Assembly: GCA_902797175.1 (NCBI GenBank)
Contig: CADBRX010000005.1
Coordinates: 1 to 38,052 of the forward strand
From: an uncultured Coriobacteriaceae bacterium
Lineage (GTDB): Bacteria; Actinomycetota; Coriobacteriia; Coriobacteriales; Atopobiaceae
Length of the DNA: 38,052 nucleotides
Direction of reading: 5' to 3'
How positions within the stretch are numbered: position 1 is the stretch's first letter; each line of letters begins with the position of its first letter. A program made the translations under genes and the position numbers. Under the pieces are notes generated by a model. That model saw only the letters and a list, made by a program, of their open reading frames with translations. It ran no database searches and was not told where the DNA came from. Below, in pieces: positions 1-38,052 of the stretch.

Positions 1-32
1 CAATGCCCGTACCGGTAAAGGTGCGGGCATTG
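1..32 (+). terminator. Hairpin upstream of phage scaffold gene
   Basis: CAATGCCCG at 1-9 pairs exactly with CGGGCATTG at 24-32, and ACC pairs with GGT further in, giving a stem of about 13 bp around a short loop. There is no real T-run behind it, so it may be a processing or attenuation hairpin rather than an intrinsic terminator. It lies between the phage genes cut off at the window edge and the scaffold gene. Confidence 0.6.
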
Positions 33-74
33 TTCGTCTCTGCCCGCCTTACGAGATGAAAGGCAGGACAGAAC

Positions 75-620
75 ATGGACGGTGAGACCAATGGCGGCCA
101 GGAAGCCACGCAGGGTTCGGAGAACACGTCGCAACAGCAGGGCCAGGAGCAGCAGGAAACGCAGCAGCAGGGCCAGCCGCAGGTAGGCGGCAGCGAGACC
201 GACTACGAGAAGCAGATCGCCGAGCGCGACGAGAAGATCGCGTCGCTCGAGGCCCAGGTGGCCGAGGCGGCCAAGAACGCCGAGACGGCCGAACAGCTTC
301 GCGGCGAGATCGCCGAGCTCAAGGCCCAGGGCGAGAGCGACCGGATCGACTTCAAGCTGCAGCTCGCGGGCGTGCGCAACGTGAAGGCGGCACGCGCCCT
401 TCTCGGCGACCACGGCAACGACGTGGACAAGCTCAAGGAGGCCGAGCCCTGGCTCTTCGAGGCTTCCGGCAAGCACGCCAAGGGCGGCAACTCCGGCACC
501 GGCACGACCGGGCTCCCCAACGCGGGCGCGGCCAGTGACGAGGGTAAGACATTGAAGCACTGGCGCGAGATCGCGGGACTCACCGACGACGATTCCGATG
601 ACACCAAGAAAGAGGGCTAG
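75..620 (+). CDS. Phage capsid scaffolding protein (Gp20/DUF4355-like)
   Basis: A 181-residue acidic protein resembling small scaffolding proteins of siphovirus and prophage head modules, which template capsid assembly and are then lost. Residues 1-40 are a Gln/Glu/Gly-rich disordered head. Residues 43-90 are a charged heptad coiled coil (EKQIAERDEKIASLEAQVAE). Next comes the characteristic segment LAGVRNVKAARALL near residues 97-110, then a Gly/Thr-rich linker and a short C-terminal helix (WREIAGL) followed by an acidic tail. The next start codon, 4 bases downstream, opens a capsid-like sequence, the usual gene order in head modules. The start is preceded by a weak AGGACAG site. The protein looks full length, but its partner gene is broken, so it is probably a relic. 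Confidence 0.72.
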   Translation: MDGETNGGQEATQGSENTSQQQGQEQQETQQQGQPQVGGSETDYEKQIAERDEKIASLEAQVAEAAKNAETAEQLRGEIAELKAQGESDRIDFKLQLAGVRNVKAARALLGDHGNDVDKLKEAEPWLFEASGKHAKGGNSGTGTTGLPNAGAASDEGKTLKHWREIAGLTDDDSDDTKKEG

Positions 621-623
621 ACC

Positions 624-791
624 ATGCCAAACAGCATCGCACTCGCACGCAACTACACCTCGGTGGTCGACGAGGTATACCAGAGGGCGCCCGTCTCAGG
701 GTACCTACTGATTGGCCGACTCATGTGCCTTCAAACCTTGGGCCAACCGTCGATTCTAGGGATAGCTCATTCGTACGGTTTATGCCTATAG
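624..791 (+). pseudogene. Truncated phage major capsid protein, N-terminal fragment
   Basis: The frame starts MPNSIALARNYTSVVDEVYQ, which matches how many phage coat proteins partnered with Gp20-type scaffolds begin. After about 25 residues, near base 695, the sequence turns into non-capsid-like translation (YLLIGRLMCLQTLG...) and stops at 791 after 55 residues. A real capsid protein would be roughly 300 residues. The break marks the downstream end of the phage remnant; neither a capsid body nor an integrase follows. The start is supported by its position 4 bases after the scaffold stop and by the sequence match. The capsid identity is recalled from family knowledge, not searched. Confidence 0.65.
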
Positions 792-803
792 CCTCCGCCT
801 GAT

Positions 804-1688
804 TCAGAGCGTTTCAGTCAGAGCGCTCTCTTTGACTGTAGCCGTAGGACAGTATTCCTTTATCAGTAAGTCGAACAGCACCCTGTTGCCCGGGCTCATC
901 TCTGGCGATGGGATAATCTCCATTTGTGAGATCGCCACAGGATCTAACGTTAGGTCGTAATGCTTACACGGTTCCCCCAGCTCGCCGCTCCTCATCTTTG
1001 GGAATAGCTCCTGAAGTCTGGAGCCCAGATCATGCGGATCGTCTTTCGTTCGTGGTGGGAACAATCGTAAGAGGTAGCGCCACTCGTGTTGGAAATCCCA
1101 TCCCGTATGCTTGACAAGGCCATACTCTCCAAAGTGAATAGTATCTTCTTGTGGGGCGACGACAGGCACCAACCTATCATGGTCGTCGGTGTACTCCACC
1201 TTGTGCAGTATGGAATCGAAACCCATCTCGGTACAGAAGAGCCCTCTCTCAAGGTCACACGAGTGAATTAGACTTTTAACCAGCTGTCCACGCTGATTTG
1301 GGTCAAGCGGAAAGCCGACGCCGTCGCATAGATACTGTGTCGTTACGAGCTCCCACGCGAAGGGGTTGGGTGGAAGACCGATGCGTACGCCGGATTCGAG
1401 GCTCGCGTACATCTTCCACATGGGGATGCTCTCCACTCCGTCATCCGTCCAGCAGCTTACAAAGAAGAACCGTCCAAGGTTATCAATGTCGGAAGTTTCC
1501 TTCTCTTGTTTGTCATCCATCTTTGACAGTGGCATAAGCCTGAGGGTCTTGTTTTTAAGGATTAGTGCAAGAGACGAAAGGTTGGTGTAGTGATAGAGCA
1601 TCTTGGGAGCGTCGGCGTTTTTCACCGCCTGCAAGCTTTTGATGGTGATTCCGGTTGCGTCTACAGTGAACATTGAGTCGCTGCGCAT
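804..1688 (-). CDS. DUF2971 family protein
   Basis: A 294-residue soluble protein. The N-terminal third carries the DUF2971 signature: LYHYTNLSSLALILKNKTLR around residues 31-50, then the segment LMPLSKMDDKQE, then FFVSCWTDD and IPMWKMYA near 75-95, followed by GVRIGL. The biochemical role of DUF2971 is unknown. Members are frequent in mobile and defence-rich islands of many bacteria, which suits this position beside a phage remnant. The ATG has a good GGGGAGG ribosome site 5 bases upstream. The gene stands alone on the minus strand; its 3' end faces the truncated capsid gene. The family call is fairly safe, any function is not. Confidence 0.7.
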   Translation of the reverse strand: MRSDSMFTVDATGITIKSLQAVKNADAPKMLYHYTNLSSLALILKNKTLRLMPLSKMDDKQEKETSDIDNLGRFFFVSCWTDDGVESIPMWKMYASLESGVRIGLPPNPFAWELVTTQYLCDGVGFPLDPNQRGQLVKSLIHSCDLERGLFCTEMGFDSILHKVEYTDDHDRLVPVVAPQEDTIHFGEYGLVKHTGWDFQHEWRYLLRLFPPRTKDDPHDLGSRLQELFPKMRSGELGEPCKHYDLTLDPVAISQMEIIPSPEMSPGNRVLFDLLIKEYCPTATVKESALTETL

Positions 1689-1900
1689 GTTACCTCCCCT
1701 CAGTACCTCCTGCGGGTACCGAATGAAATGGTGTGCATGCTTATTGTCCTTGATTGCCGGGTTTCGCCATTGAAATCCAATAACAGCATTGTGCAGCCTT
1801 ACACACGGGTTTCGTCGATCTGACAGGATTGGCCTCAGATTGAAGTCGGCAAGTTTACTAAACCCCAGTTAATAGCTGCTGTTTCCTGACATAAAGACTC
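1689..1900. other. Intergenic stretch without recognised features
   Basis: AT-richer DNA between the DUF2971 start and a small plus-strand frame. It should hold the DUF2971 promoter, but I could not pick convincing -35/-10 boxes and saw no RNA gene or repeat. Confidence 0.4.
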
Positions 1901-2071
1901 ATGGACTATTTGAACGCCACTTCAACTGCTGTACAGGCCGCCTGTCTTGCTAGTCTCTTCGAGCAATGGTGTTGCTCTTCACTGGTCCAGCTGTTTGCGG
2001 CGGGGGAGTCGTACAACCGCATGGAGATGGCCGTGACCGACGAGGAGCATGTGGGCGAACAGCGGGCGTAG
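1901..2071 (+). CDS. Possible 56-residue small protein or gene remnant
   Basis: An ATG-initiated frame reading MDYLNATSTAVQAACLASLF at its start, continuing through a Cys/Leu-rich middle and a charged end (NRMEMAVTDEEHVGEQRA). I do not recognise it. The C-terminal half looks like real coding sequence, while the ribosome site is poor, so it may be the tail of a decayed phage or island gene rather than an active gene. It lies alone between two minus-strand genes in the island. Confidence 0.3.
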   Translation: MDYLNATSTAVQAACLASLFEQWCCSSLVQLFAAGESYNRMEMAVTDEEHVGEQRA

Positions 2072-2146
2072 CGCCTTCAGGAATGAGCGCCACGCATTGA
2101 TGATTAGCATCCACCTCGGGGTTATTTGCGCAACCTTCCTCCACCC

Positions 2147-2632
2147 TCAGTACTCCAGCAGCTCCTCGTGGAAGGCATAGAGGGCGTCACGCTTGGCGTC
2201 CAACTTGTCCCTGCGCTCCGCGATGTTTGCTGTCGCCTCGCGTGAGAGGTGCCCTTCGTGCGCGTCGCGCACGCCCGCCTCGTATCCCAGATCGGTAGCG
2301 CGGATCAGCAGGATGATGAGGCTGTTGACGTCGTTGATGCGGCAGGCGTTGAACATGTACGCAGACGAGCGCGCGATGCTCTGGGCGTAACTAAGGGCGT
2401 CCTCCTTGGTCACGAACCAGGGGTTGGGGTTTTCGCCCTTGTGCTTGTCGCACATCATCTCCAGTGTGAGGCGCTTGACGAGGGACTCGAACGTCATGAC
2501 CATGGCCATGTCGCACTCCTTGACCCAGGCGGTATCAATCGGGTGCTCGCCGAACTTGCCCAGCAGCTCCGGGGCCAGCCCCGACTGCTCTGCCCGGAGC
2601 GCGTCGCTCTTGCGATTTGGGGTATCTGCCAT
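2147..2632 (-). CDS. Island repeat-family protein, copy 1 (161 aa, unknown)
   Basis: A soluble, helix-rich, charged protein without a signal or membrane segment that I cannot assign to a family. Recognisable stretches are HPIDTAWVKECD near residues 30-41, the core SYAQSIARSSAYMFNACRIN near 81-100, and a C-terminal coiled helix AERRDKLDAKRDALYAFHEE. By hand count about 78% of residues match the 161-residue product at 9699-10184; a decayed relative lies at 6163-6443. The 200 bases upstream are also shared with the copy at 9699-10184, so gene and promoter were duplicated together. All three copies sit on the minus strand at island segment borders. The ATG follows a GGGACGG site. Confidence 0.75.
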   Translation of the reverse strand: MADTPNRKSDALRAEQSGLAPELLGKFGEHPIDTAWVKECDMAMVMTFESLVKRLTLEMMCDKHKGENPNPWFVTKEDALSYAQSIARSSAYMFNACRINDVNSLIILLIRATDLGYEAGVRDAHEGHLSREATANIAERRDKLDAKRDALYAFHEELLEY

Positions 2633-2722
2633 GGTTTCCGTCCCTTCGTTCGTCGCCGTCCCTGATGGATGGCGTGTGGATGGGTGGGAGAGGGATTCTA
2701 CGCTGCGCGGGTGACCGGTTCC

Positions 2723-2737
2723 TTAGCTGCGAGCTAA
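2723..2737 (-). promoter_or_regulatory. Palindromic element TTAGCT-GCG-AGCTAA, copy 1
   Basis: A 6-bp inverted repeat with a 3-base centre, 90 bases upstream of the 161-residue gene. Near-copies lie upstream of two other minus-strand genes at 10269-10283 and 11493-11507, each next to CCGGT/CCGAT. It may be an operator or activator site. Confidence 0.4.
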
Positions 2738-2794
2738 ATTACCAGGATGTGGTGTCTACGGAGCCAGTGCGCCTCAAGCTATCTCCGTGACGTG

Positions 2795-2826
2795 ATGGCG
2801 GGGTAGCATAAAAGCTTCCCCGCCAT
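2795..2826 (-). terminator. Terminator-like hairpin after the four-gene operon
   Basis: ATGGCGGGG at 2795-2803 pairs exactly with CCCCGCCAT at 2818-2826 around a 14-base loop. It lies 34 bases beyond the stop of the minus-strand gene at 2860 and before the duplicated upstream region of copy 1. A related hairpin with a different loop is in the homologous stretch near 10340-10372. Confidence 0.6.
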
Positions 2827-2859
2827 ACTGCGTCCAGATTCCTTTATTGACGTAACCAC

Positions 2860-3219
2860 CTACAGGCCAAAGACATCCCCAAGCGTCTGGATGATGTCTC
2901 GAGCCCGGTCGATACGCTCGTCATACACGCCGTTGAGGCCGTCGCCGTCATAGTCGTGGTTCTCGTGGTGGTGGTCGATGAAGATCCCCTCGTTGTCGCG
3001 GGATATGGTGTAGGTATCTATTTCGGTACGGATGAATTTCCCCTCAGAGCTTATGCTCGTGTCGGTGCTCGACTGCGTCTTGGTAAGGCCAAGGTTGTTA
3101 TCGATGCTCGTCACGAGGCCAAAGAGGGACTCCACCTCAGAGTCCTTGAGCCTACTTCCCTTGAGGTCGATGTCCTCACCGATACGCTGCCTCATCGACT
3201 CACGTTCCTTCTTGTCCAT
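2860..3219 (-). CDS. Hypothetical protein (119 aa)
   Basis: I chose the ATG at 3219 (MDKKERES) because GGAG lies 7 bases before it; a longer frame from an upstream TTG would overlap this site. The protein is hydrophilic, rich in Asp, Ser and Thr, with a helical start, a middle beta-like part (FIRTEIDTYTISRD) and an acidic, His-rich piece DHHHENHDYDGDGLNGVYDE. The run DYDGDGLNG resembles an EF-hand or dockerin-type calcium loop, but only one is present. It is the last of four minus-strand genes that probably form one transcript (4827 to 2860). Function unknown. Confidence 0.6.
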   Translation of the reverse strand: MDKKERESMRQRIGEDIDLKGSRLKDSEVESLFGLVTSIDNNLGLTKTQSSTDTSISSEGKFIRTEIDTYTISRDNEGIFIDHHHENHDYDGDGLNGVYDERIDRARDIIQTLGDVFGL

Positions 3220-3271
3220 TGCGTTCTCCAATCGACTTGTTTCCTACCTTTGTTCTTATAGATAGCCAGCA

Positions 3272-3769
3272 TCAGACAATCTCCGGGACATGTGTGAGTC
3301 CGCACCATATGAAGGCCCCCATCCAGATGATGGCAAGTGCGGCGGGGGAGGCTATCACGTCCAGGAGCTTCGAGCCGACGGTGCGCGCGACCTCGCCGGG
3401 CTTGAGCCAGGTCTTGGGGACGAGCGACAGGCACGTGACCACGACCAGAGAGTCCGCGAGCAGCATCGACGACCGGACGGTGAGGAAGCAGAAGAGCCGT
3501 TCCGCCTTGGTCCCTGCTGCTGTCGCGGCGACCAGCTCAGCGTTCGTGACGTGGAGGACCTGCCGGCAGGCCAGATTGCCAATAAGTCCGAGAAGGAAGA
3601 CCCAGGCGAGGGCTGCGTACACGATACGCAGGAACTCAAGGATCGCCTCCCCGTGGATGCCTAGGACCGTGCCCGTGCTTGTGCCCATGACCTTTGCCTT
3701 GAGGCAGTAGTACCCAAGCCACATGCCCCCGGTGAACGCGAATGCGAAGGCAAACTTCCAGATGCTCAT
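3272..3769 (-). CDS. Small integral membrane protein (165 aa)
   Basis: The protein has about four hydrophobic stretches: residues 5-22 (FAFAFAFTGGMWLGYYCL), roughly 48-68 (IVYAALAWVFLLGLIGNLAC), about 95-115 (RSSMLLADSLVVVTCLSLV) and about 138-158 (IASPAALAIIWMGAFIWCGL). Loops are short and no enzyme motif is visible. The ATG has AGAGAGGAAA upstream. It lies 52 bases before the 119-residue gene and after a zinc-ribbon gene, in the putative four-gene operon, so it may be that group's membrane component. No family recognised. Confidence 0.62.
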   Translation of the reverse strand: MSIWKFAFAFAFTGGMWLGYYCLKAKVMGTSTGTVLGIHGEAILEFLRIVYAALAWVFLLGLIGNLACRQVLHVTNAELVAATAAGTKAERLFCFLTVRSSMLLADSLVVVTCLSLVPKTWLKPGEVARTVGSKLLDVIASPAALAIIWMGAFIWCGLTHVPEIV

Positions 3770-3861
3770 AGGCTTTCCTCTCTGTGGTGTTGATGGTGGT
3801 GTATGTCTCGGTGTGTGTTGTCTTGTTTGGTGTTGGGGGAGATGGGCGCCTCAGCTCCCGG

Positions 3862-4062
3862 CTAGTCCCATTCCCAGTCCATGAGGTCCATGAGCTCGGC
3901 GCCGGCGGCCATGTCGCTTCCGATCTCGTCGGCGGCGCAGTCCTCGCAGACGTCCCCGTCGGGGAAGCTGTCGTCATACGAGCCGGCGCCATAGCGCTGG
4001 CCGATGCTGCGGCGTGCCGTGGAAAGGTCGAATTCGCAACCGCAACGTGAGCAAGTAGGCAT
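3862..4062 (-). CDS. Small zinc-ribbon protein (66 aa)
   Basis: It starts MPTCSRCGCEFDL with a CxxC knuckle at residues 4-7 and has a second, CEDC, near residues 39-42; together they make a probable zinc ribbon of rubredoxin-knuckle type. The C-terminal third is acidic and ends MDLMDWEWD. Proteins of this size and layout are common in phages and integrative elements. AAGGAG lies 7 bases before the ATG. It is the second gene after the 244-residue gene (30-base gap) in the minus-strand operon. A nucleic-acid or protein-binding role is inferred only from the zinc ribbon. Confidence 0.6.
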   Translation of the reverse strand: MPTCSRCGCEFDLSTARRSIGQRYGAGSYDDSFPDGDVCEDCAADEIGSDMAAGAELMDLMDWEWD

Positions 4063-4092
4063 GATGCGCTCCTTTGTTTGGTGGGTGGCTAA

Positions 4093-4827
4093 CTAGTGCA
4101 GTTCGAAGTACCAGGGGTGGTTGGCGATGAAGGTGACGGCGTCCTCGCCCGTGAGTTCCCTGGTCTCGGCGTTCACGAACGGTGTGTGCGTCCCGCTGCG
4201 GAGAGGGTTGCCACCGACCGAGCGGGCCACCTTGACGACGGGCCCCTGGACGGAGACGCTCACGCGCTCGACGTTGCCGCTCGGGCCCTCGAAGCAGGAC
4301 GTCACGTTGTCGATGTGGTCATACTTACCGGATTCGAGCGCCTCGCGTATCGCGAGCCGGTCCGACTTCATACCTCCCTTCTGGATCGGCTCGACTGCCT
4401 CCGCGCGCACCTCCGGGCTGGTGAGCTTCGCAATGGCGTCCTTCAGCCGCTTGGTCGCCTCGAGGCAGACGGCGTAGCTGACCATGTCATGGGGCTGCCC
4501 GTCCTTTGCTAGAAGACCGTCGTTGCACATCTCGTAAGCCTCCTTGATCAGCTCACGCGACTCGTCGTCGATGAGGTCTGCAGTCTGGTCGACGCGCTCC
4601 GCGAACGCGGCGTCCTCGTTCGCCGCACTGCCGTATAGCGACGCGACGCCATCGACGGCCACCAGGAGGCCATACTTTATCGCGCGGAACGCGCTGGTAT
4701 GGCGGCGCTCCTTGAGGTGCTTGCGCGCGAGTTTGTGGAAGAAGTCCAGGTACTCTTCGAGTTCCTGGAAACGTTCGGCGTCGTCTCGGGTAAGTTCGGT
4801 GGTCTGGGGTGCTGGATAGGTTGTCAT
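4093..4827 (-). CDS. Hypothetical protein (244 aa), first gene of island operon
   Basis: A soluble protein with a helical N-terminal half (residues 12-130: ELEEYLDFFHKLARKHLKER and following helices) and a C-terminal half with more beta character, including NVERVSVSVQGPVVKVARSV and ending NHPWYFELH. I do not recognise a family. AGGAG lies 6 bases before the ATG. It heads a row of four minus-strand genes with gaps of 30, 92 and 52 bases and is divergent from a membrane-linked Xre regulator across a 162-base control region, so its expression is probably set by that regulator. Confidence 0.62.
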   Translation of the reverse strand: MTTYPAPQTTELTRDDAERFQELEEYLDFFHKLARKHLKERRHTSAFRAIKYGLLVAVDGVASLYGSAANEDAAFAERVDQTADLIDDESRELIKEAYEMCNDGLLAKDGQPHDMVSYAVCLEATKRLKDAIAKLTSPEVRAEAVEPIQKGGMKSDRLAIREALESGKYDHIDNVTSCFEGPSGNVERVSVSVQGPVVKVARSVGGNPLRSGTHTPFVNAETRELTGEDAVTFIANHPWYFELH

Positions 4828-4989
4828 GCTCGACTCCTGTTCTGCTGGCGACTGACGCTTTCGTAAATCCGGCTCTCGGTGTATAGTGAGAATTAAACGT
4901 GCTGGTGTAACCTTTCATAATGAGAAGTTCGCAATTTCACATATGAGAAGTCTACATGCTGATTTGCGCATCGTCAAGAAGGATCTGCC
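4828..4989. promoter_or_regulatory. Divergent control region with three TGAGAA repeats
   Basis: AT-rich gap between the divergent operon and the Xre gene. TGAGAA occurs three times on the plus strand at 4887, 4921 and 4944, the last two extended to TGAGAAG and all preceded by TA-rich bases, suggesting operator half-sites. CATAAT at 4916-4921 could be a -10 box towards the regulator, and TATACA (complement of about 4880-4885) one towards the operon. No strong -35 was picked. Confidence 0.4.
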
Positions 4990-5916
4990 ATGGATTTTGG
5001 GCAAAGGCTCAGGGTGCTCAGAAAGGACGCAGGGCTCACACAGGCTCAGGTTGCGGAGTCTGTTGGCGTATCCAGAAGAACCTACGTGTCTTACGAGCAG
5101 GAAGGAAAGCGTCCCAGGAAGGTTGAGACCTACGAAGGCCTTGCAAGAGCCCTGGGCTGCGATGTAAAAGACCTGCTTGCTGAGGACAGCGATACGTCTC
5201 AGAGCGGTGGGATAGACATTGAGATTACCCCGGGTTCCGCCGCAGACGGTGTGGCTGCGGGAATGATTGCCGCCGCCGCGTTTCTTGGCAGCAATGCAGC
5301 GACGATTCCGGCGGCGTTGTCACTTCTCCCTATTGCCCTTGGGGGAGGCCTGGTTTCTGGCATTGTGCAAGCAATGAAGAGCAAGAAGAAGGCCAAGGCA
5401 GCCCCGCTGACGTATGCGCAGGAGCTGCTCAGCCAATTGGAGAAGGAGCGCAGGAGGTTTGCTGCTACGGCTAGGGGGCTCATCTACTCGGCTTTGGCAA
5501 GCAGCGGGGTCTCTTTTGCACCAGCAGCATCTGTAGACGACATAGCATCATCAGGCCCCGACGAAGCCATCTCCGTGGACGTTGATGGCATCAGCAGTTG
5601 GTGGCTCGTCTTCGAGGTGGGGAAGACATCGGCGGGGGAAGGCGACCCCGAGCAGGTGGCAGAACTGCGTGCAAAGACGCTCATGGCTCGACTGTGCGAT
5701 TGGGCTCCAGACCCAGCACGTAAGGCGAGCATCGTCGTTGAGGACCAGGCGCTGTTTGACGCGTTGGTGTCACGGCGCGGAAAGAACTCCTACAGGGGTA
5801 ACGTCTCCGCGATTCTGGTTGACACCGACGAGGCGAAGCTGGTCAAGGAGGAGTACTATGCCACGTACGAGGTTGATGCAGACACGGATGCCTTGATGCG
5901 TATCTGCCCGGAATAG
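4990..5916 (+). CDS. Xre-type HTH regulator with hydrophobic segment and C-terminal domain
   Basis: Residues 1-60 form a classic Cro/C1 helix-turn-helix (FGQRLRVLRKDAGLTQAQVA, then VSRRTYVSYEQEGKRP). After an acidic linker, residues 85-130 are rich in Ala, Gly, Leu and Ile (AAGMIAAAAFLG and LLPIALGGGLVSGIVQAM), probably a membrane hairpin, followed by a basic KSKKKAK. Residues 140-308 form an alpha/beta domain with WWLVFEVGKTSAGEGDPEQV and a short strand/helix end; I cannot assign it. The layout suggests a membrane-tethered regulator or sensor, unlike ordinary small phage repressors. AAGGA precedes the ATG. It is divergent from the four-gene minus-strand operon. Confidence 0.72.
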   Translation: MDFGQRLRVLRKDAGLTQAQVAESVGVSRRTYVSYEQEGKRPRKVETYEGLARALGCDVKDLLAEDSDTSQSGGIDIEITPGSAADGVAAGMIAAAAFLGSNAATIPAALSLLPIALGGGLVSGIVQAMKSKKKAKAAPLTYAQELLSQLEKERRRFAATARGLIYSALASSGVSFAPAASVDDIASSGPDEAISVDVDGISSWWLVFEVGKTSAGEGDPEQVAELRAKTLMARLCDWAPDPARKASIVVEDQALFDALVSRRGKNSYRGNVSAILVDTDEAKLVKEEYYATYEVDADTDALMRICPE

Positions 5917-6162
5917 GCGGATCGTTGACAGAAGCGCTGGGTATTTCGTCGACTGGGACTTGTAGAATCACTTCAGCGTATTGACAACCGAAAAAGGGAG
6001 GTCACCACGAGTCGACGTCGAGGGTTTCACGGTTGCGATTCATGCCTCAATCCTGATACCCATGCCAGCTGAGACTTGTATGTACGAAGGATTCCCTGCT
6101 TGGGAAAAGACTTTGGACAGACTTAAATTACCGTTCGCCTGCGGTGATATCAGCAGCTCAAT
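5917..6162. other. Intergenic stretch downstream of the Xre gene
   Basis: No convincing gene. A weak frame from TTG at 5981 to 6166 has an AGGGAGG internal to it and no family resemblance. No clear terminator stem was seen. Confidence 0.35.
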
Positions 6163-6443
6163 CTAGTATCCCAACAGCTCCTCGTGGAAGACCTAGAGAG
6201 CGTCGCACTTGGGCGTCCAGCTTGTCCCTGCGCGCTGCGATGCCCGGCCCTTGTTCGGTCAAGAGCCGTCCCTCGTGTGCGTCGCGTGCTGGCCTTGTAG
6301 CCCAGTTCGGTGACGAGGATGAGCAAGGCGAGCAGTCCGTTTATGTCGCCGATGCGGCAAGCATCCAGACGGAAGCATCGGAATGCGTTCGCCAACACGT
6401 GTATGTCAAACTTGCAGTCGTGCGTCGAGAGAGACACGCGCAT
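6163..6443 (-). pseudogene. Decayed third copy of the 161-aa island repeat family
   Basis: The minus strand clearly aligns with the 3' two-thirds of the copies at 2147 and 9699: the end reads HEELLGY before a TAG stop, and further in DACRIGDINGLLALLILVTE matches NACRINDVNSLIILLIRATD. The Tyr codon of ALYAFHEE has become TAG near 6193, and an extra base in the stretch matching GCTTGGCGTCC shifts the frame. The 5' third is unrecognisable. It lies at the border between the Xre module and the two-gene operon starting at 6634. Confidence 0.8.
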
Positions 6444-6633
6444 GGGTGGGCGCGACGCGGTGAGCCATACAAGACGGTCTTCGCCCGGAGATTAATGGGT
6501 GGGGACCACTTTGTCTTTTGACAGCCGAATCTACTTATCAGAACTGTAGTTTATTCTACTAACAGGCTAGAGAACTGTTTCGAGAGTTACGGTAAGAGCG
6601 ATTGTCTCTGCATGGGGAGTTGGGGAGCAAAGT
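6444..6633 (+). promoter_or_regulatory. Leader region of the two-gene operon
   Basis: Part may be the eroded 5' end of the decayed repeat gene. From about 6530 the DNA becomes AT-rich (TTTATTCTACTAAC near 6551) and probably holds the promoter of the operon; the boxes are not clear. GGGGAGC at 6622-6628 is the ribosome site. Confidence 0.35.
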
Positions 6634-8691
6634 ATGTCACATGTTTCAATTGATGACATAGCCGAACTGTTTGGGATGCAACTAGGCGAAGCGCTTGACA
6701 TGTTGCGGGACAATCACGTCGTACCTAATGCTGCGGTTAATCGACCGTGGGGCTATCGTTTCAGCGGTGGTGACTTAGAGCGCGTTGGGAAGGCATTGAG
6801 GAACGTGCGTGATGACAAGGAGATTGTGGCTGAGATTGAAATCGCCGATATCGAGAAAGTGACGGACTTACCTCATGCAACGGTGTGCAAGGCATATGGT
6901 CTGTCCGAGAATGCTGAAACGCTTCCTGCGCCCATGTTTCATGAGGGGATTGAGGAGATTGCCCGGCTCAGAGGTTTAAGACGGCGTGCGGATGAGCTCA
7001 AGTGGTTAAACGACACGAATTGCGCTCGTCGAGAACGTAATGCTGCAAAAGCTGAGGCGACTGAGCTTAAAGAAGCTATCGAATTGGTAAGGGCAGATGC
7101 CCAAAAGGAAAGGGAACGTGTCGATTCGCTCGAAAAGAAACTTGCAAAAGCGAATGCTGCAATTAGCAATCAGGACAAGGTGATTGGCAACAAAGAGAGG
7201 GAAGTAGAAAGCCTGCGGGCTCAGCTTGCAACGCTTAGGAGCACGCTCTCTCAAACCCAGTCTGAACTAAGGGGATGCCAGGAAGAACTCAGTCGCGGGC
7301 GATCTGAGTTTATAGAACAGGCTTCGCGTCTTGCTAATTCATCACTGAGAGTTACTGAGCTTGAGGAACAAATCAAGGAGTTGAGGCGGTCTCAACCGTC
7401 GCGTGACGAACTCATTGTCTTAAAGATGTGGGCGGTCGAGTTCTGGAATCGTTGGCTTGATGCCGACGAATCCGTTTGCAATCGCGTTGACTATACCGTC
7501 CAAGCGCTTGCAAATTTTTTGTCGAAACGCCAGGAGGTTGCATACAAGACGCTATTTGGAACAGGGACTCTCTCATATGACCAATTAAGGGAAGACGCGG
7601 ATCTCCTCAATCTCATGAAGCAGTTAGGCTTTGGTAATGACATTCACCCCACCGGTTACACGCATCCCGGTGTCATTGCCTATTACACGCTTCGTTACGA
7701 GCTGGGTTATGCCTTCGAGTACTACGAGATCTACCGTCGTGTTTTTGAGACTCTTAGAGACGGAGATGGCGTTGGTGTACTTTCGATGGGGTGCGGACAA
7801 GGCTTGGACTATTGGGGTCTACGTTGCGCACAGGCGGCGCTAAATCGTCGGGATGTCCCAGTGCGCTGGCACGGAGTCGACTTGGAGAAGTGGCCTGACC
7901 AGGTGCTTGATGACGATACGACATTATATGAATATGGCACTGACCTCCTTGATTTCATCGGGCATGAGGATTCCCTACGCTCATCGGTGCTGATGTTTCC
8001 AAAAATCATTAGTGAGCTGCCGATGAACGTGATTGAGCGCCTAGCTGAATGGCTTGAGCGGGTAGAGTTTATGGAACCGGTGCACTATCTTTGTATCGCT
8101 CATACGGAAAAGAATAGGCTGGGCGGCCTATATGAATACGACGTTCAAGGTTTTGAGGAGTCGGTCGCCGTTAAGAGCGCAAAGCTAATTGACGCCTTCA
8201 TCAAGGGGGCGGGCAACCAGGGCTATGTGAATCTGGGGCCAGTTAGTCCAGACGTGACAAACGTGCAAGATAGTGCGAATGCTCCAAAGCTTATCTCTCG
8301 ACAGTACAGAGTCAAATGGTCTAGTAAGATGGCCGAAAGAAAATATGACTTCTTAGCTTACGAGACCTCTTTAAGCACTCGAAATGTAGTTGTGGGCGGC
8401 ATCATGCCTTTTGGCGCGGAGATGCAAACATGCTTCAATGTGCGTGATATTGGCAAGGAATGTTGCCCAGACTATGTGGCGGTGAACGGGGGCGACTGCG
8501 CATCCGAAGGGAAACATGAGGGCTGCCCAAGACAATGTCCCCTGTATAGAAATCCACGCTTTATGACCGATAGGATGGCTTACCAGATTTATCGCGTCGA
8601 GTGGAAACGACCAAAGCATCTCGAGCTCCTTGCCTCGAAAGCGCCGGCATTTGCTCCAAATCCGAAGTTTGACGAAGATATTCCCTTCTGA
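6634..8691 (+). CDS. HTH/coiled-coil/methyltransferase-like protein with SSB-type tip
   Basis: A 685-residue protein of no family I recognise. Residues 4-30 and about 70-105 look like two small helix-turn-helix units (VSIDDIAELFGMQLGEALDM). Residues 118-255 are a long charged coiled coil. Residues 380-420 hold a Rossmann-like motif, VLSMGCGQGLDYWGL, followed by HGVDLEKW, as in SAM-dependent methyltransferases. Six cysteines (600, 610, 611, 622, 631, 635) form a likely metal or Fe-S cluster. The last nine residues, PKFDEDIPF, match the acidic tip of single-stranded-DNA-binding proteins, which docks repair and replication enzymes; no OB-fold is visible. GGGGAGC precedes the ATG. A DUF1848 gene follows 45 bases later. 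The base composition is lower in GC than in neighbours, suggesting transfer. Confidence 0.7.
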   Translation: MSHVSIDDIAELFGMQLGEALDMLRDNHVVPNAAVNRPWGYRFSGGDLERVGKALRNVRDDKEIVAEIEIADIEKVTDLPHATVCKAYGLSENAETLPAPMFHEGIEEIARLRGLRRRADELKWLNDTNCARRERNAAKAEATELKEAIELVRADAQKERERVDSLEKKLAKANAAISNQDKVIGNKEREVESLRAQLATLRSTLSQTQSELRGCQEELSRGRSEFIEQASRLANSSLRVTELEEQIKELRRSQPSRDELIVLKMWAVEFWNRWLDADESVCNRVDYTVQALANFLSKRQEVAYKTLFGTGTLSYDQLREDADLLNLMKQLGFGNDIHPTGYTHPGVIAYYTLRYELGYAFEYYEIYRRVFETLRDGDGVGVLSMGCGQGLDYWGLRCAQAALNRRDVPVRWHGVDLEKWPDQVLDDDTTLYEYGTDLLDFIGHEDSLRSSVLMFPKIISELPMNVIERLAEWLERVEFMEPVHYLCIAHTEKNRLGGLYEYDVQGFEESVAVKSAKLIDAFIKGAGNQGYVNLGPVSPDVTNVQDSANAPKLISRQYRVKWSSKMAERKYDFLAYETSLSTRNVVVGGIMPFGAEMQTCFNVRDIGKECCPDYVAVNGGDCASEGKHEGCPRQCPLYRNPRFMTDRMAYQIYRVEWKRPKHLELLASKAPAFAPNPKFDEDIPF

Positions 8692-8736
8692 GGGGCGGAC
8701 ACTGTCTGAGAACGATTGAAATAAGGAGGAAGCCGC

Positions 8737-9678
8737 ATGATAGTAAGTGCTTCTCGTCGAACTGACATCCCCGCCTTTTACTCCGAGTGGTTTGAGCGCC
8801 GCGTGCAGGAAGGCTTCCTTTACGTCCGCAACCCAATGAATGTTCATCATGTAAGTGAGGTTAGTCTTACTCCTGATGTGGTTGACTGCATCGTCTTCTG
8901 GACCAAGAACCCTATCCCGCTCATGAAGCGACTGGACTCGTTTGCGAACTTCTCGTATTACTTCCAACTGACCCTCACGGGGTACGGGCATGACGTGGAG
9001 CCGAACGTGCCGGACAAGAAAGACGTACTGATCCCAGCGATCAGGCGTCTGTCAGAGCAGATTGGCCCCGAGCGTGTCATCTGGCGCTATGACCCCATTG
9101 CTTTCACGCCAAAGTACACGATGGAGTATCACCTGCACGCGATCAGCGAGATTTCTCGCATGCTAGAGGGCTGGACGGAGAAATGTGTCATCAGCTTCGT
9201 GGATGGATATGCTTACAATCGCAAAGCACTTGCGGATATCGGAAACGAGGACGTTCGGGACAATCAGTTGCTCGAGTTCTGCAAGCAGCTTGCCGAGACG
9301 GTACACGCCCACAACATGTCTGTGGCGACCTGCTCTGAGAAGGTGGACCTTGACGCAGCCAGTATTGAGCACAATGCTTGTGTGGACGCTCGGTTGATTG
9401 AACGTATCACGGGTAGGACGTTGCATGTGGGTAAAGACAAGTCCCAGCGCCTGGAATGCGGATGCTTCGCGAGCATTGACGTGGGTTCGTACAACACTTG
9501 CGGAGCTGGATGCCGCTACTGTTACGCGCGGCGGAGCGAAACGGCGACAGCGAAGAACCTACTTAGGCATGACCCCAGCTCGCCGATGCTCTGCGACCAG
9601 CTTGGACCTGACGATGTCGTCCATCCCCGCAAGATGCGCTCTCTGTTTGTGAACAATGTGCAAGAGTCGCTTTTCTGA
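8737..9678 (+). CDS. DUF1848 family radical-SAM-like protein
   Basis: A 313-residue protein that opens with the hallmark of the family, SASRRTDIPAFY at residues 4-15, then IVFWTKNP near 50, a segment PERVIWRYDPI, and a C-terminal cysteine module: C241 and C243, then SIDVGSYNTC255 and C259, C262 in a CxxxCxxC arrangement followed by YA. That spacing is the radical-SAM Fe-S ligand pattern, here unusually at the C-terminal end, which is typical of DUF1848. The reaction is unknown; relationship to spore photoproduct lyase-type repair enzymes is only suggestive. AAGGAGG lies 7 bases before the ATG. It is the second gene of an operon with the 685-residue SSB-tip protein. Confidence 0.78.
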   Translation: MIVSASRRTDIPAFYSEWFERRVQEGFLYVRNPMNVHHVSEVSLTPDVVDCIVFWTKNPIPLMKRLDSFANFSYYFQLTLTGYGHDVEPNVPDKKDVLIPAIRRLSEQIGPERVIWRYDPIAFTPKYTMEYHLHAISEISRMLEGWTEKCVISFVDGYAYNRKALADIGNEDVRDNQLLEFCKQLAETVHAHNMSVATCSEKVDLDAASIEHNACVDARLIERITGRTLHVGKDKSQRLECGCFASIDVGSYNTCGAGCRYCYARRSETATAKNLLRHDPSSPMLCDQLGPDDVVHPRKMRSLFVNNVQESLF

Positions 9679-9698
9679 AGCCTGGGGATAGGCGCAAT

Positions 9699-10184
9699 CT
9701 AGTACTCCAGCAGCTCCTCGTGGAAGGCATAGAGGGCGTCGCGCTCGGCGTCCAGCTTGTCCCTACGCTCCGCGATGTTCGCCCTCGCCTCGCGAGAGAG
9801 ACGCCCCTCGTGCGAGTCGCGCACGCCGGCCTTGTAGCCCAGCTCGGTGGCGCGGATCAGCAGGACCATGAGGCTATCGACGTCGTTGATTCGGCAAGCG
9901 TTGAACATGTACGCGGACGAGCGCGCGATGCTCTGGGCGTAGCTGTGGATGTCTCCCTCGGTCTGGAACCAGGGGTCGGGGTCCTCGCCCTCGAGCTCGT
10001 CGGATATCATTCCCAGCACGAGGTACTTCACGAGGGACTCGAACGTTATGACCGTGCCCGTGTCGCACTCTTTGACCCAAGCGGTGTCTATCGGGTGCTC
10101 ATCGAACTTGTCTAGCAGGTTTGGCGCCAGCTCCGACTGCTCTGCCCAGAGCGCGTTGCTCTTGTGGTTTGGGGTGTCTGCCAT
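9699..10184 (-). CDS. Island repeat-family protein, copy 3 (161 aa, unknown)
   Basis: Same length as, and about 78% identical by hand count to, the product at 2147-2632, with the core SYAQSIARSSAYMFNACRIN and the last dozen residues unchanged. Differences cluster in residues 42-80, where charge changes are frequent, so the family core is under constraint while this part drifts. The stop lies 20 bases past the DUF1848 stop, convergent to it. The homology to copy 1 continues through about 200 bases upstream, including the palindrome and part of a hairpin. Function unknown; no signal peptide or membrane segment. Confidence 0.75.
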   Translation of the reverse strand: MADTPNHKSNALWAEQSELAPNLLDKFDEHPIDTAWVKECDTGTVITFESLVKYLVLGMISDELEGEDPDPWFQTEGDIHSYAQSIARSSAYMFNACRINDVDSLMVLLIRATELGYKAGVRDSHEGRLSREARANIAERRDKLDAERDALYAFHEELLEY

Positions 10185-10268
10185 TGTTCCGTCCCTTCGT
10201 TTGTCGCCGTCCTGCCGGGCGGCGTGTGGATGGGAGAGGGATTCTACGCTGCGCGGGTGCCCGGTTCC

Positions 10269-10283
10269 TCAGCCGCGAGCTAA
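10269..10283 (-). promoter_or_regulatory. Palindromic element, copy 2 (TCAGCC-GCG-AGCTAA)
   Basis: Counterpart of the element at 2723-2737, 85 bases upstream of copy 3 of the 161-residue gene. Two changes weaken the left arm. The flanking CCGGTTCC and, on the other side, TTGACA are kept. Confidence 0.4.
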
Positions 10284-10339
10284 ATTGACAGGATGTGGGG
10301 CCTGCGGTGCTGGTGCGCCTCGGGCTATCTGTGTGACGT

Positions 10340-10510
10340 GATGGCGGGGAAGCAGAAGAGCCTCCCCGCTATGCTGCGTCCGAGCCACCTTGTCGCCGCA
10401 TCTGCCTACAGAAGTACTGTAGGAAGGATCTCAGGAGGTATCGCTGCCCGTATTGCGGGTGGATCCACCTCACCGGCAAGCCGCTTCAGGAGCATCCGAA
10501 GGAGGCTTAG
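10340..10510 (+). pseudogene. 5'-truncated zinc-ribbon protein fragment
   Basis: An open frame with no usable start runs from 10337 to a TAG at 10508. From about 10391 it reads as genuine protein: CRRICLQKYCRKDLRRYRC, then PYCGWIHLTGKPLQEHPKEA. The RYRCPYCGWIHLT part resembles the end of small phage-encoded zinc-ribbon proteins. A T-tailed terminator follows 20 bases later, as for a real gene end. Its 5' part was probably replaced by the duplicated upstream region of copy 3, whose homology to copy 1 ends near 10380. Confidence 0.5.
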
Positions 10511-10530
10511 GTAACGTCAACACGCGAGTA

Positions 10531-10561
10531 CGGGGCACTCTGGTAAGGTGTCCCGTTTTTT
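10531..10561 (+). terminator. Rho-independent terminator
   Basis: CGGGGCAC at 10531-10538 pairs with GTGTCCCG (one G-T pair) ending at 10555, followed by TTTTTT. It ends the truncated zinc-ribbon fragment. Confidence 0.75.
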
Positions 10562-10587
10562 GTCGGGACCGCGACGCGTCTGTCACG

Positions 10588-10621
10588 TTTCCGACATTCG
10601 ATGTACCGCGGATGTCGGAAA
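10588..10621. repeat. Inverted repeat with TCCGACAT arms
   Basis: TTTCCGACAT at 10588-10597 is the exact reverse complement of ATGTCGGAAA at 10612-10621, with a 14-base centre. Further TCCGACA/TGTCGGA words occur at about 10644 and 10673, making a second, looser pair, and once more near 10694. No coding sense is visible. Confidence 0.55.
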
Positions 10622-10730
10622 TGCGACACACGTGTCAAGCATCCGACAAGAACGGCCTATCAGATGTCGGAACCACGTCGTAGACGCTACGCATCCGACA
10701 CTCACGCCAAGTGGACCCTCGTACCTACGA

Positions 10731-10830
10731 CCCTTCGGGTGAGACCTGACTAGCAAAATACTAGTCACTTCTCCCGAAAGACGACGACTTCGGCCCTTCG
10801 GGTGAGAACTGACTAACAAAACACTAGTCA
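10731..10830. repeat. Direct repeat of a hairpin unit, 37 bp, 63-bp period
   Basis: Two 37-bp units at 10731-10767 and 10794-10830 differ at only three bases. Each starts with CCCTTCGGGTGAGA and ends with a stem TGACTAG/CTAGTCA or a close variant around an A-rich loop. The unit-to-unit distance is 63 bp. The element is noncoding; it lies between the truncated zinc-ribbon fragment and the terminator of the membrane protein at 10947. Confidence 0.6.
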
Positions 10831-10892
10831 GCCCGGCCGCCCCTCATGCAGTCGCGGATTCTCACCTTGCAAAAGCTGGGTAGCATGGGCCA

Positions 10893-10936
10893 TTTGAGAC
10901 AGCTGGGCACCGGTACCGGAGGCTATCTGTCTCAAA
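10893..10936 (-). terminator. Hairpin downstream of the 137-aa membrane protein
   Basis: TTTGAGACAG at 10893-10902 pairs with CTGTCTCAAA at 10927-10936; the inner loop contains a small CACCGGTACCGG palindrome. It begins 10 bases past the minus-strand stop. There is no clear T-run on that strand. Confidence 0.5.
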
Positions 10937-10946
10937 CGGTCTGCAC

Positions 10947-11360
10947 CTAGATGATGCCCGTGATGCCAAACAGCAGCAGGAGGAAGGGTAGCGCGCCGAG
11001 CGCCACGAGTCCGGCAATCCTCACGGTCCAGCTCTCCGACAGGGGGACTACCGTGGTGACGATGAACTCGGCCGGGCCCGGGTACTGGAGCAGGCCGAAT
11101 ATGACGAAGAGTGCGATGATGACGATGCCAGAGCTCACGCCCCCGCCGGCTTCTCCCAGCACCAGCGCCAGTATCATGGCGATCGCCAGCCAGAGGTAGA
11201 ACTCGGTGTTGTGCAGGCCCACGGCCTCAAAGATGGCCTTGCCCCACTCCATCGAGGTCATGATGCCGTACACGAACATCGAGGGAAAGAAGCAGGCGGG
11301 AAACGCCATGGTCGCAACTCCCAGCACGATCCCAATAATGATGACGGCCCAACCAGGCAT
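10947..11360 (-). CDS. Small integral membrane protein (137 aa)
   Basis: The start is the ATG at 11360 (MPGWAVIIIGIVLGVATMAF), which has GGAGG 7 bases upstream; an earlier in-frame ATG has no such site. About four hydrophobic helices are visible: residues 3-25, 48-65 (FYLWLAIAMILALVLG), 73-90 (SSGIVIIALFVIFGLLQY) and 115-136 (VALGALPFLLLLFGITGII). Loops are short and carry no motif. I do not recognise the family. It is flanked by a hairpin at its 3' end and a shared palindromic element about 135 bases upstream. Confidence 0.65.
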   Translation of the reverse strand: MPGWAVIIIGIVLGVATMAFPACFFPSMFVYGIMTSMEWGKAIFEAVGLHNTEFYLWLAIAMILALVLGEAGGGVSSGIVIIALFVIFGLLQYPGPAEFIVTTVVPLSESWTVRIAGLVALGALPFLLLLFGITGII

Positions 11361-11616
11361 GGCGTCCCTCCTCTGTGCGCAACCCAAACGAGACTCCGGT
11401 CACGGCCATGATAGGCGGGTACGCGCCCAAGTCGGGCCCTTGCCTCGGCAAGGTGCGGGAATTTGGGGCAAGTGGCGCCCGCACCCGATTTCTCAGCTGC
11501 GAGCTGGTTGACGTGACCTGGCGCAAACTGCGACGTGTTTTACGATACCCTTGACCAAAAAAAGGGACAGGCGCGCAGGACGGTCGGCGACGGGTTCGCC
11601 TACCCAAGGAGGCAGC
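11361..11616. other. Intergenic region holding two divergent 5' regions
   Basis: Carries the upstream region of the membrane protein (minus strand) and that of the broken frame at 11617. GCGGGTACGCGCCC-type GC-rich stems are present near 11414-11480. No further gene seen. Confidence 0.35.
11493..11507 (-). promoter_or_regulatory. Palindromic element, copy 3 (TCAGCT-GCG-AGCTGG)
   Basis: Third member of the element found at 2723 and 10269, with the same preceding CCGATTTC-like bases and a following TTGACG. It lies about 135 bases upstream of the membrane protein start, so the resemblance is not explained by the duplication of the 161-residue gene. Confidence 0.4.
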
Positions 11617-11700
11617 ATGAGGCGTGTGATCACCGGTTTGGGATCTGATGACCCAGCCATGCCGCTCGTCCAGTGTCGTATCAAGAGTGCACAATGTTAG
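11617..11700 (+). pseudogene. Truncated 5' end of a gene, 27 codons
   Basis: A perfect AAGGAGG site 5 bases before an ATG starts MRRVITGLGSDDPAMPLVQC, which then runs into a stop at 11698-11700. The first eight residues resemble how several small cupin-type proteins begin, but this is only an impression. Strong translation signals before so short a frame suggest the front of a gene whose body was deleted. The following 230 bases show no convincing continuation. Confidence 0.35.
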
Positions 11701-11932
11701 TGCAATTCTGCTCAAATAACGCACTGAGAGAGTGCAAAGTATTGCCACTGACGGGTATGTCGTGGCGGACAATATCGAATTCGGACATGGGCGCACGATT
11801 CCGCTGTGGACATTTGGACTCAGCTATTGAGGGGCCTTGACGTGTATGACGCGTCTTCGGCATCAAAGTTGCGCCTACAATTGATGCCATCTAGCGACGG
11901 CGTGCTTTTGCTTGCGGGAGGTACGTGATGGC
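11701..11932. other. Unexplained stretch before the cupin gene
   Basis: Mixed composition, lower in GC than its surroundings, with no recognised gene on either strand. It ends in GGGAGG at 11916-11921, the ribosome site of the cupin gene. Confidence 0.35.
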
Positions 11933-12253
11933 ATGACCGCGTCGCGCCACATGGTGCGTGCGGAGGACTGGGGCGTCAAGGTCCAGACCTGCATCTACAC
12001 GCGCGGCTTCCGCCATGCGTGGCACAGCCATGCCTACGCGCACGGGATCTTTGTGCTGGAAGGCGTGCTGCGCAACGACCTTAACCCCGGTCAGGACTCC
12101 TTCTATGGACCGGGCGAGTTTGCGCTGACGCCCGCGCACGCCGAGGTGCTGCATGAGCCGGCTCCGGGCGACGGGAGCGTGCGCTACCTCTTTGTCGGCG
12201 ACGGACCGTTTGACTTCATCGTGGACGGCGTGGACCTCTACGGTCGCGGCTGA
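11933..12253 (+). CDS. Small cupin-domain protein (106 aa)
   Basis: I chose the ATG at 11933 (MTASRHMV), 11 bases after GGGAGG. A single beta-barrel cupin is visible: motif 1 is partial, HAWHSHAYAHGIFVLEGVLR near residues 29-48, with histidines that could bind a metal; motif 2 is around YGPGEFALTPAHAEVLHEPA. The protein has no DNA-binding domain. Its ligand cannot be read from the sequence. It stands alone and is followed by a hairpin of the GGGGAGTATCCC type, which probably ends its transcript. Confidence 0.65.
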   Translation: MTASRHMVRAEDWGVKVQTCIYTRGFRHAWHSHAYAHGIFVLEGVLRNDLNPGQDSFYGPGEFALTPAHAEVLHEPAPGDGSVRYLFVGDGPFDFIVDGVDLYGRG

Positions 12254-12263
12254 CTAGAAGGGA

Positions 12264-12296
12264 GTGACTCAAAGGGGAGTATCCCATCTGAGTCAC
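12264..12296. repeat. Intergenic hairpin, type B core, GTGACTCA arms
   Basis: GTGACTCA at 12264-12271 and TGAGTCAC at 12289-12296 enclose the core AAGGGGAGTATCCCAT. Ten bases past the cupin stop; probably a terminator. A member of the family also present at 16875, 16914, 18342 and 18383. Confidence 0.65.
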
Positions 12297-12323
12297 TGAC
12301 GAGAAGAACCTTGGTGCACGGAC

Positions 12324-12472
12324 GTGCGGTCCCCAGCCCGCACAACCTGCCCCGCGAGACCCGAATCCGCCCGCCAGACCACGTTTGTGCAGTCCCCAGC
12401 CCGCACAACCTGTCCCGCGAGGCCCGAAACACACCGTCAGACCACGTTTGTGCAGTCCCTAGCCCGCACAAA
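12324..12472. repeat. Three tandem hairpin units, 63-bp period
   Basis: The words GTGC(G/A)GTCCC(C/T)AGCCCGCAC recur at 12324, 12387 and 12450, each forming a stem (GTGCGG/CCGCAC, TTGTGC/GCACAA, GTTTGTGC/GCACAAAC) around a short loop. Spacer sequence between the units is also repeated (CCTG, CCGCGAG, CCCGAA and CCAGACCACGTT). The stems lengthen from first to last. Noncoding; not a CRISPR array, since spacers are similar. Confidence 0.6.
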
Positions 12473-12482
12473 CCCCAGGCCA

Positions 12483-12509
12483 CACACGAAAGGGTCCCAC
12501 CCCAGTGTG
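12483..12509. repeat. Intergenic hairpin, type A core, CACAC arms
   Basis: CACAC at 12483-12487 and GTGTG at 12505-12509 enclose GAAAGGGTCCCACCCCA. It uses the core seen at 12693, 14870 and 19418 with a different arm. Confidence 0.55.
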
Positions 12510-12593
12510 CTGACAACGGCCAACCGACAACCCATTGTGCCACAGGTCGCTGACAAAAGCGGGGCCATGCCTTCCAGAGAGTAGTATGCTGTT

Positions 12594-12695
12594 ATGCTGT
12601 GGTGTCCGTTCGATAACGACGGCAGGTCGAGTGGCTACTTTAGGTGCAACAAGTGCGGAAAGATCTTCCGCAGGCCTGAGGCCACGCGCAACTGA
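12594..12695 (+). CDS. Possible 33-aa zinc-knuckle peptide or remnant
   Basis: The frame reads MLWCPFDNDGRSSGYFRCNK then CGKIFRRPEATRN. One Cys is at residue 4 and a CxxC at residues 18-21, followed by GKIFRR, like the zinc ribbon at the start of IS1-type transposases or small phage proteins. The ribosome site is poor. Its TGA is the first three bases of the 32-bp arm of the following long palindrome. It may be the leftover of a mobile element. Confidence 0.35.
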   Translation: MLWCPFDNDGRSSGYFRCNKCGKIFRRPEATRN

Positions 12696-12758
12696 CTCAA
12701 AGGGGTCCCACCCTTGTGAGTCAAATTGACTCACAAGGGTGGGACCCCTTCGAGTCAC
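12693..12758. repeat. 66-bp palindrome of two inverted type A hairpins
   Basis: The arm at 12693-12724 is the reverse complement, with one mismatch, of the arm at 12727-12758; only two bases separate them. Each arm is itself a hairpin, TGACTCA ... TGAGTCA around AAGGGGTCCCACCCTTG. It ends 18 bases before the permease start codon, so the transcript leader would fold strongly there. Confidence 0.75.
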
Positions 12759-12776
12759 CATGGGGGGGATGGGGAA

Positions 12777-14111
12777 ATGGCTGAGACAGAGGCGCCGCGC
12801 GCGCTGAGGAGAGACCTTGGCTGGCCGACAGCCGCGTCCATCGTGGTCGGCTGCGTCATCGGCGCGGGCGTCTTCTTCAAGCCCTACGCCATCTACCAGA
12901 CCACGGGCGGCGCCCCGGGCATGGGGATGCTCGCCTGGGTGCTGGGCGGCCTCATGAGCATCCTGGGCGCCCTCACCTTTGCCGAGGTCGCCATCCTCAT
13001 CCCCAAGACGGGCGGTATGGTCGCCTATCTGGGCGAGGTCTTTGACGAGCGCCTGGGCTTTCTGGCCGGCTGGATGCAGGTCGTCATCTTCTATCCCGCG
13101 TTTCTGGCGGGCTACGGGGTCAAGGTCGGCACCGAGCTGGCCGAGTACGTGGGCCAGGCGCTCGCGCTTCCCATCGCGATTGCCGTGATCGCGGCGCTGG
13201 TGGCCGTCAACTCGATGGGCTCCAAGGCAGCGGGAAAGGCCCAGGTGGTGGCTACCATCTGCAAGCTCGTGCCGCTCGTGCTTCTCATGGTCTTTGGCTT
13301 CCTGCGCGGCTCGGGCGGAAACCCCGTGCTGACGCCGCTCGTGGGAGAGGGAAAGAGCGTCCTGGGGACGCTCGGGTCCACGCTGCTTGCGGTGCTCTTT
13401 GCCTTTGAGGGGTGGACCAACGTGGGCACCATCGCCGGCGAGATGAAGGACCCCGCGCGCGACCTCCCGCGCGCCATCGTGGGCGGCGTCTCGCTCATCA
13501 TGGCGGTCTACCTGGCCATCAACGTGGCCTACCTCTGGGTCATCCCCGCAAGCGAGCTCATGGGCATCGAAAGCCCCGCCGCCGCGGTCGCGACCAAGCT
13601 CTTTGGCACGTCGGGCGGCACGCTCATCAAGGTGGGCATCATCATATCGGTCATCGGCGCCGGAAACGGCTTTCTCATGTCGGGCTCGCGCGTGGCGTAC
13701 CAGCTTGCCGAGCAGGGCGCGCTGCCGATGAGCCCCGCGCTCGCTCGCCTCAACGACCGCGACGTGCCCGCCAACTCCATCGCGCTCATCGGCGTGCTGG
13801 CCTGCCTGTATTCGCTCATCGGCGAGTTTGACCTCCTGACCGACCTGGGCGTCTTTTCGTGCTGGGTGTTCTACACGCTCACGTTTGCGTGCGTCATGAG
13901 GCTGCGCCAGACTCATCCGGAATGGCCGCGCACCTATCGCGTGCCGCTCTATCCCGTGGTGCCGCTGCTCGCCATCGGAAGCGGCCTCTACGTCATCGTG
14001 AGCCAGCTCTTCTTCTCGGGGCAGCGCGGGCTGCTGATGAGCCTGTGCAGCGTGGGCATCACGCTTCTGGGACTGCCCGTCTACTATGCGGTGAGGCGCC
14101 GTGTCCGCTAG
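12777..14111 (+). CDS. APC-family amino-acid permease
   Basis: I chose the ATG at 12777 (MAETEAPR) after a G-rich site; the longer frame begins inside a palindrome. The 444-residue product has 12 predicted membrane helices. Residues 14-40 carry the substrate-binding turn of APC transporters (SIVVGCVIGAGVFFKPYAIY), followed by GMLAWVLGGLMSILGALTFAE with the conserved acidic residue in helix 2. The helix 6 unwinding motif FAFEGWTNV is near residue 212. It resembles serine/threonine and LAT-type exchangers, so it likely moves neutral amino acids across the cytoplasmic membrane; substrate not provable. The phosphatase gene that follows starts inside its last codons. Confidence 0.85.
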   Translation: MAETEAPRALRRDLGWPTAASIVVGCVIGAGVFFKPYAIYQTTGGAPGMGMLAWVLGGLMSILGALTFAEVAILIPKTGGMVAYLGEVFDERLGFLAGWMQVVIFYPAFLAGYGVKVGTELAEYVGQALALPIAIAVIAALVAVNSMGSKAAGKAQVVATICKLVPLVLLMVFGFLRGSGGNPVLTPLVGEGKSVLGTLGSTLLAVLFAFEGWTNVGTIAGEMKDPARDLPRAIVGGVSLIMAVYLAINVAYLWVIPASELMGIESPAAAVATKLFGTSGGTLIKVGIIISVIGAGNGFLMSGSRVAYQLAEQGALPMSPALARLNDRDVPANSIALIGVLACLYSLIGEFDLLTDLGVFSCWVFYTLTFACVMRLRQTHPEWPRTYRVPLYPVVPLLAIGSGLYVIVSQLFFSGQRGLLMSLCSVGITLLGLPVYYAVRRRVR

Positions 14112-14871
14112 CGTGGGCGCGCTGCCGCACGCCGTCGAGGGCTTTGACCCCGAAGTCAACCTGCGCGACCTGGGCGGCTGGCCCACGGCCGACGGGCGGG
14201 TGGTCCGCCCGGGGCTCATCTTCCGCAGCTCTCGCCTGGACGTGCTGGACGTGGACGAGCTGGTGCGGCTGCAGCGGCTGGGGCTTGCCTGCGTGGTGGA
14301 CCTTCGTCCGGAGGGCGAGGCGGCCGCGCATCCCGACCCGCGCTTTCCCTCCATCCGACACGCGCAGGCCGACGCGGGGCGAGAGGTGCTTGCCACGGAG
14401 GCGCTGGACGGTGCCTCTCCCGACGAAGTGGTCGACGCGCTCGCGGCAAACACGGCGGCGATGGCCTTTGGGAACGCTGGTGCCGCCAAGGTGCTTGGAC
14501 TTCTCGAGGAGGGCGAGGCGCCCCTGCTCTTTCACTGCAACTCCGGACGCGACCGCTCGGGCGTGGTGGCCATGGTCGTGCTCATGGCGCTGGGGTGCTC
14601 CGACGACGTCCTTCTGGCCGACTACCTGCTGACAAACGCGTACCGTGCCCGCTCGCTGGCGTATCTGGAGGAGCGGTATGCCGACGTGCTGCGGCTGGGG
14701 GAGGAATACCGCCCGCTGGTGACGGTGATGGCGGGCGTGCTTGAGCAGACGGGCCACGCCGTGCTTGACGCCATCGACGCCGCCTATCCCTCACGCGCGG
14801 CGTACCTGCGCAAAGAGTACGGCCTGGACGAGAGGCGCCTCTCCCTTCTCCGCGCCCGCTACCTGCGCTGA
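14101..14871 (+). CDS. Tyrosine/serine protein phosphatase, DSP-like
   Basis: A 256-residue protein with the catalytic loop FHCNSGRDRSGVVA (nucleophile C146, R152), the Cx5R signature of the bacterial Y_phosphatase3 group (as in Mycobacterium PtpB). The N-terminal part has the family's NLRDLGGW at residues 18-25, followed by RVVRPGLIFRSSRLDVL, and VVDLRPEGEA as the general-acid/phosphate loop region. Start is GTG at 14101, 11 bases inside the permease gene, so the two are translationally coupled. No signal peptide. Targets may be phosphotyrosine proteins or phosphoinositides; the link to amino-acid uptake is only suggested by the operon. Confidence 0.82.
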   Translation: MSASVGALPHAVEGFDPEVNLRDLGGWPTADGRVVRPGLIFRSSRLDVLDVDELVRLQRLGLACVVDLRPEGEAAAHPDPRFPSIRHAQADAGREVLATEALDGASPDEVVDALAANTAAMAFGNAGAAKVLGLLEEGEAPLLFHCNSGRDRSGVVAMVVLMALGCSDDVLLADYLLTNAYRARSLAYLEERYADVLRLGEEYRPLVTVMAGVLEQTGHAVLDAIDAAYPSRAAYLRKEYGLDERRLSLLRARYLR

Positions 14872-14927
14872 TACGAAAGGGTGGGACCCTTGCGTATCGA
14901 TACGAAAGGGTGGGACCCCTTCGTATC
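14870..14927. repeat. Two direct type A hairpins, GATACG arms
   Basis: Units at 14870-14898 and 14899-14927 are direct repeats; each is GATACG ... CGTATC around AAAGGGTGGGACCC. They lie between the convergent phosphatase and TrmL genes and overlap the phosphatase stop by two bases, so they are probably bidirectional terminators. Confidence 0.7.
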
Positions 14928-14930
14928 GCG

Positions 14931-15521
14931 CTAGGGCATGTGGGGGTAGCCGAGCTGGTGCAGCGCCTCGTACACGACGATCGCCACGGCGTTTGAGAGG
15001 TTGAGCGAGGTGATCTGCCCGGCGCGCGGATCCACGAAGTTGCCGCAGATGTCGCGCGGCATGTCGGGATGGAGCTCGCCAAAGCGCCGGTGCCAGCCGT
15101 CCGCGTCCACGAGCGCGTCGTCGCCCAGCATGGGGATCCGCTCGCAGCGCCCGGGGTTCGCGGCAAGAAGCCCCTGGTCAAGCCCTGCGCTCTCCTTGCC
15201 AAAGACGAGCCAGTCGCCGTCGTGGTACGCGGCGTCGCTGTACACACGCGGGCCGGCCTTGGTCAGCAGGTGCACGGACTCCGAAAGCCCGCCCTCGCCG
15301 CCCACCGACCGGTTCTGCGCGCAAAAGGCGTCCCACGACTCGTAGGTCCGCACGTCAAGGCTCTGCCAGTACGCCAGCCCCGCGCGCCGCACGGCGTCGT
15401 CGGACAGGCTGAACCCCATCGGCCCCACCAGGTGCAGCCGCGCACCCGTAAGCACGCAGGTCCTCCCGATGTTTCCGGTGTTTGCGGGTATCTCCGGCTC
15501 TACAAGCACGACGTTGAGCAT
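14931..15521 (-). CDS. trmL: tRNA (cytidine(34)-2'-O)-methyltransferase
   Basis: A SPOUT-class methyltransferase that 2'-O-methylates the wobble base of leucine tRNAs. Motif 1 is visible at the N-terminus, LVEPEIPANTGNIGRTCVLT (about residues 6-25), then LHLVGPMGFSLSD; motif 2 is LVFGKESAGLDQGLL; motif 3 is SLNLSNAVAIVVYEALHQLG near the C-terminus, forming the trefoil knot. I prefer the ATG at 15521 (MLNVVLVE) because AAGGGACG lies upstream and the family begins here; 196 residues, somewhat longer than the usual 155-160 owing to an insert near residues 55-85. Monocistronic, minus strand. Confidence 0.85.
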   Translation of the reverse strand: MLNVVLVEPEIPANTGNIGRTCVLTGARLHLVGPMGFSLSDDAVRRAGLAYWQSLDVRTYESWDAFCAQNRSVGGEGGLSESVHLLTKAGPRVYSDAAYHDGDWLVFGKESAGLDQGLLAANPGRCERIPMLGDDALVDADGWHRRFGELHPDMPRDICGNFVDPRAGQITSLNLSNAVAIVVYEALHQLGYPHMP

Positions 15522-15677
15522 GGCGTGGCGTCCCTTCTCGCGAACACCCATCATACGACAGGCGCCCGATGGCTGCAGTCCGCGGAATACTTGCCCGCCG
15601 TGCGCGGACGGTATGCAAGAATGCCCCTAAGCCGTCATTTGTCGGCATGTATTGTCCGATAGTCCAAAGGAGTGCCT

Positions 15678-16328
15678 ATGTGGTGTCCCAACTGTGGCAA
15701 CGAGGTTCCTGAGTCCGCCTCGTTTTGCATGAACTGCGGAACCGACCTGCGTCCCTTCAAGACTGCGACGTCCTCTTCGGGCGCAGGGTCGACCGTGACG
15801 TCGATCCCCCTACCCGATCCCGCGCCCGCACCCGCGCCCGCGCCTCAGCCGGCGCAGCACATGGCGTCCGCCACCAACGAGGCGATGCGCCGCGCGCAGA
15901 GCTTCATGGCGCTCCTCGACGAGAAGGGCTACCACTACGACTACCTGCACGAGCGCGAGGGAGACCATCGCGACGGCTTGGTCGCGCTGTCGTTTGGCGG
16001 CGGGAGCTTCTCGTTTGCCTCGATCCGCATCTTCGTCGACTTTGACTACAACAACGCCGGCGAGGGAGATTCCGTCCACATCTGGTGCTCCGGGCTGGCG
16101 TCGTTCCCCGCGGACCATCGCCGCGCCGCGCTCGAGGCCATCAACCAGGTGGGCATCAAGAAGCGCTTCATCCGCTACTACCTCGACAAGGACGGCGACC
16201 TCACGGCCGACGCCGACTTCTGGATCGGCGCGGACTCGGCGGCGCAGCGCACCTTCGACCACATGACGACCTTTGTCGGGGTCATTGACGACACCTACAC
16301 CGACCTCCAGAAGGCCCGTTGGAACTAG
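15678..16328 (+). CDS. Zinc-ribbon plus YbjN-like domain protein (216 aa)
   Basis: The ATG at 15678 follows AAAGGAG. Residues 1-26 are a zinc ribbon, MWCPNCGNEVPESASFCMNC, with cysteines 3, 6, 17 and 20. A Pro/Ala-rich linker follows (about 30-60), then from about 68 to the end a domain like YbjN/type III chaperone folds: helix AMRRAQSFMALLDEKGYHYD, strands VALSFGG and IRIFVDFD, a strand-turn RFIRYYLDKDGDLTADADFW and a final helix ending KARWN. Its role is unknown. The neighbouring gene at 16359 encodes a smaller protein with the same domain; the gap is 30 bases, so they are likely cotranscribed. Confidence 0.68.
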   Translation: MWCPNCGNEVPESASFCMNCGTDLRPFKTATSSSGAGSTVTSIPLPDPAPAPAPAPQPAQHMASATNEAMRRAQSFMALLDEKGYHYDYLHEREGDHRDGLVALSFGGGSFSFASIRIFVDFDYNNAGEGDSVHIWCSGLASFPADHRRAALEAINQVGIKKRFIRYYLDKDGDLTADADFWIGADSAAQRTFDHMTTFVGVIDDTYTDLQKARWN

Positions 16329-16358
16329 GGCATCGAGCGCAACAGAAAGGAGGGTCCC

Positions 16359-16841
16359 ATGGGACTCTTTGGCAGGAAGAGCGAGCCGGCTGCGGAGACC
16401 GTGTCGGAGTCGCTGCGTAAGAAGCGCGAGTTCTGCGCGTATCTGGACCAGAAGGGCACCTACTACCACGACGTGGACACCGACCCCACCATGATCCGGA
16501 TGAACTACGGTGGCGGCGACTTCGTGTTCTCGTCGCTGACGGCGTGGGTCGACTTCGATCCGCCCTCGAACGGCAAGGGCGACACGGTGCACGTGGTCGT
16601 GCCGTCGGTCGCACGCTTCCCGGGGTCGGCGCGCGAGCGCGGCCTGGAGCTCTGCAACAAGATCTCGCAGGACAAGCGCTGGATCAGGTGCTACATCGAC
16701 AATGATGACGACCTCATGGTCGACGCCGACATGTACGTGACGGGCGGCGAGTTTGCGGAGGACGTGCGTGCGCTGGTGGCCATGATGATGAGCGTCATCG
16801 ACGACATCTACGAGAGCGCGCAGAAGGCGCAGTGGAACTAA
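16359..16841 (+). CDS. YbjN-like domain protein (160 aa), paralogue
   Basis: The product begins MGLFGRKSEPAAE, then the same domain as its upstream neighbour: a helix KKREFCAYLDQKG, strands IRMNYGGGDFVFSS and AWVDFD, then RWIRCYIDNDDDLMVDADMY and the shared end SAQKAQWN. The zinc ribbon is absent. Strong AAAGGAGG before the ATG. The tandem arrangement and matching C-terminal motif (KA.WN) show a local duplication with loss or gain of the ribbon. A dimerising or chaperone role could be guessed for the domain, but nothing in the sequence proves it. Confidence 0.66.
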   Translation: MGLFGRKSEPAAETVSESLRKKREFCAYLDQKGTYYHDVDTDPTMIRMNYGGGDFVFSSLTAWVDFDPPSNGKGDTVHVVVPSVARFPGSARERGLELCNKISQDKRWIRCYIDNDDDLMVDADMYVTGGEFAEDVRALVAMMMSVIDDIYESAQKAQWN

Positions 16842-16874
16842 GGCCTCGTAGGGCCTAGCCATAACGGACCCGAC

Positions 16875-16944
16875 TGACTCAGAGGGGATACTCCCCTTGA
16901 GTCATTTCGGGGCTGACTCGGAAGGGATGCTCCCTTCTGAGTCA
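16875..16944. repeat. Two type B hairpins, TGACTC arms
   Basis: Units at 16875-16904 (TGACTCAGAGGGG ... CCCCTTGAGTCA) and 16914-16944 (TGACTCGGAAGGGA ... CCCTTCTGAGTCA) lie between the YbjN pair and the NADH oxidase. Each base difference in one arm is matched in the other, as in a maintained stem. Confidence 0.65.
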
Positions 16945-16963
16945 CGGGGAAAGGGGAGAGGAA

Positions 16964-18307
16964 ATGAGCAAGATCGTCGTCGTGGGTGCCAACCATGCGG
17001 GAACTGCGGCCATCAACACCATCGTGGACAACTACGAGGGCAACGAGGTCGTGGCCTTTGACGCCAACTCCAACATCAGCTTCCTGGGCTGTGGCATGGC
17101 GCTGTGGATCGGCAACCAGATCAGCGGGCCGGACGGCCTCTTCTATCAGACCAAGGAGCAGTTTGAGGCCAAGGGCGTGACCATCCACATGGAGTGCCCG
17201 GTCGAGCGCATCGACTTTGACGCCAAGGTCGTCTACGCCACGGGCAAGGATGGCACCGCCTACGCCGAGCCCTACGACAAGCTCATCCTGGCCACGGGGT
17301 CGCTGCCCATCATCCCGCGCTTTGAGGGAGGCGACCTTCAGAACATCCAGCAGGTCAAGCTCTACCAGAACGCGGCGGAGGTCGTGGAGAAGCTCAAGGA
17401 CCCCGCCATCAGGACCGTCGCCGTGGTCGGCGCAGGCTACATCGGCGTGGAGCTGGCTGAGGCCTTCCAGCGCAACGGCCGCCACACGCTGCTCGTCGAC
17501 ATGGCCCCCACGTGCATGGCCAACAACTTCGACCCGGAGTTCTCTGCGCTGATGGCCAAGAACCTCGAGGACAACGGCATCGAGGCGCACTACGGCGAGG
17601 CCGTCGACCACTTTGAGGGCGCAGACGGCAAGGTCACCAAGCTCGTCACCGACAAGGGCGCCTACGACGTGGACATGGTCTGCGTGTGCATCGGCTTCAA
17701 GCCCAACAACGAGCTGGTCAAGGACTCGGGCATGGAGCTCTTTGCCAACGGCGCCATCCTGGTGGACCGCCACCAGATGACGTCCATCCCCGACGTGTAC
17801 GCCGTGGGCGACTGCGCCACCATCTTCAACAACGGCCTGGACGGCGCTCCCGGCTACATCGCGCTGGCGAGCAACGCCGTGCGCTCGGGCATCGTGGCCG
17901 GCCACAACATCTGCGGGACCGTGCTCGAGACGCCGGGCGTGCAGGGGTCATCGGGCATCTGCATCTTTGACCTCAAGATGGTCTCGACGGGACTCACCGA
18001 GGCCGCGGCCAAGCGCGCGGGCATCGACGTCTTGACCACGACGGTCACCGACTGCCAGAAGGCCCCGTTCATCGAGCACGACAACCCGGACACCACCATC
18101 AAGATCGTCTACGACGCCAAGACCCGCGCCATCCTGGGCGCGCAGCTGGCAAGCACCTACGACATGAGCGGCAACATCAACATGTTCAGCCTTGCCGTGG
18201 AGAAGAAGGTCACCATCGACGAGCTGGCGCTCCTCGACATCTTCTTCCTGCCGCACTTCAACGCGCCGTACAACTACATGACGGTTGCGGCGCTCAAGGC
18301 GGAGTAG
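16964..18307 (+). CDS. nox: Water-forming NADH oxidase (FAD disulfide-reductase fold)
   Basis: A 447-residue flavoprotein of the pyridine-nucleotide disulfide reductase superfamily. The FAD-binding start is IVVVGANHAGTAAIN (residues 4-18), with H11 and the redox Cys at 43 in SFLGCGMALWIG, matching the single-cysteine Nox2 type that reduces oxygen to water. A second Rossmann motif, VVGAGYIGVELAEAF, binds NADH near residue 150. TSIPDVYAVGDCA near 270-285 is the flavin-contacting motif. The C-terminal dimer domain follows. It would protect an anaerobe from oxygen and regenerate NAD+. The start follows AAGGGGAGAGG; two hairpins lie upstream and two downstream, so it is monocistronic. CoA-disulfide reductase is the main alternative. 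Confidence 0.85.
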   Translation: MSKIVVVGANHAGTAAINTIVDNYEGNEVVAFDANSNISFLGCGMALWIGNQISGPDGLFYQTKEQFEAKGVTIHMECPVERIDFDAKVVYATGKDGTAYAEPYDKLILATGSLPIIPRFEGGDLQNIQQVKLYQNAAEVVEKLKDPAIRTVAVVGAGYIGVELAEAFQRNGRHTLLVDMAPTCMANNFDPEFSALMAKNLEDNGIEAHYGEAVDHFEGADGKVTKLVTDKGAYDVDMVCVCIGFKPNNELVKDSGMELFANGAILVDRHQMTSIPDVYAVGDCATIFNNGLDGAPGYIALASNAVRSGIVAGHNICGTVLETPGVQGSSGICIFDLKMVSTGLTEAAAKRAGIDVLTTTVTDCQKAPFIEHDNPDTTIKIVYDAKTRAILGAQLASTYDMSGNINMFSLAVEKKVTIDELALLDIFFLPHFNAPYNYMTVAALKAE

Positions 18308-18341
18308 GCACTCGTCCCCGCCGCTTTTTGATGGGGCGCGG

Positions 18342-18420
18342 TGACTCGGAGGGGAGTATCCCCTCCGAGTCAGTTCGGGAGCTGACTCAAAGGGGAGTAT
18401 CCCCTCCGAGTCACTTTTTT
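18342..18420 (+). terminator. Tandem type B hairpins with T-run
   Basis: Two 31-bp units at 18342-18372 and 18383-18413, each TGACTC(G/A) ... CGAGTCA around AGGGGAGTATCCCCT. The second is followed by CTTTTTTC, making this a clear intrinsic terminator for the NADH oxidase and the best evidence that the family terminates transcription. Confidence 0.8.
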
Positions 18421-18651
18421 CAGGAAAGCTGAAGGCTTCTGCTGCTCCTCTGGAGCGGCGCACCTCTCGCGGAGCCCCATCTTGGCTTGGCGGCATGAGC
18501 GGGTATAACCCGCCATGAGGGGAGGCGGTCGCCCATTTGCAATGGTATTGTAGAGACGGCAGGCAGTGTGCGACAAAGTCTCCCCTCTGGTCGTATTACG
18601 TGTGAAGGCCTTGGTTCGAAGGACCGGCAGCACGAGAGAATGGAGTAGCTC
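18421..18651 (+). promoter_or_regulatory. Leader region of the lipoprotein gene
   Basis: A 230-base gap. GCGGG-TATAA-CCCGC near 18501-18515 forms a small perfect hairpin. GGTATTGTAGAG near 18543 could hold a -10 box (TATTGT). GGAGTAG at 18643 is a moderate ribosome site. No gene seen here. Confidence 0.35.
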
Positions 18652-19407
18652 ATGAAGAAAATGGCATCTATCGCGGTTGCCACGGCGCTTGCGTTCTCGC
18701 TGGCCGCCTGTGGCGGCGCGGCACAGACCGAAGCGCCCGTCGACGACGCGGGCGGCGAGGAGGCCGCCGAGGTCACGACCCTCGTGGGCGGCTGGACCAT
18801 CAACGGCGACATCGCCGGCAAGACCATCACCGAGGAGCAGGCCGCCATCTTCCAGCAGGCCATGGGCGAGGTGCTCGGCGTGAACTACGAGCCCGTCGCG
18901 GTCATCGGAGAGCAACTCGTGGCGGGCAAGAACTATGCCTACCTCTGCAAGGCAACCGTGGTTGCCCCCGACGCGCAGGGCGAATGGGTGGTCGTAGTGA
19001 TCTACCAGGACCTCGAGGGCAACTGCAGCTTTACGACCGCCAACCCCATCGACCCCGTCGACCTGCACGTTGTTGAGGGCGACAAGGGTGCCGTCATGGG
19101 TGGCTGGAGCATTCCCGAGTCCCCCGAGGGCGTCGACCTTCCCGCCGATGCCCAGGAGGTCTTTGACGCGGCCGTGAAGGCGCTGGCCGACGAGGGGAAG
19201 GACTACGTCCTGGCCCCGCAGGCGCTTCTCGCGACCCAGGTCGTATCGGGCGCCAACTACCAGGTGCTCTGCCTGGGCTCCGTTGACGGCGGCGCAAGCC
19301 AGCTCCTTGACGTGACCATCTACAAGGATGCGAGCGGCAACGTCAGCGTCAGCTCTGTCGACGCGCTTGACCTCGACTTCTACGTGACGCCCCTCGTCGA
19401 CGAGTAG
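18652..19407 (+). CDS. Lipoprotein with two cystatin-like repeats
   Basis: A 251-residue secreted protein. Residues 1-19 are a signal peptide ending LAAC, with C20 as the lipidated residue, so it is anchored outside on the cytoplasmic membrane. After an acidic linker, two related domains follow (about 40-145 and 148-249). Each begins GGW, has a helix, and carries a QxVxG word: GEQLVAGKNYAYLCKA and ATQVVSGANYQVLCLG. That QVVAG-like loop followed by NY and strands is typical of the cystatin fold of cysteine-protease inhibitors. Inhibitory activity is an inference. It is monocistronic between hairpins. Confidence 0.72.
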   Translation: MKKMASIAVATALAFSLAACGGAAQTEAPVDDAGGEEAAEVTTLVGGWTINGDIAGKTITEEQAAIFQQAMGEVLGVNYEPVAVIGEQLVAGKNYAYLCKATVVAPDAQGEWVVVVIYQDLEGNCSFTTANPIDPVDLHVVEGDKGAVMGGWSIPESPEGVDLPADAQEVFDAAVKALADEGKDYVLAPQALLATQVVSGANYQVLCLGSVDGGASQLLDVTIYKDASGNVSVSSVDALDLDFYVTPLVDE

Positions 19408-19417
19408 CCCCAAACGA

Positions 19418-19471
19418 CACAAAAGGGTGGGACCCCTTCGTGACGTCACGAAAGGGTCCCACCCCTTTGTG
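19418..19471. repeat. Inverted pair of type A hairpins, TCACG arms
   Basis: Left unit CACAAAAGGGTGGGACCCCTTCG and its near reverse complement meet at GTGACGTCAC in the centre, giving arms of about 27 bp with two paired differences. It lies between the lipoprotein stop and the amidase ribosome site, a terminator candidate. Confidence 0.65.
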
Positions 19472-19491
19472 AGGTTAGCAAGGAGGTTGTT

Positions 19492-20286
19492 ATGCGCTTT
19501 ACCGTTGCGCTTGCCCAATGCGCCTACCCGTCAGATCCCGACATGCTGTCCCAGGTTGACGCCTGGTGTGAGGAGGCCTCCGCGCAAGGCGCCGATCTCG
19601 TGGTCTTTCCCGAGGACCTCATGAGTCCGCGCCCGCTGTCGCCCGAGGAGCTCTGCCAGATCGCCGAGCCCCTCGACGGCACCTTTGCTCGCGGCGTCGC
19701 GGCCTGCGCCGACCGCCATGGCGTCTGGGTCGCCTTCACCCTCTACGAGCGCAACGACGAGGGAGGCCAGCCGTACAACACGGCCGTCCTGGTGGATGAC
19801 GCGGGGACGATCGTGGCCTCCTACCGCAAGACGCACCTCTATGACGCCCATGGCGTGCACGAGTCCGAGCGCACGGGCAGGGGAGAGGCGCTTTTTGTCC
19901 CCGTGGACACGCCCTTTGGCAAGATGGGCCTCGCCATCTGCTATGACCTGCGCTTTCCCGAAGTCGCCCGCGCCGCGGCGCTGGCCGGCGCCGACGTCCT
20001 GCTCCTGCCCGCGGCGTGGCATGACGGTCCCGAGAAGGCCGCGCACTGGGAGACGCTCCTGCGTGCCCGCGCCATCGAAAACGAGCTCTTTGTGCTGGCA
20101 GCCGGCAGGGCGGGCGAGCGCTATGTGGGCAGATCCATGGTGGTCGACCCGCTCGGCCGCGTGCGCGCGCGGGCGCCGGGCAAGGACGAGACGCTCGTCA
20201 TCTGCTCGGTCGACACCGCGGAGGTCGCAAAGGCGCGCGAAGCCATGCCCCTGCTCGCGCACCGCCGCCCCGAGCTCTACGCCTGA
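19492..20286 (+). CDS. Carbon-nitrogen hydrolase (nitrilase superfamily amidase)
   Basis: A 264-residue single-domain enzyme, the usual length. The catalytic triad is visible: Glu in VVFPEDLMS near residue 42, Lys in YRKTHLYD near 113, and Cys in GLAICYDLRFPE near 150. The segment after it, LLLPAAWHDGPEKAAHWETL then RARAIENELFVLAA, fits the omega-amidase/deaminated-glutathione amidase branch, cytoplasmic amide-hydrolysing enzymes. The exact substrate cannot be read. The ATG follows AAGGAGG. It is monocistronic between a type A hairpin pair and a broken gene remnant. Confidence 0.82.
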   Translation: MRFTVALAQCAYPSDPDMLSQVDAWCEEASAQGADLVVFPEDLMSPRPLSPEELCQIAEPLDGTFARGVAACADRHGVWVAFTLYERNDEGGQPYNTAVLVDDAGTIVASYRKTHLYDAHGVHESERTGRGEALFVPVDTPFGKMGLAICYDLRFPEVARAAALAGADVLLLPAAWHDGPEKAAHWETLLRARAIENELFVLAAGRAGERYVGRSMVVDPLGRVRARAPGKDETLVICSVDTAEVAKAREAMPLLAHRRPELYA

Positions 20287-20295
20287 CTCTCCTTC

Positions 20296-20411
20296 TCACG
20301 TACTTGAGGTAGCGCAGTTCATGCCGGGAACGCAGAAGTTCTTGAGCGGCCCCTGGTAGATGGCCAGCGGTCCCGGCATCCAGCCCGCGACGTAGCCGTT
20401 GGAGAGCGCGC
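20296..20411 (-). pseudogene. Remnant of a 4Fe-4S membrane protein
   Basis: The minus strand reads NGYVAGWMPGPLAIYQGPL then KNFCVPGMNCATSST and a stop. Its pattern GYV.GW.PG..YQGPLK..CVPG.NC is the N-terminal part of NapH/MauN-like 4Fe-4S proteins, where CPG..NCxxCP normally continues. Here the sequence ends after the second cysteine and an in-frame stop lies upstream as well, so both ends are lost. It occupies the gap between the amidase and the gene ending at 20448. Confidence 0.55.
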
Positions 20412-20447
20412 AGGGCTACGCAGGGCACGTGCAATGTGGCTGCCCGG

Positions 20448-22232
20448 CTATTCGTAGGGCCATTCGGTCGAGTCCGGGATGGAGCCCTCCACGTTGTAGC
20501 GCGTGGCATCGAAGGTGTAGGTCTCGCGGTCGCTTGCGTACAGCGTGGCATAGGGGTCTGCGGCATAGAGCGCGTCAAAGGAGCAACCAGAGAGGCCTGA
20601 CGGGTCCTCCTTTGCCAGCACCCGCAGCTCGGCAAACGAGATGGGCTGGCCGTCGCGCGTGATCGTGCCCTCGTCGACGACGTAGAAGTGCGTGTACACG
20701 TTGATCACAGAGAGGTTCTCGTAGTCCGCGAAGAGTTGCCCGTAGTGCTCCACCTGGTCGTCGCGCATCTCGTTTACCGCCTGGCAGAAGCCCTCGAAGT
20801 CCTCCGGCAGCGTGCCGCGCGGAACCACCACCCACGTGCGGACGTTCAAGACCCTGTCGTCGCCCTCCTCCGTCTCCGAAAGGGCGATGACCCGGTCTTC
20901 CGTGGCGCCGGAAAGCTTGGGGAGCAGCAGCGAGACGAGCGACTCGTCAAAGCTGCCGGCGTTGTTGGGCTGGCGCCAGGTGTTTGTGAACACGCCTGCC
21001 GCGTCGGGAGCCAGCTTCCCATAGAGGTCGCTGAGCTCGCAGCGGCTTGAGAACGTCGCGTAGCCGGTGAGGAGCTCGTTGCCATAGGTGTTCTCAAAGT
21101 CGTAGGCCCCGCATGTCTTGAGGCACGCCTCGCGGCCCTCCTCGAACGGGAGGACCAGGTCGTCCTTGTCGTTGGGGTAGTCGTAGCTCAGGGGACGGTA
21201 CCACAGCGTGAAGGGCGTGTCTGCCGCCAGCAGGGTCACGTCGGTGTAGGCGTCCAGGGCCTCGTTTGCCTGGTTGACGAGGGTCACGAAGGCGACGGGG
21301 TCGCGCAGGGGGTCGTCCTCGCCCAGGTCCCAGAGGTAGAAGTTGCCTCGGGAGCACACGACGTCCCTTCCCTGGATGCCCTCGAACGACTCAAAGAGCT
21401 GCAGGTCCTGCTTGGCCTGCTCGTAGGTGGCGCGCGCCTCCGCCACGTTGGCCGAGAAGCGCGCGGGCTGCTCCCAGCGCCAGTAGTCGACCGTCGCGAC
21501 GAGCCCCTCGTCGTCGCCCTCGGTGCAGATGAGGCGCGTCGTGGCGCAGTCGCTCTCGTCGCGCTTTGGCGGGACGGGGATGGGCCCGTTGTTGGGGAAG
21601 GGGTAGGAGAAGTCCATGATCTGCCAGTCGACGCCTGTTTCCTGCTCGATGTGGTCCTCCGAAAGCTCGGCGATGCGCACCCACAGCTGCGGGCTGCGTG
21701 CGCTGGTGGTGTCGCCATAGCCTGCGGACGAGTCGGGCCAGCTGCCCTCGGCGACGAGCTTCCGCAGCTCGTCGGGCGTGATGAGGTCGGCATCGTCCCC
21801 GCGGTTCTCGTAGAGGGAGTCGATGGACCCGCGCAGGGCGTCAAAGGTCTCGAGGTCGCGCTTGGAGGACTCGCGGGCGCTGATGAAGCTTGCGTCTGCG
21901 CGCGAGTCGCCGACGGGGGAGTCCGAGCAGGACGACACGCACGAGGCGGTCATGAGCGAAAAGGCGATGACGCCCAGGATGCCCAGCACGAGGTTGAGCA
22001 CGAGGCAGCCGGCAAAGAGGCCTGCCAGCACCTTCCACCAGCTGCGCGAGGGCTTGGGCTCCTCCTGCGGTTCTGGCTGGGGCGGCACATAGGAGTACTG
22101 CGCCTGTTGATAGTCCTGCGGAGGGACCGCTGAGTCGGGCAGTGGGGTTCTCTCGACAGGCGAGGCGGAGGCCGTAGTGCCTTCGGGGCTCTTGTCGGGG
22201 CGACCGTTCTTGTTGAGGTACTCGTCTGCCAT
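20448..22232 (-). CDS. Membrane-anchored extracytoplasmic protein (594 aa)
   Basis: Residues 1-64 are hydrophilic and Pro/Gln-rich (QAQYSYVPPQPEPQEEPKPS) and face the cytoplasm. A single membrane helix follows at 68-95 (VLAGLFAGCLVLNLVLGILG), then CVSSC and a large outer domain of about 490 residues. This part is rich in Asp, Glu, Tyr and Trp and has paired Cys, suggesting a secreted fold with disulfides. I see two loosely similar halves, each with long acidic helices, and no enzyme motif. The start has GGGA upstream. It is divergent from a flippase-like gene across 164 bases. Family not recognised. Confidence 0.65.
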   Translation of the reverse strand: MADEYLNKNGRPDKSPEGTTASASPVERTPLPDSAVPPQDYQQAQYSYVPPQPEPQEEPKPSRSWWKVLAGLFAGCLVLNLVLGILGVIAFSLMTASCVSSCSDSPVGDSRADASFISARESSKRDLETFDALRGSIDSLYENRGDDADLITPDELRKLVAEGSWPDSSAGYGDTTSARSPQLWVRIAELSEDHIEQETGVDWQIMDFSYPFPNNGPIPVPPKRDESDCATTRLICTEGDDEGLVATVDYWRWEQPARFSANVAEARATYEQAKQDLQLFESFEGIQGRDVVCSRGNFYLWDLGEDDPLRDPVAFVTLVNQANEALDAYTDVTLLAADTPFTLWYRPLSYDYPNDKDDLVLPFEEGREACLKTCGAYDFENTYGNELLTGYATFSSRCELSDLYGKLAPDAAGVFTNTWRQPNNAGSFDESLVSLLLPKLSGATEDRVIALSETEEGDDRVLNVRTWVVVPRGTLPEDFEGFCQAVNEMRDDQVEHYGQLFADYENLSVINVYTHFYVVDEGTITRDGQPISFAELRVLAKEDPSGLSGCSFDALYAADPYATLYASDRETYTFDATRYNVEGSIPDSTEWPYE

Positions 22233-22396
22233 GGGGATTCCCGTGCCTGGTGACCAAACGTACAGGGCAATGATAGCGCGACCGACGGAGTGGCGGACAC
22301 GCGCGTTCGTCCGTGGACGGGCTGTGGCGGTGGCAGGGCGGCGCTACAATGCTGTGCAAGGTTAACAATTCCTCACACGCATTTTGGGGAGGTGCG
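22233..22396 (+). promoter_or_regulatory. Divergent promoter region for the flippase-like gene
   Basis: TACAAT at 22345-22350 is a good -10 box towards the plus strand, with no clear -35. GGGGAGG at 22387-22393 precedes the ATG. GC content falls near 22360-22385. The minus-strand promoter was not resolved. Confidence 0.4.
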
Positions 22397-23596
22397 ATGG
22401 CAGACGAGAGGGACGAGGCCCAGCGCCGCATGAAGGCCGTCGCGACTGAGGTGAGGTCGGCCGCCGCTCGTGGCGCCGCCGACGCCGCGAGCGAGGAGGA
22501 GAACCGCGCGAGCGCCCGCAAGGGAGCGCTCTTCTTGGGCGCCGTCGTGGCCGCGTACGTGGTGTACCTAGTGCTTTCCGGGCAGATGGCCACCTTTGTC
22601 GAGGCGCTTTCGGACGTGGACCTGCGCTGGGTGGCCGGCGCCGCCTTCTGCTTTGTCATGTACTTCATCTTTGGCGTGCTGGCCTACGCCATCGCGGTCT
22701 ACCTGGACCACGACTCGCCGGTGGGCATCCTCGACCTCATGAGCGTCGAGGCGTCCGGCATCTTCTTTGGCAACCTGACGCCCATGATGGCGGGTGCCGT
22801 GCCGTCCCAGATCGTACGTCTCACCCGTACGGGACTCGACGTCGGCGAGGCGTCGGCCACGCAGTTCACGCGCTTCATCATGTTCCAGCTGGCGGTGGTG
22901 CTCTTTGCCGCGCTCATGCTCGTGGCCAAGCTGTCGTTCTTCTTTGAGGCGTACGGCAACATCGTCGTGCTCAACCTGTTGGTCTTTGGCGTGCACCTGG
23001 CCGAGTGCGTGGGACTCTTTGTCATCTGCCTGTGTCCCGGGCTCGTCATGCGTGTGGGCAACTGGGCCATCGAGTTTCTGTCCAAGCGCGGCTGGCTCAA
23101 GAACCGCAAAAAGATGGACGAAATGGTCAACGTCCAGGTGATGGAGTTCTCCGAGGCCTTCAAGCGCGCCGCGCGCGACCTGCCCTCGATGGGGCTGACC
23201 CTTCTGGTGACCATGGCGCAGCTGGCCAGCCTGTACATGATTCCCTGGTTCGTGCTGCACGCGTTTGGCCGCACGGGCGACTTCCTTGAGTGCCTGGCCG
23301 CGGGCTCGATGGTGCAGATGGTGGCCTCGGCCGTGCCGCTGCCGGGTGGCACCGGCGGCGCCGAGGGCGGCTTTGTGATGTTCTATCGGCACATGTTTGG
23401 TCCCGCGACGTCGGCGGGCTTCTTGGTGTGGCGCATCGTCACCTTCTTTGCGCCCACGATCATCGCCGCACCGCTTTTGGGCCTGACCACGCGCAACCGC
23501 ACGGCGAGCATCTACCATCGCGTCCAGCGGCTGAAGAGCGGCAGGCGCGGGGGCGGCGCCTCGGTGCGCATTGACCCAAAGCGTCTTAGGAAGTAG
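22397..23596 (+). CDS. Flippase-like integral membrane protein (LPG synthase TM/UPF0104 family)
   Basis: I chose the ATG at 22397 (MADERDEA), 3-5 bases after GGGGAGG. The 399-residue product begins with a charged head and has about eight membrane helices, among them ALFLGAVVAAYVVYLVLSG, WVAGAAFCFVMYFIFGVLAY and LTLLVTMAQLASLYMIPWFV. The family's conserved parts are visible: GIFFGNLTPMMAGAVPSQI near residue 121 and the glycine-rich PLPGGTGGAEGGFV near 315. Such proteins resemble the membrane half of lysyl-phosphatidylglycerol synthase and archaeal AglD and are thought to move or help move lipid-linked substrates. No aminoacyl transfer domain is attached. Monocistronic, ended by a hairpin. Confidence 0.78.
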   Translation: MADERDEAQRRMKAVATEVRSAAARGAADAASEEENRASARKGALFLGAVVAAYVVYLVLSGQMATFVEALSDVDLRWVAGAAFCFVMYFIFGVLAYAIAVYLDHDSPVGILDLMSVEASGIFFGNLTPMMAGAVPSQIVRLTRTGLDVGEASATQFTRFIMFQLAVVLFAALMLVAKLSFFFEAYGNIVVLNLLVFGVHLAECVGLFVICLCPGLVMRVGNWAIEFLSKRGWLKNRKKMDEMVNVQVMEFSEAFKRAARDLPSMGLTLLVTMAQLASLYMIPWFVLHAFGRTGDFLECLAAGSMVQMVASAVPLPGGTGGAEGGFVMFYRHMFGPATSAGFLVWRIVTFFAPTIIAAPLLGLTTRNRTASIYHRVQRLKSGRRGGGASVRIDPKRLRK

Positions 23597-23657
23597 CAAA
23601 GTTCGGCCGTCCTTTGGTTGTCTGTCGTCAATCGTCTCTTGTGGGTATCAAAGATCT

Positions 23658-23696
23658 GAGACCCCACCCGCCGCAGGTTGCTGCGGGTGGGGTCTC
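23658..23696. terminator. Strong GC-rich hairpin
   Basis: GAGACCCCACCCGC at 23658-23671 is the exact reverse complement of GCGGGTGGGGTCTC at 23683-23696, an 11-base loop between. It closes the flippase-like gene. No T-run follows. Confidence 0.7.
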
Positions 23697-23762
23697 CGTC
23701 GTCACCTGTGGTTACGCTTGGAGATTTCAATAACCTCCCAGAGGATCTGCTTTATTGTTTAA

Positions 23763-23826
23763 TTGACTGTGTTCTTGCCGACGGAATAAGATGTTTGAAT
23801 GTGTTCTTGCTGACGGAATAAGATGT
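23763..23826 (+). promoter_or_regulatory. Tandem duplicated promoter of the surface-protein operon
   Basis: Two adjoining 32-bp units at 23763-23794 and 23795-23826 differ at two bases. Unit 1 has TTGACT, an 18-base spacer and TAAGAT; unit 2 has TTGAAT, an 18-base spacer and TAAGAT. Between them, GTGTTCTTGC(C/T)GACGGAA is identical but for one base. The start codon is 52 bases past the second unit. Promoter function is inferred from the boxes. Confidence 0.6.
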
Positions 23827-23878
23827 ATTGGACTTCAACTAAGCGTACTGACATGTTACGCGAGGCAGGAAGGTGCCC

Positions 23879-26800
23879 ATGATGGATGAAACGCAGCAGG
23901 GAAAGCTTGCCCATCGCGTCACGGGTGCCAATATGTCCAGACGAGGGTTTTTGCGCGGCGCTGCGACGGTCGTGACCATGGGATTCTTGGAGCTCCTTCC
24001 GCGTGTAGAGGGCGGCTACCTCACTCCCGTGTACGACGCGCTCGGGACGTCGACGGCCTTGGCACTGGAGGGTAGCTCCTCGTTTACCGTCACGGTGGTT
24101 GGTAAAGGTGAGGTCGGCTTCCACGTGGTGGACGTCTCCACGAAAGACTCGTCAGGCAATTACGCACCAGTGTACCAAGCTACCGTCACCGTCACCTCGC
24201 GCTTCAACAATAAGAGGGTCTCTGGCAAGACTGACAAGGAAGGCAACGTCATTCTCTCGATCGAAAGCCTCTGCCCCGCGCGCGTAGCGGGCTCCACCAA
24301 TGACTACCAATGCAACGCGTCGATTTCCGTGACCACGGGCACCGACTCCCGGCCCCGTATGCGCGACTTCTCTGCTGGACTCGTCTCGTTGGAAGGCGCC
24401 TCTGGCGTCGTCATCGGGACTCACAAGCTCGACTCGAACGATTTCTATGTCGAGCGTTTCACATTTGACGACTGGGATGTTCACTACACGAAGAATAGCT
24501 TTCTTCGGAGCAAGATGAACACTTCGGACCATGCTATCGACATCCGTGTGGCAGGCGTCACAGGCAACGTGACGGGAACACTCACGGTCTTCGATGCCAA
24601 GGAGGGCACAAAGCTCTTGGGGCCTTTCCCAGCTAATGCGACCTACGATGCGTCAACCACGTATGCGTCTGCCCGCGTGACGGGCAAGTTCCTTGAGTCG
24701 GGGCATAGTCAGTGCTTCATCAAGGACTCCGTCATCCTGCAATACGACTATTCCTATGGCGGGAAGACCAAGACCGACAAGATAGAGATGAGCATTGAGG
24801 ATACGCCAATGGACAAGGCGGTGGTGCCCTTCTACCCGCTGCCCTTCGATGCGGACTCGATCTTTTCGTTCTCCGCGAGCGGGGATTGGCCCTGCTTCAA
24901 CGGACTAAGCTTCTCACTGCTTGACCCGGGCTTTCCGCTGACGGTGTCGTTCACCCCGATCACTCTCATCGTAGGCATCGGGCTCGATGCCTCCATGGTG
25001 AATGACAAGGGCAAGTTGTCCGCGACTGCTTGGATGAATGAGCCTCACCTCAACGCCATTCGGCGCCTCAAGAACACGAGCAACAGCATGGACTACCGAA
25101 TGCGGCTGCGCGAGAAGAACAAAGCTGCCGTTGAAGAGGACGAGAACACCTCAAAGCAGAACAAGCACATCCTGGGAAACTTCGACCTGACGATCATTGC
25201 GCGCATCGTGGCATGCATCCAGTGGAGCGGTCTCAAGTCAGATCCAGACTACGGTTACAAGAAACTCTTTGACGGGAAGGGCAACTTCGAGGTAGGACTG
25301 TCCCTCTCAGGAGGCTTCACCGTCTCGGGCACAGTCGGTCCCGTTCCCATGTTCTTCTCCCTCACGGCGGGCGTGGCGGCCACTTTCGCAGGAATGCTGG
25401 ACATCGCCAAGGAGATAGCGGAGTCGACGAGAGAGCTCGCACTCAAGGATGCTAATGTCAACCTCTCCGGTGCCGTCTCCCTCAACTTCAAGTTCTTCCT
25501 CACGGTGAGCGGGGGAGTGGGTTACAGTGGCCTCTGCACCCTTGGCATCAGCGCGACGGTTACCATCCCGATATACTTCGGGTGGAAAGAAAAGAAGACG
25601 AGCGGCCAGTCTGACCCGCACATCGCCATCGGTGTCACCTTTCTGCTCGAGGTCGTCTTCCAGTGCCTGCTCTTCAAGGTCTCTGGGCAGATCTGGTCGT
25701 ATGCAAAGAACCCCTGGTTCGACAACTGGAAGAAGGGTGATGGCGCACTTGATGAAGCCTCGGTTGGCGATGATGCCTGGATTGCCGCAGGGGTGGAGCC
25801 GCGATTCTTGCTGGACCACGAAGGTGAGCTGCGCCACAGCTTCATCGCCGCCAATGACGGCACGCTGTTGAGGGGCAGTGACGACCCCTTTGCCGATATG
25901 ATTCCCGTCACAAACGACCAAATGCATGGTGCGCGGGAGGCTGACGCAACAAAGGTTGCGTCTGACGAGGAGTCCCTGGACGCGGCTTCTGAGATGGCGC
26001 GTTTCGTAGCGGTGGAAACGGACGGTATGGAGAAAGTGTTCTTCCGCGCCGACGATAACACGTATGTCTACGTAGACAAGGCGCCCTGTGTGGTGATGGG
26101 GGAGGACGGCTCGGTCGTTACTGAGCTCGTTGACTGCCCAGGGACCAACACCTTCCGCTTTGTCGATGAGCCCCTGGCTGCACAGGCGGAGGATGTCGAG
26201 CTCGACGATCAGGAGGGTCCGACGGAAGATCTCCAGGCCCAGGATGCGCCGACGGACGAGGCGGGGGCTCAGGCTGTCCTGACGGAAGACCTTGAGGCCC
26301 AGGCTACTGTTGCGGAAGTGCCCGAGGCTTGGACGGACGAGTCGGACGACCCTGACTGGTCGGGAGTTGCTGCAGCCGTAATACCTAACGCCGACATCAC
26401 AGATGGGCTACCTGCAGTTGAGCTTACTGCCGATGAGGCTCCTATGGACGAGATCTCCATGGACATGCTCCCCGCTGACGAGCTTCCCGCTGACGAGCTT
26501 CCCGCGGATGAGCCTCTCACAGAAGAGGCTCCTGAATACAAGGTTTCCGAGGACGAGGCAGAAGCCTTGCGGGCCCAGTCCGATGAAGACGCCCCGTTTG
26601 CGGGCGACCCGTTCCTTGGCTTTGCGCTTCCTGCGGGCGAGGAATACAGCTACCAGTACATTGAGGGAAAGACGACCGGAAACTACTGCGGCATTGCGGG
26701 AATCGCAGACATTGCCGAGCATGATGGAGTCACGCCAAGCGTTGACGTCGTTATCTATGATGAGGTATTCAGCGACCCACGCCAGCGTGTGGTAAGCATT

Positions 26801-28789
26801 GAGGGAGTTCCGCACCTCTTCCGTATCGTGACCATATCGTATCCCACCGCTACGGGTGAGCCGCGATGCAGGAGTCGCGTGGTGGCTTCGCGTTTTGACC
26901 TTGCGTCCCGGACGTGGGGCCAGCCCAAGGTTATCGAGTATGGAAGCGGCGACAAGGACCTTCCGCGCCTTGACATATTTGATTACGACTTTGACATCGT
27001 CGCCCGTCCTGCGTCGGCCCTGTGGACCAAGGGTGCTTCCGCGTGCCTCGTAGTTACGGGTGGCCTTCGTCCCAACGGAGATAACACATCCGTCTACGAT
27101 GCGTTTGCCGCGCCCACGGTCTCCGTGGTGATCCTAGACCAAAGTCTGCGCGTCATGCACTGCTCGGTAAAGCGTGTTGACACGTCTCTTTATCCTGACG
27201 GCAACAAGCACACGATCCTTTGCCCGCGCATTGCCGACGGCTTTGCCTATGGCAGCTTGAGCGGTGCGATTGCCTACGCGTTCCTGCACAGGAGCGCTAC
27301 GGAGGCGAATCTGCTTATGTCCTCTGCGGCAAGCGTCTCGTTTGGCGTTGGGTACTGCTACATTCGTGATGGGTACTTCAATCTGTCCGCCAACCTCAAG
27401 GATGAGGTGACACTTCCCTCAACGGTGACGGACATTGAAGTCGTTGCAGGGGGTTCACTCGAGAAGTCGTACGACTCCCTGCTCACATTGCTCTTCAATC
27501 GGTCGGACGGCTTTGACGTCTGCTCTGCGATGCTTCCCGAACACAAGGGCTTTGACAGCGTGGTGATCAAGCACAACGTGAGCAGCGACGACCCCCTTCC
27601 CGAGATCAAGCCTTGGTACTACCATGGTTCGTTCCTCTTTGTGAAGGAGCGTCCAGCCACGGAGAATGGACAGGAAAAGGACTTCTATCTCTATGAGGGG
27701 ACATTTGACCCCACGAGCGACGGACAGAAAAGCCTGACGCCCAGGCGCGTGGACAAGGCAGGAATAAAGAGCGGCAGATTTTCCGTGAGTCCCTCGGGGA
27801 GCTACCTCTTCTACTACGAAACGTTCCGTGGCAATCCCGGGGATGACATTGATCCAGATACTGGCGAGCACACCCCGACGTATGACGAGGTCTATCGGAT
27901 CATGGCGTCGCGTTACGTGGACGGCACCTTCTGCGAAGATTTCCCATTCTGCGAGCTCAACCACCCCGTTGACCACTTTGCCATTATGGACATCACTCAG
28001 GACGCGGGCACGTTCCTTGCCACCCAGATCACCGACGCCAGCAAGAGCCTCGCCTCTCTGCGCTACATTGCGGTGCCGCTCTCACTTTCGGCTGAGGTGG
28101 AGGCCATGACGCAGAAGGAAGACTTTGTCTACGCCGGCAAGAAGTGCCCATTCCAAGTCGATGTCCGCAACCACGGCAACCTCATCATCGAGGGCTTTGA
28201 CCTCGAGCTGTTAGACTCTGCCGGCGCCGTGATCGACACCGTCGAGATTGGCAAGATCGACCCAGACAACATCTATCTGACTGCGTCAAGCACTAGCTGG
28301 GCAGAAAACCTCATGGGCGCTTCTGACCCCGAGACCCCCTTACGCCTCTCTGCGGCAGAGGAGCAAGGCCTTCTCATGCCGGGAAAGCTCGTCAAGTACG
28401 AGGTGGAGTTCAACATCCCCGAGAACTGGTCGGGGGAGAAGACCGTGCGCGTTCGGGTCGCAAACGCCCGCACACCTGACCTCGAGGCAATGAGTGAAGA
28501 CGGCAACGTGGTCCGACACTTCCATGAGGGTGTGGACTCGTCGATCTTGCTCCATGGTGCTTCAGCCGAGGCGCTTCTCTACGATCCAGAGGAGTCCCAG
28601 AAAAAGAATGAGGAAGAGAACAAAAAGCGCAGGGAACAGCTGCCCAAGACTGCTGACCTCCTGAGTCCGCTGGATGCTGTCGGGCTTGCGGCGGGTGGCT
28701 TGGGGGCGCTGCTCGCTGGATACTCCGCGCGTCGCGTCGAAGTGGAGCGTGAACAGTTAGAGGGAGAAGGCGAGGATCTCGAGAAATGA
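23879..28789 (+). CDS. Tat-exported cell-wall-anchored giant surface protein (1636 aa)
   Basis: Start at ATG 23879 with GGAAGG upstream. Residues 19-45 are a twin-arginine signal, MSRRGFLRGAATVVTMGFLE, with the RR at 21-22. No catalytic domain is apparent. Residues about 45-640 are beta-rich, with Ig-like segments such as FTVTVVGKGEVGFHVVDVST, and a long glycine-rich part (LSLSGGFTVSGTVGPVPMFF). Residues 764-904 form an acidic, degenerate-repeat linker (PADELPADELPADEPLTEEA). Then a beta-rich part and, near 1390-1560, CARDB-like segments (FQVDVRNHGNLIIEGFDLEL). The tail has LPKTA (1588-1592), a hydrophobic helix and YSARR, a variant sortase signal. The next gene overlaps its stop by four bases. 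Confidence 0.75.
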   Translation: MMDETQQGKLAHRVTGANMSRRGFLRGAATVVTMGFLELLPRVEGGYLTPVYDALGTSTALALEGSSSFTVTVVGKGEVGFHVVDVSTKDSSGNYAPVYQATVTVTSRFNNKRVSGKTDKEGNVILSIESLCPARVAGSTNDYQCNASISVTTGTDSRPRMRDFSAGLVSLEGASGVVIGTHKLDSNDFYVERFTFDDWDVHYTKNSFLRSKMNTSDHAIDIRVAGVTGNVTGTLTVFDAKEGTKLLGPFPANATYDASTTYASARVTGKFLESGHSQCFIKDSVILQYDYSYGGKTKTDKIEMSIEDTPMDKAVVPFYPLPFDADSIFSFSASGDWPCFNGLSFSLLDPGFPLTVSFTPITLIVGIGLDASMVNDKGKLSATAWMNEPHLNAIRRLKNTSNSMDYRMRLREKNKAAVEEDENTSKQNKHILGNFDLTIIARIVACIQWSGLKSDPDYGYKKLFDGKGNFEVGLSLSGGFTVSGTVGPVPMFFSLTAGVAATFAGMLDIAKEIAESTRELALKDANVNLSGAVSLNFKFFLTVSGGVGYSGLCTLGISATVTIPIYFGWKEKKTSGQSDPHIAIGVTFLLEVVFQCLLFKVSGQIWSYAKNPWFDNWKKGDGALDEASVGDDAWIAAGVEPRFLLDHEGELRHSFIAANDGTLLRGSDDPFADMIPVTNDQMHGAREADATKVASDEESLDAASEMARFVAVETDGMEKVFFRADDNTYVYVDKAPCVVMGEDGSVVTELVDCPGTNTFRFVDEPLAAQAEDVELDDQEGPTEDLQAQDAPTDEAGAQAVLTEDLEAQATVAEVPEAWTDESDDPDWSGVAAAVIPNADITDGLPAVELTADEAPMDEISMDMLPADELPADELPADEPLTEEAPEYKVSEDEAEALRAQSDEDAPFAGDPFLGFALPAGEEYSYQYIEGKTTGNYCGIAGIADIAEHDGVTPSVDVVIYDEVFSDPRQRVVSIEGVPHLFRIVTISYPTATGEPRCRSRVVASRFDLASRTWGQPKVIEYGSGDKDLPRLDIFDYDFDIVARPASALWTKGASACLVVTGGLRPNGDNTSVYDAFAAPTVSVVILDQSLRVMHCSVKRVDTSLYPDGNKHTILCPRIADGFAYGSLSGAIAYAFLHRSATEANLLMSSAASVSFGVGYCYIRDGYFNLSANLKDEVTLPSTVTDIEVVAGGSLEKSYDSLLTLLFNRSDGFDVCSAMLPEHKGFDSVVIKHNVSSDDPLPEIKPWYYHGSFLFVKERPATENGQEKDFYLYEGTFDPTSDGQKSLTPRRVDKAGIKSGRFSVSPSGSYLFYYETFRGNPGDDIDPDTGEHTPTYDEVYRIMASRYVDGTFCEDFPFCELNHPVDHFAIMDITQDAGTFLATQITDASKSLASLRYIAVPLSLSAEVEAMTQKEDFVYAGKKCPFQVDVRNHGNLIIEGFDLELLDSAGAVIDTVEIGKIDPDNIYLTASSTSWAENLMGASDPETPLRLSAAEEQGLLMPGKLVKYEVEFNIPENWSGEKTVRVRVANARTPDLEAMSEDGNVVRHFHEGVDSSILLHGASAEALLYDPEESQKKNEEENKKRREQLPKTADLLSPLDAVGLAAGGLGALLAGYSARRVEVEREQLEGEGEDLEK

Positions 28790-31700
28790 CATGCAAGGTG
28801 GCAAGAAGGTACTGGTGGGAAGATCGTGACAAGTGCGTGACGCTTCCTGGGCACCTGCTTGTGCTTCTTGTAGCGTTGATTGCCTGCTTTGCATTGCTAC
28901 CCTGTCGCAGTGCGCTTGCCGTGATAGGCGTGACCAAACCCTGGGAATACACGCTAGATGGCAAGGGACAAGCCACCATAACGGCCTTCAACCCCAAGGG
29001 CACGGTTGCTAACCTCGAGGTTCCCTGCACCATCGACGGTCATGAAGTCGTTGGTATCGCAAACTCCGTCTTTGCGGGTGACACAGCCCTGAGCACCGTC
29101 ACCCTCCCAAGTAGTATTACTTCGATGGGTGGCTCAGTATTTGCTGACTGCACCAATCTAGTGTCAGTGGACCTCGGAGCCATGGAGGAACTGGAGCGCA
29201 TCCAGACGGCAAGCTTTGATGGCTGCACGTCGCTTACCTCGATCACCATTCCGGCAAAGGTGAAGATCATTGGCTCCTCGGCATTCCAAGGGTGTAACTC
29301 CCTCAAGAAGGTGACATTCCTCTCACCGTATAACCCTTATGACGACCCGTCGGTCTACCTCACCATTGGCGCCTACGCGTTCGAAGGGTGCACTGCGCTC
29401 GAGGCCATCGAGATTCCCGCGTGGACGGGCAAGATAGAGATGCAGGCCTTTCTCAACTGCACAAGCCTCAGCAAGGTTACCTTTCTGGGTGACGTCCTGA
29501 CCGAGCTTGGGACGATGGCATTCGCTGGCTGCATTTCACTTGAGGAGGTTTGCTTGCCAGATGGCGACGTCTATCTGGGGAGGCAGTCATTCTCGGAGTG
29601 TGCTTCGTTGAGGTTTGTCGCCTTCACCAGCAAGCCCACCACCATTGGAGACGCCGTCTTTGAGGATTGCGGCAACCTAAGCCTTGTCGCCATTCCTGAA
29701 GGCACGGAGCCTTCCGACTGGTGGAAGCTGGGCATTCCATCTGACGCATCCTTTCTGGTGATCAGGGTAAATGAGGATGTTTCTCTCGACACCGTGACGG
29801 TCGTGGAGGCAATACGCGCGGAAGAAAGACAGCAGATTGACTTACCGGCCTCGGTCGGTACGCGACCCATTACTGAGATTGGGGAGTTTGCGTTTGCGGG
29901 TGACAGCGGTTTGTGGCTCGTAACCTTTCCGGACGAATGCCACGTTTCATCACTGGGGCGTTGCGCCTTCCAGGACTGCACGGGATTAAGGTCCATCACC
30001 ATCCCCGAAAGCGTCGAAGCGCTCGGAAATGGTGTCTTTAGCGGGTGTTCCTCCCTCGGTATTGTGAGCTTTGGAACAAACCAGCTTGAGATTGTTCCTC
30101 ATGGTGCGTTCGGTGAGTGCGCTTCTCTCGAGCGCATCCATCTTCCCGAGGGGCTGAAGACCATAGAGAGAGACGCGTTCTTCAATTGCACCTCTCTCAA
30201 AGAGATGTACCTTCCTGATTCGCTCACAACTATCGAATGCAATGCAATTTACTGTGACAATACGACGATGCCCATCAAGACCATGCGCATGCCTGACTCC
30301 GATGCGGCGATGAGCGTATGCAAGACAAGCGGCGGGGTCGAAAGTGACGCTTCGTTCTATGGCTCGTGGGACATGAAGAACATGACCTTCTTGGTTACCT
30401 GTGGGTCTTGGTTCGAGGCAAATTGGCTGAATCCTCGTTTGGACGGTACGTCAACTACAGCAACGCTTCCAACAACGACGCGCACCTACGTGCCCGTTGA
30501 CCTCGCCGAGGAATCGGTCAGCATCACCGAGAAGAAGAACCCCACCTTCAACGGTGCGCCCCAAGGGCCCGCGCTGACCATCTCGCGCTGGTATCACAGC
30601 TTGGAGCTGCCGACGGATTACAGCTTTGTGTACACCGAGGAAAGCATCAACGCTGGTGCCACCTCGGCCATCATGCGGGGCGATGGGGTCAGGTTCAAGG
30701 GCGAAGTTGAGATTGCATATCAGATTGAGCCGGCTAACCTGAACGATTGGAAGGACGCGCTGCGGGCAGACCCACTCATCTCGGGTTGCTTCTGGGACTA
30801 TGACGACTGGACGCCGATTCCCTCCAAGCTGGTCATCGATGGATTTGAGAGCGGCTTGTACTCCTATACGATGAAGGCGGCGGACTATCGCATCGATGGG
30901 TATGCCAACAACTCAAGTGCAGGGGAGGCAGCCATTGCCCTGATGGGCGAAGGAAACTTCACCGGGTCATGCGACCTTACCTTCACCATCTCAAAGCGAG
31001 ACCTGGCTACCGAGGCCGTGGTGGAAGAGATTGGTGACCAGTGGTACACGGGTGAGGAGATCAAGCCAACGCCTTCCGTCAGCGTGCCCAATCGCAATGG
31101 CAAGCCAATCGAGCTTGGCGAGGAGTACGGTGACTTCTCGCTTTCTTACGAGAACAACGTGAACGTGGGGACTGCGACCGTGGTCATCACGGCGCTTGAT
31201 GAAGCCAACGTGTCAGGTAGCACGAGAGCGACGTTCAAGATCAAGTCGGTTAATCTTGACGATGCGACGATTGCTCCCGTTGACGATCAGGTTTTCACGG
31301 GCACAGGGATACAACCCGAGCTCGATGTGCGCATTGATGGAGAGCAACTCTCGCCAGGCAAGGCGTATACGGTCACGTACGAGGGCAATGTCAACGTGGG
31401 GACCGCGACGGCCACGCTCGTTGGCGTCGAACCTTACTGTACGGGCACCAGGACTGTGGAGTTCCAGATCGTGCCCAAGGAAGTGACGGTGACCGCTCAG
31501 GATATCTCGAAGGTTTATGGGACAGATGACCCAGAGCTCACAGCTGTGGTTGAGGGGCTTATCGGCTCGGACCAGGTTGCCTATGGGCTCTCGCGCGAGG
31601 CAGGGGAGGATGCCGGGACCTATGCCATTACCGCAACGGGCGATGAGCTGCAGGGCAACTACCACGTTACGTATGAGGATGCCGTGTTCACCATCGAGTG

Positions 31701-34700
31701 CGCGGGGCTTGGAGCCACCGTGCTTGCGGAAGCCATTCCCGCACAGACGTATCGTGCGAAGGCCCTGGAGCCTGAGTTGACGCTCTGCCGTTCCGACAAC
31801 GGTCAGAAGCTTGTGGCAGGAACAGACTTCGAGGCAACGTATCGCGACAACGTCTCCGCCGGGACCGCCTTCGTCGAGATTACGGGAGTGGGCAACTACA
31901 ACGGCTCGATGCTTCTGCAGTTTGACATACAAAAGCTGGACATCTCTGGCGCGGAGGTCGTTGTGTCGTACCAGGTCTATACCGGCGAGGCCATCGAGGC
32001 ACTCCCGTCACTGGTGCGTGTTGAGGTTGATGGGGAGTGGGCAGACCTGACCCTTGATGATGACTACGAAGTCTCTGGGTGGAGGGAGAACGTCAATGTT
32101 GGTACGGGCTTCCTGACCGTATCGGGAACGGGCAGCTGCTACGGGCAGAAGACCGCCGCCTTCGAGATTCACAAGCTTAATGACCTCAGCTATGGGGAGG
32201 TCTGGCCCATTCCTGACCAGACGTACTGCCTGAGGGAAATCTATCCCCACACGGTGGTCACGCTCGGAGACGCGCTGCTCGTTGAGGGTGTTGACTACGT
32301 TGTGAACTGGTCGGGCAATCAAGACGTGGGCATTGCGACGGGGACGGTGTCTGGAGTCGGGGAGCTCAAGGGGGAACTGGGAGCGACGTTCCGCATTCTC
32401 CCGCTCGACATATCGGATGCTGAGCTCACGTACAAAGGCGAGCCTGCTCGGTGGTGGGGAGGACAGCCTCAGCGTTACTACCCCAAGGTAACCATCGGTT
32501 CGCATGAGCTGGTGCCAGGCGTCCATTTCGAGTGCTCGTTCCTGGACAACACAGAGATCGGGACGGCAACCGTTATTGTCAAGGGCATAGGTAACTGCGT
32601 CGGTGAGGCGCGGACCACCTTTGATATAGCGCCATGCCTGGCACGCATCATTCCTGATGACGCAAGCAAGGAGTATGGAACGGTCGATCCGCCGCTCACT
32701 GCGTCGGTGAACTATCTCTTTGGGGCGGATACCGTGGAGTATGACCTCGTGCGCGAGGAGGGCGAGAGCGTCGGCACCTACCAGATAACGTCTGCTGGCG
32801 AGGAGTTCCAGGGCAACTACCAGCTCGTGTGCGATGCGACGGCAACGTTCACCATCACGCCCGCAGACCTCTCAGCAGCCGTTGTCACAGCTGAGGACCA
32901 AGTCTTTGACGGGACGCCACGTGAGCCTCAAGTAAAGGTGATGCTTCGCGGCACCGAGCTCTCCGAGGATGATTATCAGGTGACCTACGCCAACAACGTC
33001 AACGTTGGCGAGGCGAGCGTGACTGTAACGGGAACGGGCAACTATGTGGGCTCCGCAAGAGGGTCGTTTGCCGTCCTCCCACGTAAGGCAACCATCGTGC
33101 CCGATGCTGCTTCCAAAGCCTATGGGGAGAACGACCCACAGCTTACCGCTACCGTGACGGGCGTCGTGGATGCTTCCACGTTGCACTACGATCTTTCCCG
33201 TTTGCCGGGCGAGGGCGTCGGGGCCTACGAGATATCTGCTTCGGGCGAGGTTCTTCAAGGCAACTCTGAGGTCGTGTTTGGGACGGGAACCTTCACGATC
33301 ACGCCTGCTGACCTCTCTTCTGCCGTGGTGACGCTTGATGACCAGGTCTATTCCGGCGCGGAGCTCACTCCTGAGGCGGATGTCGTCCTAGACGGAGAGA
33401 CGCTTGTAGCGGGCATTGACTATGCTCTTGCGTATGACAAGAACGTCGATGCCGGCACCGCGACGGTAGCGGTTACAGGTGTGGGCAACTATATGGGAGA
33501 GACGGCAGCCACCTTTGCGATCCTGCCCCGAGACATCTCGGGGAGTAACTGCCAGGTGCTCACGCCCATCCAAAAGTGGGAGGGCGTTGCGCTGACCCCC
33601 AATCCGTCCGTGGTGAGCGTGACACTTGAGGACGAATCAGTACGGTACCTAGAGCTTGGCAAGGACTATCGGGTTACGGGTTACAGGGATAACACGGACG
33701 TTGGAACCGGCACGGTGCTCATAGAGGGACTAGGCAACTATGCCGGTGAGAACTCCGGAACCTTTGCCATCATGAACGAGCGAGACCTTTCGAAAGCGCA
33801 GGTCGAGGTGGCCGACCAGCGGTATACCGGAGCGGAGTTGGAGCCAACGGTCAAGGTGACCTTTGATGGGGTCGACCTGCTGGTGCGTCAGGGGGTCGAT
33901 TTTGTAGCTACGTACTCTGACAACGTGAAGGTGGGAGACGCCACGGTGAAGCTCACGGGGGTTGGAGCGCTTACGGGCTCGATTGAGACGACCTTTTCGA
34001 TACTTCCTGCTGACCTCTCTGGGTCTGTGGTGACGGCAGAAGACCAGATGTATCGCGGCGTTGCCCTCGAGCCTTCCGTGACGGTCACGCTTGGTGGCGT
34101 CGTGCTTCCCGCCGACGATTACGAGGTCTCGTATTCGGATAATGTTGCTGCCGGAACGGCGGCTGTGACCGTTGCGGGAAGGGGCAATTGCTTCGGCCAG
34201 GCTGGCGGCACGTTTGCCATTGCCCAGGCACCCGTCACGGTGACGGCGGAAGACGTCACCAAGGCGTATGGAGAGGACGATCCACAGCTCAAGGCCACGG
34301 TGACGGGCGTCGTGGATGACTACCACGTCCTGTTTGGCCTTTCGCGAGAGACGGGTGAGAACGTCGGCTCATATGCGATTGCCGCCTCGGGAGAGAAGGA
34401 TCAGGGCAACTATTCCGTGAGCTTCTTCGGAGGAACGCTGACCGTTTTGCCTGCAGACCTCTCCTCTGCCGTTGTTGAGGTTCCTGACCAGGCGTTTGAC
34501 GGTTCCGCAAAGGAGCCGGAGGTAACCGTGCGTGTCGGTGGAAAAACGCTGGTTAGAGACGTGGACTACGACGTCTCGTACGCTGACAACGTGGCAGCTG
34601 GCGAGGCAACGGTTACCGTAACGGGCAAGGGCAACTACACTGGCATTGCCTCGGGGACGTTTGTGATTGCGGCTCGCGATTTGGCTCATGTGGAGGTTGC

Positions 34701-36468
34701 CGCTCCTCCTGACGAGACCTACAACGGGACGCGTCACACGCCGTCGGTCATGGTGACGGATGGGGACGCCGTCCTTGTCGCCGGCAAGGACTATGCCCTC
34801 AGCTATGGCAACAACGTTGACGCAGGTAGTGTGCGCGTGAGCATTGTGGGCAGAGGCAACTATGCGGGCAAGGCTAAGACCTCGTTCCAGATTCTGCCCC
34901 GGGCCGTCACGGTGGTGGCAGATGACGCTGTCAAGACGCATGGTACAGACGACCCGCTGCTGACCGCGACTGTGTCTGGAGTGGTGGATGACTACCTTGT
35001 GACGTACGAGCTTTCGCGCGAAGTAGGAGAGGACGTCGGGTCTTACGTCATTGCTGCCACGGGTGGTGCTGAGCAAGGAAACTATGTCGTGTCCTTCTTG
35101 AAAGGCACGTTTGAGATTCGCCCCGAGAGCCTTGTGGATGCCGAGGTCTTGGTTGCCGACCAGACGTACGCTGGTCTGGCACTGACGCCCGAGGTGACTG
35201 TGAAGCTGCGGGACGTCACGCTCGAGGAGGGCACGGACTACACGGTGAGGTTCCTCAACAACGTACGAGCAGGGACAGCGACCGTCGTGATTGGAGGGTC
35301 AGGGAACTTTGTGGGGACGGCTCAAGGGCGGTTTGCAGTGAAGCCTGCCCAGCTTGTAGCAACGTATGTCGGCGAGTCGATTGCCTGGGACGAAAAGCCT
35401 GCACTTGAGGTGGTGGTGACGGGATTCGTCAACGGCGAGGACGAGACGTCCGCCATCGGCTTTGAGAGGCCTGCCGTTGAGGCTCCCACGAGGCCCATGC
35501 CGGGAGGTAGCTACGTGCTTGCGCCATCGGGAGGTGCCGCCCACGACTACACCTTCGTCTATGAGGAAGGGATGCTGAAGGTGGGCCTGCGTCCGGTCGA
35601 GCATGACCCGCATGCGGAGGAGGGACTGGTGTTTGACGGATCCGAACAGGTGGGCGTCTTGCCAGGCGAGGGGTTCGCTGTGGCGGGCGGTTCAGCGACG
35701 TCGGCGGGAGAGCACCAGGCGACGGTGACACTGGACGACGGCTGGTCTTGGGCTGACGGCTCCACGGAGCCTCGCCGACTGCGCTGGGAGATTCTTCCTG
35801 CCGACCTAGCGGGTGCTTCCGTCGGTCCTATCGCCGACCAGCTGTACACAGGGGGAGCGCTCACCCCAGAGACGGAGGTCACCTTTGCTGGGCACGTGTT
35901 GGTTAAAGATCGTGACTACACGCTCTCGTGGTCAGGAAACGTCGAAGTTGGCACCGCGGTCGTGACTATCACGGGCGTTGGCAACTATGGGGGAACGACG
36001 TCTACGACGTTCGTCATCGTCGAGCCGCGATATGAGCTGGTGTCTGGGGAAGGTGCAGTCGTGCAAAAGGCCAGCGGGTCAACCCTCACGTTTGTCTTCG
36101 AGCGGATAGGCGACAATCCGGGCACCTTCGGACACTTCACAGGAGTTGAGGTTGATGGCGGTGCGCTGAGCCAAGATGCCTACGACGCCGTGCCAGGCAG
36201 CGTCTCTATCACGTTAAATGCCAGGTACCTCGACACGCTTGGTGCGGGACGTCATACCCTCAGGGCACGCTTTGATGACGGCTTTGCCGACGCGAGCTTT
36301 GTGGTGAAGGAGGCTCGCAAGGACGACCCGGTCATTCCCCGCACGGGCGACCCCATGGCATCCTCGCATCAGCTCCTTGTGACTGCCTCGGTGGGTGCTG
36401 CCCTCGTGACTGCTGGAGTAGCGGTCCTCAAGAAAAAGAGGATCGTGTGCGGAGCTGATCTGCCCTGA
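28786..36468 (+). CDS. Giant BspA-like LRR/MBG surface protein with IPRTGD anchor (2560 aa)
   Basis: It begins at ATG 28786, overlapping the previous stop (ATGA), so translation is coupled. A long signal peptide covers residues 1-44 (LLVLLVALIACFALLPCRSA). Residues 75-510 hold BspA-type leucine-rich repeats (LRR_5, for example IGSSAFQGCNSLKKVTFLSP). From about 590 on there are about fifteen Ig-like repeats of 75-80 residues, each with a word like DQ.Y.G....P and an ending NN.NVGTATVTVTGVGNY, and five MBG/YDG-type repeats (SKVYGTDDPELTA and kin near 897, 1282, 1432, 1814 and 2037). The tail has IPRTGD at 2517-2522, a hydrophobic helix and KKKR, a sortase substrate. A probable adhesin; ligand unknown. 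Confidence 0.82.
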   Translation: MTCKVARRYWWEDRDKCVTLPGHLLVLLVALIACFALLPCRSALAVIGVTKPWEYTLDGKGQATITAFNPKGTVANLEVPCTIDGHEVVGIANSVFAGDTALSTVTLPSSITSMGGSVFADCTNLVSVDLGAMEELERIQTASFDGCTSLTSITIPAKVKIIGSSAFQGCNSLKKVTFLSPYNPYDDPSVYLTIGAYAFEGCTALEAIEIPAWTGKIEMQAFLNCTSLSKVTFLGDVLTELGTMAFAGCISLEEVCLPDGDVYLGRQSFSECASLRFVAFTSKPTTIGDAVFEDCGNLSLVAIPEGTEPSDWWKLGIPSDASFLVIRVNEDVSLDTVTVVEAIRAEERQQIDLPASVGTRPITEIGEFAFAGDSGLWLVTFPDECHVSSLGRCAFQDCTGLRSITIPESVEALGNGVFSGCSSLGIVSFGTNQLEIVPHGAFGECASLERIHLPEGLKTIERDAFFNCTSLKEMYLPDSLTTIECNAIYCDNTTMPIKTMRMPDSDAAMSVCKTSGGVESDASFYGSWDMKNMTFLVTCGSWFEANWLNPRLDGTSTTATLPTTTRTYVPVDLAEESVSITEKKNPTFNGAPQGPALTISRWYHSLELPTDYSFVYTEESINAGATSAIMRGDGVRFKGEVEIAYQIEPANLNDWKDALRADPLISGCFWDYDDWTPIPSKLVIDGFESGLYSYTMKAADYRIDGYANNSSAGEAAIALMGEGNFTGSCDLTFTISKRDLATEAVVEEIGDQWYTGEEIKPTPSVSVPNRNGKPIELGEEYGDFSLSYENNVNVGTATVVITALDEANVSGSTRATFKIKSVNLDDATIAPVDDQVFTGTGIQPELDVRIDGEQLSPGKAYTVTYEGNVNVGTATATLVGVEPYCTGTRTVEFQIVPKEVTVTAQDISKVYGTDDPELTAVVEGLIGSDQVAYGLSREAGEDAGTYAITATGDELQGNYHVTYEDAVFTIECAGLGATVLAEAIPAQTYRAKALEPELTLCRSDNGQKLVAGTDFEATYRDNVSAGTAFVEITGVGNYNGSMLLQFDIQKLDISGAEVVVSYQVYTGEAIEALPSLVRVEVDGEWADLTLDDDYEVSGWRENVNVGTGFLTVSGTGSCYGQKTAAFEIHKLNDLSYGEVWPIPDQTYCLREIYPHTVVTLGDALLVEGVDYVVNWSGNQDVGIATGTVSGVGELKGELGATFRILPLDISDAELTYKGEPARWWGGQPQRYYPKVTIGSHELVPGVHFECSFLDNTEIGTATVIVKGIGNCVGEARTTFDIAPCLARIIPDDASKEYGTVDPPLTASVNYLFGADTVEYDLVREEGESVGTYQITSAGEEFQGNYQLVCDATATFTITPADLSAAVVTAEDQVFDGTPREPQVKVMLRGTELSEDDYQVTYANNVNVGEASVTVTGTGNYVGSARGSFAVLPRKATIVPDAASKAYGENDPQLTATVTGVVDASTLHYDLSRLPGEGVGAYEISASGEVLQGNSEVVFGTGTFTITPADLSSAVVTLDDQVYSGAELTPEADVVLDGETLVAGIDYALAYDKNVDAGTATVAVTGVGNYMGETAATFAILPRDISGSNCQVLTPIQKWEGVALTPNPSVVSVTLEDESVRYLELGKDYRVTGYRDNTDVGTGTVLIEGLGNYAGENSGTFAIMNERDLSKAQVEVADQRYTGAELEPTVKVTFDGVDLLVRQGVDFVATYSDNVKVGDATVKLTGVGALTGSIETTFSILPADLSGSVVTAEDQMYRGVALEPSVTVTLGGVVLPADDYEVSYSDNVAAGTAAVTVAGRGNCFGQAGGTFAIAQAPVTVTAEDVTKAYGEDDPQLKATVTGVVDDYHVLFGLSRETGENVGSYAIAASGEKDQGNYSVSFFGGTLTVLPADLSSAVVEVPDQAFDGSAKEPEVTVRVGGKTLVRDVDYDVSYADNVAAGEATVTVTGKGNYTGIASGTFVIAARDLAHVEVAAPPDETYNGTRHTPSVMVTDGDAVLVAGKDYALSYGNNVDAGSVRVSIVGRGNYAGKAKTSFQILPRAVTVVADDAVKTHGTDDPLLTATVSGVVDDYLVTYELSREVGEDVGSYVIAATGGAEQGNYVVSFLKGTFEIRPESLVDAEVLVADQTYAGLALTPEVTVKLRDVTLEEGTDYTVRFLNNVRAGTATVVIGGSGNFVGTAQGRFAVKPAQLVATYVGESIAWDEKPALEVVVTGFVNGEDETSAIGFERPAVEAPTRPMPGGSYVLAPSGGAAHDYTFVYEEGMLKVGLRPVEHDPHAEEGLVFDGSEQVGVLPGEGFAVAGGSATSAGEHQATVTLDDGWSWADGSTEPRRLRWEILPADLAGASVGPIADQLYTGGALTPETEVTFAGHVLVKDRDYTLSWSGNVEVGTAVVTITGVGNYGGTTSTTFVIVEPRYELVSGEGAVVQKASGSTLTFVFERIGDNPGTFGHFTGVEVDGGALSQDAYDAVPGSVSITLNARYLDTLGAGRHTLRARFDDGFADASFVVKEARKDDPVIPRTGDPMASSHQLLVTASVGAALVTAGVAVLKKKRIVCGADLP

Positions 36469-36674
36469 CGTTTCGTATGGAGGCACAGGCGATCTGGTGA
36501 GGTGTGCGCTACCATCTGGGAACGCCATTCAATTTGTTGCCACTTGTTCTGGGCAGCCGCGGGTACTCCATTCGCTTTGGCACCACTGTCCTAGACCCAT
36601 CACGAAGAGCAGGAATGGTCCGAAGTGTGGGTTGGGCGCTTGTCAGCTCGAATGGGGTGCAACCATGTGTGGTG
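36469..36674. other. Intergenic gap between surface locus and gltX
   Basis: About 200 bases. No gene and no strong terminator stem seen on either strand; both flanking genes converge here, so a terminator was expected. Confidence 0.4.
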
Positions 36675-38052
36675 TCACTCCTTGGCCAGTTCCTTTGCGC
36701 GCTCGATGCGGGCGAGGACGTGGTCCTTGCCGGCCAGCGCGAGCGTCTCTCCGATGCCCGGGGATGCGGCGCTGCCCACCACGGCCACGCGGATGGGCTG
36801 GAAGACCTTGCCCTTTCCCATGCCGAGCCGCTCGGGCAGGGGATCGAGCGCGGCCTCGATGTCCTCGGGCGTCCACTCGTCAAGGGCGGCGAGCGCCTCG
36901 GCGGCCGCGTCAAGAGCTGCGCGTGCGCCGTCCTTGGCCAGCCACTTCTTGACAGCCTTCTCGTCGTACTCCAGCTCGTCGTCGGCGGTGTAGAGGTAGG
37001 CCGCCTGGTCCACCACGTCGCCCACGAGCGTCGTGCGCGGCTTGAGCGCCGCGGCCAGAAGGTCGTACCACGCCGCGTCGTGCAGGCACTCGCCGGCGGG
37101 CTCGAAGTCCGCGGCGTGCAGCTGCGGGATGAGCACCTCGTCGGCAAAGGTCTGGTCGTCCATGGCATGGAGGTACTCGCCGTTGATGAAGTCGAGCTTC
37201 TTGGGGTCCATGATGGCGGGGTTCTTGCTCACGTGGTCCAGGCTGAACTCGCGGGCGAGGCGCTCGCGGCTGATGACGGTGCTCTCGCCGTCAGGTGCCC
37301 AGCCCAGAAGCGACAGGTAGTTCACGAAGGCGTCGGACAGGTAGCCTGCGTCACGGTACTCCTCGACGCTCGTTGCACCGTGGCGCTTGGAGAGCTTCTT
37401 GCCGTCGGTTCCCAGGATCATGGAGATGTGCGCAAAGACGGGGGTCGGCGCACCGAGAGCCTCGTAGACCATGATCTGGCGCGGGGTGTTGGACAGGTGG
37501 TCGTCGCCGCGGATGATGTGGGTGATGCCCATGCGGGCGTCGTCCACCACGGTGGCAAAGTTGTAGGTGGGGGTGCCGTCGGAGCGGAAGATGATGAAGT
37601 CGTCTAGCTCCTTGGCGTTGAAGGTCACGTCGCCATGGACCGCGTCGTGCACGATGACGTCGCCGCGGCCGTCGGGCACCTTGATGCGGATGGTGTAGGG
37701 CTCGCCGGCGTCCACGCGGGCCTGGGCCTCGGCGGGATCGATGTTGCGGCAGGTGCGCTGGTAGCCCTGGAAGGTGTCCTTGCGCTCCTGGGCCGCCTTT
37801 CGGTCAGCCTCGAGCTTCTCGGGCGTGCAGAAGCAGTAGTAGGCCTTGCCCTCGGCAACCAGACGCATCGCGGCCTCTTTGTAGATGGGCAGGCACTCCG
37901 TCTGCCAGTACGGGCCATAGTCGCCGCCGACCTCGGGACCCTCGTCCCAGTCGAGCCCCAGCCAGCGCATGGCGCGCAGGATGATCTGGGTGTTCTCCTC
38001 GGTGGAGCGGGTGGGGTCGGTGTCGTCGATGCGCAGGATGAAGGTGCCGCCG
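36675..38052 (-). CDS. gltX: Glutamyl-tRNA synthetase, N-terminus cut by window end
   Basis: A class I synthetase that charges tRNA(Glu) with glutamate. The visible frame runs off the window; the first codons seen are GGTFILRIDDTDPTRS, the conserved GGxFxLRIxDTDxxRS after the HIGH motif, which lies outside. Next come FIIFRSDGTPTYNFATVVDD and the nucleotide-binding loop GKKLSKRHGATS (KLSKR, the KMSKS counterpart). The C-terminal anticodon-binding part ends ERAKELAKE before the stop. About 459 residues are visible; the missing N-terminus is short. The frame is open, so the gene is probably intact. It converges with the surface-protein gene. Confidence 0.9.
   Translation of the reverse strand, partial: GGTFILRIDDTDPTRSTEENTQIILRAMRWLGLDWDEGPEVGGDYGPYWQTECLPIYKEAAMRLVAEGKAYYCFCTPEKLEADRKAAQERKDTFQGYQRTCRNIDPAEAQARVDAGEPYTIRIKVPDGRGDVIVHDAVHGDVTFNAKELDDFIIFRSDGTPTYNFATVVDDARMGITHIIRGDDHLSNTPRQIMVYEALGAPTPVFAHISMILGTDGKKLSKRHGATSVEEYRDAGYLSDAFVNYLSLLGWAPDGESTVISRERLAREFSLDHVSKNPAIMDPKKLDFINGEYLHAMDDQTFADEVLIPQLHAADFEPAGECLHDAAWYDLLAAALKPRTTLVGDVVDQAAYLYTADDELEYDEKAVKKWLAKDGARAALDAAAEALAALDEWTPEDIEAALDPLPERLGMGKGKVFQPIRVAVVGSAASPGIGETLALAGKDHVLARIERAKELAKE

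Follow-up and report, generated by a model that had tools for sequence, protein, structure and literature searches.

Pairing of a methyltransferase-like protein with DUF1848, a predicted radical-SAM-like protein, in mobile and defence-like genomic settings

Our analysis revealed a conserved operon of two genes in which a protein with a predicted methyltransferase fold is encoded directly upstream of a DUF1848 protein. It was found within a stretch of 38,052 nucleotides, referred to here as the window. The pair of a methyltransferase-like protein and DUF1848 is apparently undescribed: the kinds of enzymes and their mobile, defence-like setting are known, their combination is without description in the literature searched, and that literature makes no mention of DUF1848 or PF08902. 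The explanation that we favour, with a confidence somewhat short of even, is that the two genes form a mobile module that modifies nucleic acid, or repairs it by modifying it, at replicating DNA, most likely in defence against mobile elements. Its basis in sequence and statistics is the conserved operon, a set of invariant motifs, an SSB tip that matches that of the host, and an enriched clamp-like tail on DUF1848.

Both genes are open and intact on the plus strand. Gene 1 (P0001; 6634..8691) encodes 685 aa with an HTH-like N-terminus, a coiled coil, a class I methyltransferase-like core, a cysteine cluster and an SSB-like tip. Gene 2 (P0002; 8737..9678; 313 aa) encodes DUF1848 with a predicted radical-SAM-like barrel. 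The two are 45 bases apart, and gene 2 is preceded by a strong Shine-Dalgarno sequence (AAGGAGG; 8723..8729, plus strand). The two-gene module that an earlier, sequence-only reading had proposed at this place is borne out, the second product matching the DUF1848 Pfam family (PF08902) over positions 1-262 of 262 with an E value of 2e-99 and 333 bits (cut-off 30.5). That reading had also described a lower GC content than in the neighbouring genes and a position between repeats of one gene family, and both are seen: GC is about 0.50 across the pair versus 0.57-0.69 in nearby sequence, and the pair is flanked upstream by a decayed copy of the repeated gene (6156..6362, minus strand) and downstream by an intact copy (9692..10411, minus strand) that is convergent to the pair and holds an ORF of 161 aa at 9699-10184. 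The two longest blocks shared by the repeat copies at 2140-2865 and 9692-10411 are 81-87% alike. Within the window no integrase or known defence gene directly adjoins the pair, which speaks against the favoured explanation.

Direct scans of genome, viral and plasmid collections with gene 1 gave nothing but one distant phage match. Members of the gene 1 family came to light when whole genomes were searched, first with gene 1 itself and later with a small alignment, and by way of DUF1848. Relatives match the core only (residues ~330-660); they occur in four genomes of the same taxonomic family (G112, G108, G065, G125) and on a contig of a human-gut phage collection, and DUF1848 lies downstream in each of these with enough sequence. 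A scan for DUF1848 returned 80 genomic and 21 viral loci. At about 20 of 104 distinct DUF1848 loci we found a gene 1 relative; no other neighbour of DUF1848 recurs as often. In nearly all cases it immediately precedes DUF1848 in the same orientation, mostly with gaps of -4 to +14 bases; exceptions are one locus with a single gene between the two (L089) and one with the reversed order (L021). When 50 DUF1848-bearing genomes were searched whole, 11 contained a gene 1 relative, in 11/11 cases beside DUF1848 (two of them away from the original locus and one with a single intervening gene). The gene-1-type genes that were found independently of DUF1848 (G000, G065, G108, G112, G495) all adjoin it as well. 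The proposed check for co-occurrence across genomes therefore turned out in favour of a linked pair, with DUF1848 beside every checkable gene 1 core relative and pairs in Actinomycetota, Bacillota, Bacteroidota, Fibrobacterota and phage contigs. When the presence of the partner is mapped on a DUF1848 tree, it changes 12 times versus 19.4 times after shuffling (0/500 as low), and the window's DUF1848 falls into a supported clade of five, 5/5 with the partner. Judged from this tree, the gene 1 partner is clustered and yet was gained or lost repeatedly. Gene 1 seems to depend on DUF1848, while DUF1848 commonly stands alone, and since most sampled DUF1848 genes lack the partner, DUF1848 has a function of its own, a point against the favoured explanation.

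The structure model of gene 2 (pLDDT 93) has as its top neighbours PFL activase (Z 9.6), Elp3 (9.1), spore photoproduct lyase (8.9), RlmN (8.8) and viperin (8.0), all at modest Z values, with the best match covering 150 residues at 2.6 A. With these radical-SAM enzymes DUF1848 shares the barrel fold and a CX3CxYC motif (C255-C262; 9499..9522, plus strand), a cluster loop of the radical-SAM type at the C-terminal end of the barrel, whose residues C255, C259, Y261 and C262 are invariant in 45/45 DUF1848 sequences. C241 and C243 (9457..9465, plus strand), together with C199 and C215, are likewise invariant in 45/45 sequences and constitute a candidate second Fe-S site; the invariance of these four cysteines suggests a second cluster in DUF1848. 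With a pairwise p of 3e-4, residues 248-269 of the DUF1848 profile match SPASM-type radical-SAM proteins in their first strand and cluster loop. DUF1848 differs from the radical-SAM enzymes in that its motif comes after, and not before, the remaining barrel, and in that the Pfam model Radical_SAM (PF04055) is not reached: the whole of gene 2 gave no match to it, and the motif segment alone scored 13.2 bits (cut-off 29.5). Because this cut-off is not reached, gene 2 is labelled here as radical-SAM-like and not as a member of PF04055. From the model and the motifs, DUF1848 is probably a radical-SAM-like enzyme with two Fe-S clusters.

The position of the motif can be compared with the course of the barrel. 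In the structure alignments residue 1 of DUF1848 pairs with residue 71 of PFL activase, 134 of spore photoproduct lyase, 171 of RlmN and 119 of viperin, start points which in all four enzymes lie behind the cluster motif. Structure comparison and motif position together suggest that the DUF1848 barrel is circularly permuted, with the first strand and the cluster loop moved to the end. The permutation is put forward on structural grounds, since permuting the DUF1848 profile brought no extension of its match to radical-SAM profiles.

Gene 1 is of a more composite make-up. Its AlphaFold2 model has a mean pLDDT of 68 and is confident in the core and the coiled coil and low elsewhere. The N-terminal region (residues 1-127; 6634..7014, plus strand) is HTH-like and had no relative among 140 genomes of the taxonomic family. 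Two HTH-like units had been read from the sequence; the first is predicted with fair confidence (residues 11-30, pLDDT ~80), and the second with low confidence, residues 60-128 being mostly below 50. The coiled coil that had also been proposed is predicted at residues 128-252 (7015..7389, plus strand) as helices 128-179 and 185-252, with SMC-like coiled-coil matches. Matches of gene 1 to SMC, Jet, Lamassu and DndD were set aside as coiled-coil similarity. By comparison with its relatives the HTH-coiled-coil half is specific to the window's copy. The N-terminal parts of other members comprise an SF1 helicase (L021), a weak RnlA-like part (L104) and unrelated extensions (L009, L015), some members have none, and at one locus (L008) the gene 1 relative is preceded by a gene encoding S1/CSD-TOTE domains. 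The family divides into two clades: FPKSISE and C-terminal cysteines mark the first, N-terminal cysteine pairs the second.

Common to all relatives is the methyltransferase-like core (residues 330-536; 7621..8241, plus strand). The segment VLSMGCGQGLDYW (residues 382-394; 7777..7815, plus strand), in which the sequence-only reading had recognised a Rossmann motif, corresponds to methyltransferase motif I, and its S384, G386 and G388 are nearly invariant across relatives. A predicted Rossmann-like fold, the glycine-rich motif I and an acidic residue after strand 2, as expected of class I SAM-dependent methyltransferases, are all present; the GCG and GxD motifs are conserved among the relatives, and the structure matches include many methyltransferases. 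Human METTL17 ranks first (Z 15.1 over 245 residues, rmsd 4.1 A), followed by yeast Rsm22 (Z 12.9) and the next family at 11.4 or less. The core of gene 1 is thus predicted to adopt a class I methyltransferase fold, with METTL17/Rsm22 as its nearest structural matches, and structure prediction, as proposed at the outset, yielded a methyltransferase fold for gene 1 beside the Fe-S/radical-SAM fold for DUF1848. METTL17 and Rsm22 serve in mitoribosome assembly and carry a 4Fe-4S cluster; that this nearest fold acts on ribosomes and not on DNA counts against the explanation we favour. Sequence kinship of gene 1 with Rsm22 (PF09243) was considered and rejected (one of 20 members at E 0.083, below cut-off; profile-profile p 0.048), and because the sequence profiles do not establish kinship we speak of a likeness in fold. 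The six-cysteine cluster noticed earlier is present at residues 600-635 (8431..8538, plus strand), with cysteines at positions 600, 610, 611, 622, 631 and 635, of which C631 is nearly invariant among relatives. Gene 1 thereby shares with METTL17/Rsm22, besides the fold, a C-terminal cysteine cluster. The 4Fe-4S cluster of METTL17 is held by C333, C339, C347 and C404 (PMC11046306). Gene 1 differs in that it does not have the human C-x5-C-x7-C-x56-C spacing, a spacing that varies between human and yeast, and in that it adds the HTH-coiled coil and the SSB tip. As part of the favoured explanation as a whole, we tentatively regard gene 1 as a SAM-binding protein of methyltransferase fold with a putative metal or Fe-S site near its C-terminus.

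A possible link to replication was found at the end of DUF1848. Gene 2 terminates in QESLF (9661..9675, plus strand), which fits the beta-clamp-binding sequence pattern QxxLF; in bacteria the consensus for clamp binding is QL[S/D]LF or QxxLF, which PolC carries at its C-terminus (PMC12309361). Among 91 DUF1848 tails, 44 contain Qx[STDGN][LIFM][FW] versus 0.33 expected from shuffling, and QxxLF is found in 21 (0.45 expected). The tails have a conserved ERKVKSLK that is often followed by QLSIF, QLSLF, QISLF, QLTLW and similar. As the last residues of gene 2 are of low confidence in the model, the tail is probably flexible. DUF1848 proteins hence often end in a putative clamp-binding motif like that of PolC, DnaE and other proteins, at the C-terminus as in PolC, but many of the tails deviate or do without it. 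The window's QESLF moreover is without the preferred leucine at the second position, which counts against the favoured explanation. This putative tail, unnoticed in the earlier reading, is the more general replication-docking signal of the module.

What had been noticed before is the imitation of the SSB tip by gene 1, which ends in PKFDEDIPF followed by a stop (8662..8691, plus strand). Each of the 15 congeneric genomes in which SSB was located has one that ends in [VI]YDEDIPF; gene 1 ends in KFDEDIPF, and the last six residues, DEDIPF, are identical. These SSBs of the genus served as reference, SSB being absent from the window's own, incomplete assembly (81.6%). In E. coli the C-terminal tip of SSB is DDDIPF (PMC5872125). 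A search of 18 genomes of the genus (~45 Mb) for [DE]DIPF followed by a stop gave 20 matching places, nearly all of them SSB genes; the others are gene 1, one place with TGG in place of a stop, and one at the end of a short degenerate frame (G137) where no ORF of at least 80 aa exists. The backwards control pattern gave 0 matches in the same 18 genomes. By these counts the agreement of the gene 1 tip with the SSB end of the genus is far beyond chance, in a carrier that, different from SSB, has a methyltransferase fold and no recognised OB fold. A tip buried in the fold had been named as an outcome that would speak against the idea; residues 672-685 are predicted to be disordered or exposed (pLDDT <50). 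The other such outcome, homologues without the tip, did occur: it is missing from every aligned relative with a readable C-terminus. The tip is therefore taken as a lineage-specific addition, and not being a feature of the family it cannot explain the general role of the module. Its presence in a single protein would also suit a chance C-terminus without function, whatever the module does, but six of six residues agree with the SSB end of the genus at the exact C-terminus and after a predicted disordered stretch, and elsewhere in the 18 genomes the pattern belongs almost exclusively to SSB, which makes chance improbable.

The neighbours of gene 1 relatives indicate the setting in which the module moves. 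They include AbiH (L016), SIR2_2 (L089), HsdR (L100), HsdM/HsdS with an integrase (L102), an Eco57I-type methylase with an integrase (L007), phage integrases (L008, L109) and a serine recombinase (L104), and the pairs of L096-L098 lie on prophage-like contigs. From these neighbour genes, defence is a likely role of the pair. A DNA-modification, repair or anti-phage function had been guessed for the window; the mobile, defence-like setting of many relatives speaks for this guess. Gene 2 is a full-length DUF1848 that also matches the PADLOC model RTasDUF1848 (2.3e-46), in which DUF1848 is associated with a defence reverse transcriptase. The window's pair differs from that system in having a methyltransferase-like partner and no reverse transcriptase among the scanned neighbouring proteins. 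In a single case (L010) a gene 1 relative adjoins a UG26 reverse transcriptase. A general link to UG26 was rejected: ten UG26-like regions in the class, including two contigs of the window's genome, hold neither gene.

In the favoured explanation, DUF1848 would perform radical chemistry while tethered by its tail to the beta clamp, and gene 1 would contribute substrate recognition or methyl transfer, its variable N-terminal part picking the trigger or the target. In the window's copy the SSB-like tip might additionally dock gene 1 on SSB-binding host proteins (e.g. RecO, PriA or primase), and the joint reaction would target DNA, or RNA made at the fork. A more far-reaching form would make the pair an undescribed mobile class of defence, in which a circularly permuted radical-SAM enzyme on the sliding clamp and a METTL17-like Fe-S methyltransferase install or remove an unusual modification on replicating foreign DNA, adapted to the host by exchangeable N-terminal sensors and a copied SSB tip; we consider this form rather unlikely.

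The target might also be RNA. A module directed at RNA or the ribosome, in which gene 1 works in the manner of Rsm22/METTL17 and DUF1848 in that of RlmN, Cfr or Elp3, would modify rRNA or tRNA and perhaps shut down or protect translation during infection. METTL17/Rsm22 are the best folds for gene 1, RlmN, Cfr and Elp3 are among the fold matches of DUF1848, and the part weakly seen in one relative resembles RnlA, an RNase toxin. We hold this to be unlikely, though worth serious consideration, as gene 1 and Rsm22 are not linked by sequence profiles (Pfam below cut-off), DNA is indicated by both the clamp-like tail and the SSB-like tip, and the SF1 helicase fusion and the restriction-modification neighbours are neutral or in favour of DNA. 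Repair outside of defence appears doubtful. Here the mobile pair would be recruited by clamp and SSB partners, and DUF1848 would act on damaged bases somewhat like spore photoproduct lyase, which is among its top folds (Z 8.9); clamp-like and SSB-like tails would suit repair factors. However, several radical-SAM families score about equally in the fold search, and the scattered occurrence (4/398 genomes of the class) and the frequent defence and recombinase neighbours would be unusual for house-keeping repair. Pairs of radical-SAM enzymes and methyltransferases are common in RiPP clusters, and peptide-modifying radical-SAM enzymes are in the DUF1848 fold list, but tailoring of peptides or small molecules by the two paired enzyme types is very improbable, given that no transporter or SPASM-like extension was recognised beside the pair (among ORFs of at least 80 aa), that the neighbour recurring most often with DUF1848 is its gene 1 partner, and that both tails would be left unexplained.

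Modification at replicating DNA remains the explanation we favour, and the parts of the module bear on wider questions. A protein that is no SSB and yet ends exactly as the SSB of its host would lend itself naturally to probing which repair proteins the SSB tip recruits. If the permuted barrel is true, it would widen the architecture of radical-SAM proteins and give a reason why Pfam's Radical_SAM model misses DUF1848. DUF1848 is widespread in gut bacteria, and the pair supplies it with a partner, a likely radical-SAM chemistry and a likely workplace at the sliding clamp, each of which is directly testable.

At locus L010 (genome G125, contig C352) a relative of gene 1, which encodes the 685-residue methyltransferase-like protein, and a UG26 reverse transcriptase gene are adjacent and divergent (1377-2648 and 2760-3956); they are located at a contig end, and the readable sequence stops before the position at which a DUF1848 gene might follow. 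The genome that holds the window (G000) itself encodes UG26-class reverse transcriptases on two other contigs, C164 (L191) and C180 (L192). Contig C164 is 9,946 bases long and shows identical open reading frames mirrored from either end, resembling a perfect inverted duplication, a layout that is possibly an assembly artefact. In genome G108 (L009, 7803-8148) the gene 1 relative is disrupted near its C-terminus, where the frame stops early and the remainder continues in a different frame. Downstream of the pair in genome G065 (L015) we identified a small phosphoesterase-like gene and, after it, a gene (11641-15174) whose 1,178-residue product combines two AAA domains with a peptidase domain of the M41 type.

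At L170 (genome G137, contig C47, 284-301) another C-terminus resembling that of SSB, AYDDDIPF followed by a stop, closes a short degenerate frame in which no SSB gene is recognisable. Elsewhere in the window, the gene for a 1,638-residue protein without Pfam match (23873-28789) overlaps by 4 bases with the following gene (28786-36468), whose 2,560-residue product carries leucine-rich repeats of the BspA type as well as MBG domains.

The clamp-binding-like pattern QxxLF is also frequent at the C-termini of DUF1848 proteins lacking a gene 1-type partner (L017-L105), and clamp docking, as judged from these terminal motifs, may therefore be a trait of the entire DUF1848 family.
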